From Microcaldota archaeon (GTDB taxonomy: Archaea; Micrarchaeota; Micrarchaeia; Micrarchaeales; CABMGC01), in the NCBI GenBank assembly GCA_021797745.1, contig JAJZZD010000003.1, forward strand, positions 22,032 through 86,031: a DNA stretch of 64,000 nucleotides, written 5' to 3'. Below are positions 1-64,000 of the stretch, piece by piece; position 1 is the first letter of the stretch, and each line of letters opens with the position of its first letter. The position numbers were made by a program, and so were the translations under genes. A model generated the notes under the pieces. That model worked only from the letters and a program-made list of their open reading frames with translations, was not told the origin of the DNA and did not search any database.

Positions 1-834
1 CTGAACGTGCACTTTTTCCTTTCCAATTGCTCTTCTGCCGCGTATCTCTTCAAGCCCTTTCATCAGTGATTCCTTGAGCTCGTTGCCTATGAACCTCTTC
101 GAAAATGCATCAGCGCGCGCAGCGATGCTTATTTTTGTAGCATAAATGCGTGCTATCTTCCCTCTTTCCGAGCGGTCTGCAACAGCTATTTCCTTGAGCT
201 TGAAAAGCACGCCGTATTTCGGGGATTTGCTTCCGAATTTCATGTGCCTGAACAAGGCCTTTTCTGCACCCAGCAGCTGGATTGTGCTGGCGGGCATGTA
301 GCCCAGCTTGTTCAACGAGCCTGCCTTGGCCAGAAGCTCGGCAGCTATTTTGTAATCCACCAGGTATGCTATGTTTGGCATGACCTTTGGAACCGCGTCC
401 TTCAAGTATCCATCAAGTTCCGATTCTATGTTGATGAGCGCAAGCTCTGAATCAGCGACTCTTTTTATGTTTTCGTACTCCTTTGTCTCGGGGCTCCTGC
501 CTCCGCTCATAAGCGCGCCCTTTGCCTTTTCTATTTCTTGCTTGTTGCTTCCAAATATCTCTGCAAGCGCCGAGTCGCTGACGTTCTTTGTGTCTTTCCC
601 CGCAAGGCTGACTATCTTTGCATATACTGCAGGGTTCTCAAGCCGCAGCTCAGGAGCATATATGCTGTACCATTCCTGGAGCCTCTCGCTAATCAGGTTC
701 CTTGCCTTGCCCACATCGTTGTACATGTTTATTGCCTGCACGACAGGACGCTCGCCGGTTGCGTATGCCTCGCTGACTGCTTCTTTTGCCTGCTTCATGA
801 ATCGTGCTCTCTTCTGCTCAAGTGTTTCCTTCAA
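1..834 (-). CDS. Nop5/Nop56-like box C/D sRNP core protein (truncated by window start)
   Basis: Reverse translation reads ...KIAYLVDYKIAAELLAKAGSLNKLGYMPASTIQLLGAEKALFRHMKFGSKSPKYGVLFK...AARADAFSKRFIGNELKESLMKGLEEIRGRRAIGKEKV, typical of the Nop domain. Start is either TTG at 834 or ATG at 798. Confidence 0.9.
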   Translation of the reverse strand, partial: MKETLEQKRARFMKQAKEAVSEAYATGERPVVQAINMYNDVGKARNLISERLQEWYSIYAPELRLENPAVYAKIVSLAGKDTKNVSDSALAEIFGSNKQEIEKAKGALMSGGRSPETKEYENIKRVADSELALINIESELDGYLKDAVPKVMPNIAYLVDYKIAAELLAKAGSLNKLGYMPASTIQLLGAEKALFRHMKFGSKSPKYGVLFKLKEIAVADRSERGKIARIYATKISIAARADAFSKRFIGNELKESLMKGLEEIRGRRAIGKEKVHVQ

Positions 835-1364
835 AGAACCACATCACGTTACGTGTTTGAAATTAAAAGTATATAAAACAGTAATAAAAATTGCCAAACA
901 AAAGGAATTCAACTCTTTGGTGTATCGCTCCATGATTTTTACAATGAGTTCAGTGCATTCTGTAGCGTTTTTTCGGCTACTTTATCTCATCTTCTGCGTT
1001 TAATTCTCGAATGTAAAAATTCCGCGATTGCAAATAAAATCCACGCACATTACGCTGCGATACGTTTACGTTTGCTTGTACCTGCACTAACAAACATATA
1101 CTTCTTTTTATGTGCTTCATATATTTGTTTTGTTCTTGGGTCAGTAACAATTACCTCATTCAACTTTATTCTTCATAACATGCTCCTTTTCTGCAGTCTT
1201 GTGCGTGTCTCTTAATTTCAGATATATGCCGATTATGCGCCTGCGCTTTTTTCGCTCAAATCCCCACTGTTTATATGCAGCTATGGCCCCTGCTTAGCAT
1301 CATTTTCGCTTCTTCATCAAGCTTCTAATGCCCTTTTTACTGTTCCGAAACTGCAGTGAAACTT

Positions 1365-3272
1365 TTACATTATTTTTTTAACGCTTTTCGTGCTTTTGTA
1401 AAAATTCGGCAATCTTTTTCTATCTTCCAAAGCTTCGCCAGCAGGTGCGGCATTTGCTTTATCAGCAGGTGAGGCATTTAAACTTTCTAAGGGGGTTAAT
1501 GACGCATTGCATATGCTACATCTAAACTTCTGGTTCAATGCAGAATCAAAAGGCAGCCTGCCTGCTTGAGGATGCGCTTCGCAAATGAAATAGTCATTGC
1601 ATTCATCTGTGTTTTTATCAGCAAAATTAAGCTTGTTATGCAGTATGTCTATATTTTCTTCATTTGCGTACCATAAGAATAACGTCCACTCTTTTCTGGG
1701 CTCCTGCGTGTCTTCTGACTTGAACGTAGGTTCGTATTTTGCCATACTGCTCTCTTTTATTCCAACGTAGTTGACTAAGCCATAGCTTTGTAGTAGGTTC
1801 ACTATTCTCTGCATTATGCGGGTGTCTGCATTAAGCATGTGCGCCAACTCCGTCCCTTCTACTGCGTATTTGATGTGCGAATTATTGCCTTTAATTTCGC
1901 TGTTCTTTTGTCCGCGCGCCTGCTGCAAATCCGTCTTTTTCTCTAGAAGCAGTTTAAGCACCATTAACGCATAGTCTCCTTCTTTTTCATTTATCTGCAC
2001 TTGCTTTCCATTAACATCCACTTTTCTTCCCACGCCTATTATTGTATATTTTACGAAATTTGCGAAACGGTCATCAGCCAGAGCCCTTATTGCGTTTATT
2101 CCATTTTCCTTTTGCGGCTGTGCGGCCGTTGTGTCAATTACATAATCGTCGTGCGGTGCGTTTTCAGCGGTTTTTTCAACAGCTTTATACGTTGGTGGTT
2201 TTTGCTGTGGTTCTGCATTTGAAATGGCCACATTTGATTTTCTACTGAGTTGTTTCAGCTCTGCGCCAGTTTCGGTTTTTCCTGTATTAAGCCCCTCTTT
2301 TCTTACTGCGCTTTTTTCTATTCTTCTGTCAAAATTTGGCATTTGTTTGTCCGATTTGGAGTTGCGCACAGGTTTTGGCATGCTATGCCGCTTTCCAAAA
2401 TTATCGTATTTTTTTGGTTCCTCGTTTGGTTGTTTTGCCGGTTTGACTATTTGCTTTTTCGGCGCCGGATTTCTCTCATTGGCTTGTTTTATGCTTTTTG
2501 CAGGCTTGCGCACTTTTGACGTTTCCTTCGATGCTTTAGTCTTGCGCACTTTTACCACAACAAGCAAACCCGGCCTTACTCTTTCGATTTCTCTGCGAAT
2601 TACATTTTCAGCATGATTGAATTCTTTCATGGTTTTTTCCATGTTTCCATTTGTTCTCGCATAGAATTCTGCCATATCGTTTGCTTCTTCGTCACTCAGA
2701 ATTTTTGGCTTGCTTCCGTGTTTGATTTTGAAATTGAGCTCAGGATGCAAATCTAGAAAATTTTTGATCATTGTGAAGCTGGTTTTGTCCCCATACCGCA
2801 ACCTTAGTGCTTCTTTTATGCCCTTTATGTACTTCAGCCTATTTTCGTGGCTTGCATCTTCCAGCAGTTGAATCAGGTGCATTTCAGTTGTTTTAGTTCT
2901 TTTCTCAGTTACCCCTTTTTGGCCGTACGGATTATGCGTTCTTTTGCCGCCCCACACTTTTTGCAGATATCCTATAGAAACATGCATGCCCGATGCTTCT
3001 AAATTTGCCCGAGCAGTTTCGTATGAACTGCCTTTCCTTAATTCCTCCAAAGCAGCTTTTCTCGTTGCCTCATCGTGCCTGTTTCCACTTTTATAATGCA
3101 GGTCAAAGCCCATGCTTTTCCAGATTCTGCTTACCCTTTTTCTTCCATTTTGGCCCAGTCCTAGGTTTTTGGCAGCCTGTGATGCGGTCATTGGCGCGCC
3201 ATTTTCCATAATAAGGCCGTACTGCTTTATCACTGCTTCCCTAAACCCTTCTGCGCTTGATGCCCTTCCCAT
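1365..3272 (-). CDS. Multi-HTH protein with TFE-alpha-like C-terminus (winged HTH + zinc-ribbon-like)
   Basis: 635 aa ORF. C-terminal GTELAHMLNADTRIMQRIVNLLQSYGLVNYVG...KEWTLFLWYANEENIDILHNK...NDYFICEAHPQAGRLPFDSALNQKFRCSICNASLTPLE resembles archaeal TFE. N-terminus contains HTH-like segments. Confidence 0.6.
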   Translation of the reverse strand: MGRASSAEGFREAVIKQYGLIMENGAPMTASQAAKNLGLGQNGRKRVSRIWKSMGFDLHYKSGNRHDEATRKAALEELRKGSSYETARANLEASGMHVSIGYLQKVWGGKRTHNPYGQKGVTEKRTKTTEMHLIQLLEDASHENRLKYIKGIKEALRLRYGDKTSFTMIKNFLDLHPELNFKIKHGSKPKILSDEEANDMAEFYARTNGNMEKTMKEFNHAENVIRREIERVRPGLLVVVKVRKTKASKETSKVRKPAKSIKQANERNPAPKKQIVKPAKQPNEEPKKYDNFGKRHSMPKPVRNSKSDKQMPNFDRRIEKSAVRKEGLNTGKTETGAELKQLSRKSNVAISNAEPQQKPPTYKAVEKTAENAPHDDYVIDTTAAQPQKENGINAIRALADDRFANFVKYTIIGVGRKVDVNGKQVQINEKEGDYALMVLKLLLEKKTDLQQARGQKNSEIKGNNSHIKYAVEGTELAHMLNADTRIMQRIVNLLQSYGLVNYVGIKESSMAKYEPTFKSEDTQEPRKEWTLFLWYANEENIDILHNKLNFADKNTDECNDYFICEAHPQAGRLPFDSALNQKFRCSICNASLTPLESLNASPADKANAAPAGEALEDRKRLPNFYKSTKSVKKIM

Positions 3273-3416
3273 TTAATCTGCTATTGAAGGTGGCTTTTTT
3301 CCATATTTATAGGTTATTTTTGTTTTGTCTGCACTGGTTTCAACGTAACTTAGGCAGGTATGTACGCAAAAGCCAAAAACATTATTAATTTTTACTAGTA
3401 ATTGATATGTGATTAA

Positions 3417-3932
3417 ATGGCTTCTTTATTGAAAAACATTTTGAATTTCGCCGAAAGATTTTCTCCCGCAGAAATTGCGTATGCGCATTGCGACATTCCC
3501 TGCGGCATTTACGACCCGCACGAAGCGCAGATGTCTGCCCATACTGTAATTCGCATGGACGAGCTCATATCGCAGCTTAAGGAGAAAGAAAGCACAATGT
3601 CAAAAGAGGAATATGTGATAATGCTGTCGAGATACGCGAGCGTGAAGGAAGAGCACGCGGAGAACTGCAAACACCAAGCCAGAATTCTGTGGGGAGACTA
3701 TTTCAAGCCTGAGCATGCGCAGAAATATCCGCAGCTGCAGCAGCTGGTCTGGGACATAATGAAGCAGGGCAGCGAATGCAAGCAGAAAGTCGATGTGAAG
3801 GCGGCAGAGAGCCTGCTAGAGAGCGTGAACAAGCTTGCGGAGATATTCTGGGACAGCAAGGGCATAAAGACGCAGCGCGTCAAGGTCACGTACTGGCCCA
3901 CTAACAGGGAAATAGCGCTTCCTAAGTTTTGA
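3417..3932 (+). CDS. sodN: Nickel-type superoxide dismutase precursor
   Basis: Ni-hook motif HCDIPCGIYDP after a 23-aa leader, plus WGDYFKPEHAQKYPQLQQLVWD, characteristic of NiSOD. Confidence 0.93.
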   Translation: MASLLKNILNFAERFSPAEIAYAHCDIPCGIYDPHEAQMSAHTVIRMDELISQLKEKESTMSKEEYVIMLSRYASVKEEHAENCKHQARILWGDYFKPEHAQKYPQLQQLVWDIMKQGSECKQKVDVKAAESLLESVNKLAEIFWDSKGIKTQRVKVTYWPTNREIALPKF

Positions 3933-3938
3933 TAATCC

Positions 3939-4235
3939 ATGAAATTCCCTATAGCTAAATTCAGGGTTAGCGGACCAAGCATGTCGCCAACGATAAACAG
4001 CGGGGACTTCGTGGTCGTGAACAGGTGGGCCTATCTTTTTTCTAAGCCTAAAATCGGCGACATTGTTGTAATAAGACATCCGACAAAAAGAATTACTATG
4101 GTCAAACGAATAAAGAAGATAAAACTAGGTGCTGTTTTTGTTGTAGGCGACGACAAGCAGCTAAGCACAGACAGCAGGAACTTCGGATACGTACCAACAA
4201 GCAAAATCATAGGCAAAGTAATATTCCGCACGTGA
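3939..4235 (+). CDS. sodX: S26-family peptidase, NiSOD maturation protease-like
   Basis: SGPSMSPTINSGDFVVV catalytic Ser region, TMVKRI Lys region, GDDKQLSTDSRNFGYV; lies 6 bp after sodN on the same strand. Confidence 0.85.
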   Translation: MKFPIAKFRVSGPSMSPTINSGDFVVVNRWAYLFSKPKIGDIVVIRHPTKRITMVKRIKKIKLGAVFVVGDDKQLSTDSRNFGYVPTSKIIGKVIFRT

Positions 4236-4261
4236 AATTACGTTTAGGCAAACCTGCGATG

Positions 4262-4783
4262 TCACTCTTTAGATTTCTCCGGAGAAAGCATTTTCCTGAA
4301 ATTGGCTAATTTGTCTGAGAATTCCTCGCCTTCCATTTTTTTAAACTCCTCGTCTATTTTACCTCCACGTAATCTACCATTGTCATATTTTTCTATATAG
4401 TCAACGATATCTGCGTTTCCTGACGAAACTATCTGCACCAAAAGCATGAAGGAAGGCACGTTAATGACCTTGTCTTCGGTAGCCAGCGGCCCAAGTCTTT
4501 TTTTGACTATGCCATCATTCTCGTCGTCAACTCTTTTTATAAGCTTTGGGTACCTCTTTAATCTTTCAAGCATTTCATTTGAAAAATCCGGATTTTTATC
4601 GTCTAAATCCTTTTGTGCATAAAGATACAAAGCAAGTATTGCACTGTCGTCGCCTAGCCCAAATTGTCCTAATAAATTCCTATCTGATGCTGCTTCGATA
4701 TCTTCAAGAGCTGTTTTATCCCTGCTTGCAAGTTTATCAAAAGCTGCAGAGCTTTTATTTTGATCATTTCCCATAACGCTCAC
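4262..4783 (-). CDS. Hypothetical protein
   Basis: 173 aa intact ORF, no family recognised. Confidence 0.5.
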   Translation of the reverse strand: MSVMGNDQNKSSAAFDKLASRDKTALEDIEAASDRNLLGQFGLGDDSAILALYLYAQKDLDDKNPDFSNEMLERLKRYPKLIKRVDDENDGIVKKRLGPLATEDKVINVPSFMLLVQIVSSGNADIVDYIEKYDNGRLRGGKIDEEFKKMEGEEFSDKLANFRKMLSPEKSKE

Positions 4784-5011
4784 TAATTATATTATGCATT
4801 TGACACTATTTACACATTTCTAAAGTTTCGACTTTTTCGAATTAATCTGTTATTATAACATACAACATACCCAATTTTCTCAAGTTGCATTTCCGCTTAT
4901 TTTTATCTGTTGTCAGTAATGTGCGTCATATTATAATTTTTGCCATTTTATATGTCGTAGGAAACGATGTAACGTTCTTACCGATATGCGCTACGGGCAT
5001 AAGGTGTAAAC

Positions 5012-6622
5012 ATGAGTTCAAATAATGAAAATAAATATGATGAAATAATCAACCTGTCAAAAAACAGGGGCATACTTGAACCCACTAGCGAAGTCTATGA
5101 AGGTTTCGCCGGTTTCTTCGACTACGGCCCTGTCGGCGTAGAACTCAAAAAGAACATAGAAAAAGCATGGTGGCGCTTCTTTGTACAAATGCGCGATGAC
5201 GTAGTGGGAATGGATGGGGCAATAATACTGCATCCAACTGTGTGGAAGGCATCCGGGCACGTTGACAGGTTCAAGGACCAGATTGTCGCGTGCACAAAGA
5301 CGCCTAGCCACAAGTTCAGGGCAGACCACGTGATAGAAGAAGAGCTTGGCATAGCCACCGAGGGCATGTCTAATGACGAGCTGCAGAAGCTCATAACTGA
5401 AAATAAGATAAAATGCCCCGTCTGCGGGAGCCTGCTAGGTGAAGTCTCTGATTTTCGCACCATGTTCGAGACAAGCGTAGGCGCAGAAAGCAGTTTGATT
5501 GCTTACCTGAGGCCAGAAACGGCGCAGGCGATATTCGCGGATTTCCGCTGGGTGAAGCGCACCTCAAGAAAGTCATTGCCATTTGGCATAGCGCAGATAG
5601 GCAAGGCATTCAGGAACGAGATATCACCAAGAAACTTCGTTTTCCGTTCAAGGGAATTCAACCAGATGGAATTGGAATACTTCATACATCCTGACCAGAA
5701 ATTCGAATGCAAATATCTCGGAGACAAGGAACTGGGCAAGAGCGCAAGGTTTCTGGACATGCGCACGCAGCTGAAAAACATGGAGCAGAAAGAAAAGAAA
5801 ACGGGCGATGAAGGAATAAGTATGACATTCGGGGAGGCTTTGGAAAAGAAGGTAGTGGCCTGGAGGGAATTCGATGCAAGCCGTAAAATACTTTCAGAGC
5901 AGTCATCTCCGTGGCATGCCTACTGGCTGTGCAAGACATTGGAATTCTACACTTCAATCGGCATAAATGAAAACAACCTGAGATTCAGGGAGCACGTGCC
6001 CGATGAACTTTCCCATTACTCGAAAGCGACATGGGATTTGGAATACAGGTTCCCGTTCGGCTGGAAAGAGATAGTGGGGATTGCCAACAGGTCCGACTAT
6101 GACTTAAAGCAGCATTCGAAGTTCAGCAACAAGGACATGTCTGTTTACGACGAGGCAAAGAAGCAGAACGTGATGCCTGTCGTAATAGAGCCGTCTTTCG
6201 GATTGGAAAGGGCGATAATGGCCGTGCTGATTGAATCCTATGACAGAAGGGAAGGCGCGGGCAAGGATGCTGGCAAGTCAGCAGGCGATGAAAAAGTAGT
6301 TCTGCATCTTGCGAATTCCATAGCTCCGGTAAAGGTCATTGTTCTTCCGCTGGAGAAGAAGCCAGAACCTGTAAAAATCGCCCACGACCTTTTCGAGAAG
6401 CTGAAGGGCATGTACATGTGCGATTTTGATGAATCTGGCAGCATAGGCAAAAGGTATGCGCGCGCTGACGAGATTGGCGTTCCTGTTGCTATAACTATAG
6501 ACAACGAATCTCTGACAGACCACGCAGCTACGATAAGATACAGGGATACGACAAAGCAGGAGAGAGTCCCGATATCAGATATACCTGACAAAATCTCTCA
6601 AATAATAAACTCCAGTTTGTAA
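5012..6622 (+). CDS. glyS: Glycyl-tRNA synthetase (archaeal/eukaryotic alpha2 type)
   Basis: RGILEPTSEVYEGFAGFFDYGPVGVELKKNIEKAWW...GMDGAIILHPTVWKASGHVDRFKD; class II motifs RPETAQAIFADFRW, PFGIAQIGKAFRNEISPR. Confidence 0.95.
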   Translation: MSSNNENKYDEIINLSKNRGILEPTSEVYEGFAGFFDYGPVGVELKKNIEKAWWRFFVQMRDDVVGMDGAIILHPTVWKASGHVDRFKDQIVACTKTPSHKFRADHVIEEELGIATEGMSNDELQKLITENKIKCPVCGSLLGEVSDFRTMFETSVGAESSLIAYLRPETAQAIFADFRWVKRTSRKSLPFGIAQIGKAFRNEISPRNFVFRSREFNQMELEYFIHPDQKFECKYLGDKELGKSARFLDMRTQLKNMEQKEKKTGDEGISMTFGEALEKKVVAWREFDASRKILSEQSSPWHAYWLCKTLEFYTSIGINENNLRFREHVPDELSHYSKATWDLEYRFPFGWKEIVGIANRSDYDLKQHSKFSNKDMSVYDEAKKQNVMPVVIEPSFGLERAIMAVLIESYDRREGAGKDAGKSAGDEKVVLHLANSIAPVKVIVLPLEKKPEPVKIAHDLFEKLKGMYMCDFDESGSIGKRYARADEIGVPVAITIDNESLTDHAATIRYRDTTKQERVPISDIPDKISQIINSSL

Positions 6623-6695
6623 AAATAAATTAAGCAGATTAAGGGGGCTAAAACTCAGAATGTAAATTAATGAAACCTTGGCGTTTACCTAGTTT

Positions 6696-7895
6696 TTACC
6701 TAGTTATTTGTATGCTTTGCATGTCTTCCAAATACTTTTTTCCTGCTCCTTCAAGGAAATATTTACGCGCAGGTCCAAGTATCTCGATTAAATAATTGGA
6801 CACGCTATCCTTCAGGTCAACAGGGTGAATTAAGTTATTCACATATGCTTCTTCAAGCTCTTTTTGATTCTTATATGAAGAAGATACTTTAGTCTTGGCA
6901 TTAAATATTTCATAATCTCTGTTTTTTCTTATGAGGTATGGCCAAATTATGTATCTTTCAATATCTATGATTGAATTCACTTCTAATTCTGCAGCAGGGC
7001 AGAAAGCACCCATTATCTTCGCTTTTATTTGCTCTTCAGTATCGTGTATGTATACTGCGCTGTTTGGCTTTGACTTTGACATTTTTACATCAATAATTTC
7101 ATCTATGAGTGCGTCTCTATTTCCCGACGCCTTTGCGGCTAGTATCTTGCTGCGCTGGTCTGCTGTTACGTGCACGCCCATCAAAAGATGGTGGTGTACT
7201 GCTACCGGTTTGTAACCTAAAGAGTTTGCAACATCTAATGCAACTACGTGAGCTTTTCTTTGATCCATCCCTGCATGCGGCAAGTTTATTTTCATGCTGA
7301 ATAAATCAGCTACCTGCATTGGCACATACATGAGCTGTGCAAGACTTACTGCATCGCCTTCTCTTCTGCCTAATATTGTAATGCTACGTTTTGCACGATT
7401 TAGCGTTATTTGTTTAGCAATCTTGATCACGTCTTCCCAGTAATTTAAGTTTAGTTTTTCGTAAAGTTCTGAGCCAAGAATAAACTCGACTTTATCGGTA
7501 TTGCCGCCAACGCATTCTAATGACAAACGAAGTGCTTCTTTGAAATACGTGCCTGCAACCCTTCTTATTGTATCGAGGTCGCCGCCAAGCTTATTGTTTA
7601 TCATGGTGTGATAATCTGCTAAAAATATGCGAGTTTTGACCCCGGCTGCCTGGAAATCTGCAATTTTAGTTGAACCAACTAGTCCTGTTCCCAAATGTAT
7701 AAAACCTGAAACTTCAAATCCTATATAATGATTAAGAGCTTCGTTATCCGCTATTTTTTTAATCAAAGTTAAATCTGTCAATACCTCTTCTGTGGGATTT
7801 CTGGTAATTAACCTAAACATTTTTTGCTGCTGTTCTGATAAATTCTCCAGAGTAATATCGTCTGTGGAATTGTCCTTCTTAACGTTGTCATTCAT
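6696..7895 (-). CDS. tyrS: Tyrosyl-tRNA synthetase
   Basis: GFEVSGFIHLGTGLVGSTKIADFQAAG (HIGH-like), ADYHTMINNKLGGDLDTIRRV, KMSKSKPNSAVYI. Confidence 0.85.
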   Translation of the reverse strand: MNDNVKKDNSTDDITLENLSEQQQKMFRLITRNPTEEVLTDLTLIKKIADNEALNHYIGFEVSGFIHLGTGLVGSTKIADFQAAGVKTRIFLADYHTMINNKLGGDLDTIRRVAGTYFKEALRLSLECVGGNTDKVEFILGSELYEKLNLNYWEDVIKIAKQITLNRAKRSITILGRREGDAVSLAQLMYVPMQVADLFSMKINLPHAGMDQRKAHVVALDVANSLGYKPVAVHHHLLMGVHVTADQRSKILAAKASGNRDALIDEIIDVKMSKSKPNSAVYIHDTEEQIKAKIMGAFCPAAELEVNSIIDIERYIIWPYLIRKNRDYEIFNAKTKVSSSYKNQKELEEAYVNNLIHPVDLKDSVSNYLIEILGPARKYFLEGAGKKYLEDMQSIQITR

Positions 7896-8043
7896 AAAGT
7901 CAACTTTTTGTCAGCGCCAGTTGGTCTTTCTAATAAACCCATTTGATCTGCACTGCTATTTGAATTTTTGGTATTTATGGCTTTCTATGTTTTGTACGAA
8001 CATGAATGATTTATTCCGACCTGACCTCTTTTCCAGCACCCCG

Positions 8044-9513
8044 TCATTTTTTGCCGGCTAGTTTCGCATCCCTGTGCGCATCAGTAATTGACCTTCTATC
8101 TTCCTTTCCACGTGTCAGAGACATGATCGCTGCCAGAGCTATCACGATTATCGACGCATATAATGAGTAGTCCAATCCTTGCAGGAACGAGACGCCCTGT
8201 GTCTGCGGCAGCACGATGTTGCTGCCGCTGAAAATCGCAAGTGCCGTGGAACGCGGTATTGTTGACGAGATAACCGTGAGCGCAATCACGAAGCTGAGCA
8301 CCATGCCAACGTTACCAAGCATCCTGTTCAATCCTGAAGCCATTGCATATTTGTCTTTCGGAGCGTTTGCCATTATCGCACTGGTGTTTGCCGGGAAGAA
8401 TGAACCAGTGCCAAGGCCCGTGAGTATTGTTATGAGCGATATGATGTAAAGCGGCGTGTTCACTCCAAGCAAAGTCGCATACGCAAAGTATCCAAAACCA
8501 AGCGCAGCGAGACCTAGCGTAGCTGGCACGCGCGCGCCTATTTTGTCTGAAAGCCTGCCCATCAACGGGCCGACGATGCCGCCTATCAGGTAGCCCGGAA
8601 TTAAATATATGCTTGCGTCAAACGCATTAAGCCCGCGCACTCCCTGCAGATACAAAATGAGCAGAAACAAAACCGCGAACGATGCTGTAGACTGGAGCAT
8701 TGATGCGATTACTGAGAAAGTGAAGATCCTGTTGCTGAACATGGAAAAATTAATAGTAGGATACTTTATCCTGCGCTCCCTGAGCACAAATGCAAGCAAA
8801 ATCAGCAAAGAAACGAAGAAAAGCGCTATTTCCAACGATGTTATTCCCTCAAACATAGAAAAAACGGCAGTAAGCGTCAGGGTCAAAAGCCCTATCCCCA
8901 AGAGCACTCCGCCAAGAAGGTCCAAAGGCTCTTTCATAGGCTTTACCACATCGCGAAGCTTGTAAATGGCAATTGGTATAAGTGCCAATCCTATGGGCAC
9001 GTTTATGTAGAATATGAGGCGCCAGTTTATCACAGACAGGAAGCCGCCCAGGAATATCCCCAATATCGCCCCAAAGCTCCATCCTATCGACAGATACCCG
9101 AACGCCTTTCCGCGTTCGTGCGGCTCGAAATGGTCCGAGAGCACAGCAGCGCTCGTAGTTCCAAGCAGCGCCCCGCCTATTGCCTGTATAATCCTAGAAG
9201 AATTCAGAAAGCTGATGTTCGGGGCAAGCCCGCATAGCGCCGAGCCGAGCACAAACACTCCAAGCCCGTATTTGTAAAGCCTTGCCCTGCCGTACCTGTC
9301 GCCGAGCCTTCCTACTTGCGAAGAAAGAATGGTGAGCACAAGTATGTACGACAATATTATCCAGATTGAATTAAGCGGCGATGTGCTGAGCGATACGTCT
9401 ATTGTGGGAAGAGCGAGCACCACTATCGTGGTGTCTACAGCAGCCATCAAAACTCCAATCACTATGACTGCCAGCACCATCGATTTTGCATTCATGTGAA
9501 ATCCATTTTTCAT
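8044..9513 (-). CDS. MFS transporter, DHA2/EmrB-QacA type
   Basis: About 14 hydrophobic segments; VDTTIVVLALPTI and GRLGDRYGRARLYKYGLGVF motifs. Confidence 0.88.
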   Translation of the reverse strand: MKNGFHMNAKSMVLAVIVIGVLMAAVDTTIVVLALPTIDVSLSTSPLNSIWIILSYILVLTILSSQVGRLGDRYGRARLYKYGLGVFVLGSALCGLAPNISFLNSSRIIQAIGGALLGTTSAAVLSDHFEPHERGKAFGYLSIGWSFGAILGIFLGGFLSVINWRLIFYINVPIGLALIPIAIYKLRDVVKPMKEPLDLLGGVLLGIGLLTLTLTAVFSMFEGITSLEIALFFVSLLILLAFVLRERRIKYPTINFSMFSNRIFTFSVIASMLQSTASFAVLFLLILYLQGVRGLNAFDASIYLIPGYLIGGIVGPLMGRLSDKIGARVPATLGLAALGFGYFAYATLLGVNTPLYIISLITILTGLGTGSFFPANTSAIMANAPKDKYAMASGLNRMLGNVGMVLSFVIALTVISSTIPRSTALAIFSGSNIVLPQTQGVSFLQGLDYSLYASIIVIALAAIMSLTRGKEDRRSITDAHRDAKLAGKK

Positions 9514-9569
9514 AAAAGCCAGGTCCTTTTCTGCACTTCTTTATTAATTCATATTTTTAAAACCCCTAT

Positions 9570-10436
9570 ATGATTAAAGTCGAGAATTTTTCGCTAGGGT
9601 TAACTGTTGAAAGCGGCCAGCCGCTGACATTCTACGGCGAATACCGGAAAGAAGAGCGCGCTGAGTTTCTCAGATATGCAACGGCAAAAGGAATTTTCGG
9701 GGTAATATGCAGACATGAAGGAGTTCATGCGCACATCGATTACACGTTCGAAGGAAATTACACGAATAAAGAGGCAAACGCTGAGATCACGAAGCGGCTC
9801 GGTCTGGAATATGACATGGAAAAAATATACGAAAAAATAGCAACAGACAGTTACATGAAAGCTGCAGTAAAAACGCTGCGCGGAATGCGCATAACGCAGA
9901 ACGACCCGTGGGAGACTACGCTCTGCTTTGTAATCTCCCAGTTCAACAACATAAAGAGGATAAGGCTAATAGTCAGGAGCTTGATTAAAAAATTCGGTGA
10001 AGAGTACAGAGACCACAAGACCGAAACTATGCATATGTTTCCGACCCCCGAGTCTCTGGCTTCAGCAAGCATTTCCGAGATAAGGAACTGTGGCACAGGA
10101 TTCCGGGACAGGTACGTGAAGCAAGTTGCCGAGCAGTTTGCATACGGCTTTGATGCAGGCAAACTTTACAAAATGAATTACTCGAAAGCAAAGGAAAAGC
10201 TGATGGAGCTCGACGGCGTAGGCGACAAGGTCGCTGACTGCATACTCCTTTTCGGATACAAAAAACTAGAGGCGTTTCCAATAGATGTTTGGATAAAAAG
10301 GAGCATGGAAAAAATATATTTCTCTGGAAAGAAGGAAAAAGAAAAAACAATACACGATTTTGCCGAAAAAAGGTGGGGCAGATACGCAGGCTATGCGCAG
10401 CAATACATTTTTCATTATGCACGCACAGCTCCATAA
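9570..10436 (+). CDS. ogg1: OGG1-type 8-oxoguanine DNA glycosylase
   Basis: HhH-GPD: ITQNDPWETTLCFVISQFNNIKRI...LMELDGVGDKVADCILLFGYKKLEAFPIDVWIKR. Confidence 0.9.
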   Translation: MIKVENFSLGLTVESGQPLTFYGEYRKEERAEFLRYATAKGIFGVICRHEGVHAHIDYTFEGNYTNKEANAEITKRLGLEYDMEKIYEKIATDSYMKAAVKTLRGMRITQNDPWETTLCFVISQFNNIKRIRLIVRSLIKKFGEEYRDHKTETMHMFPTPESLASASISEIRNCGTGFRDRYVKQVAEQFAYGFDAGKLYKMNYSKAKEKLMELDGVGDKVADCILLFGYKKLEAFPIDVWIKRSMEKIYFSGKKEKEKTIHDFAEKRWGRYAGYAQQYIFHYARTAP

Positions 10437-10486
10437 ACCACAACAATGTTTATAAAATATCCAAATCAAAGGCTCTGAGTGTAAAA

Positions 10487-10921
10487 ATGCAGATGCAGAA
10501 AACAGCCGATTCTGGATTATTTCCCAGCCTAAAGAAAATTCCGCAAAGCCAATTGAGTCCGATAGTGAACGCCATCGAGAAAGCGGTCAGCGAATATGAC
10601 TTTGAGTCAAAGAAATTTTTCGATAATAATTTCAAATCAGTACTTAGCGCACTGCTTGACGACAAATTATACACTAATAGCCTTGATGGCCTAGACAAAT
10701 TAGAAACACCATCAGATAAGTTGAAGCAGTCTCTTGAAAAAATAAATCCAGAATACAGAAAACTGGTGGCAATATATGCCTATGGATTGAGTTTCAGGCG
10801 AAGATACAAATTCAGCGGAGATTCCCTCAGGTACGACGTATCTGCAAACCTGCAATTAACCGACCCGGAAAAAAATCTGCCAAATATATTGCAAAGGCGC
10901 TTATCAGAAAGGAAAAACTGA
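10487..10921 (+). CDS. Hypothetical protein (start trimmed from the longer ORF)
   Basis: In-frame ATG at 10487 after the OGG1 stop avoids a long overlap; 144 aa. Confidence 0.5.
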   Translation: MQMQKTADSGLFPSLKKIPQSQLSPIVNAIEKAVSEYDFESKKFFDNNFKSVLSALLDDKLYTNSLDGLDKLETPSDKLKQSLEKINPEYRKLVAIYAYGLSFRRRYKFSGDSLRYDVSANLQLTDPEKNLPNILQRRLSERKN

Positions 10922-10989
10922 ATTCATTGTCGCTTTCATTCAGAAAATTAATGCAATTTTTAAAGCATTCAGACGAACAAATATGATCG

Positions 10990-11601
10990 GTGCTTTACTG
11001 CATACTATTTATGCATAAATGTGCAACAATAAGCTGTGATAAATTGACAATTAAAGATTTTGAAAAGGTCGAAGGGTCTCTGATTAAACTTCAGAAGCAG
11101 AAAGATGCAGTAATGGATACTTCGCGTAACATAATCAGGATGACAGGCAAGGCGATAACGCTGATGCATGCGGGAGATCTGGGAACCGCGGGAAAAATGA
11201 TCGCCGATATTTCAAAGCACGTAAAAAAGCTTAATGAGATAGAGAAAGGATTCGAGTACAATTCGCTTCAGGCCCATCAGGAATATGTCGAGGCATACGC
11301 TTTTTTTCATATTCTCAAAAACAAGGACATTATTTCACTTGACAGTATAAAAGAATCGGAGATTGCATACCTTCTTGGCATAATGGACCTTGTAGGCGAG
11401 CTGAAGCGCGAGGCAGTGGAATCGCTGAGGAAAAATGACAGAAACAGCGCAGAGCTTTACTACAAATTCATGATAGAAATATACGATTCGTCAAGGCACA
11501 TGCGGTTCGCCGAATCCATTGCGCCGGATTTCAGGAAAAAACAGGACGTCGCAAGGATACAGATAGAGACGACTGCTAGCGAACTACTGAGGAACAGGTA
11601 A
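10990..11601 (+). CDS. Translin family protein
   Basis: FEYNSLQAHQEYVEAYAFFHILKNK...AYLLGIMDLVGELKREAVESLRKND resembles archaeal translin. Confidence 0.8.
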   Translation: MLYCILFMHKCATISCDKLTIKDFEKVEGSLIKLQKQKDAVMDTSRNIIRMTGKAITLMHAGDLGTAGKMIADISKHVKKLNEIEKGFEYNSLQAHQEYVEAYAFFHILKNKDIISLDSIKESEIAYLLGIMDLVGELKREAVESLRKNDRNSAELYYKFMIEIYDSSRHMRFAESIAPDFRKKQDVARIQIETTASELLRNR

Positions 11602-11656
11602 ATTCATCTATTAATTTTTCCGTCCGAATAATACCTGAGCGCAGAGGCGGGATCGA

Positions 11657-12949
11657 ATGGCGGATCAAATTGAACAGACAGAACAGACGGAACATACAAG
11701 ACAAGCAGAGCGTGCAGGCAAGGCGGCACAGACCGCAGGCTTGCTGGATGTTGAGCGAACAAGGGAAGTTTACTCTAACATGAAAAATCCTTATCTTTTG
11801 AAATACTATTACAAGTTCAAGACTCTGAACCTGCTAAACACCACCGACATATATGGCTCTTCGCCGCCTGACATTTTCATAGGAAGGGCAGGCTACCCGA
11901 ATGTGTACATGGGTCCTCTTGTCCCGCCCCAAAGTGGGGATACCTCGATAATGGGAGAGCCTGAGATGTGGACCAACAAGAGCATACCTGAAATAGTCGA
12001 GTACAGGTCTATGCTCGTGCGCGGGATGTACAAGGCAAACGTCAATGACGTTGGGTTCGGAAAACTCACAGACATGCTTCAGGAGCTCGCAATCGCAGAC
12101 AAATACACCGGCGTTGACATAGAGCTAAAGCGTAAACCGTCGCTCAACGTAAGCTTCGACGAGAACAGCCAGCCTTTCGGGCCCAGCGCCCCTCTCAAGG
12201 AGATGACGCTGGAAAACACAACGGCCAACGTGAAGATTGAAAAAGCATATTCCGATACTGACATGACAGCTACGCAGGCGATACTCGAACTGTATTCGAA
12301 AGGATTGCCGGTATCGCGCATACAAAAGGCGCTCTCGGCGGGCACGTTGGGAATAGGTGACAAAAGGAAGTTCGTGCCAACGCGCTGGAGCATAACAGCA
12401 GTTGATGACACCATATCAAAGGACAAGTTGAAAATAGTCAAGGATTACACTACACTAGATTCAATCAGAATCTACGAGACCGTTGCGCTTGACAACCGCT
12501 GGGTCATTTTGATGATTCCTGGGGAATGGAGCTACGAGCTCATAGAGGCATGGTATCCTGGCACAACGTGGAACGAAAGCAAGAACAAGATAGACATATT
12601 CTCTTCAAGCGAATTCTTCTACGGAAGGAAGGGCTATGCTGAAATAGGCGGCTGTTATTATGCCGCAAGGCTTGCAGTGTCTGAGCTTTTGGAAAAACAG
12701 GGAGCGCAGGCAAAAGTAATCATAATGCGTGAAACGCACCCTGGCTACATAATGCCCGTAGGTGTTTGGAACGTAAGAGAGCACGTACGCGAGGCTCTCA
12801 GGAACAAGCCTCTTTATTTTGCAACTTTAAACGACGCCTTTGCGCATATTTCAAAGAAAATGGCCATACCTATTAACATTTGGATAAAGAACAGCGAAGT
12901 TCTGCAGAACATAAAGTATCAGAAAAGACTTTCCGGCACAGTGCTCTGA
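11657..12949 (+). CDS. Nre-family DNA repair protein
   Basis: PPDIFIGRAGYPNVYMGPLVPP...MWTNKSIPEIVEYRSMLVRGM is typical of archaeal Nre. Confidence 0.85.
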   Translation: MADQIEQTEQTEHTRQAERAGKAAQTAGLLDVERTREVYSNMKNPYLLKYYYKFKTLNLLNTTDIYGSSPPDIFIGRAGYPNVYMGPLVPPQSGDTSIMGEPEMWTNKSIPEIVEYRSMLVRGMYKANVNDVGFGKLTDMLQELAIADKYTGVDIELKRKPSLNVSFDENSQPFGPSAPLKEMTLENTTANVKIEKAYSDTDMTATQAILELYSKGLPVSRIQKALSAGTLGIGDKRKFVPTRWSITAVDDTISKDKLKIVKDYTTLDSIRIYETVALDNRWVILMIPGEWSYELIEAWYPGTTWNESKNKIDIFSSSEFFYGRKGYAEIGGCYYAARLAVSELLEKQGAQAKVIIMRETHPGYIMPVGVWNVREHVREALRNKPLYFATLNDAFAHISKKMAIPINIWIKNSEVLQNIKYQKRLSGTVL

Positions 12950-12998
12950 TCGGGATTTGAACCCAAGTTCCGGCCTTGAGAGGGCCGTGTCCTTAACT
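12942..12998 (-). tRNA. tRNA-Glu(CUC)-like 3' portion lacking a matching 5' acceptor
   Basis: Minus strand: CGGCC-CTCTCAA-GGCCG anticodon arm, GAAC variable region, TTGGG-TTCAAAT-CCCGA T-arm, TCAGAGC acceptor 3' strand + A. No GCTCTGA-like 5' strand is adjacent. Overlaps the nre stop. Confidence 0.6.
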
Positions 12999-13121
12999 GA
13001 ATCAGCAGTCGTAAAACAAGCCCTGAATTTTAATTTTAAGGTGCGCTGACTCAGTTTTCAATTATCAATTATCAATATAAAAGGACCCCAAGTAAAACTT
13101 TTAATTCTTTACCAGCAATAT

Positions 13122-13316
13122 ATGCTAGACTTGTACATGTCAAAACGCTCAGAACCTATGCTGGCAATGTTGATGGGTATAATCATCCTACTAGCTGACG
13201 CCTACTGGATATACACGAGTGGTGCATACGCTCTGTGGATAGAACTCGGCATAGTGATATTTGTAGCTACGCTGGTCTGGCTCTACCTTGACTGGGACAT
13301 GTCGAGAAAGCAATAA
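13122..13316 (+). CDS. Small two-TM membrane protein
   Basis: 64 aa, two hydrophobic segments. Confidence 0.55.
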   Translation: MLDLYMSKRSEPMLAMLMGIIILLADAYWIYTSGAYALWIELGIVIFVATLVWLYLDWDMSRKQ

Positions 13317-13324
13317 GTGATTGA

Positions 13325-13825
13325 ATGAACAAAACAAGCACAATAGTTGCGGTAATTGCTGCACTCATAATAATAGCAGGCGTAGTTTACGTGATAAGCA
13401 GAGGTAATGCAGGGTCATATGCAGCATCAACCACAACCATAGTGACCGCGAGTCCCACTACCACATCTCCAACAACCAACTTTACATCAACAGCTTATAC
13501 CGTTAAGCTCGAGAACAGCACCACTTTCGGCACCTACCTCGCAAATGCGAGTGGGTTCACTCTCTACACATACAGCGGCGACACCCAGAACAGCGGCACG
13601 AGCTCATGCACTGGAGAATGTGCCAGTATATGGCCTCCGTTCTACACATCAAGTCTAGTACTGCCTCCTGGTCTCAACGCGTCAAGCTTCACAACTATAA
13701 CGAGAAGCGACGGATCCAAGCAACTGGCTTACAATGGATGGCCGCTCTATCTATACACCGGAGACTCGTATCCGGGCCAGGTAAACGGCAACAACGTCGC
13801 AGGTTTCAAGGTAGCGATTAAGTAA
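13325..13825 (+). CDS. Secreted-repeat protein (COG4315-like, Yx(FWY)xxD)
   Basis: N-terminal TM; GFTLYTYSGD...CTGECASIWPPF...WPLYLYTGDSYPGQVNGNNV. Confidence 0.85.
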   Translation: MNKTSTIVAVIAALIIIAGVVYVISRGNAGSYAASTTTIVTASPTTTSPTTNFTSTAYTVKLENSTTFGTYLANASGFTLYTYSGDTQNSGTSSCTGECASIWPPFYTSSLVLPPGLNASSFTTITRSDGSKQLAYNGWPLYLYTGDSYPGQVNGNNVAGFKVAIK

Positions 13826-14126
13826 CTGCCTATGCTGGATGACTGCCATCTGAGACTACAAAAGTCTAGAAGCTAGACATTCAGAATCCTGATTCTGATA
13901 AAGATCCTCTGACTTTAGCCAGAAGAGTGCCACGGCTAAAAAAAGCTGTCGGTATTGCAAAAAATGGTTTGTTGGTATAAATAATGCCGCAACGCATGTT
14001 CCTGCTTGCATCTTTGCATATCGATAAAATGCGTGTCTGATATATTTTCATATTTGGCGAAGTGACGAAATGTAAATATCAAGTGCGCATATTGCCAGTT
14101 TTTTCTTGTTTTTTGCCACGTACTAG

Positions 14127-14552
14127 CTATAGGAACGGATTTCTTATTTTGATTCCAGAAATTTTATTGAAATCTCTTTCGTTTTCTGTAACAATTTCAG
14201 TTATTCCATTTTCTTTCATTGTTTCAGATATCAATACGTCTAAAAAAGGAGCGTTAAATAGGTCAGCGTGTTCAAGCGCCCTGTCTACTGTATTTGAATT
14301 ATAATCTATTTTGTGCCATTGCCTTGACAGAATTAACGATTGCGTTATGATTTTGGCAGTTTCTACTGCGACATCTAATCGCCGGGTTAGCGCGTTAAAT
14401 AATTCAGCAAGTACCTGATTGGATATAACTCCAGTTATTTCGCCCTTGAACGCTTGTTCTACTAGCTTTTCGCATATTTTCCTTTTCAACGGCTCTCCGG
14501 AGTCATACGCATAACACAAAATATTAGTATCGAAAAATAGTTCATCTTTCAT
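14127..14552 (-). CDS. PIN-domain toxin (VapC-like)
   Basis: MKDELFFDTNILCYAYDSGE...HADLFNAPFLDVLI; overlaps the upstream antitoxin. Confidence 0.85.
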   Translation of the reverse strand: MKDELFFDTNILCYAYDSGEPLKRKICEKLVEQAFKGEITGVISNQVLAELFNALTRRLDVAVETAKIITQSLILSRQWHKIDYNSNTVDRALEHADLFNAPFLDVLISETMKENGITEIVTENERDFNKISGIKIRNPFL

Positions 14553-14805
14553 ACAATTCTTCCCTATTAAATTTCCATTTTTTCATTTTTATTCCTTCTT
14601 TCAATAGCGTCAACGATTTTGCTACTACGTCAGCATTTTTCTTCTTTGTCCATTCTTTCATTGCTTCTGTAAGAGCTCTCCCAAGATATCCTTTTCTTTT
14701 GCCGTATCTCTTGCTTGCCTCTATTCTAAATTCGCTTTCTGCCTCCTCATCAACATTAACCGTGATTGTTTTTGATCTGCTGTATTTTGCCATATCATCA
14801 ATCAT
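14542..14805 (-). CDS. VapB-like antitoxin
   Basis: SKTITVNVDEEAESEFRIEASKRYGKRKGYLGRALTEAMKEW; overlaps the vapC start. Confidence 0.75.
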   Translation of the reverse strand: MIDDMAKYSRSKTITVNVDEEAESEFRIEASKRYGKRKGYLGRALTEAMKEWTKKKNADVVAKSLTLLKEGIKMKKWKFNREELYER

Positions 14806-14834
14806 ATTTAGATAATTTAATTATTTAAATGTTT

Positions 14835-14962
14835 CTTTTTTGTAAATATATTGTATTCCCTGCATCGGGCGATGCGATCCATGTTTGGCGGTACATGTAT
14901 GCGGCCTCAATCCTAAATTCACTTTCAACGTATTCGTCCACATTTACTGCAAACATTTTTGT
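14835..14962 (-). pseudogene. Degraded N-terminal fragment of a VapB-like antitoxin paralogue
   Basis: Minus strand reads ...TKMFAVNVDEYVESEFRIEAA, matching TITVNVDEEAESEFRIEAS of the adjacent antitoxin, then loses homology. Confidence 0.65.
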
Positions 14963-14969
14963 CGCAATA

Positions 14970-15392
14970 TCACCCTAATTCAACTGTGTTTATGCCAGTA
15001 CTATTGGCTGCACTAATCAACCGTTTATCAAAACTGAGTAACTTTGCGAAATTTAGCTTGCATTGGGCCAAATATATCGAATCGTATACGCTAATTTTAT
15101 TTTCCAGCGCCATCTCCATGGCGAGTCTAGATCCTAGATATGAATTTATTACGTGAATTTTGGACCAGATCGAATAAAGATAATCTATTGCAGCTTCTAG
15201 CTCTTTTTTTTCAATACTTTTTAATATCGCGTGCTGCTTCCATATTGCATTAAGCGATTCGATTAAGCAAATTTCAGGTGCAGCAACAGTTTCGCCTTCC
15301 TTGAGCGCGGTAACTAATTTATTTAGAACGTCTTGGGACTCTGATTCGTGCAGGGCCAGCTTTGCCACCGCGCTCGCGTCTATAATTATCAT
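14970..15392 (-). CDS. PIN-domain toxin (VapC)
   Basis: MIIIDASAVAKLALHE...NKISVYDSIYLAQCKLNFAKLLSFDKRL; PIN acidic residues. Confidence 0.88.
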   Translation of the reverse strand: MIIIDASAVAKLALHESESQDVLNKLVTALKEGETVAAPEICLIESLNAIWKQHAILKSIEKKELEAAIDYLYSIWSKIHVINSYLGSRLAMEMALENKISVYDSIYLAQCKLNFAKLLSFDKRLISAANSTGINTVELG

Positions 15393-15610
15393 CTAGAATC
15401 CCTGTCTTCTCTAATTAATTGTGTGCTATTTGGTGTAATTCTTCTGTGTTTATTGGCCTTTCCTATTTTGGCAAGTACCTCCTCAAGCTCTCTCGCCTTT
15501 ATTCTTGACTCTATGTAATCCCTTACTTCCTGGCTCCAATTGCCTTTATATTTTTTCATTTTAGCCTGCACCTCTTTCGAAATTCTTATAGTCATCACAG
15601 AATTTTCCAT
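15389..15610 (-). CDS. RHH-type antitoxin (VapB)
   Basis: MENSVMTIRISKEVQAKMKKYKGNWSQEVRDYIESRIK; overlaps vapC by 4 nt. Confidence 0.82.
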   Translation of the reverse strand: MENSVMTIRISKEVQAKMKKYKGNWSQEVRDYIESRIKARELEEVLAKIGKANKHRRITPNSTQLIREDRDSR

Positions 15611-15663
15611 AATTATCTATTGTATATACTTATGTAATATATTTAAACATTACTATTGTAATG

Positions 15664-17871
15664 TCATAGTAGTGATATTTTATTTCTTTCACCTCCAATG
15701 ACGTCAAATTTCCGCATGTCTTTCTTTCTATCACCCAGCACAAAAAGAATGTACCTTTTTCCCCTTATCGTATTTTCTACAGCTGCGTTTCCAAAGCTGT
15801 CGGTTGTTCCAGAATAGATTTTCTCACCAACGTAATGAAGCTCTATCCTATTATTCGCTTTCGGCTTGCCATTTTCAGAAATGTTCAAGTAAGTCGTGTA
15901 TTTCTGCAAAGGCGTATCTGCTGCTTCAATATTTTCGTAATTCGACATTGCTTCGTGCCTTTCGATTTCAGGGACTTTTATGAAAACAGAGCCCGCAGGG
16001 CTTTTTCCTTTGCCTGAGCTGCAAACGTAGTTTGCGGCGCAAATCCTATGCCCTAACGATTTTAGCATGTCAGTTACCTTTTCTTTTTCACTCTCATTGA
16101 ACGTCAGGTCATCCGCGGCGTACTTTGCGACATCCGAGCTCTGCCTGAAATAGAGCTTTGTCTGGCATAGCCTGCGTATACTCCTATCTATGTCTGTGAC
16201 GTTGTGCGTGACAAGCAAAAGACCAACCCCCTTTTTCCTGAAATCCTGAATCCTCTGCTTCAAGTCCTCATTTACTGCAAATTCGCTGCTGTCGCGCAGC
16301 GCAAGCTGCGCTTCTTCGATACAAATGAGCAGCCTGAGTTCTGAATCGCCGTTTGTGTCAAAAGAATCGACAAAACCATATACTTTATTGAGTATCAGCG
16401 CATAGAAGAATGGTTTCATCTTGTTGCTCACACTTGACAGGTCGAATACGGCCCCTTTTTCCAAAAGCTCTTTGAAGTTTATGCCTTCGGTTGCTGCAAA
16501 CTCGGGACGCATGAGCATTAGCCGCATGCTCTCCAGCGCAGCCTTTATGTTCTCCCCGTGTTTCGTGTATTCTATGCTTACGTTTGTTTTCTTGGCATGC
16601 TGTGCAACTATCGCATTCTCTATTTCATAATATGCCTCTACTGGGTCAGGTGAACGCGTGTTTGCGTATAGTTTTTGGAAAGCAGACAGCAGCACTTTTT
16701 CAAGGGACTTGGTGTAAGGGCCTGCATCGCACGCGACAGACAGCATTGCGGCGAGGTTCTCGTAGAAACGGTCTGTGCTAATCCCTGAATCGCACGAGAA
16801 GAAATTGATAGGTATTTTGGATTTGTACAAGCTTATCACGTTTATGCCGTGCTTATGCGCGAGCATATTCCATTCATCCGTAGGAGACACGACTGCAATT
16901 TTGCTTCCGCGTTCGATGGCCTGCGAAACGATGTTCATTGCGGCGAACGTCTTGCCAGCTCCAGGCAGGCCCGTTATCAGGCAGCCCAGATTAAGCGTGT
17001 CCGCATCTACGTTCACTGCATCGCGTTCCTTAACGCCAGATTCCAGATATGTCCCTAAAACCACGTCTCCGCCGCGCTGCACAACTGAATTCCCAACGAG
17101 AGATATTCTTTTGACTGATTCTGGAAAAGAAATAAGCAGAGACATGTTGTGCAAGTCCAGCGGCAATGCGTCTTTTATGCCTAGGTTCCTGAACAGCGTT
17201 TCGACATCAGAAGCATCTACGCTGTTTTCCTCCAGCACAAGAGACTTCGATTTTATGTAAGTGTATACTAATTGTGAGTCCCTGCCGCACACCACTACGC
17301 TTGTCCTGTATGCCGCCCCATTTTCCATTAGCGACCTGTTCATGGAGTCAAGAAGCAGAGTCAGCGCCTTCTTCTCATCAGAATCGTTGTATATGTCGTG
17401 CTGCACTGAGCTCAGAGACCCGAACAGGCTGTCTTTCAGGCTTTTTGTTACCCTTACCTGCTTGCCGCTTATCCGCGATTCTATCCTGTTCTTCGTCCTC
17501 TCAACATATGCCTTGTCGGCAGGTACAAACGAAAGGAAAATATAGCAATCCTTGCCTGCGAATAACTTATACACATTGTCGAAAATCCTTTCCCGGTTTG
17601 CATTGAAAACTACGCAATACTTTGGTTTTACTGAATCGGAGCCTAAATCAGCATCTGAAGCTTTGACTAGTGCTGCATTTATGTCCAGCTCAAACCCCAC
17701 TACCGAATCAGCAACAGTATTCAGCTGCTCGCCGGTTTCAGTGGCCAGAAACAGCTCTCCTGACTTTAATGACATCATCAGCATAAACTGGCGGTTGAGC
17801 ATCGATTCTATCAAAAGCCCATAGTCGAGATCGTCCGGAATCGCGATTATCTTGGCAAAATTCATTCCCAA
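15664..17871 (-). CDS. HerA/VirB4-like ATPase
   Basis: Walker A ITGLPGAGKTFAA; VVSPTDEWNMLAHKHG; Walker B RLLICIEEAQLALRD. Confidence 0.78.
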   Translation of the reverse strand: MGMNFAKIIAIPDDLDYGLLIESMLNRQFMLMMSLKSGELFLATETGEQLNTVADSVVGFELDINAALVKASDADLGSDSVKPKYCVVFNANRERIFDNVYKLFAGKDCYIFLSFVPADKAYVERTKNRIESRISGKQVRVTKSLKDSLFGSLSSVQHDIYNDSDEKKALTLLLDSMNRSLMENGAAYRTSVVVCGRDSQLVYTYIKSKSLVLEENSVDASDVETLFRNLGIKDALPLDLHNMSLLISFPESVKRISLVGNSVVQRGGDVVLGTYLESGVKERDAVNVDADTLNLGCLITGLPGAGKTFAAMNIVSQAIERGSKIAVVSPTDEWNMLAHKHGINVISLYKSKIPINFFSCDSGISTDRFYENLAAMLSVACDAGPYTKSLEKVLLSAFQKLYANTRSPDPVEAYYEIENAIVAQHAKKTNVSIEYTKHGENIKAALESMRLMLMRPEFAATEGINFKELLEKGAVFDLSSVSNKMKPFFYALILNKVYGFVDSFDTNGDSELRLLICIEEAQLALRDSSEFAVNEDLKQRIQDFRKKGVGLLLVTHNVTDIDRSIRRLCQTKLYFRQSSDVAKYAADDLTFNESEKEKVTDMLKSLGHRICAANYVCSSGKGKSPAGSVFIKVPEIERHEAMSNYENIEAADTPLQKYTTYLNISENGKPKANNRIELHYVGEKIYSGTTDSFGNAAVENTIRGKRYILFVLGDRKKDMRKFDVIGGERNKISLL

Positions 17872-18000
17872 GCTAACACTTTACTTCAGTATATATCTTA
17901 TACTAAAGTATAATATTATATACTTTATCTCATTATAGAGTTTGCCTCGCTATGCCTTCTTATTTTCACAACTGGCCAATTTGTGCGAGAAAGGAAAAGC

Positions 18001-18056
18001 CTGAAAAGTGCGCGGCGTCGAGAGTGGGGATAAAAATACGGCCGCGCACCATCAGC
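18001..18056. ncRNA. Candidate structured RNA element, copy A
   Basis: CTGA/TCAG outer pairing and perfect 9-bp stem GTGCGCGGC (18008-18016)/GCCGCGCAC (18041-18049); loop shared with copy B at 31218-31272. Strand not determined. Confidence 0.5.
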
Positions 18057-18306
18057 ATAATGCCGTAATGTATTACTTGTGTGAAATTTCCCAATTCTGT
18101 GTCACAAATATAACTCGTTCCTTTAATATATAGATTTCTGTAGTGCATGATTATTATTTAGTGCGCCGAAGAGAATTTTTCGTATTTTTATGCGATATTT
18201 CATTAATTCCTATTATATTTTCCTTATTTTTACGTCTATTATGATTATATTAATAAATTAAATTAACAAGCATATATTTAAATATGAATATTAATAAATT
18301 GCTGCT

Positions 18307-19644
18307 ATGAGAGGCACAAGGCTGGTTTTGCCGCCAGAAGTTGAGAAAACACTAAATGCCATCAGAAAGGCGCACAAGCATGGCATATCAGTCAACTTAA
18401 TCCGCGGAAATTACTACGTAGCTGAAACCACCACTAAATACGTCAAAGAAACTGGCCGCACTAAATCATTTTACCTGTATTTAGGCAAAATAGAGAGAGA
18501 TGGGAAGTTTGTGCCTGCAAGGCACAGGAAGCCGGAGACAAGCATAGGGTCAGTGGAAGGGCTCGTCAAGAACAAGATAGGAAAGGACCCTTTGGAACAG
18601 CTCATACATCCTGGTGCTGCCGAGCTTAAGATACTGGAAGCCGTAAGCACAGATGCGCGAATGCCAATCCGCGAGATAGCGAAGCGTGCAGGCGTAACGC
18701 CGCAGGTGGCGAAGTACAAGCTCAGGAAGCTGGAAAAACAGTACGGCATAAGGTACACCATAGAAATGGCGTCAAGGCCCCTTGGCTTCTTCAGGTACGC
18801 TATTTTCATTAAATTCCTTAGAGATATGCCTAACATAAAGGATGTCAAAGAGCTTTTAGAAAAAGAGCCAACTATTCAACTTGCCGCCGTAATGAAAGGC
18901 GATTATGACTTATTCATCTACTTATTTGCTGAGAACACCCAGACATTGGAAGACAAGATATATGCTCTGAGGTCGGACAGGGTCTTTGCGCCCTTCAATG
19001 CATACTGGTACGCGAGCTACATAACCGACGCTTACGGGTATATACCGCTCCGCGAGCAGTTCTTTGACCTATTGAAAGATAAAATTTGGGTAAAGAGCCG
19101 TGAACGGCTTAGGAAAACGCCAGAGCAGATTCTGCAGAGAGACTACTTCGTCCTTAAAGAGCTAAATGAAAACGGGAAGGCTGATTTTGCCGAACTTGAC
19201 AGAAAACTTGGCTACGCGTCAGGCGCTTCGGATTACACTTACCATAAACTGCTTGAGCAGAAAATAATAAGGCGCGTAACTATAGTCATGCAGTCCCTTC
19301 CAATAAAATATTTGTTGCTTGCTCTAGGCAGACAGGTAAACATGCAGCTTTTCAACATACGGCGCAAAGAAGAATTGATTTACATAATAGAAGAAACCGG
19401 CTTGCCTACAAACAGGTTTGTCTTGAGCGCAGACATAGGCGCGCCGTACGGCATGATGTCCGTGGCTCCGCTTTTCGATGAAAATGTCACTGACTTTGAA
19501 AACGACTACCGCAACACGTTCAGAGGCACAGAAATACAGACTTTTGTATTGACTGACGTATTCCTTGGCTCTTTCGGATTCAGAAAAATAAGCAGAGTTT
19601 ACACTCCGCAATACAAAATAATCACAGAGGAATTAAAGGGCTGA
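18307..19644 (+). CDS. Lrp/AsnC-like HTH regulator with tandem modules (paralogue of 31593-32999)
   Basis: LEAVSTDARMPIREIAKRAGVTPQVAKYKLRKLEKQYGI (AsnC HTH), then IQLAAVMKGDYDLFIYLFAE; GNYYVAETTTKYVKETGRTKSFYLYLGKI N-terminus. Confidence 0.75.
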   Translation: MRGTRLVLPPEVEKTLNAIRKAHKHGISVNLIRGNYYVAETTTKYVKETGRTKSFYLYLGKIERDGKFVPARHRKPETSIGSVEGLVKNKIGKDPLEQLIHPGAAELKILEAVSTDARMPIREIAKRAGVTPQVAKYKLRKLEKQYGIRYTIEMASRPLGFFRYAIFIKFLRDMPNIKDVKELLEKEPTIQLAAVMKGDYDLFIYLFAENTQTLEDKIYALRSDRVFAPFNAYWYASYITDAYGYIPLREQFFDLLKDKIWVKSRERLRKTPEQILQRDYFVLKELNENGKADFAELDRKLGYASGASDYTYHKLLEQKIIRRVTIVMQSLPIKYLLLALGRQVNMQLFNIRRKEELIYIIEETGLPTNRFVLSADIGAPYGMMSVAPLFDENVTDFENDYRNTFRGTEIQTFVLTDVFLGSFGFRKISRVYTPQYKIITEELKG

Positions 19645-20064
19645 CTAAGCTAGCGAAAAAGTTTACTGGTCTACTGTCCTCCCATGCCGCCTTCCATCGT
19701 TGTCACTTCATTTACCTATTGAAATATTATATTTAAAAACCTTTTCAAGGTTAACCTTGCATTACGCTGCATATTGCACTCTATGGAGCTACGCCTGTTC
19801 GCGGTAAATTCGTTGCCAAAACTTGCAGATCTTTAAATTTACCGTAGACACATTATTACTGTTTTGTTCCAGCATAATGCGAACTGGCTACAGTTTCCTA
19901 TAAATCCGACCTTTCCAGTTCTATCGTTCCGGCCAGTTAGGTAGATTGTGTTCTGAGTTATTATCTACTTATAAATCAGTTTTCAGTAAGGTATTTATAC
20001 CTTTTTTATCAATTAATCGTGCTGATTTTCCCGTAAACACTGCAGCTCTGCAGGAGGGGTTAAG

Positions 20065-20697
20065 ATGCTTGATGACAAATATTCTGAATTCGAGAAGTTC
20101 ATTGCCGATAACAAGGGCAAGAGGAAGTTCAAACAAACAGTAGAAGTAGCCATGAACTTCACAGGCGTTGACTTTGCAAAGCAGGACAACAGGCTCAATG
20201 TAGAAGTTCTGCTGCCGTACAACAAGGGCAGCAGCGTCAAGATAGCTGTTTTTGCAACAGACAAAGCGGTAATAGAGGAGGCAAACAGGAACGGTGCAGA
20301 GGTAATAGACGGCAATAGCCTTACTGCTCTTGCCACTGACAGGCAGAAACTTCAGAGCCTTCTGGCATACACGCTCCTGGCACAGCCAAGCCTGATGCCC
20401 AACATAGCCCGCAGCCTGGGTCAGTTCCTGGGTCCGAGGAACAAGATGCCTAAGCCTCTTGTCCCTGGAAGCATGCAGAAGGCAGTCACAGAAAGCGCAA
20501 GGGCGATAACAATAAAGAACAGGGGTAAGTTTCTGCCCACTGTGCAGTGCGTAGTGGGAAGCGAGGACATGGCGCCTAAGGAAATATTCGCAAACATAAA
20601 GGAAGTCATCAGCGGTGTGTCGGGGAAAGTCGGACAGGGGCACATGAAGTCAGTTTACGTCAAGCTCACTATGAGCCCTCCACTGAAGCTTATGTAA
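20065..20697 (+). CDS. rpl1: Ribosomal protein L1
   Basis: FKQTVEVAMNFTGVDF...LGQFLGPRNKMPKPL; first of an L1-L10-L12 cluster. Confidence 0.95.
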   Translation: MLDDKYSEFEKFIADNKGKRKFKQTVEVAMNFTGVDFAKQDNRLNVEVLLPYNKGSSVKIAVFATDKAVIEEANRNGAEVIDGNSLTALATDRQKLQSLLAYTLLAQPSLMPNIARSLGQFLGPRNKMPKPLVPGSMQKAVTESARAITIKNRGKFLPTVQCVVGSEDMAPKEIFANIKEVISGVSGKVGQGHMKSVYVKLTMSPPLKLM

Positions 20698-20753
20698 AAT
20701 GTAATAAATATACAATCAAGACGCAATAAAAACGCAATCAACGTGATATAAAC

Positions 20754-21587
20754 ATGAAAATGAACAAAAGCGAAAAGGTAGCGCTTGTGAAGTCGCTTGC
20801 AAAGGAAATGGGCAATTACAAGACAATTGCAATAATGCCAACAAGCGGAGTTCCGGACCGCCTTTTCCAGAAAGCTAGGAACAAGGTCAACAAGGTAGGA
20901 AAAGTGGTAGTTGCAAGACACACGCTCGTCAACCGAGTTCTTCAGCAGCAGAAGCTCGAAGTTCTTGCTCCATACATCACCGGAAACGTTGCTTTGATAA
21001 TGACTAACAAGGAGCCTGGCGAGTTATATGAATTGGTCAGCGAAAACAAGCTCAAGCTTGCCGCAAAGCCCAGGCAGGTTGCGCCTGCCGACATAAGCAT
21101 AGTGGCAGGTGAGACAAGCGTAGCACCTGGCCAGGCAGTCACCGACCTCAAGAACGCAGGTGTTGACGTTAAGATAGACAGAGGCAAGGTAGTCATTTCA
21201 AAAGGCAAAGTTCTTGTGGCAAAAGGGCAGAAGGTAACCGCGGCAGCGGCAAACGCTCTGAAGATGCTTGACATAATGCCTTTCAGCGTTTCAACAGTAT
21301 TGAGTGCGGCATACTCTGAGAAGCTTCTTTACAAGAAAGAAGCGCTGGAGATGACTCCGGAATTCATAAAAGAGGAAATCGCAAAAACGTTCAACGGCGC
21401 AAACAACCTTGCGCTGGAGATAGGGTATGTGACCAAGTACAACGTACCTATTATGCTCGCGAGGGCGTACGCAGCAGCAGAGGCGCTTGAAAAGCAGACG
21501 GCGCCAAAGGAAGCCGCGAAAGAGGAAAAGAAGGAAGAGAGCAAGGAGGCAAATGATGCGAATAAACCTGAGGAAAAGCAAGCATGA
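20754..21587 (+). CDS. rpl10: Ribosomal protein L10 (P0)
   Basis: Start KVALVKSLAKEMGNYKTIAIMPTSGVPDRLFQKAR; acidic/charged C-terminus; operon position. Confidence 0.92.
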   Translation: MKMNKSEKVALVKSLAKEMGNYKTIAIMPTSGVPDRLFQKARNKVNKVGKVVVARHTLVNRVLQQQKLEVLAPYITGNVALIMTNKEPGELYELVSENKLKLAAKPRQVAPADISIVAGETSVAPGQAVTDLKNAGVDVKIDRGKVVISKGKVLVAKGQKVTAAAANALKMLDIMPFSVSTVLSAAYSEKLLYKKEALEMTPEFIKEEIAKTFNGANNLALEIGYVTKYNVPIMLARAYAAAEALEKQTAPKEAAKEEKKEESKEANDANKPEEKQA

Positions 21588-21632
21588 GAAAAAGTTAATA
21601 ATGAAGCAGGAAAATGAATATAAAACAAAATC

Positions 21633-21947
21633 GTGTTAAAAATAGGTGAAAAAATGGAATACATATACGCGGCGCTATTGCTTAACGATCTCGGGAAGGA
21701 GATCAACGAAGGCAGCCTGAATGCGGTCGTAAAGGCAGCAGGAAAGGAGCCTGATGAGGCAATGGCCAAGTCTGTGGCGGGTTCGCTCAAGGGAGTGAAC
21801 ATAAAAGAAGTGATTGAAAAGGCGCAGGCAGCGCAGGCTGCCGCACCGGCAGCTGCTGCAGAGCAGAAGAAGCCTGAGGCAAAGCCTGAAGAAGAGAAGA
21901 AAACAGAGGAGGAAGCTGCAGGAGGCCTTGCCGGCCTGTTTGGCTAA
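21633..21947 (+). CDS. rpl12: Ribosomal protein L12 (P1)
   Basis: [32 protein letters not shown]...[18 protein letters not shown]. Confidence 0.95.
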
Positions 21948-22082
21948 TCAATTAGCCAAACGCAGCGCGCAGCCAGAGCAAAGAGGGCGTATGCTTCGTT
22001 TAACGGTATATGCTTTCGCTCGCTGACGTGCGTTTGGAAATTTATTTAAAACTTCTTTGCAAAATTGGTTTGGTCTGATTAA

Positions 22083-22439
22083 ATGGACGTTTGGGTTGAA
22101 AAAGAGAAATGCACCGGTTGCCAGCACTGCAAGGACGTTTGTCCAGTTGCGGTATTTGAGATGAAAGAGAGAAGCGGTGCAGATGCCAATGCAGACAACG
22201 CCCCTGAAGAGCACAAGTGGAAAGGCACAACAAATGCCGACGTCGTAGCCAAGTGGAAAGACGTGAACGACGGCCACAAGCACTTTGCGGACCAGAACGA
22301 CGGTACGAGCGGAGGCCTGTCAGTCGCCACTGCAGGAAGTGCGTGCATCCTGTGCCAGGCATGCCTGATAGAGTGCGAAGGAGAGTGCATAGTGATACAC
22401 GACGATGCGGGGACCGAGTACAGATCTATTTATAAGTAA
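22083..22439 (+). CDS. 4Fe-4S ferredoxin-family protein with insertion between clusters
   Basis: CTGCQHCKDVCP and CILCQACLIECEGEC separated by about 65 aa. Confidence 0.85.
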   Translation: MDVWVEKEKCTGCQHCKDVCPVAVFEMKERSGADANADNAPEEHKWKGTTNADVVAKWKDVNDGHKHFADQNDGTSGGLSVATAGSACILCQACLIECEGECIVIHDDAGTEYRSIYK

Positions 22440-22476
22440 TGTGCGCAAGCCGCATCCAGGTTGTGCTGATGGTTCA

Positions 22477-23544
22477 ATGAAAATCTGCCTTCTAAGTCTT
22501 AAAAATAATTTCAACAAGGACATAGGACAGGGCGTGCAGCGTTACATGTACGAGCTGTGGAAAGGCCTTGACGGGATCATGCGCGAACCAGACGTGCTTG
22601 ACAAGACGGAACTTGGCTTCGGAAATAATAACTTTGTCAGGAAGGCTTCTTTTACACTGTCTTCGCTTTTTCATGATTTTCGCGGATATGACATAGTTCA
22701 CACGCCTGCGCCAATCATGTACAATCCAAAACGTTTGGGAAAAGCGCAGATGGTAACTACAGTGCACGAGCTGGTGCTTGTTGATGACAATAGTGCTTAT
22801 GCGAAAGCCATCGCAAAGACAAAGAAGGGTTTTAGCATGGCCGACCGTTTTGGCGGTCTGGTGTACAAAAAAGCGATAAAGCAGATATTAAACTCGGATC
22901 ACGTGATAACGACTTCAACGCTGGTCAGGGATGAGGTAGTGAAGCTGGGATTCGACAGGGACCGGATAAGCATAGTAAATGTCGGCATAGACAATCGATT
23001 CATCATCGAACCGAAAAGCAGGAAAACGGGCAAATTTACCGTTGGCTATTTGGGCGGGCATATTCCAAGGAAGAACGTGGGTTTTGCGATAAATGCGTTC
23101 AGGAAGATAAAAGACCCTGATTTAGAGTTTAAGATTTACGGGAAGGGTAGCGAGCATGACAATCTGGTTAAGCTGGCAGACGGCGACAAAAGAATCAAGT
23201 TCATGGGATTCGCACCAGAGAATAAAATAGTCAAAGTCTATGACAGCTTTGACGTGCTAGTGCACCCAACACTTTACGCCGGCTTCGAACTGGAGATAAT
23301 AGAGGCACAGAGCAGGGGCATACCAGTGATCATCTGCAAATTTGGCATCATACCAAAAGAAGTCAGAAAGTACTGCTTCGAAGCAGAGGACGAAGCACAT
23401 GCCGCCAGCATAATCGAAGATCTGAAGGAGAACGGCTACGACAAAAAAAAGATGAATGAAGCCAAGGAGTACGCAAAGCGATTCACATGGAGCAGGTGCG
23501 CAAAAGAAACCTTAGGCGTGTACGACAACATATTAAACAATTAA
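22477..23544 (+). CDS. Glycosyltransferase (GT4-like)
   Basis: VGYLGGHIPRKNVGFAINAFRKIKD...FDVLVHPTLYAGFELEIIEAQSRGIPVI; start trimmed to ATG 22477. Confidence 0.87.
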   Translation: MKICLLSLKNNFNKDIGQGVQRYMYELWKGLDGIMREPDVLDKTELGFGNNNFVRKASFTLSSLFHDFRGYDIVHTPAPIMYNPKRLGKAQMVTTVHELVLVDDNSAYAKAIAKTKKGFSMADRFGGLVYKKAIKQILNSDHVITTSTLVRDEVVKLGFDRDRISIVNVGIDNRFIIEPKSRKTGKFTVGYLGGHIPRKNVGFAINAFRKIKDPDLEFKIYGKGSEHDNLVKLADGDKRIKFMGFAPENKIVKVYDSFDVLVHPTLYAGFELEIIEAQSRGIPVIICKFGIIPKEVRKYCFEAEDEAHAASIIEDLKENGYDKKKMNEAKEYAKRFTWSRCAKETLGVYDNILNN

Positions 23545-23581
23545 TATTTGTTGAAGAAATTTACAGTATTTAAACCGCAGT

Positions 23582-24068
23582 CTAAATCTTATTCTTTATG
23601 CTAGCTCCCAATTCCGCAAAGCATTTGTTTCCGTAGCCATTAGGCGTGGATACTGAATCAAATCCAAATCCATAATCCCCTTTTTGCTCATGAATTACCT
23701 TTCCGTATATTTTACCAAGAAACGATTTCAGTGTTTTGCAACTACCACTTTTCTATCATTTACCCCTTTCATAAGCTTCAGTAATCCCTCCCTGCCTATT
23801 GTCTGCAGGGTTTGTGCCGTGTACACACCTGGAACCCATTCAACCGGTCAACAAATAATCCCGAGTCATCGACTATCAATGGTTGTTTTATCTTCCCAAA
23901 TGCTTCGACAGCACTGAAGCGCGAAACTTCCGTAACTGTATCTGCCTGTATCTTGAATTTGCCAAGTCCCTTGCCTGGCATTTTGAGCACAACGCCATAT
24001 CTTTTTGCTATTTCATTTGCCTCTGAAAACTTGCCTTTATTGTGCGTTACTAAAATCAGACTTTTCAT
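23582..24068 (-). pseudogene. rdgB: XTP/dITP pyrophosphatase (RdgB/HAM1) with two frameshifts
   Basis: MKSLILVTHNKGKFSEANEIAKRYGV...LIVDDSGLFVDRLNGF, then +1 frame PGVYTAQTLQTIGREGLLKLMKG, then another frame GDYGFGFDSVSTPNGYGNKCFAELGA. Confidence 0.85.
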
Positions 24069-24151
24069 GAAATCACCGCACGATACCGAAAATATTAACT
24101 CCACAAAACGCTTTATATTTATGTCATAGAATTATATGCGCAATTGATGAC

Positions 24152-25237
24152 ATGGATAAGCAGCTAAGGATAAAGCTTAATGAAATATTTAGGCACGCAA
24201 AAGGCGTTGGCAAGATAGTCTTGGTGAACACAGATAGGCAAGACCCTAACTTCACATACCTTACGCAGTTCACGAGCGGCCTGTTCGAAAACGACATACT
24301 TGTTCTTGAGAGCGCAGGCGCAAGGCAGTACACGAGCGAGCTCGAATACGAGACTGCGATGCTGCAGAGGGCCCCTGGAATAAAGATAACTAAGTTGACA
24401 GAGGGAAATTACAAGAAGCTGCTAAGCAGCGAGCTCAAGGGCAAAAGAATAGGCATAAACGGCGGATTCCTGCCTTATGCCACATACATGGGCCTGAAAA
24501 AGTACAAGCCAAATAAGATAATCGACGTTTCAGGCAGCTTGGAGCAGGCAAGAATAGTTAAGACGAATGCTGAAATAGAAAACATAAAAAAGGCAGTGCG
24601 TGTGACAAAGTCGGCAATGCGAACAATACAGAAATATTTCAAGGCCGGCATGAAAGAAACCGATTTGGCAAAGAAATTTGATGAGATATCGAGCGGTCTG
24701 GGCTCAGAGGGGCCGTCCTTTCCCACTATAGTATGCTTTGGCAAGAATGCGGCACTGCCGCATCATTTTCCTGACGGAACAAAACTTAAGAAAGGAGATT
24801 TCATATTGATAGACGCAGGTTCAAGGAATAAGAATTACTGCAGCGACATAACCCGGACGTTTCTGTTCGGAATCAAAAGCAGAGAAGACTATGAAAAGAA
24901 GATGGCAATTTACAATGCCGTAAAGCAGGCGCAGCAGCTTGCGATATCAAAAATAAAACAGGGAGTAAAAGGAGGCGCCGTAGACAATGCAGCAAGGGAT
25001 TACATAAACTCTGTTGAAAATGGTAAATATAAAAACACATTCATACACAGTCTCGGGCATTCGATAGGAATAGAAGTACACGACGGCTCAGGCCGCATGC
25101 TGGGTCCTGGGTCGCTGCAAGTCCTCAAGGAAGGCATGATAACAAGCGTAGAGCCAGGCATATACATAAACGGATTCGGAGGGGTAAGAATTGAAGATGA
25201 TGTACTGGTAACCACGAAGGGCGGAAAGGTTCTCTGA
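24152..25237 (+). CDS. M24-family Xaa-Pro aminopeptidase/dipeptidase
   Basis: FPTIVCFGKNAALPHHFPDGTKLKKGDFILIDAGSRNKNYCSDITRT...HSLGHSIGIEVHD...SVEPGIYI...GGVRIEDDVLVT. Confidence 0.93.
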   Translation: MDKQLRIKLNEIFRHAKGVGKIVLVNTDRQDPNFTYLTQFTSGLFENDILVLESAGARQYTSELEYETAMLQRAPGIKITKLTEGNYKKLLSSELKGKRIGINGGFLPYATYMGLKKYKPNKIIDVSGSLEQARIVKTNAEIENIKKAVRVTKSAMRTIQKYFKAGMKETDLAKKFDEISSGLGSEGPSFPTIVCFGKNAALPHHFPDGTKLKKGDFILIDAGSRNKNYCSDITRTFLFGIKSREDYEKKMAIYNAVKQAQQLAISKIKQGVKGGAVDNAARDYINSVENGKYKNTFIHSLGHSIGIEVHDGSGRMLGPGSLQVLKEGMITSVEPGIYINGFGGVRIEDDVLVTTKGGKVL

Positions 25238-25351
25238 GAAAGTAACGGCAATTAAGCTCAGGACAGCACTCAAATAATAACTAAATAATCAATAATCAAT
25301 GAATAACTAATGCCTGAATAACAAATAACCGCAGTCAATGAAGTATGCCAA

Positions 25352-25424
25352 GGGGAGTTCTGCTAGCTTGGTAGGCTACCACCTTCGGGAGGTGGTGACC
25401 CGAGTTCAAATCTCGGACTCCCCG
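25352..25424 (+). tRNA. tRNA-Pro(CGG)
   Basis: Acceptor GGGGAGT/ACTCCCC; anticodon arm CCACC-TTCGGGA-GGTGG; T-arm CCGAG-TTCAAAT-CTCGG. Confidence 0.95.
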
Positions 25425-25551
25425 AATTTCGACGGCAAATCTGTGATTAAAAAACAAAAATGCGAGACATCATCACAGAACATCATGTATTGAAACAGTA
25501 CACAAACAGAACATATTTAAATCATGAGTTGCATAATATTACCGTGATAAA

Positions 25552-25794
25552 ATGAATGTTACTCTAAGGGGTAGAGTAAGGCAAATCCTTGATGTCATGG
25601 TTGAGGAAGGGTATGCCAATACTAAATCAGAAGCAATACGGCTAGCCATAATTAATTTTGGCGAAAAGCAAGTCGGCGAAGAGATCAGGGTAAAGGAAAA
25701 GCTCGATAAGATCGACAATAGTATAAGAGAAGGCAAGAGGAAGGTGTTAGGCACAAAGGAGGCTTTAGGCATTTATGCAAAACATGTCAAGTGA
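25552..25794 (+). CDS. Antitoxin (RHH-like)
   Basis: MNVTLRGRVRQILDVMVEEGYANTKSEAIRLAIINF; overlaps the downstream toxin start. Confidence 0.75.
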   Translation: MNVTLRGRVRQILDVMVEEGYANTKSEAIRLAIINFGEKQVGEEIRVKEKLDKIDNSIREGKRKVLGTKEALGIYAKHVK

Positions 25795-26060
25795 TAGACC
25801 TGTACGATGCAGAGTTTGACCAAGAGTGGACTGCATACTTCCAGTCATTAGACAAAGGCATTAAAGAGAAAATTGCAAAGAAAATCGGGAAAATTCTGGC
25901 ATATCCGGCTAAAAAGCATTTGAAGAAAAGTTTATTTTTTGTGGATGAAGTAGGACAGTATAGAATTCTCTACCGGATTTTTGAAGAAAACAAACGGGTA
26001 AGATTCTATTTTGTAGGTACTCATAAAGAGTATGAAAAATGGTATAAACAGGACATCTGA
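25791..26060 (+). CDS. RelE/ParE-like toxin
   Basis: LDKGIKEKIAKKIGKILAYPAKKHLKKSLFFVDEVGQYRILYRIFEENKRVRFYFVGTHKEYEKW. Confidence 0.8.
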   Translation: MIDLYDAEFDQEWTAYFQSLDKGIKEKIAKKIGKILAYPAKKHLKKSLFFVDEVGQYRILYRIFEENKRVRFYFVGTHKEYEKWYKQDI

Positions 26061-26143
26061 TTGTAAGCCTAAGCAATATCTGATGTTATTGAATGCCATG
26101 TTTTTTACATTTAACTTAACTTATCGCCTATCGCACAGATGCA

Positions 26144-26176
26144 GTGACCCGAGTTCAAATCTCGGACTCCCCGAAT
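26144..26176 (+). repeat. tRNA-Pro 3'-end direct repeat (att-like)
   Basis: gtgacccgagttcaaatctcggactccccgaat, identical to 25395-25427. Confidence 0.95.
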
Positions 26177-26392
26177 CTCATAAGGGGTTATATATAGAAC
26201 GCACATTTTGCACCCCTATTTTGTCGTCGAAGCCAAATTTTGTCGTCGGTAAATTCAGTGTTTCTTAGAGATAATATCGTCACTGAATGATAAACCAGTA
26301 CCTGATTCCAGGCAATTGAGCGTAGATTCTTCATTTGCAGCGTTTTTCATGCAAACATCTTCTTTGCTATACCATAAGTATCTGAACGTTCC

Positions 26393-26608
26393 ATGCATAT
26401 CATACGTGAATGCATGACTATTGAGACTGAACACGGCGATTATGTCTTTCTCATGAACAACTCGAACAACATTGAGTTGGACGCAAAGCTTATGAGGAAA
26501 ATGGAGAAGAGCAAACTGGGCTACAGGCTTAGCAAGGATTATCTGATGACAAGAAGAGAGTATCTGAAGCGGGCGATAAAGGAATTGAAGGCATGGCACT
26601 ATATCTGA
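26393..26608 (+). CDS. Small hypothetical protein
   Basis: 71 aa ORF; TATA-like ttatatata near 26188 could serve it or a ncRNA. Confidence 0.35.
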   Translation: MHIIRECMTIETEHGDYVFLMNNSNNIELDAKLMRKMEKSKLGYRLSKDYLMTRREYLKRAIKELKAWHYI

Positions 26609-26690
26609 AATGAATAGATTGAAGCTAATCTGCCGATTTCTTTACCTGTGTGTTTATTAGATTTGTAGCGCGCTATCCTTATCCTGCGCA

Positions 26691-27380
26691 TCAGCTGTCG
26701 CTTCCTGCAGCCGCGGCAGCAGACAACGCCATGCGCTTGATCTCTTTGTGTTCCTTTAGTCTGCTTGCCAGCCTGCTGAGCCTTTCGCCCCGTTTGGCAG
26801 CTTTCCTTTTTATTATCTGAATCCTTCCTTTCTTGAAAAGCCGCGAGAACCAGCCAGACTGGTACGCGTTCAGCCTGTTTAGCAGCTGCTCTTGTCCGGC
26901 GCGCACCCTGCTGCTTTTGTTCACCAGCATGAGCTCCTTCTTGTCCATCATGAGCATGCAGCTGTTCAGGTATCTTTTCATGGCTTTTGTGTTCTTCGCC
27001 ACCTGCGTAAGGCCAACTAGTATTACATTCAGCATCTCGTTGTTCCCAAGAACGTAGCCATAGGCGATCGCAAGTGCCTCTATGCTCTTGAGGTATTGGC
27101 CGAGCTCTACTGCTGTCATTCCCTTTGAATTTATCGTTATGTTCTGCATGCACAAACCTTCGTAGCCTAAGCCAAGGGTGCCGTGCATGGCCTTCGCGTG
27201 CTCTTCGAGCATGCGCTCCTTGCTGTCCTTTTCCTCCTTATCTGATTTCTCGTGCGACGCTGTCATCTGCCTCTTCCAGTTTTCCCTTATCACTTTCTTT
27301 ATTGCTTCGTATTCAAGGCTCCCTGGCCTTGAGTTCACGATTTGGCTTTCAAAAGAGATTTCATGTTCTGGCAAGCGCAC
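26691..27380 (-). CDS. Hypothetical protein
   Basis: 229 aa ORF, basic C-terminus, no family recognised. Confidence 0.55.
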   Translation of the reverse strand: MRLPEHEISFESQIVNSRPGSLEYEAIKKVIRENWKRQMTASHEKSDKEEKDSKERMLEEHAKAMHGTLGLGYEGLCMQNITINSKGMTAVELGQYLKSIEALAIAYGYVLGNNEMLNVILVGLTQVAKNTKAMKRYLNSCMLMMDKKELMLVNKSSRVRAGQEQLLNRLNAYQSGWFSRLFKKGRIQIIKRKAAKRGERLSRLASRLKEHKEIKRMALSAAAAAGSDS

Positions 27381-27539
27381 ACCTTTCAGATGAATGGCGG
27401 CACTGCAGCTAACAGTTCATTTTCAATGCATATTACTGTCATACTGGCGCCTATTTCCAGGCACACGCCTGAAAGATGTTTAAACAGAAGAACGTTATTG
27501 CTTTTAAGCATTATGGTGATATTGCCGCGAGCCCGCGAT

Positions 27540-29270
27540 TCACAGACTGAAGAAAATCCTCTCCTGCTTGCTGTCGAGCTTGTAGAATCCCATTCGCTCG
27601 AGGTTCACAGTTTCTCCGTCTTTGAGTTTGTCGACATATTTCTCAATGTATCCGGGTACGTCTTTCATGCTATCTGGATTCAGCTCGTTGTTCTTGAGAA
27701 GCGGCTCGATCTGCTTTATAGTGCCCTGCGCATAATTGCCTTCGTTGACCCACTGTATGACAGGCACGTTCTCGCTTGAGTTTACGATTTCTCCTTTAAT
27801 CACGTTGCCGGCTTTCGTTATCCTGACCCTGTAAAGGTCCTTAAGCAAAACTACGCTGCTGTTTTCTATTGCATTTGCGTCCTCCCCGCTTATGTAAAAA
27901 ATATTGCTTAGCGTGTATTCCTTATATCCAAGGTCTTCTGTCGGGTGCAGCCTGAGCTTCACCATTTTCTGTTCTTCTGTCATGCTGCCTATTTCAAGCC
28001 TGACTGGCTCTTTGACGAAGAAAAGTCTTTTAGATGTTCTGTCTATTATCTTCCTGTTCTCAGATAGCAGCATTCCTATGTCTATCTTCCTCTCGCTTTT
28101 TCCTGTGCCGAACCTCAGCACGAAATTCCTTATTGCCTCTGCGCTCACTCCCCTGTTCCTTAATCCAGATAGGGTTACCAATCTTGGGTCGTCAAATCCC
28201 TTAAGTATGTGCTCATTTATCAGAGGAACTATCTGTCTTTTTGAAGTCATGTTGTCCTTTATCGCAAGCCTTGCATACGGATGTATCCTGGGTATTCTCA
28301 GGTCGAGCGCTTCGAGTATCGCAGAGTAGAGGTAGTCCCTTAATTCGTATTCCTTGCTCCTGAAGGCATCTGTGACGCCATGTATAGAATCCTGTATCGG
28401 CGTGTTGAAGTCATATGTAGGCCACGCCCTGTACTTGTTTCCCTGGCGGTAATGCTCCGATTCCTTTATTCGGAATATGGTGGGGTCGCGCATTGTGGTG
28501 TTTGACGCCTTCATGTCACCTTTGAACCTTATTGCTACCTCCTTTTCTCCGTACTTCCCTCTTATCATGTCTTCGAATATTTTTAAGTTGTCATCTGCTG
28601 GCGTTTCCCTATGTCCGCATGCAATCCCGTGCAGCCTGTTTTCCTTCCTTGTTGCATCGTCACACATGCATGCATACGCTCCTCCTTTCGCAATCAGCTT
28701 TCGCGCATAATCATATACCTTCTCTATGCTGTCGCTTGCATAGTATTCCTGGTCGAACTTTGCGCCAAGCCACTCCAGGTCTTTCTTGATGGCGTCTACA
28801 TAATCCTGCTTTTCCTTTTCTGGATTCGTGTCGTCAAAATAAAGGAATGCCTTTCCCTTGTACATCTTTGCGAACTCCTGCCCAAGGAATATGTTCATAG
28901 CATGGCCTATGTGCAGGTAACCGTTCGGTTCAGGTGCATACCTTGTGGCGAAATTGCCTTCCTGCACGCCTTCTAGAATCATCCTTGGTTTTGAGGTTTC
29001 CTCTGCCCTTTTAATTTCCCTTTCTTCGAATTCCTTTCTGAAAGGCGCGTACGCCTTTTCAAGGTCATTCTTGCCAAGGCCATTTACTTCCTTGACTATC
29101 GCGCCAACTTCCTTTGAAACGTCCTTCATGTTTTCCTTAAGCTCAGGATAAATCCCCAGAAGCTTGCTTATCACAGCTCCCGGCTGTGCCTTTCCGTAGT
29201 CTATGGCGTTCTTTACAGCGAACTTCCTTGCCGCCTTTTCGGCTTCTTCATTTAATTGCATTAAACTCAT
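27540..29270 (-). CDS. gltX: Glutamyl-tRNA synthetase (archaeal GluRS)
   Basis: FATRYAPEPNGYLHIGHAMNIFLGQEFAKMYKGKAFLYFDDTNPEKEKQDYVDAI; TSKRQIVPLI KMSKS-equivalent region. Confidence 0.93.
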   Translation of the reverse strand: MSLMQLNEEAEKAARKFAVKNAIDYGKAQPGAVISKLLGIYPELKENMKDVSKEVGAIVKEVNGLGKNDLEKAYAPFRKEFEEREIKRAEETSKPRMILEGVQEGNFATRYAPEPNGYLHIGHAMNIFLGQEFAKMYKGKAFLYFDDTNPEKEKQDYVDAIKKDLEWLGAKFDQEYYASDSIEKVYDYARKLIAKGGAYACMCDDATRKENRLHGIACGHRETPADDNLKIFEDMIRGKYGEKEVAIRFKGDMKASNTTMRDPTIFRIKESEHYRQGNKYRAWPTYDFNTPIQDSIHGVTDAFRSKEYELRDYLYSAILEALDLRIPRIHPYARLAIKDNMTSKRQIVPLINEHILKGFDDPRLVTLSGLRNRGVSAEAIRNFVLRFGTGKSERKIDIGMLLSENRKIIDRTSKRLFFVKEPVRLEIGSMTEEQKMVKLRLHPTEDLGYKEYTLSNIFYISGEDANAIENSSVVLLKDLYRVRITKAGNVIKGEIVNSSENVPVIQWVNEGNYAQGTIKQIEPLLKNNELNPDSMKDVPGYIEKYVDKLKDGETVNLERMGFYKLDSKQERIFFSL

Positions 29271-29285
29271 CCGCTCCGAATGTTC

Positions 29286-29911
29286 CTATCTCGTGATGCT
29301 CAGATTGCCGTTTATTGTCCCGTTTGCATATATCAGCGCTGCAACAGTCACATTCACCGACACTACCGCGTTTGCCGAAAGCGTTTCAGGGATTGAATAG
29401 ACACGCTTGCTGCTGGGTATATTCACGGTGATGCTCTGGTTTGCAGATAATATGTTGAATTTGATTGTGGCTGGCAGGCCGATCAGCGCGCTCGTGGAGT
29501 ACGAGACGCAGTCTGGCCTGTTTATATGCGCATTTACGAATGCGTATATCTGGTAGCTGCTCATGTTTCCTGACTCCACGAAAAGCTTTGAATTTGATTC
29601 GGTAATGAAGGTGGCCACTGAATTATTGTTTTCTAGATTCTGCAGCACGTTCGATGCTTCAGCAATTGTTTTGTTGGTGTCATTGCCGCAGTTCACGCTT
29701 ATGGAAAGGGTTTTTGCATATCCTGTGACATTCGCTCTCAGGAACGCTTTTGCATAGACCTGCGCTCCGCCTGCATTTGTCTTATTGCCACTCTGGGACG
29801 ACTGGCCTAAGTTCGAGTTTGGCGCGCTGAAGTTCAAATATCCTGAAACGAAAGTGACGGCTACTGCAATAGTTCCAAGCAACATGTACAATTGTTTCCT
29901 GTTCAAAAACA
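29286..29911 (-). CDS. Membrane-anchored hypothetical protein
   Basis: Single N-terminal TM LLGTIAVAVTFVSGYL, Asn/Ser-rich exterior; start uncertain (GTG 29911 or ATG 29885). Confidence 0.6.
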
Positions 29912-30026
29912 CACCGGTGCGCCCGTGTCTGCAGGGGCAATAGATTTGATAGATGCAGTTCTTAATGATAGGTATAAAATAATAAAAGGTTAACATAATG
30001 TCACAAAATCAAAAATAGGTGTAAAG

Positions 30027-30737
30027 ATGGCTTTTGAAAACGGAGACTTCGTAAAAATAGACTACGATGAATGGCGCGCAGCCGACAATGCGCTCGTGTT
30101 TACCACTGACAGGAAAACCGCAGAAGCGAACGGCGTGTTAGACAAGGATGCAACTTACAGGCCGGCTCTTGTGATAGTGGGCAAGGGCAGCATAATCAAA
30201 GGCGTTGACAAAGCAGTCAGCGGTATGAACGTAAACGAGGAAAAGAATATAGAACTCGCACCCGCTGATGCGTACGGCGAGAGAAACCCGCAGCTTGTGA
30301 GAATTATGCCTGCTGCCGAATTCAAGAAACGTGACATAGACCCGATGCCGGGAATGAGGATAAACCTTGACGGCATAGCGGCAACAGTCAAAACAGTGAA
30401 CTCAGGAAGGGTGGTTATTGATGCGAACCATCCGCTTGCAGGCGAAAAGCTTAGATGCAGGATAAAGATTGTCGCGAAGGTCGACTCTGACAAGGACAAG
30501 ATATCTGCGCTTTCAGAGATGCTTAACCTAAGTCCTAAATCTGTTGAGGTAAACGACGGTTCCGCAAAAATAGTTTTTGATGAAAAGACAAAGAAGGATG
30601 CCGACTTCATGGTGAGCAAGTCAGCGCTTGTCGATGCAGTGTTCAAGTATCTTGACAAGATAAACCACGTTTCTGTGGATGAGCTTTATTCAAAAGAGGC
30701 GGAGAAGCAGCCGGAAAAGGAAACAGAGAAGCAGTAA
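30027..30737 (+). CDS. FKBP-type peptidyl-prolyl isomerase
   Basis: VGKGSIIKGVDKAVSGMNVNEEKNIELAPADAYGERNPQLVRIMPAAEF...VVIDANHPLAGEKL. Confidence 0.9.
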   Translation: MAFENGDFVKIDYDEWRAADNALVFTTDRKTAEANGVLDKDATYRPALVIVGKGSIIKGVDKAVSGMNVNEEKNIELAPADAYGERNPQLVRIMPAAEFKKRDIDPMPGMRINLDGIAATVKTVNSGRVVIDANHPLAGEKLRCRIKIVAKVDSDKDKISALSEMLNLSPKSVEVNDGSAKIVFDEKTKKDADFMVSKSALVDAVFKYLDKINHVSVDELYSKEAEKQPEKETEKQ

Positions 30738-30917
30738 TTTATTACTGCTTTCTAATCAATCGTTTCCGTTTTTGCCGTCAGCATATACTATGCGCCAGAC
30801 GTTCGGCCTTTCCTCAATTATTTTTACAGGCCGCAGCTCGTTTCTTTTGCGCTCTTCATCTAATTTCTTTCTGCTGCTTTTTGCAAATATATCAAACAAG
30901 TCAGTAATTTTACCATC

Positions 30918-31214
30918 TCAGAATCGTTTCCTGTAAGTGTAATGGCTTTCGCCAAGAGAGTATTCATCTGCGTATCTGTCGAGAATTGATTTGCTGATCT
31001 CGGGATTTACTGCATTCTTTCCAGACTTCGTTATCACTACAAATCCAAAATCGCCGCTTGTTATCCTGACTTCTTTGACGTTTTCCGCGCTTATGAGCTG
31101 CTGCGCGAATTCCTTCGCGTTAACGTTGTTTTTCGGCTTAAGAAAATAGAACAGACACGCATGCCCTGCGCGCTTTGTTTTATCCGTTTTTCTCATTTTC
31201 ACACTCTTCAGCAT
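30918..31214 (-). CDS. Hypothetical protein
   Basis: 98 aa ORF; start could be internal ATG. Confidence 0.5.
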   Translation of the reverse strand: MLKSVKMRKTDKTKRAGHACLFYFLKPKNNVNAKEFAQQLISAENVKEVRITSGDFGFVVITKSGKNAVNPEISKSILDRYADEYSLGESHYTYRKRF

Positions 31215-31217
31215 AAA

Positions 31218-31272
31218 CTGATGGCGCGCAGCGTTTGGTGGGGAACAAAATACGGCCGCGCGTCATCAGCAT
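31218..31272. ncRNA. Candidate structured RNA element, copy B
   Basis: 12-bp stem CTGATGGCGCGC (31218-31229)/GCGCGTCATCAG (31258-31269) with one G.U; loop GTGGGGAACAAAATACGGC matches copy A GTGGGGATAAAAATACGGC. Confidence 0.5.
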
Positions 31273-31337
31273 GAATCAGGTAATGCAAGTAATAGGCGAG
31301 CATTGCGGCGGGACAGAGTGGTTGAGTGTTGGGTGTT

Positions 31338-31353
31338 GGTAATCTTATGGATG
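31338..31353 (+). repeat. 16-bp inverted repeat arm
   Basis: GGTAATCTTATGGATG; exact reverse complement CATCCATAAGATTACC occurs downstream of the same gene near 33080-33095 and again near 33435-33450. Confidence 0.8.
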
Positions 31354-31592
31354 TTTGCACTGGATGGTAGGGAAAAATATAATGCAAACTTATCCCACTC
31401 AATTTCATATTCCCGCCCGTAACTATATTATGAAGTTTGTTTTATTTATAAGCTAGCCAAAAAAACATATGAAATAGGTGTTAGTTTATTCTAATTTGGA
31501 ATTTTGAATGCAAAAAATACACAAGTTTGATTATATGCTATAGCTTATTCATCAGCGCCAAGAGTTATATAACTATTTGGCATAGTATAATT

Positions 31593-32999
31593 ATGAGTTA
31601 TGAAATGCCAGAAGGCGTTAGAGAGGTCGCGGAACGTATAAAGAAGGAGTATCCGTTCAAGGTAAGCATAAAGCGGATAAACGGCAAATATTACATATAT
31701 CACATCTACGCGCTCAAGGGCAAAGAAGATAAGGCAAAAAAGGTTACCGAATACTTAGGTAGAATAACTGAAGAAGGACAGTTCGTTAAGAAACTGGGCG
31801 AGAAGGTAACCGACAACAAGCTCAAGCTTGCAGAGGAAATCATACGTGCATACGGCGGCAAGGTCATAATGCCACACGAACCAGTACCAAAGGAACTTAT
31901 GCCGCAGCAAAATAACCAGCAACAGCTTATTGATGAAAAAGACAAGATAATACTGACTGCGCTGAGCATGAACGCGAGAATCAAATATTCAAAAATAGGC
32001 GCGATGACTGGTTTGCCGGTGCAAACTGTGGCATACAGAATAAAAAGACTGGAAAAAGAATTCAGAATAAAGTATACTGAAGAGTTGGATTTGAACAAAC
32101 TAGGTTTTTCCAACTATCTGATTTTAGGGAAATTTCTTGGAGAGAAGCCAAGTGCAGAAGCGATAAAGAAGGCTGCGGAGAGTGAACCACGTGTGCAATT
32201 AGCAATGACAACAAAGGGAAAATACGATGTTGTTATGTTCTGCGTGGGGGAAAGCACTGATGCAATAAGCTGGGCATTTACAGGTTTACGAGAAAAGGAA
32301 GGGCTCGGCAAATACGAATCGGAATGGTATATAAGCCCGTTAAGAGACGTATATAATTTTGTCCCATTAAGAAGCGCCTTCTTTGATTTGTTAGAAAAGA
32401 GAGTTTGGCATAGAACAAGAGGAAATTCAAAGGCAGGGAAAAATGATTTGAAATATAGGGAATTTGTCTTGTTGAAAGAGCTCAACAAAAATAGCATTGA
32501 AAGTTTCAGCACGATAGATGCGGCATACGGCTTACCAAAGGGAAGCGCGAAGAACGCCTATGAAAGCTTGAGAAGCGAAGAAAGAGAGATTTTGATACGG
32601 CCGACTATAGGAATAGAAGACGACATGATTAAATTCGATGCTATTCTATTGCTTAGCGTATTAAATAGGGATTTGTTTGGCACGACGAGAAATTTACTTA
32701 GGCTGCATATAATAAACGAAAAAGTTGACCGGATAACTAATAAATTTACATACATTGCAGATATGGAAACTCCTGATGGCATATTGTTTATTTCTTCACT
32801 GCTGAAGGAAGGAGATCTTGAAAGGGAGGAAATAGAAATAAACGACCATATTAAAGGCATATCATTTCACTCCCTTATAGTCAGCAGTATTTTAGTTGGC
32901 AAATTCTGTAAGAGGAGATTTGATAATTCATACTCTAAACAATATTTAAATCTGGTAAAAAATAAGCAAGTAGAAAGAAAGGAAGCACTTGAATACTGA
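31593..32999 (+). CDS. Lrp/AsnC-like HTH regulator (paralogue of 18307-19644)
   Basis: ILTALSMNARIKYSKIGAMTGLPVQTVAYRIKRLEKEFRIKY plus the same N-terminal INGKYYIYHIYALKG...TEYLGRI module and C-terminal architecture. Start trimmed to MSYEMPEG. Confidence 0.75.
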   Translation: MSYEMPEGVREVAERIKKEYPFKVSIKRINGKYYIYHIYALKGKEDKAKKVTEYLGRITEEGQFVKKLGEKVTDNKLKLAEEIIRAYGGKVIMPHEPVPKELMPQQNNQQQLIDEKDKIILTALSMNARIKYSKIGAMTGLPVQTVAYRIKRLEKEFRIKYTEELDLNKLGFSNYLILGKFLGEKPSAEAIKKAAESEPRVQLAMTTKGKYDVVMFCVGESTDAISWAFTGLREKEGLGKYESEWYISPLRDVYNFVPLRSAFFDLLEKRVWHRTRGNSKAGKNDLKYREFVLLKELNKNSIESFSTIDAAYGLPKGSAKNAYESLRSEEREILIRPTIGIEDDMIKFDAILLLSVLNRDLFGTTRNLLRLHIINEKVDRITNKFTYIADMETPDGILFISSLLKEGDLEREEIEINDHIKGISFHSLIVSSILVGKFCKRRFDNSYSKQYLNLVKNKQVERKEALEY

Positions 33000-33077
33000 T
33001 ACTAATATCGATTACTAATTAAAAAGAAGATTAGCGCAATGCGCTACCACTAAGTCACTCAGTCTCCGTTTCCAGGG

Positions 33078-33165
33078 TCATCCATAAGATTACCTAATAA
33101 TACTGAAAATACAAAGCTTTTAAACCTTGCCTGAATGCGAGTTACCTATTATACACGCATCGTTT
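33078..33165 (+). repeat. Repeat R1 downstream of Lrp-like gene
   Basis: tcatccataagattacctaataatactgaaaatac...tttaaacc...gttacct...tata shared with R2 and R3. Confidence 0.85.
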
Positions 33166-33360
33166 TTTGTCTCATATTTAGAAAAAGAAAAGTTAGATTT
33201 AACTAATGAAATTAAAGGTATTTCTTTATACTTGTTGATAGTAAGTGACATATTAGTAGGAAATTTATGCAACAGACGATTCGACAACATGTATGCAATG
33301 CAATATATAAGTCTCGTTAAAGAAAAAGAACTAGAAAGAAAAGAATCCGCCGAATACTAA
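33127..33360 (+). pseudogene. C-terminal cassette 1 of Lrp-like regulator
   Basis: NEIKGISLYLLIVSDILVGNLCNRRFDNMYAMQYISLVKEKELERKESAEY vs DHIKGISFHSLIVSSILVGKFCKRRFDNSYSKQYLNLVKNKQVERKEALEY. Confidence 0.8.
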
Positions 33361-33432
33361 TAAAAAGAAAAAAAATAAGATAACTAAGATAGCAAAATAT
33401 ACACGATAAGAATTAATCACTTAGTGTTACCG

Positions 33433-33533
33433 TCATCCATAAGATTACCTAATAATACTGAAAATACGAGGTTTTTAAACCCTGCTGTGCTGCGCGTTAC
33501 CTGCTATACCGCGCCTGATTTGTGCCTAAATAA
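33433..33533 (+). repeat. Repeat R2
   Basis: Copy of R1; shares a long extension with R3 (ccctgctgtgc..gcgcgttacctg.tata..gcgcctgatttgtgcctaaataat). Confidence 0.9.
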
Positions 33534-33580
33534 TTGCCAGTTTTCGAAGACGAAGATCTAGAAAAAAATCAGAATCTGAA

Positions 33581-33739
33581 ATGGAGACTTACATAAAATG
33601 GATAACATTAGATTCCCTGATAGTAAGCCAAACATTATTAGGAAACCTCTGCCGCAGACTATTCGATAATGCATATACTTTGCAGTACAGGAACCTTTTG
33701 AAAGAAAAACAGATAGAAGAAAAAGAAATCAGATACTAA
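33581..33739 (+). pseudogene. C-terminal cassette 2 of Lrp-like regulator
   Basis: METYIKWITLDSLIVSQTLLGNLCRRLFDNAYTLQYRNLLKEKQIEEKEIRY*, homologous to the regulator C-terminus; absent from the ORF track. Confidence 0.75.
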
Positions 33740-33829
33740 GAAATATAACTAAAATGAACTATTATTGCCCGTAGTTATTTCCAACACTGCAAACTTCAGC
33801 CGCTTTTTTATCCGGTTCCATATCCGCCT

Positions 33830-33935
33830 CCATCATTCATACGATTACCTAATAATACTGAGAATACGAGATTTTTAAACCCTGCTGTGCAAGCGCGTTA
33901 CCTGTTATACAGCGCCTGATTTGTGCCTAAATAAT
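33830..33935 (+). repeat. Repeat R3
   Basis: tcattcatacgattacctaataatactgagaatacgagatttttaaaccctgctgtgc..., near-identical to R2. Confidence 0.9.
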
Positions 33936-34012
33936 ACTTACCGCGCACATAAAAATAACTCCTAGAAATGGTGCTTAGCCTGTGCCTGCACTTGCCGTAT
34001 TCTGTTCCAAAT

Positions 34013-34210
34013 TCACTTCTGGTCCCGTATGTTCAATGCATATGTGCCATTCGCCTTTATGCCCATCTTCTTCGCTATCTCGGACTTCTCTGCGTTCATT
34101 ATTATGACATATCCGTTCCATTTGTGGGTCAGGTCGCTCTTCCCGCACAACGGGCACACGTCTCCCTGCGTAATAATGAGCCTGCAGTTCCTGCACGCTT
34201 TTTCAACCAT
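34013..34210 (-). CDS. spt4: Transcription elongation factor Spt4
   Basis: KACRNCRLIITQGDVCPLCGKSDLTHKWNGYVIIMNAEKSEIAKKMGIKANGTYAL. Confidence 0.93.
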   Translation of the reverse strand: MVEKACRNCRLIITQGDVCPLCGKSDLTHKWNGYVIIMNAEKSEIAKKMGIKANGTYALNIRDQK

Positions 34211-34250
34211 TCGACCACTTCTTTGTTTCTTTTTTACCTATTCTGACCTT

Positions 34251-34835
34251 CTATCTCCTTTTACCTTTTGCAGCCCTCAGCCCTTTTATTCTCTCTTCCT
34301 TTATCCAGTCCAGTTTCCCGAGCCCCTCCGGGCGCATGGTGAGCGCGACCTTTGTGCCGTTGCCCCTGGTGCTTACCGTAGATACCTTTGCGTATACTGT
34401 GTCGCCTTTCTTGAGGCTCCTCTTAAGACTCTTTGAAACGAGCATGCCAGATTTCCTGTCAAAGCTCACGAAGTCGTTAGTGACCTGCGACAAATGCACA
34501 AGTCCGTCAAGCGGGCCTATTCTTACATACACTCCGAAATCGGCGAATTCAGAAGCCTCTCCGACCACGACCTCGTCAACGTCAAGTTTGAACGAAAGCA
34601 CGTCGAATGTTACGTCGTGATGCGCATTCGGGTCTTCAGGCAGTATGAAGCCCTCGCTTATGTCCCTTATGTTGTAAACTACCAGCATTATGCCAAGGTC
34701 CTTGTCAACCGTCCTCTCGTACTTGTTCCTGAGCATATCTGCCGCTGCCTTTGTCGCATCCTCGCCTATGTATTTTGGCGGTATGCTTACAGAATCTTTT
34801 ATTGTAGTAACGTAATACAATAGATCACCAAACAA
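34251..34835 (-). CDS. rpoE: RNA polymerase subunit E' (Rpo7)
   Basis: DLGIMLVVYNIRDISEGFILPEDPNAHHDVTFDVLSF...EFADFGVYVRIGPLDGLVHLSQV (S1 domain); adjacent to spt4. Confidence 0.93.
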   Translation of the reverse strand: MFGDLLYYVTTIKDSVSIPPKYIGEDATKAAADMLRNKYERTVDKDLGIMLVVYNIRDISEGFILPEDPNAHHDVTFDVLSFKLDVDEVVVGEASEFADFGVYVRIGPLDGLVHLSQVTNDFVSFDRKSGMLVSKSLKRSLKKGDTVYAKVSTVSTRGNGTKVALTMRPEGLGKLDWIKEERIKGLRAAKGKRR

Positions 34836-34875
34836 GCGTCATATATGAAAAATGAAAGCTATAATTACCTTAGCT

Positions 34876-35250
34876 TTATCTCAGCGTCCCGCTTCGCGTG
34901 GCGCTAAACACCTTTATGCCGTGCATTCTTACTTTTTTCTTAAGGTTTATATCGTTTGTGCATACTACGCATTCCCTGCCGCCCGCATCTTTTGCCGCGT
35001 TTTCTATCCAACGGTCCACATTTAGCTCATTTTCCTCTATCTTGAGCGCAGTGGAACCTATCTCCATCAATGCGGTTCTTGCGAGTTTAGCCCTGTTGCC
35101 TTTTTCCTTTGCCAGTCTTTCAAGCTCGTTGACTACGCCTTTAGAGATCACCATCTCCTGCTTCGGGAATCTGTCGGAAATTATCTGGAACACGTTCTTC
35201 ATGTTGCTCAGCGCAAACAGTATCGAGCTCGTGTCGATCAGGATTCGCAT
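34876..35250 (-). CDS. PIN-domain protein (FCF1-like)
   Basis: MRILIDTSSILFALSNMKNVFQIIS...CVVCTNDINLKKKVRMHGIKVFS; clustered with rpoE/spt4. Confidence 0.8.
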   Translation of the reverse strand: MRILIDTSSILFALSNMKNVFQIISDRFPKQEMVISKGVVNELERLAKEKGNRAKLARTALMEIGSTALKIEENELNVDRWIENAAKDAGGRECVVCTNDINLKKKVRMHGIKVFSATRSGTLR

Positions 35251-35282
35251 GCACTTATTATATAAATATGAAATTATAACAT

Positions 35283-35900
35283 TTGCTGTATTTAATGCTG
35301 GTTTTCGACGTAATAGGTCAGCTGAACACCGCAGCATTCCATGTCGCTGACTCAGTGGCGAGTCCTGCGCTGAACAGCGTAATGGCAATCCTCGCAGAGA
35401 GCTTCTTTGTGGTTCTGCCGCTGCTTGTGATATACATGTTCCTCAAGAAGGACAGGAACGTTGTGCCATTCATGATCATGGCTGTAGCCGCGTACATAAT
35501 CGCCGACATAATAAAGATCATCGTGCGAGAGCCGAGACCTTGCACAGTTCCGCAGCTAAGCTGGATAAACGCAGTAGGCTGCGAAAGCTCTACTTTTTCA
35601 TTCCCTTCTGGACACGCAACAGTTTTAACCGGTTTGTCATTTTTCCTGGGAAATTACAAATACATACGAGCCCTTTACATATTTTATGTCATTTTGATAC
35701 TCTTTGGCAGGGTATATCTCGGCCAGCACTATTTCACAGATGTGATCGCAGGCATAGCGCTGAGCATAGTAGTCGCGTCTGCAGTTTACTGGAAAAGGAA
35801 CTGGATAAACAAGGCTGCTGAGCCAGTGTACAGATTTGCGGATTCGGTTGTTGAAAAACTTACAAACATGATATACGGCAAAACGCCTAAAAATGTATAA
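35283..35900 (+). CDS. PAP2-family phosphatase
   Basis: KIIVREPRPC...FPSGHATVLTGL...RVYLGQHYFTDVIAG. Confidence 0.92.
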   Translation: MLYLMLVFDVIGQLNTAAFHVADSVASPALNSVMAILAESFFVVLPLLVIYMFLKKDRNVVPFMIMAVAAYIIADIIKIIVREPRPCTVPQLSWINAVGCESSTFSFPSGHATVLTGLSFFLGNYKYIRALYIFYVILILFGRVYLGQHYFTDVIAGIALSIVVASAVYWKRNWINKAAEPVYRFADSVVEKLTNMIYGKTPKNV

Positions 35901-35931
35901 ATAGCTTAACAATCTCATAAACCTGTTTCTT

Positions 35932-36339
35932 ATGGCAATCGAAGACATATATGCTGAGGAATTGATATACAACTACGAGAATCCGAGCGCAAAAGGCAAG
36001 CTTGCTAACAGCACCGTAAGCATGCACGAGGAGAATGTGTCGTGCGGAGATGTAATAACAGTATATCTCGTCATAAAAGACGGCAAGATAGCAAATGCGA
36101 AGTTCGAGGGTACTGGCTGCGTGATATCTATGGGAACTGCCAACATGCTCATAGAGCATGTCAAGGGGGTTGGCCTGGAGCAGCTTGAGAAGATGACACA
36201 AGGAGATTTGCTGAAGCTAATCACAATAGACCCGGGACCTGTGCGCATGCACTGCGCGACCCTGTCATTGAGGGCCGTCAAGAAAGCGGTTCTTGGGTAT
36301 GAGAAAAAGCCAATAGACACTGCGACAAAAGAGTTGTAG
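35932..36339 (+). CDS. IscU/SufU-like Fe-S scaffold
   Basis: NVSCGDVITVYLVIKDGKIANAKFEGTGCVISMGTANML...PVRMHCATLSLRAVKKAV. Confidence 0.88.
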   Translation: MAIEDIYAEELIYNYENPSAKGKLANSTVSMHEENVSCGDVITVYLVIKDGKIANAKFEGTGCVISMGTANMLIEHVKGVGLEQLEKMTQGDLLKLITIDPGPVRMHCATLSLRAVKKAVLGYEKKPIDTATKEL

Positions 36340-36401
36340 CATAATAAAGCGCGAGCTTATTCTACAATCTTATTTAAATTGAAGGTTCGTAATATTTTTG
36401 C

Positions 36402-36474
36402 AGTCCCGTCGTCTAGCGGCCAAGGACGCAGGGCTTTGGACCCTGCTACATCGGTTCGAATCCGGTCGGGACTA
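36402..36474 (+). tRNA. tRNA-Gln(UUG)
   Basis: Acceptor AGTCCCG/CGGGACT; anticodon arm CAGGG-CTTTGGA-CCCTG; T-loop TTCGAAT. Confidence 0.95.
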
Positions 36475-36564
36475 ATTTATTTTTATGTATGCCGCATGAG
36501 AGTGTTACGAAATGCGACAGTAATATTTATATATCTATTAATGTCATATTAATACGGTATTAAT

Positions 36565-36813
36565 ATGGTTAAGGCGCTGGTAGACATAAGCGATAATGCA
36601 AACACAATACTTAATATAATTAAAGCAGAGTACGGCCTTAAAGATAAATCTCAGGCGATAGACCGTATGGCGGAAGACTATAAAACATTAGTTTTCGAAC
36701 CTAAAGTTAAGGCGTCTTACCTAAAAAAACTTGAATCGATAAAGAAAGAACGCCTAATAAAAATAGGGGGAATCACAGATTTCGACAAGAAGTACGGTTT
36801 AACCAAGAAGTGA
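36565..36813 (+). CDS. Antitoxin (DUF2683-like)
   Basis: MVKALVDISDNANTILNIIKAEYGLKDKSQAIDRMAEDY; directly upstream of the toxin. Confidence 0.75.
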   Translation: MVKALVDISDNANTILNIIKAEYGLKDKSQAIDRMAEDYKTLVFEPKVKASYLKKLESIKKERLIKIGGITDFDKKYGLTKK

Positions 36814-36817
36814 GCTA

Positions 36818-37093
36818 ATGCCGCAATCCTTGCCGTATGACATTGAATTACGCGAGCATGTAGCTAAGATATTCGAAAAATTGGAGAAGCGAGATAGGAC
36901 GCAGCTGATTGCCATACGGAAGAAATTGGCTGAAATTGTAGAGGATCCGCAGAAGTTCAAGCCGCTTCATCCTCCGATGCAAAGCATCCGAAGGGTGCAT
37001 ATATTGAAAAGCTTCGTTTTGACTTATTCAGTCGTTGAAGAAAAGCACACTATAATAATCGAAGATTATGCGCATCACAATGAAGTATACTGA
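36818..37093 (+). CDS. RelE-like toxin
   Basis: MPQSLPYDIELREHVAKIFEKLEKRDRTQLIAIRKKLAEIVEDPQKFKPLHPPMQSIRRVHILKSFVLTYSVVEEKHTIIIEDYAHHNEVY. Confidence 0.82.
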   Translation: MPQSLPYDIELREHVAKIFEKLEKRDRTQLIAIRKKLAEIVEDPQKFKPLHPPMQSIRRVHILKSFVLTYSVVEEKHTIIIEDYAHHNEVY

Positions 37094-37120
37094 TGAGTGG
37101 CAAACAAAAAGCAGTTTTGG

Positions 37121-37156
37121 CCCTGCTACATCTGTTCGAATCCGGTCGGGACTAAT
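37121..37156 (+). repeat. tRNA-Gln 3'-end direct repeat (att-like)
   Basis: ccctgctacatctgttcgaatccggtcgggactaat, one mismatch to 36441-36476. Confidence 0.93.
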
Positions 37157-37201
37157 ACTAAGCTGCTTTTTAAACCTGATTTTCTAATTCAAATAGGTTG
37201 A

Positions 37202-38059
37202 ATGCTGCCTCTGTATATTCTTGTTGCAGCCGCTTCGGGGTTCTGGGGCGTATCTGCGGTTCTCGAAAAAAAGGCGCTCGGAAAAGAATATGCGTCTGCA
37301 TATCTATCCAGTTTCGCGCTCATAACTGCGGTATTTTCGATAGTTTTGCTGCCATTTTCTAACTTCTCGATGTCAGTACAGAGCCTGTCGCTTATTTACA
37401 TATACAGTGTGATTACTACTTTTGCATACCTTCTTGTCGCGAGAATTTTCAGGCACAGCAACATATCTGCTTCATCGCCTTTGTTCAGCACCCTGCCGCA
37501 GGTCCTTATTGTCATATTTGCGTTTTTGATCCTGGGCGAATCCCTTTCTTACTTTCAGTACTTGGCGCTCGCAATTCTCCTGCTCGCCGCCTATTTCATG
37601 CTTTTCGGAAGCAGGTCGAGGGCGTATTTCCAAAGCAACAAATACCGGATCATGACTGTGATTTATTCGCTGGTTTTTGGCGCAAGTGCCATATTGCTAA
37701 AATACGTATTGTTCAGCGTAAACATCTTCGCATTCCTTGTTTTGTCGCAGATATTCATGCTGATTAACATGGGCGTTTACATGCAGCTTAAATACGGCGG
37801 CATAAAAGAGACAGCGTCAAATCTGAGGAAGCACAGCGGCATAATCATACCCATTTCAGTGCTAACAATTGGTTACAGAGCCTTTTACTATGCGGCAGTA
37901 TCTCTTGTCGCAGTAAGCATCGCCGCGCCTCTTGTGAACACTTTGTACGTGGCCATAACGCTGCTTGCCGGAATATTCCTTTTCAAAGAAAAAGATGCAC
38001 TGAGAAAAGGAGTCTTGGCGATTGTCATAATTGCGGCCGCGTATGCGCTCGTATCTTAG
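37202..38059 (+). CDS. EamA/DMT-family transporter
   Basis: About 10 hydrophobic helices, internal duplication; TLYVAITLLAGIFLFKEKDALRKGVLAIVIIAAAY. Confidence 0.8.
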   Translation: MLPLYILVAAASGFWGVSAVLEKKALGKEYASAYLSSFALITAVFSIVLLPFSNFSMSVQSLSLIYIYSVITTFAYLLVARIFRHSNISASSPLFSTLPQVLIVIFAFLILGESLSYFQYLALAILLLAAYFMLFGSRSRAYFQSNKYRIMTVIYSLVFGASAILLKYVLFSVNIFAFLVLSQIFMLINMGVYMQLKYGGIKETASNLRKHSGIIIPISVLTIGYRAFYYAAVSLVAVSIAAPLVNTLYVAITLLAGIFLFKEKDALRKGVLAIVIIAAAYALVS

Positions 38060-38109
38060 AATCGGTATTGCGCAGCTATCAGAAATATAAATTAGCCGTG
38101 CTATTATTA

Positions 38110-38168
38110 GCCGAATGATGATACGAGGTATTTCTGATTTGTGATGAAAAGTTACCCCACTGACAAAA
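38110..38168 (+). ncRNA. Box C/D sRNA
   Basis: C ATGATGA (38115-38121), 12-nt guide TACGAGGTATTT, D' CTGA (38134-38137), 3-nt gap, C' GTGATGA (38141-38147), 12-nt guide AAAGTTACCCCA, D CTGA (38160-38163). Confidence 0.88.
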
Positions 38169-38172
38169 CCAT

Positions 38173-38784
38173 TTAGGCGTGAACTCCAAGTTTGTCAAAG
38201 TCTTTTTCCAGCTGCCTGTTATTCTTAAATCTTATTGCCTTTATGCCTGCTTTCCTTGCGCTTTCTACGTTTTTCTTCAGGTCATCGATGAACAGCGTTT
38301 CATTCCCTTTCATTCCCAGTCGTTTCAGCACTATTTCAAAGGTCCTTTCATTTTCTTTCCTAATGCCCAAATAACAGGATGCAAAGTGCTTGTAGAAAAG
38401 CTTTTCATAGCCATTCAGAAATTTCTTGAGGTATGGATAGCGTGACTTGTCTACGTCGGTAAGGTAAGCTACTTTGTATTTTTTTCGCAGTTTCTTTATC
38501 CGCTTTATCAGTTCCAAATTTAACCTGCCGTTTTCGGCAAACTCCTCTTTGTACCTTACTTCGCTTACCTTTATTCCCAGCTTTTTTGCCACTATCCCCG
38601 AGAATTCCTTCAGCGTCATATTGCCCTTTTCAAATTCTGGCAGAGGGCCGTCGTCTATTATCTTTTTGATTTTCTGCTGGCTGATATTGCTGATTTTAGA
38701 CAGATACGGGTAGTAGTGCCGGTCGTTGCGCGCATTTGTTATCAACACTTCGCCCACATCAAATATTATTGCTTTTATTGCCAT
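38173..38784 (-). CDS. HAD-superfamily hydrolase
   Basis: AIIFDVGEVLITN, VAYLTDVD, GNETLFIDDLKKNVESARKAGIKAI. Confidence 0.88.
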   Translation of the reverse strand: MAIKAIIFDVGEVLITNARNDRHYYPYLSKISNISQQKIKKIIDDGPLPEFEKGNMTLKEFSGIVAKKLGIKVSEVRYKEEFAENGRLNLELIKRIKKLRKKYKVAYLTDVDKSRYPYLKKFLNGYEKLFYKHFASCYLGIRKENERTFEIVLKRLGMKGNETLFIDDLKKNVESARKAGIKAIRFKNNRQLEKDFDKLGVHA

Positions 38785-38818
38785 TCAGTCACACTCACGT
38801 ATCTCTTGCGCAAGGCAG

Positions 38819-39331
38819 TCATTTTCCCATTAAGTAATTTTTGTAATATAGAAACGACACCATTGTCTTGTGGTCATGCAGTCTGCCTGCGCGTATCATT
38901 TTTTCAACCTGCTCAGGAGCCATTAGTATCGGTTTTATTATTTCTGATTCGTCAAGGCGCACTTTCCCCCTTGAAAGGTCGGTTGCCAGGAAATAGTAAA
39001 ACGTCCTGTTGCTAAACGCAGGATTGTAGAATTCCTTGAACATTGGCCTTATCTTCCCCGCCACGTATCCCGTTTCTTCCTCGAGCTCTCTTTTCGCTGC
39101 CTCTATCGGCTTTTCTCCCTTTTCAATCAGACCTGCAGGGACTTCGATCATATGCTTCCTGATTCCGTGCCGGTATTGATTCTCCAGAACTATCCTGCCG
39201 TCGTCCATTACTGGCAATACTATCGCTGCATCGATTTCCTTGTATGTGTGCCAGGCAATCTTCTTTCCCCTGACATTTATGTCACTGACCGTTACTGTGA
39301 GAAATTTGTCACGATAAAGCGTCTTAGCCAT
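38819..39331 (-). CDS. NUDIX hydrolase (ADP-ribose pyrophosphatase-like)
   Basis: EVPAGLIEKGEKPIEAAKRELEEETGYVAG Nudix box. Confidence 0.92.
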   Translation of the reverse strand: MAKTLYRDKFLTVTVSDINVRGKKIAWHTYKEIDAAIVLPVMDDGRIVLENQYRHGIRKHMIEVPAGLIEKGEKPIEAAKRELEEETGYVAGKIRPMFKEFYNPAFSNRTFYYFLATDLSRGKVRLDESEIIKPILMAPEQVEKMIRAGRLHDHKTMVSFLYYKNYLMGK

Positions 39332-39394
39332 GTGCTCTCTACTAACAACATAAGCTAAAATAAATATCTTGTTATTGATATCTTGTCAACGCGC

Positions 39395-39536
39395 GGGGTT
39401 GTTGCGTAATCAGGCAGCGCGGCTGGCTCCAGATGTTTATAATTGTTTGAGCTAAATGCGATGATGAGGATCTGGAATGGCAAAAATTGAAATATGAAGT
39501 CACCAGCAAGTTTGGGTTCAAATCCCAGCAACCCCA
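39395..39536 (+). tRNA. tRNA-Trp(CCA) with about 69-nt intron
   Basis: Exon 1 GGGGTTG-TT-GCGTAATCAGGCAGCGC-G-GCTGG-CTCCAG (39395-39432); exon 2 A-CCAGC...TTGGG-TTCAAAT-CCCAG-CAACCCC-A (39502-39536). Confidence 0.9.
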
Positions 39537-39589
39537 AGCCATATTACTCATAATTTGTTCAAACGGTTGTCGTTATAGAATGAGTTAGA

Positions 39590-39751
39590 AATCGCTTACA
39601 AATTATTCTTGGGGAGCGAAAAAGACTTTGCCGATGCAAGCCACCTGTTTATAACATTCAGCGATGTGCTTGACATGAAAAAGCTTAAGGATTTTATCGG
39701 AGAATTAGCAATAAAGAAATCCGTCATAAAACGTGTGTTGGGAGATTTATG
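39590..39751 (+). pseudogene. 5'-truncated gene remnant, possibly nucleotidyltransferase C-terminus
   Basis: Open frame ...LGSEKDFADASHLFITFSDVLDMKKLKDFIGELAIKKSVIKRVLGDL* with no plausible start, directly after tRNA-Trp. Confidence 0.5.
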
Positions 39752-39946
39752 AAAGACGTTCAAAACTTGCTGCACATAAAAAATCGTAAAAAGTTCTTAA
39801 ACGAACTTACTTTAGCAAAAAAACAAAATTTAACGAGCAACTTGGAATTTGTTAAACAATATGCAGAGTGGCTAAAACATACAAAAAACAAGGAGTGGAG
39901 CAAAAGACAGAAACTTCTGATTGACGAAGTTTACAAAGGACATTAA
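39749..39946 (+). CDS. Small hypothetical protein coupled to upstream remnant
   Basis: 65 aa, start overlaps the upstream stop. Confidence 0.5.
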   Translation: MKDVQNLLHIKNRKKFLNELTLAKKQNLTSNLEFVKQYAEWLKHTKNKEWSKRQKLLIDEVYKGH

Positions 39947-40229
39947 AGACACGAAGCCTATTTTCTCTGACCAAATAAGATTGGCGCTTAGAGTCAATGC
40001 GATAAAAAATGAGAAGGGTTCGGTCGAAAAGGAAGGGCACATAATGCTTATCTTCATGGACGGGATGAAAAATCAGGTTCTGGGAGAATTTGTGCTGACT
40101 AAGAACACTGCAAAATCGCTAGTTACTATTTTGACTGAAAATATAACGAATTTGGAAAAGCAGCGTTCAGATAAGTCAATGCCCAAGCCGTCTGTCACTA
40201 AAACTACTGGAAACATTGGCTACAGGTAG
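39921..40229 (+). CDS. Hypothetical protein
   Basis: 102 aa ORF. Confidence 0.45.
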   Translation: MTKFTKDIKDTKPIFSDQIRLALRVNAIKNEKGSVEKEGHIMLIFMDGMKNQVLGEFVLTKNTAKSLVTILTENITNLEKQRSDKSMPKPSVTKTTGNIGYR

Positions 40230-40348
40230 TCAAAATCAGCATCAAATTGCAGGTTACCTAAAGATAACCATAGGGAAACCGAAACTTTTACTTAACTATA
40301 TATTTATACCGAAACAATACCTAATTACTTATTATCAGGTAGATTTAC

Positions 40349-42139
40349 GTGAGCAAAACATCTGAAACAAAGCAAAAGATACTAAAAATTCTCGAAAGCG
40401 GCCCAAAAAGACTTGTAGACATATATCCTGCATTGGGTTTGTCTGCAGCGACAGTCTCGCAGCACATGAAAGAGCTTCGTGAAATGAATTTGATAAAGGA
40501 AACCGAAGATCGCCACTTCAAGAACATGAAATATTATATTTTGAACGAGAAAAATGACTATGCTGCAAACGCACGCAAGCTGATGGGATCGCATCTTCTG
40601 AAGACCGGCCTTGGTGTAATACTTGTTGCTGTTTTGGTTTCTAGCATTGCGCTTTTAAGCCACAATTCATTCAGCACAGGCAATTCTATTCAGTCTAGCA
40701 CTCTGAACATATCGCTTACAGATCCTCCGCATGTTCCTCTTGGAACGGAAAGACTGAACATAACTTATTCATCGATAAAGATACATGTAACTAAAAGCAG
40801 CATAAATTCCTCTTGGATTACTGTCAACACTACCGGAACGATAGACCTTATGTCGCTGATAAACGTCAGCAAGCTAATAGGATCTGCAAAGGTTCCTTTC
40901 AATTCCGTAATTAATGCGGCTTCATTCAATATTTCCAAGGCAAGCATAACAATAAACAACGTAACTTATCCTGTTTCTCTCTTAGAGAATCAAGTCACTG
41001 CAAATATATCTAGCAGCAGGCTTAACGGAACTTCTGAACTGCTTCTAGATTTGTCTCCGACAATACTTACAATATACACATCAAACTCTACTTTGTTCGA
41101 GATGGTTCCTTCACTAACTGCTGTTGTTGTAGCGCGCGGTGATTATGGTGTTAAATTGAATCATTCCGGCGTTGCGATTCCACAGCAATACGCGCCGAAC
41201 AAAAACCTGGTTGAAAGGCTTAATTCAATGAACGGTGCCATAGTGATATCTGATGCTGGCATAACGCAAACCGGAAATATCACTTCAATTTCAATTTCTG
41301 TAAAGGATAACTCAAGCAAAAGAGTCGAGCTCGACAGCATCCTGATTTTCGGCAACGAATCCATGTATGTAAATGTAAATTCGATCAGGAGATATCCTGT
41401 GCCTGTATCTTCTGTAAGCCCTGCACCATTCCATGTAGTGCCATTTGGCATTTCAGCAGCGCTGGCATTCCCTGCGGTTCCCTCCGGAGCTCAAACAATG
41501 CAGCAGGTAGCTATCAGCAGGCACTTGAAAAATTCAATGGCAAACTTAAATAGCATTGGCCAGTTTAACAAAGGCACCATCAACGTTCAATATTTGCACA
41601 ACGAGTCTTTTTACGATTTCAATGCAACTAACTCGAGTTACTGGCAAACAGCATACAACTGGTCTACCGGCGCAATAAATAGGTCTTGGCAAGTCGTTGC
41701 TGTCAATCGCAGCAAGTTTGCTCAAAACATGCAAAATGTGCAAAGTGTGCAAAGCAATCAAAACGGACAACAATGGGTTTCAATAAATCCATACTTCAAC
41801 ATACCGCGACAGATAGGCCTGAACGGATCTCCGAAGCAGATTTCTGTCGGAATGAAGAATGCTTATGCCATAGGCTCCGCAAAAGAAAGCCTTGGAGTGA
41901 TAACGCTTTTAGTAAATGAAAACGGGTCGCTGAGCCAGCCCTCTTTCAGCATGCGTTCGAACTTTTCGCAGCAGGGTTTCATACTGAATCCCGGGCAAAC
42001 AGCAACCCTTGATTTCAACGGAACAATATCGCTTGGCGCAAACCTCGTCATAGTCCACTTTATTAATGGCTCGAGCTACAACATAAACGTGATAAGCAAC
42101 GGTGGGGCATCGGCAAGCTATGCCGCAACAGCGAAATAA
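40349..42139 (+). CDS. ArsR-like winged HTH + TM + large exported domain (partly DUF4382-like)
   Basis: SETKQKILKILESGPKRLVDIYPALGLSAATVSQHMKELREM; TM GLGVILVAVLVSSIALL; LNISLTDPPHVPLGTERLNITYSSIKIH. Confidence 0.8.
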   Translation: MSKTSETKQKILKILESGPKRLVDIYPALGLSAATVSQHMKELREMNLIKETEDRHFKNMKYYILNEKNDYAANARKLMGSHLLKTGLGVILVAVLVSSIALLSHNSFSTGNSIQSSTLNISLTDPPHVPLGTERLNITYSSIKIHVTKSSINSSWITVNTTGTIDLMSLINVSKLIGSAKVPFNSVINAASFNISKASITINNVTYPVSLLENQVTANISSSRLNGTSELLLDLSPTILTIYTSNSTLFEMVPSLTAVVVARGDYGVKLNHSGVAIPQQYAPNKNLVERLNSMNGAIVISDAGITQTGNITSISISVKDNSSKRVELDSILIFGNESMYVNVNSIRRYPVPVSSVSPAPFHVVPFGISAALAFPAVPSGAQTMQQVAISRHLKNSMANLNSIGQFNKGTINVQYLHNESFYDFNATNSSYWQTAYNWSTGAINRSWQVVAVNRSKFAQNMQNVQSVQSNQNGQQWVSINPYFNIPRQIGLNGSPKQISVGMKNAYAIGSAKESLGVITLLVNENGSLSQPSFSMRSNFSQQGFILNPGQTATLDFNGTISLGANLVIVHFINGSSYNINVISNGGASASYAATAK

Positions 42140-42157
42140 AAAAAAACAACTGATATC

Positions 42158-42850
42158 ATGATAGACTATTCAATCAAAGTTCACGATGTATCGAAAACCT
42201 ACAAATCAGGTGACATAAGGGTCAATGCGCTTGAGAGAATATCATTTATGCTTAAGAAAGGGGAATTCGCTGCAATAGTCGGACCTTCTGGTTCTGGAAA
42301 ATCCACACTTATGAACATACTTGGCACAATTGACAAGCCAAGCTCAGGGGAAGTGTACGTAGACGGTATAGCAACGGCGAAAATGAATGGTGATGAGCTT
42401 GCTGTGTTCCGTAACAAGAAGCTTGGCTTCATATTTCAGGCATTCAACCTGATCAACGGCCTTGACGCAGAGCAGAACGTAGAGCTTCCCCTTATGGTAA
42501 CTCCTATGCCTAATTCAGAACGAAGAAAAAAATCAGATGCGCTTCTGGTGCAACTGGGCCTCGGGAATCGGCTCAAGCTAAAGCCCTCGCAGTTGAGCGG
42601 AGGCGAACAGCAGCGCGTAGCTGTTGCACGCGCCCTAATAAACAATCCTGCGTTAATACTGGCTGACGAACCAACAGGGGACCTTGACTCTAAAACCGGA
42701 GAAGAAGTGATAAAACTCCTGAAGAAAATATGCAAAGATGACAAAGTTACAATAGTCATGGTGACCCACAACCTTGACACCACAAAATATTGCGATAGAA
42801 TAATCCATTTAAAAGATGGGCGAATAGAAAAAGAGGAATTGGTAAAATGA
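42158..42850 (+). CDS. ABC transporter ATP-binding protein (MacB/LolD type)
   Basis: [58 protein letters not shown]. Confidence 0.96.
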
Positions 42851-44139
42851 AAATAACAAATTTTGCAATATCTGTTTTCGCATTAGCGATAATCTCGTTA
42901 GCGGTGTCTTCTAATTTGGTTTTTGCTGCTACAAACTCATCGATTTCCATACCTACGCCTCCTAATGTTTACGTAAACACTTCGGTGCTTAGCCTATGCA
43001 AAGGCCAGGTAAACCAAATTCCCATAACAGTTACTAATGCAGGTATTCCGTTCTTAATAGACGAAGATACGCAGAACCTAAAGGGTCCTGCTCTTGAGAA
43101 TGTGCAGCTCAGTGTTGCCAATTCAAAGATCACATACGGCATGGGATCCGTGTACATAAACAACATAAGTGCAGACAATTCGATCACCGCAAATGTGCCT
43201 GTATTCCTTGATGCGAATGTATCACCGCTTTTCTCTTTGGGTTTTTCAACGCTGTTCTATTATGACACTTTTTATGCGGTAAGCACGACATATAACCTTA
43301 CTTTCACTTCCCATGATTGCAACGTGCCGCTTTCGATAAACGTGACACCAAAGACAGTCATTCAAAGCAGCACTGAGAATCTTTCAGTAAATCTCACTAA
43401 CACCGGCAATTTCACTCTGCGATCCCTGCTGGTTCATTTTGCATTTCCGTCTGCTGATTTAGCTGCGCTCAGCAACCAAACGGTGCAGATAAGTTCGCTT
43501 GCGCCTATGTCATCAGTAAAATTGAATGAGACAGTGCATGTTTCTGACAACGCATCGCAATTTTTCCCGCTGAACGTTACAGTAGATTATTACAACGGAA
43601 ACAGCCTTATGCAGGCTTATGATGGCTTGACTTTGCTTTCTAGCGGCGTCATAACTTTGATTCCTTCAAGCCTTACTCTGTCGCCAACTACAGTTTCTCC
43701 GGGCAGCATAGTCTCCATATCGTTTGTGTTGACGAACGTAGGAACCGAATCTGCGTCCACTGTTTCTGTGAGCGCGATCGCCCCCAAGGGATTTGTTCCA
43801 TTCGGGTCGAATTCTGTTTTCCTTGGCGATATCGCCGAGGATGGCCAGACTCCTGTCACTTTGACTTTCACAGTGGCAAACCGCACAGCTGCCGGAAACT
43901 ACACCGTGCCTATAAAAATAAACTATTTGAACAGCTTGAGAAGCAATCTTACTGCCAACATCACAGTTCCTGTCACTGTAACTTCTGCTGCTTTCACTGA
44001 AAATGAGTCTGCTGCGTCAAAGCGCTTTGCATCAGGCGGCTCGCCATTCAGCCTTCTTACTATCGTCTTTCTGATAAGCACTGTAGTGCTAGCTTATTTG
44101 TACATCAAGGAAAGGAAATTGCACAGGAGCGTTAAATGA
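42847..44139 (+). CDS. Exported CARDB/COG1361-like protein with C-terminal TM
   Basis: Signal peptide; [34 protein letters not shown]-terminal TM + RKLHRSVK. Confidence 0.82.
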
Positions 44140-45458
44140 ACCTGAAAGATATCTTTTGGCTGAGCTACAAGGACTTGCGCGAAAAGAAAATAAGGACAGC
44201 GTTAACGGTAATAATGGTTGTAATAGGCGTCGCATCCATAATCGCCCTTACCTCGCAGACTCAGGGAATAAGCCAAAGCATTCAGACTTCGCTTGAATCG
44301 CTGGGTCCAACTTCTATAATACTGACTTCATCCAGCTCTACCGGCTTCACTGTTGCTGACACTGCGCGTCTTTCGACGCTGCCAAACGTTAGCAGCGTGA
44401 TACCTATTTTGACAGGTTCTGTCAATGTTTATGCCAACAGTCAGAACGTGTCTGCCACGCTTATAGGAATATCTTCCGAGGGTCTGCAGAGCCTTCTAGG
44501 AGTAATCAATCTGTACCAGGGTTCTATCTTCCAGGATACCATAGCGCCTTCTGCAGTCATTGGTTACAGCATAGCATTCCCGACAGCTCTTGCAGGAAAG
44601 CAGAACATAATAGTTGGGCAGCCTGCAACTATAAAATTGTCGGGAAAGGGCGGAGAAACACTTACCCTACCTATAATCGGCATACTACAGCGGTATGGAA
44701 CGTCAGTGATTCCTATTGATACCGGAGTCATAGTTTCGATGCAAGCTGCGGAGGTTCTTTTGCACAAGGATTCGTTCAATATAATACTTGTTAAAGCGAA
44801 CAACGTGAGCAGCGTAAATGAGCTTTCCTTACTTATAACAACAGTTTATGGTTCAAGCGCACGCGTTCTCACAACTCAGCAGCTTCTCGAGACAACAAGC
44901 TCGATCATAGGTTCGATAACAATCCTTTTTGTTATAATCGCAGGAATTTCCCTTGTAGTCGCTGCAATCGGAATAATGAACATAATGCTCATTGCAGTTT
45001 ACGAGAGGACGCACGAGATAGGAATCCTGAAGGCATTGGGCTTCAAGAACAGGCACATTCTCACAGTATTCCTGTTCCAGGCTCTTCTGATTGGGATAAT
45101 AGGAGGAATAATCGGCATTTTGGTTGGCGCAGGCGCATCATACAGCCTTTCAGCTATAATTTCAGGGGCTCAAGCATCGACTAATTCAAACACAAGAAAT
45201 TCAGGAAGCGGTGTATTTGTTGCAGGGAGCGCACGCAGCGGCAGTTTCAGCGGCGGCGGCGCTACTTTTGCAGCCGGGGCGTCTCCCGCTACTTCTTCAG
45301 GCGCCGGGCTTTCTTCATTGTCTTATTCTCCTGTTTTCACCCCAATTACTATTTTAGAGGCGATTTTAGTCGCAGTAATAGTAAGCGTAGTTGCAGGGGT
45401 CTATCCGGCAATCAGGGCCTCAAAGATGGAACCTATAGAAGCGCTGCGCGAGCTGTGA
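44136..45458 (+). CDS. ABC transporter permease (MacB/FtsX type)
   Basis: [82 protein letters not shown]. Confidence 0.94.
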
Positions 45459-45634
45459 TAGATATTTTTCAGATAAAACAGCGATACTACATCCTATCGA
45501 AGTTCCTGATATCGCAATTTCAGAAGTTTTGAATGCATTTCAGAGGTGCTAAAGTCATATTTCTTAAAGAAAAGTATTGCCTATAATAATTTCAACGCCG
45601 CAGCAAAACAATTCGGTTTGATTATAGAAACTCT

Positions 45635-46828
45635 TTATTCATCGACAGTATCCGCATCGCCATTCTTGCGCACGGCAAACAGTGTGGCTTCCCTCCTGTT
45701 GTGGGGCAATTTCTTTATTCTTATGGACCCGTACTTCCCTTTAAGCGCTTTTTTTGCAGTTTCGATGTGCCTTTCAAAATTCCGTGTTCCGAATTTTATA
45801 GTTAATATCAGCACCGCACCGCTTTTCAAAAGCCCTGCGAAGTCGTTCGCGATATTAGAGCTTTCCACTGCCTGAGTGTTTGCGTCTATCGTGAGCATGT
45901 CAAATGTTCCTAATTTCTTTTTCATGTCAAAATTCCTTACAGGAAAATTTGACTTGATATGGATTAAACCGTATTCACTTAATTCCGCGCTTTTATCATC
46001 GAAACTTTTTATCGCTACCTGATTTTTAACGCCAAACTTTTCTATTGCCTTTTTTGTTTCCTGAGTATTGTTGCGGTCCGTAATTACGAGTGTTTTATTT
46101 TCCTTGTTTGCACACAGTTTCCTGTAATCAAGAAACGCGTTGTCTATTGCCACAACTTTAACTCCGCTGTCAGTTAAATAATGAGTCCAGCCTCCTGGCG
46201 CCGCGCCTATGTCTAGAGCCGCATTCACTTTCTTCAAGTCTATGCCAAAGAACTCTACTGCCTCTTCTAATTTAAATTCTGCCCTGTTGACTTTGTTTTG
46301 CTCTGAGCTGTTTATGCCTCTGAACTTGTCCAAAGCATAGTTACTACGTAACGAAGCTATAGCGTGTCCGGCGATTATCGAATCTGCTATAAATACCAGA
46401 TAAACTATAATGTCTGATTTTGCTAAATCCGCGACAAATCCCTTTCGCTCCAAGCCCGTGCCCAGCTTGACTTCTATTGATTTTGCATTTTCCTCAAAAA
46501 CCGGGTCAAACCTTTTAGTTTCTATTTTGAATGTGGCTGATTCTTTATTTTTTCCCGCAAGCACGCATGCGATTTTATCTTGCAGATTTTCATAGCTGCA
46601 ACCTTTCCCTTTCAGGGTAAAATCTATCTGCATCATAAAATCTACGAATGCCGTTTTGCGCATTACCTTTTCGCAAACATCGCCTTCTGTTTTTGCTGCC
46701 GTTATGAGAAATAGAGACGTGCCGTTCCTTTGGATTTTCTTTTCGAATTCTATCCCGTTAAGCATTTGCCCAAGCTCTTTCTCAGCCAAATCTGCAAATC
46801 TCTGGCCCGATATTACTGCATATTTCAT
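45635..46828 (-). CDS. FtsJ/RlmM-like RNA 2'-O-methyltransferase with THUMP-like N-terminus
   Basis: LDIGAAPGGWTHYLTDSGVKVVAIDNA; KSGAVLILTIKF. Confidence 0.8.
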   Translation of the reverse strand: MKYAVISGQRFADLAEKELGQMLNGIEFEKKIQRNGTSLFLITAAKTEGDVCEKVMRKTAFVDFMMQIDFTLKGKGCSYENLQDKIACVLAGKNKESATFKIETKRFDPVFEENAKSIEVKLGTGLERKGFVADLAKSDIIVYLVFIADSIIAGHAIASLRSNYALDKFRGINSSEQNKVNRAEFKLEEAVEFFGIDLKKVNAALDIGAAPGGWTHYLTDSGVKVVAIDNAFLDYRKLCANKENKTLVITDRNNTQETKKAIEKFGVKNQVAIKSFDDKSAELSEYGLIHIKSNFPVRNFDMKKKLGTFDMLTIDANTQAVESSNIANDFAGLLKSGAVLILTIKFGTRNFERHIETAKKALKGKYGSIRIKKLPHNRREATLFAVRKNGDADTVDE

Positions 46829-47006
46829 TCTGCCTCTTGCTGTGGTCTTGTGCACATGTATCACTAATATGCGGATTAAAGTACCCTGCACACTTAAATT
46901 ATTTATTGTTCGGAAGTTCCTGGATTAACTGGCATTTTTATTTTGGCGCAGTTGAAAATTACAAAACTGCAATAAGTTTTAAATATGGAAAATACTGATT
47001 TCTAAT

Positions 47007-47846
47007 ATGCCTGAAATATCATTTGTGCCTATTGCGCAGATTAACCAATATGAAATTAAAGTAAATGGAAAAGAACGCAGTAAGCTAAGCATGCGTGATT
47101 TTTGGATAGAGCAAGGATGGTACCGAACAGACGACGGCAAGAGCCTAACTTTATTGCGTGCGGACTGGTCGCAAAAGCGCGTAAGGGCCTACGCTATACA
47201 GCATTTGTTCGAAAAGGTTTTAAAAAAAGACCCGCGTCTTGCAGAAAAGCCGGATTTCTATGAAAACGGGCTCGGCAAAATGCTTATGGATTATTACCGC
47301 AATAGCCCGTATCTGGCCGTAAAAGAAGCATGGCCAGGCATAGCCAGATCTGAGCTGAAACATGCAAAGAAAAAACGCTTGGCTAAGTCCGATGCGTATT
47401 CTTCGCTGCTCAAAATTGGAGAACGAAATGATAAGCCCATTACTTCGCTTTCGCGCCGTGAACTGGGCAAGAATTCCTGGTTTTTTAGACAGTATGGCGG
47501 AAGCAGGCATGAAATGTTGACTAACGTAACTGGGTTGAAGCTTGAACCCTGGCAATTGCATCCAATCACTCCAGGATTTTTCAATGAAAGAAAAAACAGG
47601 GTTGCTGCGGTAAAAAGCCTGTGTGAAATACTTAGAAAGGAACCTATTGCGTTGACTCAGTCTGATTACAAGGAAAACAAGATGCTTGGACTGCTCAGCA
47701 ACCACTACGATTCCAGTACGCTTAAAGCGGCTCGTGAGGTAAACCCTGAAAGAAATTATACAGTTTATGATCTGCCGCATAGTTCGCCTTCTATGCAAAA
47801 AGCATTAAAAAATCTAAGGCTGTTTAGGAAATCGCTTGAAGGTTAA
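47007..47846 (+). CDS. Hypothetical protein with internal duplication
   Basis: KRVRAYAIQHLFEKVLKKDPRLAEKPDFYENGLGKMLMDYYRNSPYLAVKEAWPGI repeated as NRVAAVKSLCEILRKEPIALTQSDYKENKMLGLLSNHYDSSTLKAAREVNPE. Confidence 0.6.
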   Translation: MPEISFVPIAQINQYEIKVNGKERSKLSMRDFWIEQGWYRTDDGKSLTLLRADWSQKRVRAYAIQHLFEKVLKKDPRLAEKPDFYENGLGKMLMDYYRNSPYLAVKEAWPGIARSELKHAKKKRLAKSDAYSSLLKIGERNDKPITSLSRRELGKNSWFFRQYGGSRHEMLTNVTGLKLEPWQLHPITPGFFNERKNRVAAVKSLCEILRKEPIALTQSDYKENKMLGLLSNHYDSSTLKAAREVNPERNYTVYDLPHSSPSMQKALKNLRLFRKSLEG

Positions 47847-47905
47847 TCGAGAGACGATCTTGCGATTAACTTTTACCTTTAGCTAATTTATCTAACCCTT
47901 TTGTT

Positions 47906-48598
47906 TCATATGTTGCCGAGCCGCGCCCGTATCTCTTCGGCACTGAGTTTCGTGGTAAGCAGGGGTATGCGTTCTATCTGCGCTATCTTTATGGCAAGCT
48001 TGTCAACCGCCTCAACGTTCTGTATAACAACAATCTTCGGCTTTATCGGTGCGACTCTTATCACCACCATAGGACTTCTTCCTGTGCTCACCTGGTCGAA
48101 TATGAACGCGCGCTCTGTCGTTGTTCCGAACAGCTTTGGATAGTCGTTTGGCGCCACGTCCAGTATTATCTTCAGGCTGTCAAGGATTGTGTAGCCGAAA
48201 AGCTTCACGTTGTCGAGATAATTGGGATTTGCTGCAATCTTTGCCTCAACCAATCTGGCAAAGTCGACACCGCTTATCGGGCTTGAGAAGTCGTGTATGT
48301 AATACGCCGGCGTCTGCTGTTCTGTCGTGTTCTGAAACTTCTGAAGGTTCTTGATTACCTCGCTGCCTTTCTGTGCGTCTATGTCCATTATCGCTTTAAC
48401 GAATCTTCTTACTACTGCTATGCCTGGGCTCGTCCTCCTGTTGCCTTCGTAGTCGCTTATCGTTGAGGCGGAAATCTTGAGGTATCTGGCGAGCTCAACC
48501 TGCGAAATCCCGAATATCTCGCGCCATTTCTTCATTGCGCCTCCTGTGCTTTCGCTCATCACTATTTCTCCGCAGATCCGCTCCTCTATGGAATCCAT
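47906..48598 (-). CDS. XRE-type HTH transcriptional regulator
   Basis: KKWREIFGISQVELARYLKISASTISDYEGNRRTSPGIAVVRRFV. Confidence 0.85.
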   Translation of the reverse strand: MDSIEERICGEIVMSESTGGAMKKWREIFGISQVELARYLKISASTISDYEGNRRTSPGIAVVRRFVKAIMDIDAQKGSEVIKNLQKFQNTTEQQTPAYYIHDFSSPISGVDFARLVEAKIAANPNYLDNVKLFGYTILDSLKIILDVAPNDYPKLFGTTTERAFIFDQVSTGRSPMVVIRVAPIKPKIVVIQNVEAVDKLAIKIAQIERIPLLTTKLSAEEIRARLGNI

Positions 48599-48724
48599 AA
48601 TATCATGTGACTTTTTCAGATTATACGTGCCTTGCCGTTTCCCACATCGACAATGTGGCATTCGCATTATACTTATGACTGAAAGGCTTTTAAGCTGTGC
48701 TAATTTAACGGCATTGCCATGAAT

Positions 48725-48922
48725 CTACTTTCTTTCTGCCGAATTTATTTCCTTTAACTGGATCATCCCGCCTAGGCTGCCGTCGCTGTTCACTTCCCTG
48801 ACGTAGCTTCTTGATTCGTCGCCGATCACAATCACTGCCTTCCTTATGCACGGGTTCAGAGATTTGGCTGCTTCCGCGAACTGACGGTCGATTTTGTAGC
48901 CTTTATCGGTGTTTTTCGGCAT
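48725..48922 (-). CDS. Small hypothetical protein
   Basis: 65 aa ORF. Confidence 0.45.
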   Translation of the reverse strand: MPKNTDKGYKIDRQFAEAAKSLNPCIRKAVIVIGDESRSYVREVNSDGSLGGMIQLKEINSAERK

Positions 48923-49024
48923 TAAACCACATCACACAGGAATCAATTTCATAGTTTATAACTCTTTTTACGAGTTTGGCTTTCGCACATTAATGCATTC
49001 TTCTGCCGTTACCTTTCTTATCTT

Positions 49025-49816
49025 TTATCTCTTATTTCTTTTTTTATTTTTTGCGCTGTGCTTTCTTTTTCCTTCGCGTACATGAACACGCTTGCGCTTG
49101 TTTCTGTCTTCTCTTTCTATTTTTTCGTACAGCTCCTCAGCTTCATGGTCGATCGCCACCTCTGCCTGCTTTGGCTTGCCGCCCTTTATCATTACGCTCA
49201 CCAAAATCAGGACAAGCCCAAGGAAAACGAATGCTGATGCTGCTATGCCGTTTGCCTCAAGCGAGCTGTATTCGTTCTGCACGCCTGAAACCGGCAGCGT
49301 CACGTAGCCGAGCTTTATGTCAACATTGGAGCTGGCGTTGTTTGCAAATATGGCATAATAGTAGCCTGCGCTCAGGAGCCCTGCAGCCGCATTCGTGTAA
49401 ATCGGGGTTTTAAGCTGGATTGAATTGGAAGATGTGCTGGAGTTGCGCGCTTTCGTCGAATTTGCACTGAGATAAGGAAATGATTCCCTAGACGCATTTG
49501 CAATTTCCAAAACGCCTGCGTTTTCAAGTTTTTCCGCATTTCCTATCAAAGTGTTTGGCGTGGAGTTCGTCAGGATCCCGAACGCCGTGGCGTTTGCAAC
49601 TACGAACCCAAGGTTGCCGCTAGCGTTGTACGCGATCTCCAGGCTTCCGCTGGCGTTCAGATACATCCTGTAGAATTGCAGCGAATCCGCATTTGCCTGC
49701 AAACGTACGTTCATTGAGCTGTACTTGATTCCACTCTCCTGAGGCGCAATAGTGCCTCCTAAAGCAATGCCGATGATTATGAGCAGAATCCCAATTGCAA
49801 ATACCTTTTTGTTCAT
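49025..49816 (-). CDS. Exported/membrane hypothetical protein
   Basis: N-terminal TM VFAIGILLIIIGIALGG, second TM, basic tail RNKRKRVHVREGKRKHSAKNKKRNKR. Confidence 0.6.
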   Translation of the reverse strand: MNKKVFAIGILLIIIGIALGGTIAPQESGIKYSSMNVRLQANADSLQFYRMYLNASGSLEIAYNASGNLGFVVANATAFGILTNSTPNTLIGNAEKLENAGVLEIANASRESFPYLSANSTKARNSSTSSNSIQLKTPIYTNAAAGLLSAGYYYAIFANNASSNVDIKLGYVTLPVSGVQNEYSSLEANGIAASAFVFLGLVLILVSVMIKGGKPKQAEVAIDHEAEELYEKIEREDRNKRKRVHVREGKRKHSAKNKKRNKR

Positions 49817-49827
49817 ACTTACTCCCA

Positions 49828-50283
49828 TTAACCTCTGTACCTGAATCCCAAAAATATGCCTGCAAGCCCAAGCGCGAAGCCAAGCCCGAATCCCATGCCA
49901 CCTGCTAGGCTGGCAAGCAGGCAAACTGAAGCTATCTTGGTCCATTTCCTTACGTGCGGTATCTCTGGCTTGTGCATGAATATGCTGCTTATTATGAGCA
50001 TTATGCCTGTTGCTATGCCTACATATGGCGTATAGATGCCGAGTATCGCGAACACGCCGAAAATGCCGCTTATCGAAGTGGAGGGGGCTTGTATATCGTA
50101 GCCCTGGCTTTGATAGTACTTAACCTGTGCTACAGCTGCGCTGTTCTGCGATGCTGATATGTCAAACAGTGCTAGAAGGAGTATTGCGAAAAGGAATGTA
50201 ACTATACCTGACGCAAGTTCGAAGGAGAACGCATACGTTGGTTTGTTCGGCATCGACCTCAGCCTATGCACAATTGAACGCAC
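49828..50283 (-). CDS. Multi-TM membrane protein
   Basis: 151 aa, about 4 hydrophobic segments. Confidence 0.6.
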   Translation of the reverse strand: MRSIVHRLRSMPNKPTYAFSFELASGIVTFLFAILLLALFDISASQNSAAVAQVKYYQSQGYDIQAPSTSISGIFGVFAILGIYTPYVGIATGIMLIISSIFMHKPEIPHVRKWTKIASVCLLASLAGGMGFGLGFALGLAGIFLGFRYRG

Positions 50284-50339
50284 TTAACATATAAAAATCA
50301 GTGTGCCGCACAAGCGTGCAAACCAATGAGATGCCTATT

Positions 50340-50400
50340 TGTAATGAAAAAGAAAAAGAAAGAAAAAGGAAAAAGGCCAAAAGCAAAACAGCTCTTGGCC
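50340..50400 (-). terminator. Intrinsic-type terminator
   Basis: Minus strand GGCCAAGAGC-TGTTTT-GCTTTTGGCC then CTTTTTCCTTTTTCTTTCTTTTTC, just after the 50411-50773 stop. Confidence 0.7.
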
Positions 50401-50410
50401 GCAAGTGAGG

Positions 50411-50773
50411 TTACTTGCTTATAAAAGCAAGCGCGCCTCCTGCAAGTCCCAGCAAAATTCCGACATACCCAAACGAGTAAATCCCGCCTCCTCCAAAGTA
50501 TGCCGCAGCTAGCGAGAATATTATTGCGAGTATGCCCCATAGCTGCTTATTCTGCGCAGATTTCAGCATGAATCCGGCAATAGCAACGAGCAAACCCAAA
50601 ATCGCTCCTATCATGAAGTAAAAACTGAATGCGCCAAGACCAAACCCGAAATACGTAGCCGAACTGAACGCCAAGTATGTCAGAATTCCCGATAAGAATA
50701 CCAACACTCCTCCTACAAGGGCAAGTATCCAAGCCCACTGTCCTAATCCAGACAAATTATTATTTCCAGCCAT
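50411..50773 (-). CDS. Multi-TM membrane protein
   Basis: 120 aa, about 4 hydrophobic segments. Confidence 0.65.
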   Translation of the reverse strand: MAGNNNLSGLGQWAWILALVGGVLVFLSGILTYLAFSSATYFGFGLGAFSFYFMIGAILGLLVAIAGFMLKSAQNKQLWGILAIIFSLAAAYFGGGGIYSFGYVGILLGLAGGALAFISK

Positions 50774-50884
50774 TCTATCACTGAAATAAATGAAATGTAT
50801 AGCTTTAAAAAGCTATGTTCGTGTTTGCCCGATAACGAAGTCTGCGCGTGACGCAGTCATGCACTGGCTTTTGCCGAACCCGCG

Positions 50885-52018
50885 CTAGCCTGACATTATG
50901 CGGCCGTACACGTCTTCTGCCGTGTCGCCCGAGAACTCGCTTATTGCCATGTCTCTCATTGCCAGCGACCTTTTCCCGTAATATTCATAATTTTTCAGTA
51001 TTTTGTTCACCAGCATGTGGAACCTTTGTTCCTTTTCTTCCAGGCAGTATTTTCTTATTTCCTTAGGCAGCATAGTTGTGTCGACTATTGCCACGGGCAC
51101 GCCAAGTGAAAGCGCCTCTGCCGTAGCAAGAGAGAGCCCTTCGCGCTGGCTTGGCATCAGCAGCGCCTTGGATGTAATGAGCTCATAGAAAAGCTCCTTT
51201 TCCGAAAGGTTTTGCTTGAACGTGACCTTGCGTTCCAGTCCCTCGTCATTGACAAGCTTTCTGAGCATCTCGAGCTCAGGCCCGGCGCCAACCACCACTA
51301 GCTTTGCGTCTATCTTTTTCATTGCGCGTATCGCTATTTCAGGCCTTTTGTGCCGTATAAGCCTGTTTATAACTATGAATTTGTCCTGTACCTTTGGCCT
51401 TTTCATCCTGTTCAGCCTCCTCATTTCGTCGGCGTCTACTGCTGCAGGCAGCACGGATATCCTGTCTGGCTTTATCTTGAACTCCTTTTCCAGCTGCTGC
51501 TTTGTAGTGCTGCAGTTCGCGATGTGATATTTTGGCAGCGACGCACCGGCGCGGGAAACAGAATAGCCTATAACGCTTCCCGGCGCGCCCATGTACTCAT
51601 TCCAGAAATGCCTGCTCCATACCTCGTGCCATGTGCACGCGAATCGTGCTTTAGACAATTTGCAATACATGTATATAGGAAAAAGGTGCAGGTAGGGCAT
51701 GTTGTCTGTATCTACTATATCAAATTTATAGCGCCTGAGGCCGTTGAAAACAAGGGTGGCAAACCTGAGGGAGAACATGATGCTCCTGCGCTTCCCTTTT
51801 TTGTACATCTTGTTTATCGCAGTGGCTTTGCCTATGCAGTGGTAATGCACGCCTTCATGCATGAACTCCATTCCGGGCATGCCCTCGCGGAACATAGTGA
51901 ACATGTGCATCTCGTTCTTCTTGTTCTTCGCAAGAGCCTTCATTATCACGTAACGCCTTTTCTCTATGCCCCCTTTCATCCACGGGTATGCGCTTTCGTA
52001 AGCGAATGCGATTTTCAA
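50885..52018 (-). CDS. Glycosyltransferase (GT4)
   Basis: KFIVINRLIRHKRPEIAIRAMKKIDAKLVVVGAGPELEMLRKLV...KALLMPSQREGLSLATAEALSLGVPVAIVD. Confidence 0.92.
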   Translation of the reverse strand: MKIAFAYESAYPWMKGGIEKRRYVIMKALAKNKKNEMHMFTMFREGMPGMEFMHEGVHYHCIGKATAINKMYKKGKRRSIMFSLRFATLVFNGLRRYKFDIVDTDNMPYLHLFPIYMYCKLSKARFACTWHEVWSRHFWNEYMGAPGSVIGYSVSRAGASLPKYHIANCSTTKQQLEKEFKIKPDRISVLPAAVDADEMRRLNRMKRPKVQDKFIVINRLIRHKRPEIAIRAMKKIDAKLVVVGAGPELEMLRKLVNDEGLERKVTFKQNLSEKELFYELITSKALLMPSQREGLSLATAEALSLGVPVAIVDTTMLPKEIRKYCLEEKEQRFHMLVNKILKNYEYYGKRSLAMRDMAISEFSGDTAEDVYGRIMSG

Positions 52019-52180
52019 TCAACCACTACATGCGTTTCTGCGTATGCAAGCGCAGCTGCAGCATTTATGATATTCCGAATAAATCTATTAATAACAAGCG
52101 GTGTTGCCGAGCGTTGCTGCTTCACTCAATTCAAATATGCTGCCGCGCAGCCAAACGCATGCGTTTTGCATTCCTGCCTG

Positions 52181-55100
52181 TCATGATGCTGACGCATTTG
52201 CTGACGCATTTGCCGATGTGTTGTAAATGATTTTGTATATCTTAGTGTCAGGATTTACGTAAACTAGCTGCAGCTTCGCAACGCTGCTGTTCCATGCGCA
52301 CTGGTAGTCGTTGCACATGAAAAGCAGTTTAACTACATTGCTTGCCGAGAGGCCAGGCGGGAACGCATAAGCTGCGGTTACGTTAAGCGCGGCGCCGTTG
52401 CTTACGTTGGAATACGCTATAAGAAGCGTGTAGTTTATCGTCTCATTTGCGTTCATCGTGGACTTTATCACCGAATAGTTGCCCGTATTTTCGTTGTAGA
52501 ACACTACATTTTTGATATACGACAGCTTTGTGCTCTGCCCCGGCTGCTCGACCTTCAGGGCAGCAGTTACGTTGCGCATAACGTTGCTCTTGTCTGTAAG
52601 AACTCCGGCGCTCACGTTCTCGCCGCTCGGATACGTGATGCTGAAAACGAACAGGTTGTGAGTCAGGTTTTTGTACTGGTTTAGCTGTGCAAATGTGATT
52701 GGCAGATAGTCGTAAACGTTGCTGGCGTTGAGACCAGACTCTGTGTATATGCCTTGTATCTCTTCTAGCCAGAATGACCTTGTTACAAGATAGTCGGGGC
52801 TGTGGCTTAAGTTGCCTGTCAGGAAACTGCCGTCGCTGCTTGAGTTGAATAGCCATGCTGCGAACGGGTCTGCTAATGCTCCAATCTGCGAGCCCACGCT
52901 GTCAGTTATGCTTGTCCTGTGTGCTATTGCCTCAACCACGCTTCCATCAGGCCACAGCGTCAGCACCACGCTGTTCTGCGCTGAGTTGTTCCTAAGCCAA
53001 GACATTGCGCTCAGAAACTGCGTGTTTATGCCATCTGCAGGCACAAGTCCGGGTATGTAGTCAAAGCTTACCACCAGCATTGTAAGCACGAGCATCAGCA
53101 CCAAAATGAGATATGCGTAATACAAAACGTTTTTATCCAATGACACAAGCTTGCTGACCAGATATGCAATGGCAAGAGAAGCCAAGGCTGCCACTACCAA
53201 TACTGCAGCATAGAGCAGCGCCACGTATGCGCCATAATACGATACGTCGCTTGCGAAATACGGATATGCCACGTTGAACACGTAGAAAAAGTTCATGAAT
53301 ATGAATATCGCACCAATGAATATTGCCTGCAGCCCGTGTTCCTGCTGTTTTGAGCGCATCTTATTCGCGATCCAGTAAACCAGATACGCCAGCGCCAGTG
53401 CAGCAAGGCTTGATACTATGCTGATTGCAGTCATAATTTCAAATACGCCTGTCTGGGTGATGTTTGGCGTGTTTGTGAAATAGCCTAACAATACATTTGC
53501 GTATATTATTGTAACAAACGCCAGAAGGAATATTGAGAACAGCGAAAACAGAACGAATGACCTGCTATCTTTTTTGATCTCGACCCTGTAAAACATGTAC
53601 GCAGCGAAAAGTGACATAGGTATGGATACCATGAGCGCGTTGTATCCTAGGGACATGTACTGCATTATCGAATTATAAAGTATGTTGAACAGGATTACGA
53701 ATATTCCAGTAAGCGCCAAAAAGCTCAGCGAAAGGCCATTTGGCTTGTGCTTCTTGACCAGCATAGCGAACCAGTATACAGTGAAAGCCGCGAATATTGA
53801 CAGAGGTATTGAAATCAGCGAGTTGAACCTTATCGCGTTTATCTGCAGGAATGACGTAACAGTGAAATAGGCTATCAGCGCAAGCACTCCTATGCTTACG
53901 TCGAAGGTGAAGCGCGCATTGCCCTGCATGAACCTATCGTTGCGCCTTTTAATAAATATCATTTCTTCTTTCAGGTGCCTTTTCAGCATTTCCATTTCTG
54001 TTTTGCCCGCAAGCTCTGCGCTGTCCTCTTCATCAATGTGCCTCTTGACCAGCTCTTCAGCTTCGGGAGATTCGGCGTACCCTAGCTTTTCCCTGACCTC
54101 TGCGAGAAGCTTCTGCAGTTTCTCCTTCTCATCAGCGTATTTCACGTTTTGTATCTCTATGTTGCTGTCATATACGTGCAGGAAAAGGTACAAGAACGAG
54201 GAGATAAACACTAGCGCCCAAAAGCCGTACTGCGAGCCTGGGATGTATGTGGATGCCAGTATGAAAAAGCCCATAGGTGTCAGGTAAAGCTGCTGCGCGA
54301 AGCTCGCATACAGGAACTGCGGGCTCGGGGGCTGGAGCTCCTGTATAGTGGCCGCGAAATTGCTGGTTATCACAAATCCGTTGCCTATAAATACCTTGTA
54401 GACAAACGAAGGCGCGGCTATGAATATTATAAGCGCAACCGCCAGCACGAACAGTATTGCAACTGCAAATCTCGCCACTGCCGAGCCCATAAATAACGGC
54501 AGCATGTGCTTTTTCTCTATCAGCAGCTTGGCGAGGATCCATGCCAATAGCATAAATGTGAGCAGCATTATAAAGAACGGGCCCATGAACGTCTGGATAA
54601 GTGTTATTCCCACTGCAAGCATTATATTCGCAAGCACGAACCATATTGACAATGCTATTAACACGTATATGCTACTGTCTATCCAGTCCTTTTTCTCTAA
54701 AGCGAAGGCAAAAGTCAGTACCAGTGCGAAGAGCACTACATATATTGCAGTTACGAACGAAGCGCCGTTCCATACTGCTGTGCCTGCAGACAGCGACAAC
54801 GCAGTAAGGGCAGTCATAAGCAGTTTTCTATTTCTTGACGCACTCTTGAATATCTCTATGGTGAATATGAGTGCGAGTATGGCAAATATAGTTATGAACG
54901 TGTCGCCTCTGTACACAAGCGCGCTGGTGCGCGCCGCATCGCCCATGTTCACTGCTACAAATGCCATCACAAGAAGCCCGAAAAGCTTGTCCTTGCTCAG
55001 ATACCTTGACAGGAAATACGCGCCGATGGCGTCGAACACTCCGAAAGCCACTGCTATCAGGCGCATTATGGTGTAGTAGCTGATTCCGAAATACTGCAGA

Positions 55101-55426
55101 ATCGCGTAAGGTATGATCGATATCCAGTACAGTCCGAGCGGCTCCTGGTCTATTTTTGCGTGCACCGGAAATCCCGACAGCGTATTGTACTTCGGAGTTG
55201 TGAAATTGTTGTTTATTATCTCGCCCACTACTGAATAGTGGTAAAAACCGTCCGGCTCGTAGAATCCCTGGTATTTAAGCATCGGCAGCCTGAAATAAAT
55301 GTTGAATATGGTTATTGACACTGCCAGGACCAGGAACGCCAGAAGCCAGAAAGAGATCCTGCCTGTCTTTCCGTGCATGTGTTCAGTAACTTGTTTTACC
55401 TCGGAAGAAACATTGTCTTGCATCAA
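52181..55426 (-). CDS. STT3/AglB-like oligosaccharyltransferase
   Basis: 1081 aa, about 12+ TM; YEPDGFYHYSVVGEIINN; SAMSWLRNNSAQNSVVLTLWPDGSVVEAIAHRTSITDSVG in the WWDYG-domain position. Confidence 0.82.
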   Translation of the reverse strand: MMQDNVSSEVKQVTEHMHGKTGRISFWLLAFLVLAVSITIFNIYFRLPMLKYQGFYEPDGFYHYSVVGEIINNNFTTPKYNTLSGFPVHAKIDQEPLGLYWISIIPYAILQYFGISYYTIMRLIAVAFGVFDAIGAYFLSRYLSKDKLFGLLVMAFVAVNMGDAARTSALVYRGDTFITIFAILALIFTIEIFKSASRNRKLLMTALTALSLSAGTAVWNGASFVTAIYVVLFALVLTFAFALEKKDWIDSSIYVLIALSIWFVLANIMLAVGITLIQTFMGPFFIMLLTFMLLAWILAKLLIEKKHMLPLFMGSAVARFAVAILFVLAVALIIFIAAPSFVYKVFIGNGFVITSNFAATIQELQPPSPQFLYASFAQQLYLTPMGFFILASTYIPGSQYGFWALVFISSFLYLFLHVYDSNIEIQNVKYADEKEKLQKLLAEVREKLGYAESPEAEELVKRHIDEEDSAELAGKTEMEMLKRHLKEEMIFIKRRNDRFMQGNARFTFDVSIGVLALIAYFTVTSFLQINAIRFNSLISIPLSIFAAFTVYWFAMLVKKHKPNGLSLSFLALTGIFVILFNILYNSIMQYMSLGYNALMVSIPMSLFAAYMFYRVEIKKDSRSFVLFSLFSIFLLAFVTIIYANVLLGYFTNTPNITQTGVFEIMTAISIVSSLAALALAYLVYWIANKMRSKQQEHGLQAIFIGAIFIFMNFFYVFNVAYPYFASDVSYYGAYVALLYAAVLVVAALASLAIAYLVSKLVSLDKNVLYYAYLILVLMLVLTMLVVSFDYIPGLVPADGINTQFLSAMSWLRNNSAQNSVVLTLWPDGSVVEAIAHRTSITDSVGSQIGALADPFAAWLFNSSSDGSFLTGNLSHSPDYLVTRSFWLEEIQGIYTESGLNASNVYDYLPITFAQLNQYKNLTHNLFVFSITYPSGENVSAGVLTDKSNVMRNVTAALKVEQPGQSTKLSYIKNVVFYNENTGNYSVIKSTMNANETINYTLLIAYSNVSNGAALNVTAAYAFPPGLSASNVVKLLFMCNDYQCAWNSSVAKLQLVYVNPDTKIYKIIYNTSANASANASAS

Positions 55427-55583
55427 AACTTACCTGCATGCATATGTGTATACAATCTGACAGCAATCCGACAGACTTAACGGGAAAAAATCAAAGTCAA
55501 AGTTAACAATGAATTATGAATTAAGCAAATAGTAATTTATATGTTGCAGTAAGCAGTGCGGTGCAGGTGCTTGACGTTTGTAT

Positions 55584-56030
55584 TCAGTCATTCGCCAAAC
55601 ACAAAAACCTATCGCAGCACGTATTTATCGGGTATGTTATCACATGTGTTATCAGGTATGTGAGGATGCAGGCATGGACATGCATCGCGGCATTTTTTAT
55701 GCTTGCGAACCTGTTTTTTTGAAATACCTGCAGCTCTTTTAATCTCAAAAAAATTCTTTCAATTGCCCATCTTTTCCCATAATCGTTGTCCTTAGACACT
55801 TCTGATTTGAAATGACCTCTACTGCTCGTTGAAATTACCTGTGCTGCATTGCTGTTTCTTAATTCCATTTTTATGTCTGTAGAATCATACGCAGAATCGG
55901 CAATGTATTTTGCCATATGCTGCAAAACAAATTTTTCTTTTATATTTGCAAACAATTCTGTGAATAATTTCTTATCATGTATGTTCGCCGGTTCTACAGG
56001 AAAACATAGTGGCACTTCTCCTGTTGTCAT
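55584..56030 (-). pseudogene. DDE (IS4/IS5-like) transposase C-terminal remnant
   Basis: IADSAYDSTDIKMELRN...GKRWAIERIFLRLKELQVFQKNRF; N-terminal catalytic region missing. Confidence 0.7.
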
Positions 56031-56337
56031 GCGGAGCTAAAACTTTCTGGTGCATCAGCCATGGGCGCAGGCCTGCGTACAGCGCATATAATAATCTAAT
56101 ATACTATATCATAGTCATAGGCATCTCTGGCATATCAGGTACGTGAAGTAGTTGGTGTAACCTGTAATTGGCTTAAAGCGTACATAAGCAACAGACTTTG
56201 CCACGCATGCGATTGCCGGAACAGCGGTTATGTACAGTTTTTCCCTGTACTTGCACGTGTGACGAAGAATTCGCACCAAGCAGAAGCCTAATACAACACG
56301 TGACGATGCAAAATATACATTATGCCAGAAAAAGAGA

Positions 56338-56349
56338 TATATTTAAATA
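56338..56349 (+). promoter_or_regulatory. TATA-box-like promoter of S-layer gene
   Basis: TATATTTAAATA about 36 bp upstream of ATG 56385. Confidence 0.6.
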
Positions 56350-56384
56350 CTTTACTTTTTATGTTATCTCAACAAAGTGGTAGA

Positions 56385-59357
56385 ATGAATAGACTGAATG
56401 TAAAAAGAATAGCAGTACTGGCGAGTGCACTCATTATGGGTGCCGCAGTCGCAGGGTCGGTATCGTTTCAAGGCGTACCGATAATAAACAATGCGGGAAC
56501 ACCGGTAGTGCAGATAGTAGTTGGATCAGGTGCTAAACCAAGCGATGCATTAGTTGCAGGCAACATTGCCGCAGTTATAGGAAACTTGGCATACACGTCA
56601 CAGCCTGTTACAGCAGTAGTAAACGGAAAGGGCGGCGTGTCATGCACAGTGACTACACCTACGTGCACTGTCTCAAACGCTCAGGTTTACCTTAGCGAAA
56701 AAGGATCAAGCTCTGTAAAAGGAGGCTACGGCTTCACTGCATTGATAGGCTCAGTGCTAAACGGAGCCATACAGCAAGGCGCACCTCTGTCAACAAAACA
56801 GTTGCAGAGCACAAGCTCGTATGCATATTACGACAACCCGGCAGTAACCTCTGCAATAGTTGGACAGATACCTACAAACAGCCCGTTCGCACAGTCGAGC
56901 GGATATTCGATGTCTTTGGCAGTATCGTCAGGTTCCAACGGAGGCGGAGCTACATTCTCTAGTTTAAACAAAGGTAACTATGATAACCTGCTTTTGGTGT
57001 CAAACGCATACCTGCCGAGCTTGCTAAGCAACTCAGGCGCAAACGGAGAATCAGAATTCCTATGGCTGGCCGGATTCCCGGTATACGACCAGGCGACATC
57101 GCCTTCAGTGCAAAGCTTCGCACTGCTTGACGCAGGGGGCGCATACCAGATAACATTCTCAAAGCCGATACACGAGCCTTATTACACTGATTCGGCATTG
57201 GGCGGAAACGCACCAGGCACCAACTCGATAAACAACGCACAGTTCACAATACTTGGACAGCCGTACTCAATAGTGAACTACAAATTGTCATCGACAACGG
57301 CTTCGTCAACTAGTGCAATATCCGGAACTGGCTCTATACTTCAGCTAGCGCAGTCGCTTACCAACGTAACTACAGTATACGTTGGACAAAACATAACCTC
57401 CGGAAACTTCACTGTGCAGCTTCAGGACCTTGGCCACACAAGCGGGTCAAACGCGCCTGCAATATTGAACGTGTACTACAACGGAAAGCTGACAAACAAC
57501 ACGTCAGTATTGGCTCCTAACCTGACAACGTTCAACGTTTCAGGACAGAAGCTGGTTGTAGACGTAAAGCAGACAGCTGCAGGTTTGTACGCGAACGCAA
57601 AATGGGCAAAGCTTCAGCTTTACTCGAATGTGTTCAACGTAACAAGCGGTTCTGAGTACAACAAGACATACAACCCTGGATGGAATGCATACCTGCTGTG
57701 GACTAACTCATCAGGAAATGGCCACCCTACAGACTTGTACAGCATAATCTTGCTGAACACAAGCCCTGTAAGCCAGCTATTGCCAGGACAGAGCTTCCAG
57801 TTCATACAGAAGCCTAAGGCATATAAGCTGACCTTCATAGGAGACACTATAGGAACCAACTTCGACACGGTCGACGTAACAACGAATTACGCATCAAGCG
57901 TGAACTATGCGAACAGCGGTCAGAACAGTACAGCACTGACGGACAACATAACTGAACCTTCGCAGGAGTTGACTGTTTCGAGCCAGATACCTAATGCATT
58001 CAGTGACTTCGGAGGGGTTACCGCGAGCAGTGTAACATACCTGTTGACGCCTATGCAGCTCAACACGTCCCCGAATGTAAACAAGGGTATTGCAGTAGGT
58101 GCGCCGGCAAACATCGTTCTTTCTGATGTAGGAACACTAGCAGCTAACGCCATAGACAAAAACTACTTTGCAGGAAATGGACAGCTACAGCTTAAGGTAC
58201 TAGGTTACACATCGAAAGCCAACGCGGCAGGAGGGAACACGCCAGTGACTTTGGCCACAGGAACCTTCAACGCAATCGGTTCCAACATACTGTCAACTGC
58301 TAACGTGTTCAACGTAACGCAGATAGACCTTACTGGTGCTGCATTGCCAGGGCTTGAGGTAACAGTGTACAACTCGCTCGTTGGGGATGTCGCTGGGAAT
58401 GTAGTGGCTAACTTGGCACCTGCAACTGCACCGGTAATTCTGTATAGCACACCAAACCAGAATTACTACTCGACAGTTCAGCAAAGCTATGTATCGTACA
58501 ACCAGCAGAATGGCCAGTCTAACTCCATATTCAGCATTGACACAACATCAGGAGCTGTAGGAACTACGCAGAACGCGTTCTTCCAGGGCAACCTGACAGA
58601 GTTCCCTGTCGCCACGTCTACTTCGCACTCTGATGCGTTCGAGTTCGATGTGGTAAACACTACAGGAGGCTACACAGTGTCAAACCTGTATGAGCTGAAC
58701 TACTCGACTAGTGGGCAGCACCAGAACGTGACTTACCTGCCTTCAGGACTTACGAGCACAGCTTCGTTCAGCGTGCCTGTGGGCTTCATATCGGAGCGTG
58801 GAAGCAAGGTTGCAAACATACAGCCTCACGAGCTGACCTTCGACATGGCAAAAGCTGTTGACACACTGCAGTTCGCTGTAAGCGCAGAGGCATCAAACGT
58901 TTCGACATCTGCTGCGACATACGGACCTTACAAGGTAGGGCAGAATACCAACATTGCGAACGTTTCGATAGCAAGCGTGAACGCGTCGTGCACTGGAGGT
59001 TCGGCCTCGTCAAGTAGCTGCACTGTATCAGGGCTAAGCAACCTGTCGGCAACGCCTAGCGTGGCAAGCGCAATAACGCCTGTGGTGCTAAACACTGCAA
59101 CAACGCCATTGGTAGTTCTTGACAGCGCTGCGGACCAGGCTTCGACATTGATAGTCGTTGGAAGCAAGTACGTGAACAGCGTAGCTGGACAGATATTCGC
59201 GCAGCAGACAGCGTTGAACCAAAGCTTCGGGCCTAGCTCTGTAATCGCGCAGGCATACGGGACAAACCGCATACTTGTAGCGGGATACTATGCTAACCAG
59301 ACAGTGACCGCAGGCAACGAGTTCATAAACGCATTGCTGAGCGCAGCCGGACAGTGA
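56385..59357 (+). CDS. S-layer protein
   Basis: Signal peptide KRIAVLASALIMGAAVAGSVSF; S-layer-type VVQIVVGSGAKPSDALVAGNIAAVIGNLAY and C-terminal LVVLDSAADQASTLIVVGSKYVNSVAGQ...ILVAGYYANQTVTAGNEFINAL. Confidence 0.88.
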   Translation: MNRLNVKRIAVLASALIMGAAVAGSVSFQGVPIINNAGTPVVQIVVGSGAKPSDALVAGNIAAVIGNLAYTSQPVTAVVNGKGGVSCTVTTPTCTVSNAQVYLSEKGSSSVKGGYGFTALIGSVLNGAIQQGAPLSTKQLQSTSSYAYYDNPAVTSAIVGQIPTNSPFAQSSGYSMSLAVSSGSNGGGATFSSLNKGNYDNLLLVSNAYLPSLLSNSGANGESEFLWLAGFPVYDQATSPSVQSFALLDAGGAYQITFSKPIHEPYYTDSALGGNAPGTNSINNAQFTILGQPYSIVNYKLSSTTASSTSAISGTGSILQLAQSLTNVTTVYVGQNITSGNFTVQLQDLGHTSGSNAPAILNVYYNGKLTNNTSVLAPNLTTFNVSGQKLVVDVKQTAAGLYANAKWAKLQLYSNVFNVTSGSEYNKTYNPGWNAYLLWTNSSGNGHPTDLYSIILLNTSPVSQLLPGQSFQFIQKPKAYKLTFIGDTIGTNFDTVDVTTNYASSVNYANSGQNSTALTDNITEPSQELTVSSQIPNAFSDFGGVTASSVTYLLTPMQLNTSPNVNKGIAVGAPANIVLSDVGTLAANAIDKNYFAGNGQLQLKVLGYTSKANAAGGNTPVTLATGTFNAIGSNILSTANVFNVTQIDLTGAALPGLEVTVYNSLVGDVAGNVVANLAPATAPVILYSTPNQNYYSTVQQSYVSYNQQNGQSNSIFSIDTTSGAVGTTQNAFFQGNLTEFPVATSTSHSDAFEFDVVNTTGGYTVSNLYELNYSTSGQHQNVTYLPSGLTSTASFSVPVGFISERGSKVANIQPHELTFDMAKAVDTLQFAVSAEASNVSTSAATYGPYKVGQNTNIANVSIASVNASCTGGSASSSSCTVSGLSNLSATPSVASAITPVVLNTATTPLVVLDSAADQASTLIVVGSKYVNSVAGQIFAQQTALNQSFGPSSVIAQAYGTNRILVAGYYANQTVTAGNEFINALLSAAGQ

Positions 59358-59383
59358 GTACATACTAGCAACTAGACAGTTTT

Positions 59384-59412
59384 GAAGCCCGAAAGGGCTT
59401 CTATTTTTTTTA
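59384..59412 (+). terminator. Intrinsic-type terminator of S-layer gene
   Basis: GAAGCCC-GAAA-GGGCTTC (perfect 7-bp stem, GNRA loop) then TATTTTTTTTATTTTT. Confidence 0.85.
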
Positions 59413-59761
59413 TTTTTCTTTCTGTTTTTTTCTCTTCCTTTTTCTTTTCAAAACTTCAGCACAAGCCTCAATTTCACTGCATTCCTCGCGTTCCGAATAT
59501 TCCTGGTTTTTCAAGAATTTTCCAAGACTTTTTGCTTTGAAAAAAATATATGCTTTAACTTATTTCCTTCCGTAAAAGCCCAATAAACTGCACAGAAAGC
59601 AAAATGCAACGGACAATGAGCCGCTGCCGCGGCCATATGCCACGCGTATATTCTGTCACCGATGTCTGCTGCTGACAACTGTTGCGTTTGACGTTTTGCT
59701 GTCTGCGGGAAAACTGATTAAAAGCTTTAAAAACTTTGCAGTTTAATTCAAATCTGGTTTA

Positions 59762-61810
59762 ATGCACGCGAGATATATTCTGCTTTCAGTGTTATTTTTC
59801 GCTGCACTTGAGAGCGTCGCTTTTTCATACTCGCTCAACGACGCAAGCTCGCTACTTCTGCAGTATGGCGTTCCTTCAAACTCAGTATTCCAGCTAATGC
59901 CAGCAAACGTCGTCAGTTCAGGTCACACGTACATGCTACTTTACAACGGCACGAACCTTGACTTCGTGATAAACGAGTCAAGCGACTCAGTGGTTTTGAA
60001 CGCAACAAGCATATACAACATAATACGAAGCTATGAGATCAACAGAACATTTGCAGCCAGTAATTTCACGGCGCTGTCTGACCTTATGAAAAAGTTCGTG
60101 GCGTCTTCCTCTGCAGCCATAAACACGTGTCTTGTGCTCACCGGGCTGAACACCGGGCTTACATGCACAAATGCAAATGCGTGCCTGTCGTGCAGCGTTG
60201 TGCCTGCGTGTTCAGAGCTTGACAACCAGATGGGCATACCTGACTATCTTGCGCAGGGCATTATGCAGTTCGAAAGCCAGTACGCTTGGCTGAACAGCAG
60301 CCTGAACCGCTTCTACAGCGCAGTTTCGGGCATTTCTGAGAACAATCTGGTTTCCAGCCTGAATGTCATAAACGGCACTTTCTACAACGTGTCTAATCTG
60401 ACAGCAAACATGTACAAGAATCAATTATTCCCATATCCTGACAACTTCTCGGCGTCGCAGCTTAGCAAGTGCAGCACGTATTCGAGCACAAGCGAGCCCT
60501 GGTACTGCGTGGACCTTGGCTACTGCGACGAGCCCACTTACAATTCCTCGATAAAAAGCTCTTTAGGAAACGAACTAGACAGCATTCTGTCGTCCTATCT
60601 TACAAACTCAACGGTAAAGCAGCTTGCCGGCAACGTGAGCAGCTACGAAATGGTGTATGTATACCCGATACTGTTCAAGCAGCAAAGCAAAAAACTCGGC
60701 ATAATACTGAACAGTACCCTTAACGGGTACAATTCGGTCGTATCTTCTGCAGATGCTCTTCTTTCGCACGTTGAGAATGCAAGCCTGTCTGTTTCGCTGC
60801 AGAACTTCAACTCAAACCTTACTATTCTGAAAACAAATTTTGTGAACCTTAATCTCAGCAGCGAGAACAAGACCATGGCAAAATTGTTCCTGTCGTTAAA
60901 ATCAATTTACAACGGCGTGAGCGGCGCATACAACAGTGTGCTTTCTTATGCAGTCAACAACACAAGGAATATACTCGAAATACAGATAACAAATCCCAAC
61001 GCGCAGGGGCTCGGACCTGTGGAGCTTAAGCAGTATGGCATAAACCAGCAGCTGTCAGGCAGCGGATTAGTGCTGTCTGCGGGCATCTACGACAGCCTGC
61101 ATAACGTGTCTAACTCCCTTGGCAGATACAGTACAGGCGGAATAAGCCTAGCAGGAATGGCAAGCGGCTTCGACGAGCCGGTAATAAGCGCTTTGGCAGG
61201 CGTGCTGGGCCTTGACTACGCCCAGGCTGTTTCGCTGGCGCCAGTGCTCGGGTCTTTGGTGTCTCTGCTGATAGGACTGGCGATATTCGCAGCGTTCGTA
61301 TATTTCAAGATGCGTCTAAAGAAAAAGCACAGGCTGTTCGTGAACGAAAAGACTAACAAGGCGTGGCGCAAGCTGTTCATAATACTGATACTTCTGATAA
61401 TACTGTATGTGATAATTACATACGTGTCACTGGCCTACGCAAACACGAATGCGCAGTCAAGCTCGTTACAGAGCGCGGTATCAGGCGCAAAGTCGATAGC
61501 AGTGGTGATAAACGGGACTGCCACGCAGCCTGTCCTGAACTGCGCTGCCAACGTGAGCGCCGCAGTGAGGTCGCTTGGCAAAACTGCCGTTAGCGCCGAC
61601 ATATACGGCAACACCTGCACAATGTCTGGAAATTCCCTGACAGCAAGCTCGTGCATGAACCGTTTCGCGCAACAGGGCATACCTGCAGTGGTGCTTGCAA
61701 ACAGCACATTTTATTCGATACATCTGTACTCGCTTTACGGCACAGTCCTGGACTTCTCGGGAAACGCGAGCGTTATGAACTCGTGCTACGTGACGCTGCT
61801 GCTGAAATAA
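59762..61810 (+). CDS. Exported Asn-rich membrane protein
   Basis: Signal peptide, many NxS/T sequons, C-terminal TM segments. Confidence 0.7.
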   Translation: MHARYILLSVLFFAALESVAFSYSLNDASSLLLQYGVPSNSVFQLMPANVVSSGHTYMLLYNGTNLDFVINESSDSVVLNATSIYNIIRSYEINRTFAASNFTALSDLMKKFVASSSAAINTCLVLTGLNTGLTCTNANACLSCSVVPACSELDNQMGIPDYLAQGIMQFESQYAWLNSSLNRFYSAVSGISENNLVSSLNVINGTFYNVSNLTANMYKNQLFPYPDNFSASQLSKCSTYSSTSEPWYCVDLGYCDEPTYNSSIKSSLGNELDSILSSYLTNSTVKQLAGNVSSYEMVYVYPILFKQQSKKLGIILNSTLNGYNSVVSSADALLSHVENASLSVSLQNFNSNLTILKTNFVNLNLSSENKTMAKLFLSLKSIYNGVSGAYNSVLSYAVNNTRNILEIQITNPNAQGLGPVELKQYGINQQLSGSGLVLSAGIYDSLHNVSNSLGRYSTGGISLAGMASGFDEPVISALAGVLGLDYAQAVSLAPVLGSLVSLLIGLAIFAAFVYFKMRLKKKHRLFVNEKTNKAWRKLFIILILLIILYVIITYVSLAYANTNAQSSSLQSAVSGAKSIAVVINGTATQPVLNCAANVSAAVRSLGKTAVSADIYGNTCTMSGNSLTASSCMNRFAQQGIPAVVLANSTFYSIHLYSLYGTVLDFSGNASVMNSCYVTLLLK

Positions 61811-61889
61811 ATAGCATAAATATGTTTGCTGTGTATTGTAAAGTTCATTAGGCAGTTCAAGACCGTTAGGCAATTTATGATATTTAAAG

Positions 61890-62402
61890 GTGATTCAAAT
61901 GTCGCAAGAAGAAAAATCAAAAAAGCCGTTCAATGCAGCGTGGTACCTGGTGATTGCAGCCGCAGCATTCATAGCCATAATAGTGGTGTTCTTTGAATTT
62001 GTGCTGCAAAGCCCCGTTGTTCCATTTTCCACTTTTAAATCCAATTTCGCGGCAGCTGACAACGTCTCGATAGTTGTGGAGTTTTCTAACAACACGCAGA
62101 CGGCTTATGAGACCAACTGTTTCAACGACCTCGCGTATGTTGTGCATAGTTCGTACTCTAAGCACGTAAACCAATTCTACATTTACAATTACAACAGCAC
62201 GTGCGAGTATTCGCCGACCCTTTATCCAGTTAACATAACGACAAAGCCAGAGAGCTACTGCCTCAACATAGCAAATGGCGAGCCAAGCATAATCCTCAGC
62301 TACTCTAACGCTAATTCCACCACAATAACAGCAAGGCAACTGCAGATAGCCGGAAACAACAACTACATGCAAATGTGCCCTATTGCAGCCGAGATATCAT
62401 AA
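61890..62402 (+). CDS. Single-TM exported protein
   Basis: TM WYLVIAAAAFIAIIVVFFEFVL and N-glycosylation-like sequons; start could be ATG 61899. Confidence 0.6.
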   Translation: MIQMSQEEKSKKPFNAAWYLVIAAAAFIAIIVVFFEFVLQSPVVPFSTFKSNFAAADNVSIVVEFSNNTQTAYETNCFNDLAYVVHSSYSKHVNQFYIYNYNSTCEYSPTLYPVNITTKPESYCLNIANGEPSIILSYSNANSTTITARQLQIAGNNNYMQMCPIAAEIS

Positions 62403-62660
62403 GCACAAAGCAGGCATGCGTCAGATACGGGAAATGTGCTGCACATGCATGTACATGCGGCATAAGCAGCTTAGTGCAAGAGTAAAAGGACAAAAAGGAC
62501 AAGGAAAATAGGAACATGATAAAGAAAATGACGTCAGAATACGCCATTTGGCAACGACGTTTAGCAACGTTTGTTAGCGAACTGTTCGCGCACAAAAACA
62601 AGCTATTTAAACCTTGCTTTCTTATATGTTTAATGTTTTGAAAGGCTTTTGGCTGAGTAT

Positions 62661-64000
62661 ATGAATACAAAATCGCTAATTCTCACTTCTTGTATTTTGA
62701 TGTCATTTTTGCTCGTAAATCTTGCTTCTGCAGCCAATGTGATTGCCACTCCGAATCCTTACACTCTTACCAACACAACAATAGACGTTGGCCAAATATC
62801 AGTCGCTAACACAGTGATAAGCGGAGGCACAGGTGGATACACAGGCAATTGGGTGATAGTGCCACCTTCATCAGCAAATATAGCAACGTCAAACACAGTC
62901 ATGGGTCTTTTGAGTGGGAACACGCTTACGCTGAAAATAAATGCCACTGCGGCGAACTCTTTACAACTCACATTTAACGGTGCAAATTATTTTGCAAAAA
63001 CCATAGGAACTAACACGATTGAAGGCACCTGGACGTTCAACGGATATGCGCAGGATTCTTCTGGAGTAAACAGTGTAACTGTTACCAACACCCTGACAAT
63101 TGACCCTGCGCTCTCATTTACCTCTTTCACAGCGTCAAATACACCGAATGCAGACACAGGACAGTATGAATTGTTCTCAGCAAACTGGGCTGGCGGCACA
63201 AGTTCATATACTGCAAACTATGTAATAACAAACTCGATAACAGGCACAGTGATTGCAAACCAACTTTACACCAACATTGTTGGCACGAGCAACACATTCC
63301 TGTGGAACATTCCTGCTGCTGATGCAGGAAACACAATTCAGGCAAATGTAATAATAACAGATAGCGCGTCAACACCTGTGACTGTAAACAGTGTAAAAAC
63401 ATCTGCCATAACTCTAAACCCTGCTCCTACTGCGACTTCATTTACTCCGAGCAACACAATACTGGATTCTGGCCAGTATGTTACATACAACACGATAATA
63501 AACGGCGGCACATTGCCTATCACTGCAAATATCGTACTTATATCCAATTCAATACCGATAGCGATAAACGGGGCAACTGCAGTTCCTGGAACAACCTACA
63601 ACACTATTGTCCTCCCGACAGGCAGTGCTGAGCCAAATACAATAACATTCAACTCTCTTGCATTAACTACGTCAAGCAGCAGCGGTGGTGCAGTTACATT
63701 CAATGCTGTTGCAATTGACAGTGCAAGCACCCCAGTAACATTCAATGCAGTTGAGAGCACGATTACATTGGACCCTGCGCTCTCATTTACCTCTTTCACA
63801 GCGTCAAATACACCGAATGCAGACACTGGCCAGTATGAGTTGTTCTCAGCAAACTGGGCTGGCGGCACAAGTCCATATACTGCAAACTATGTAATAACAA
63901 ACTCGATAACAGGCACAGTGATTGCAAACCAACTTTACACCAACATTGTTGGCACGAGCAACACATTCCTGTGGAACATTCCTGCTGCTGATGCAGGAAA
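62661..64000 (+). CDS. Large repetitive surface protein (continues past window end)
   Basis: Signal peptide NTKSLILTSCILMSFLLVNLASA; uninterrupted frame to 64000; missing from ORF track because it is open-ended; Ig-like repeats. Confidence 0.85.
   Translation, partial: MNTKSLILTSCILMSFLLVNLASAANVIATPNPYTLTNTTIDVGQISVANTVISGGTGGYTGNWVIVPPSSANIATSNTVMGLLSGNTLTLKINATAANSLQLTFNGANYFAKTIGTNTIEGTWTFNGYAQDSSGVNSVTVTNTLTIDPALSFTSFTASNTPNADTGQYELFSANWAGGTSSYTANYVITNSITGTVIANQLYTNIVGTSNTFLWNIPAADAGNTIQANVIITDSASTPVTVNSVKTSAITLNPAPTATSFTPSNTILDSGQYVTYNTIINGGTLPITANIVLISNSIPIAINGATAVPGTTYNTIVLPTGSAEPNTITFNSLALTTSSSSGGAVTFNAVAIDSASTPVTFNAVESTITLDPALSFTSFTASNTPNADTGQYELFSANWAGGTSPYTANYVITNSITGTVIANQLYTNIVGTSNTFLWNIPAADAG
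63102..63331 (+). repeat. Intragenic repeat unit (copy 1)
   Basis: gaccctgcgctctcatttacctctttcacagcgtcaaat... nearly identical to 63771-64000, offset 669 bp. Confidence 0.95.
63771..64000 (+). repeat. Intragenic repeat unit (copy 2)
   Basis: Nearly identical to 63102-63331, only a few substitutions. Confidence 0.95.

Follow-up and report, generated by a model that had tools for sequence, protein, structure and literature searches.

How did two different tRNA genes each come to be followed by a small toxin-antitoxin (TA) operon and a second copy of their own 3' end? The window, a stretch of 64,000 nucleotides from a Micrarchaeota genome (hereafter the source genome), holds this layout at tRNA-Pro(cgg) and tRNA-Gln(ttg), and the sequence-only reading took it for a minimal mobile class that carries only a TA module and att sites. 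The layout of tRNA, TA pair and 3' fragment was confirmed as real at both loci, with the repeat periods of 749 and 680 already proposed. The Pro island and its flanks comprise:

24152..25237, + strand, M24-type aminopeptidase, left flank; adjoins tRNA-Pro(cgg) in most relatives too
25352..25424, + strand, intact tRNA-Pro(cgg), the insertion target (ARAGORN; Rfam 50.0 bits)
25395..25427, + strand, 33-nt direct repeat, tRNA-side copy, from the T arm to the 3' end plus 3 nt
25552..25794, + strand, antitoxin, 80 aa, ribbon-helix-helix-like by eye, weak NCBIfam regulator matches
25791..26060, + strand, toxin, 89 aa, RelE/ParE fold
26144..26176, + strand, distal tRNA-Pro 3' fragment, 33/33 nt identical
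26184..26216, + strand, stretch 3' of the fragment; directly follows tRNA-Pro(cgg) in relatives and is similar to a casposon terminal inverted repeat

The Gln island and its flanks comprise:

35932..36339, + strand, IscU-like gene, left flank; same position in G014 (L278)
36402..36474, + strand, intact tRNA-Gln(ttg), the insertion target (ARAGORN; Rfam 57.3 bits)
36441..36476, + strand, 36-nt direct repeat, tRNA-side copy
36565..36813, + strand, antitoxin, 82 aa, DUF2683-like (E=0.015, below cut-off)
36818..37093, + strand, toxin, 91 aa, RelE/YafQ family
37121..37156, + strand, distal tRNA-Gln 3' fragment, 35/36 nt (39/42 if extended to 37115)
37202..38059, + strand, EamA transporter gene, right flank; directly behind tRNA-Gln in relatives

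Both repeats (33-42 nt) enclose one two-gene operon on the strand of the tRNA, and each cassette (~0.65-0.75 kb) contains one predicted type II TA operon. The antitoxin and toxin genes overlap in the Pro cassette and lie 4 nt apart in the Gln cassette; both pairs are co-oriented with the antitoxin upstream and are kept in relatives. The RelE-like character assigned to the toxins held up. The Pro toxin scored above the PF05016 cut-off (24.6 versus 23 bits) and its predicted model had solved RelE toxins as top Foldseek matches, while the Gln toxin exceeded the NCBIfam RelE_StbE (TIGR02385) cut-off (32.1 versus 27.9 bits). Of the proposed RHH/DUF2683-like antitoxins, the Gln protein matches DUF2683 below the cut-off, and the Pro protein, for which the Pfam search returned no family, keeps its likeness by eye. 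The antitoxin structure model was poor (pLDDT 65) and did not resolve the fold, and PDB sequence searches gave no match for toxin or antitoxin. By sequence and model, the RelE/ParE toxin fold and the small, co-oriented upstream antitoxin gene are those of the type II RelE/ParE superfamily. Neither an integrase nor cas1 lies between the repeats of either cassette, and there is indeed no room for an integrase.

Empty sites in relatives had been named as a check on mobility, and they exist at tRNA-Gln. The tRNA abuts the EamA gene in four relatives, with gaps of 22 bp in G014, 23 bp in G006, ~33-39 bp in G033 and 49 bp in G029. In the source genome the TA pair and fragment lie between the two, and it is the fragment that abuts EamA, at 46 bp. 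To the left of tRNA-Gln, G014 has PAP2-IscU, as in the source genome. The Gln TA pair is thus an insertion, and the proposed refuting outcome, with the TA genes at the same loci in every relative and no empty sites, did not occur. This comparison was settled by gene order; an alignment of the short flank sequences alone scored 221.5 against 207.6 +- 8.1 for shuffles, which is uninformative. The stretch behind tRNA-Pro(cgg) in relatives was considered as a native 3' flank, and hence a clean empty site, and was rejected. Its similarity to the terminal inverted repeat of the source genome's casposon leaves the Pro flank comparison as supportive only, with Gln providing the clean empty site. The viral contigs searched contained neither a Pro-toxin relative nor an exact match to the junction predicted for a Pro circle.

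The two islands that had been described are an undercount. At least four further tRNAs of the source genome have a downstream 3' fragment: Val-tac at 0.8 kb, Leu-tag at 1.4 kb, Pro-tgg at 12.4 kb and Thr-cgt at 5 kb. When 15 kb around every tRNA was scanned, seven same-strand downstream segments scored at least 14, five of them at least 26, versus 1, 2 and 0 segments of at least 14 in three control directions.

In related archaea, the Pro toxin has relatives behind Pro, Glu, Ser, Arg and Val tRNAs, and the Gln toxin has them behind Gln, Asp, Val and Phe tRNAs. Across both toxin sets, own locus excluded, the toxin faces the tRNA 3' end in 23 cases and the 5' end in one (24 face the 3' end if no identity limit is set for the Pro set). 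A tRNA 3' fragment lies near 10 of 27 toxin genes, versus 0.8 expected from random placement. The toxin is enclosed by a tRNA and its 3' fragment at seven loci (L111, L112, L114, L118, L145, L320 and L326), while no fragment is detectable at seven TA-tRNA pairs (L109, L110, L115, L292, L313, L318 and L327); control directions at the toxin-tRNA loci of relatives gave no repeats. Apparent fragments at C3:176154, C4:34973 and in G036 could instead be degenerate tRNAs or tRNAs that escaped recognition, and the main claims do not use them. A few TA genes of the examined genomes lie away from tRNAs.

Some cassettes are stacked, with arrays at L114, L145 and in G028. Their layouts include tRNA-VapBC-att-RelE-type TA-att, tRNA-RelE-type TA-att-HicBA-att and, with an integrase, tRNA-integrase-att-ATPase-att-AbiE-att; in G028 the integrase unit adjoins the tRNA. 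Repeats match at 30/30 positions at L114 and 53/53 at Arg-gcg of G002, and the distance from stop codon to repeat is -4 to 93 nt across nine cassettes. Because these TA families reappear at many tRNAs, both as single units and within arrays, the layout represents a class, not a coincidence. The proposal that it carries TA modules only needs amending: the cargo of some att-bounded units is an ATPase or unknown gene. Within a TA family, the core differs from tRNA to tRNA.

The cassette repeats mostly span offsets of about -30 to 0/+3, from the T arm to the tRNA 3' end, and the Pro and Gln cassettes lack significant terminal inverted repeats. Integrase-bearing elements share this geometry (Arg-cct of G002, -26..0; Leu-tag of G028, -30..+2) and also have no terminal inverted repeats. 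The att geometry of the cassettes is therefore that of tyrosine-integrase tRNA elements. Together with the empty sites and the recurrence at many tRNAs, it bears out the view that these units integrated at tRNA 3' ends and did not arise by duplication.

In relatives, tyrosine integrases are mostly found directly behind tRNAs, for example tRNA-Gln in G026 and tRNA-Pro(cgg) in G032. The search for a trans-encoded integrase in the source genome (~91% complete) came back empty, with no match to PF00589, PF16795 or PF00239 and no intact tyrosine or serine integrase. Behind tRNA-Leu(cag) on C1 lies a C-terminal integrase remnant (~83% identical over 42 aa); a frameshifted Fic/Doc-like toxin frame separates it from the tRNA. 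An N-terminal remnant lies behind another tRNA. At L329, an 85-aa integrase remnant sits between tRNA-Val and the TA pair. Because the source genome has integrase remnants at two other tRNAs, some tRNA-TA loci are clearly eroded integrase-bearing elements.

Several known systems resemble the cassettes in part. Integrons and CALINs are arrays of small cassettes closed by att sites, often with TA modules, and the G028 array likewise adjoins a tyrosine integrase. Here, however, the shared att sites are tRNA 3' ends where integrons use palindromic attC, a functional tRNA gene serves as the platform, IntI is absent (no PF00589 match in the source genome) and cargo genes often come with a promoter-like region of their own. 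The known CIMEs descend from integrative conjugative elements of bacteria, whereas the cassettes are archaeal two-gene units with no known parent. Both window cassettes are att-bounded without recombination or transfer genes, as are CIMEs. A further likeness is the placement of arrays next to an integrase-bearing element, seen in G028. Integrase elements with the att geometry of the cassettes exist in relatives. CIMEs, reviewed with IMEs, are cis-mobilizable elements (PMC5704250).

Archaeal tyrosine-integrase tRNA elements (SSV-type, pNOB8-type and thaumarchaeal iMGEs) are alike in 3'-end insertion, repeat length and arrays; thaumarchaeal iMGEs are complex multigene elements with an att range of 8-69 bp that may reuse one tRNA as an array (PMC6563490). 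The cassettes have the bounding tRNA 3'-end repeat but not an integrase of their own, and they hold one or two genes where published elements are multigene. Genomic islands of acidophilic archaea are also tRNA-flanked with TA genes, one with a XerD-type integrase (PMC12302457; Mia14, PMC5498576). The smallest in PMC12302457 is 4.2 kb, and sub-kilobase units fall below the range of those predictions. In the open-access literature searched, we found no published description of such units in Micrarchaeota or DPANN archaea. Our results suggest that related archaea harbour a class of very small tRNA-integrated elements that lack their own integrase and have drawn little notice.

We consider it somewhat probable that tyrosine recombinases, acting in trans, integrated these units as small tRNA-targeted cassettes, which addiction then maintains. 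A cassette in circular form, itself carrying a copied tRNA 3' end, would recombine into the tRNA gene of the chromosome. Its core would restore the tRNA and leave the old 3' end as the distal fragment. The recombinase would most likely be a tRNA-adjacent tyrosine integrase of the type found in relatives, supplied by another element. Cassettes would stack into arrays when one tRNA is used repeatedly, and the TA operon would penalise cassette loss. Counting against this reading are the tRNA loci where an integrase remnant adjoins a toxin gene, and the TA-tRNA pairs without a detectable fragment. The core differences within one TA family also count against it: the simple trans model gives no explanation for them, and cassettes would have to swap cores.

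The remnants make element erosion a serious rival, although on balance we think it the less likely reading. Integrase-bearing elements targeting different tRNAs, with TA cargo in common, would have lost everything except a TA pair whose loss would be toxic, which accounts for the different cores as well as the remnants at tRNA-Leu(cag), at the other source-genome tRNA and at L329. However, the repeats are perfect or nearly so at both window loci, L114 and Arg-gcg of G002 despite the minimal content, and stop codons lie close to the repeats in nine cassettes. Random deletion in a streamlined genome should also erase the useless distal fragment, and arrays of several minimal units would require the same outcome repeatedly.

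Integration of a small circle that includes a tRNA 3' segment, by homologous recombination over ~30 bp, would leave the same footprint in a genome with no intact integrase match. We regard it as improbable, as it leaves unexplained both how tRNA ends enter circles and why cores end near the tRNA 3' end at offsets common to integrase-bearing elements. Casposons, too, target tRNA 3' ends, and the source genome has an intact casposon-like element at the 3' end of tRNA-Pro(tgg), with Cas1 (PF01867, E=6e-57) and a large polymerase-like frame. Its casposase might have inserted the TA units, leaving the repeats as target-site duplications, and the stretch 3' of the Pro fragment would fit. A casposon requires Cas1, terminal inverted repeats and a short duplication of the target, all lacking in the window cassettes. 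The casposon duplication is 15 nt (offset -5..+10) with strong terminal inverted repeats (score 26, matched by 0/200 shuffles), versus 33-36 nt from the T arm in the cassettes. G002 and G028 have mini-cassettes and no Cas1 match. The casposase was rejected as cassette maker on repeat geometry, and this explanation is largely refuted and very improbable. The least credible account is that TA operons and tRNA fragments are adjacent by chance or local duplication; the few TA genes that lie away from tRNAs would suit it, but the empty sites, the orientation bias and the excess of fragments near toxin genes already contradict it.

More tentatively, Micrarchaeota tRNA genes may be platforms for an integron-like trade in TA and defence cassettes of one operon each. 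A few tyrosine integrases located next to tRNAs would move these in trans, and the target tRNA could change between species through att-core swaps. If the units are instead fossils, they offer a clean record of how integrated elements decay around an addiction module. If they move as such, they are near-minimal integrated elements, an att core plus an addiction pair, of a size below what island finders report. They would then explain how TA modules spread and build up in the tiny, streamlined genomes of DPANN archaea, and would provide a concrete test of TA pairs as selfish genes that use borrowed recombinases.

The two tRNA genes of the islands were called intact by two programs (ARAGORN and Rfam). 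Downstream of each lies a two-gene operon on the same strand, followed by a direct copy of the tRNA's own 3' end. The spacings of 749 and 680 bp in the sequence-only reading, which proposed two tRNA-bracketed, integrase-less toxin-antitoxin (TA) islands, are correct and are the repeat periods.

25352-25424, tRNA-Pro(cgg)
26144-26176, copy of the tRNA-Pro 3' end, 33/33 nt
36402-36474, tRNA-Gln(ttg)
37121-37156, copy of the tRNA-Gln 3' end, 35/36 nt

The Pro toxin passed the PF05016 cut-off in a profile search, and its structural model (pLDDT 80) resembles RelE toxins of known structure, those from Pyrococcus and Methanocaldococcus among them. The Gln toxin passed the RelE_StbE model, while both antitoxins were assigned mainly from position and small size. 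Elsewhere in the window, a default tRNA scan missed a tRNA-Trp with a 69-nt intron (39395-39536). A tRNA-Glu(ctc)-like sequence (12933-12997, minus strand; 77% over 65 nt) lacks a matching 5' acceptor strand and went uncalled in the tRNA search; next come two VapBC-like pairs (14127-14805 and 14970-15598).

The tRNA and 3'-fragment layout in this genome (G000, contigs C1, C2 and so on) is not due to chance. Across all tRNAs of the whole assembly (806 kb, nine contigs), called by ARAGORN with an Rfam cross-check near the window and on three other contigs, we found seven same-strand downstream matches to the tRNA 3' end, five of them long, versus one, two and none in the control directions. Further islands were the following:

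tRNA-Val(tac), 0.8 kb, one unknown gene inside; HicBA and a MazE-like/ParE pair beyond the repeat
tRNA-Leu(tag), 1.4 kb, AAA_14/DUF4143 protein inside; AbiEii beyond the repeat
tRNA-Thr(cgt), 5 kb
tRNA-Pro(tgg), 12.4 kb

Unlike in the other islands, the tRNA-Val(tac) repeat (C3; 54/54 nt) takes in no more than 12 nt of the tRNA itself, the remaining 42 nt being sequence downstream of it. Each of the genome's four AbiEii genes (C1:27548, C8:18455, C2:35312 and C4:347) lies at most 1.5 kb from a tRNA 3' fragment.

Gene order at tRNA-Gln is a clean test of insertion. Among relatives, compared as one genome per species, G014 has the order PAP2, IscU, tRNA-Gln, 22 bp, EamA, and EamA starts 23-49 bp 3' of tRNA-Gln in G006, G033 and G029. 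In G000, the TA pair and fragment lie between tRNA-Gln and EamA, with 46 bp from fragment to EamA. At tRNA-Pro(cgg), most relatives have the same upstream aminopeptidase and no TA pair. The sequence after the Pro fragment matches the post-tRNA sequence of several relatives (summed score 122 versus 81 ± 5 for shuffles), whereas that after the intact tRNA-Pro does not (88 versus 79 ± 5). Because the post-fragment sequence resembles a casposon end, this comparison plays a supporting role to the Gln test.

Relatives of the Pro toxin, whose best matches in a scan of named genomes were in Candidatus Micrarchaeota and then Diapherotrites, were found behind tRNA-Pro, -Glu, -Ser, -Arg and -Val genes, and those of the Gln toxin behind tRNA-Gln, -Asp, -Val and -Phe genes. 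Of tRNAs within 1.1 kb of a toxin in both sets, 23 faced it with the 3' end and one with the 5' end, counts that are not fully independent, since part of the tRNAs form clusters and some of the genomes are related. By set, these were 11 versus 1 for Gln and 12 versus 0 for Pro (at least 40% identity), with about 1.7 and 3.1 expected. One Pro-type locus (L110:5749-6000) has about 250 bp of extra sequence between antitoxin and toxin genes. Several loci in relatives were arrays or carried multiple repeats:

L114: tRNA-Pro, VapBC-like pair, 30/30 repeat, Pro-type TA, 26/27 repeat
L145: tRNA-Val, Pro-type TA, repeat, HicBA, repeat
L127 (Diapherotrites): tRNA-Ser, three short repeats around one Pro-type TA
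G028: tRNA-Leu(tag), tyrosine integrase unit (1.8 kb), 32/32 repeat, ATPase unit (1.2 kb), 30/31 repeat, AbiE unit (1.5 kb), perfect repeat

Single PIN-toxin mini-cassettes occur in G002 and G028, the latter scanned in part, at tRNA-Arg(gcg), tRNA-Glu(ctc) and tRNA-Leu(cag). The complete, single-contig genome G036 had no mini-cassette downstream of any tRNA.

Tyrosine integrases of relatives lie mostly directly behind tRNAs, including tRNA-Pro(cgg) in G032 and tRNA-Gln in G026, where a tRNA-Gln fragment lies 4.7 kb away. Repeats of integrase elements (G002 Arg-cct, G028 Leu-tag) span the same stretch as in many mini-cassettes, starting in the T arm and stopping near the tRNA 3' end, whereas the Cas1-bearing casposon of G000 combines strong inverted repeats with a duplication of 15 nt at a different offset. 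A tyrosine integrase is therefore the likely maker, judging from this repeat geometry. No intact tyrosine integrase was found in the G000 assembly (about 91% complete), which has integrase remnants at two tRNAs:

C1:60216-60858, behind tRNA-Leu(cag), from which a frameshifted Fic/Doc-like frame separates it
C6:51808-51951, behind another tRNA gene

The casposon-like element (C1:16683-27434, outside the window) lies at tRNA-Pro(tgg) and has Cas1 (389 aa), near-perfect terminal inverted repeats (TIRs), the 15-nt target duplication and a 918-aa frame that on visual inspection looks like a family B DNA polymerase. An AbiE pair behind it is closed by a 31-nt tRNA-Pro fragment. Cas1 open frames of about 400 aa also occur in G006, G025, G027 and G029. 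A casposon-TIR-like sequence of the form GGGGTTATATATAG...CATTT...CACC stands directly 3' of several tRNA-Pro(cgg) genes and one tRNA-Gln (window 26184-26216; L007, L008, L009, L014, L018 and L284). Since several genomes bearing it had no Cas1 match, it may represent a terminus of miniature casposon-like elements.

Archaeal elements are already known that integrate at tRNA 3' ends, have att repeats of 8-69 bp and form arrays (PMC6563490). Reported islands of acidophilic archaea range from 4.2 kb upwards (PMC12302457), and smaller islands of the cultivated relative Mia14 contain TA genes (PMC5498576). In the open-access literature, our searches turned up no description of integrase-less TA cassettes below 1 kb at tRNAs. 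The units would work like CIMEs or integron cassettes and are demonstrated members of neither class; their mobility is putative and the toxicity of their toxins predicted.

We lean towards the units being cassettes integrated in trans. Their perfect repeats and minimal content, the close spacing of stop codon and repeat (-4 to 93 nt in nine cassettes), their occurrence in arrays and the retention of a useless fragment despite a compact genome argue for this. That they are instead remnants of eroded integrase-bearing elements seems a good deal less probable, although integrase remnants adjoin toxin genes at tRNAs in G000 and L329, and one TA family has a different core at each tRNA, for which integration in trans must invoke core swapping. 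Cassettes and such remnants may both occur.
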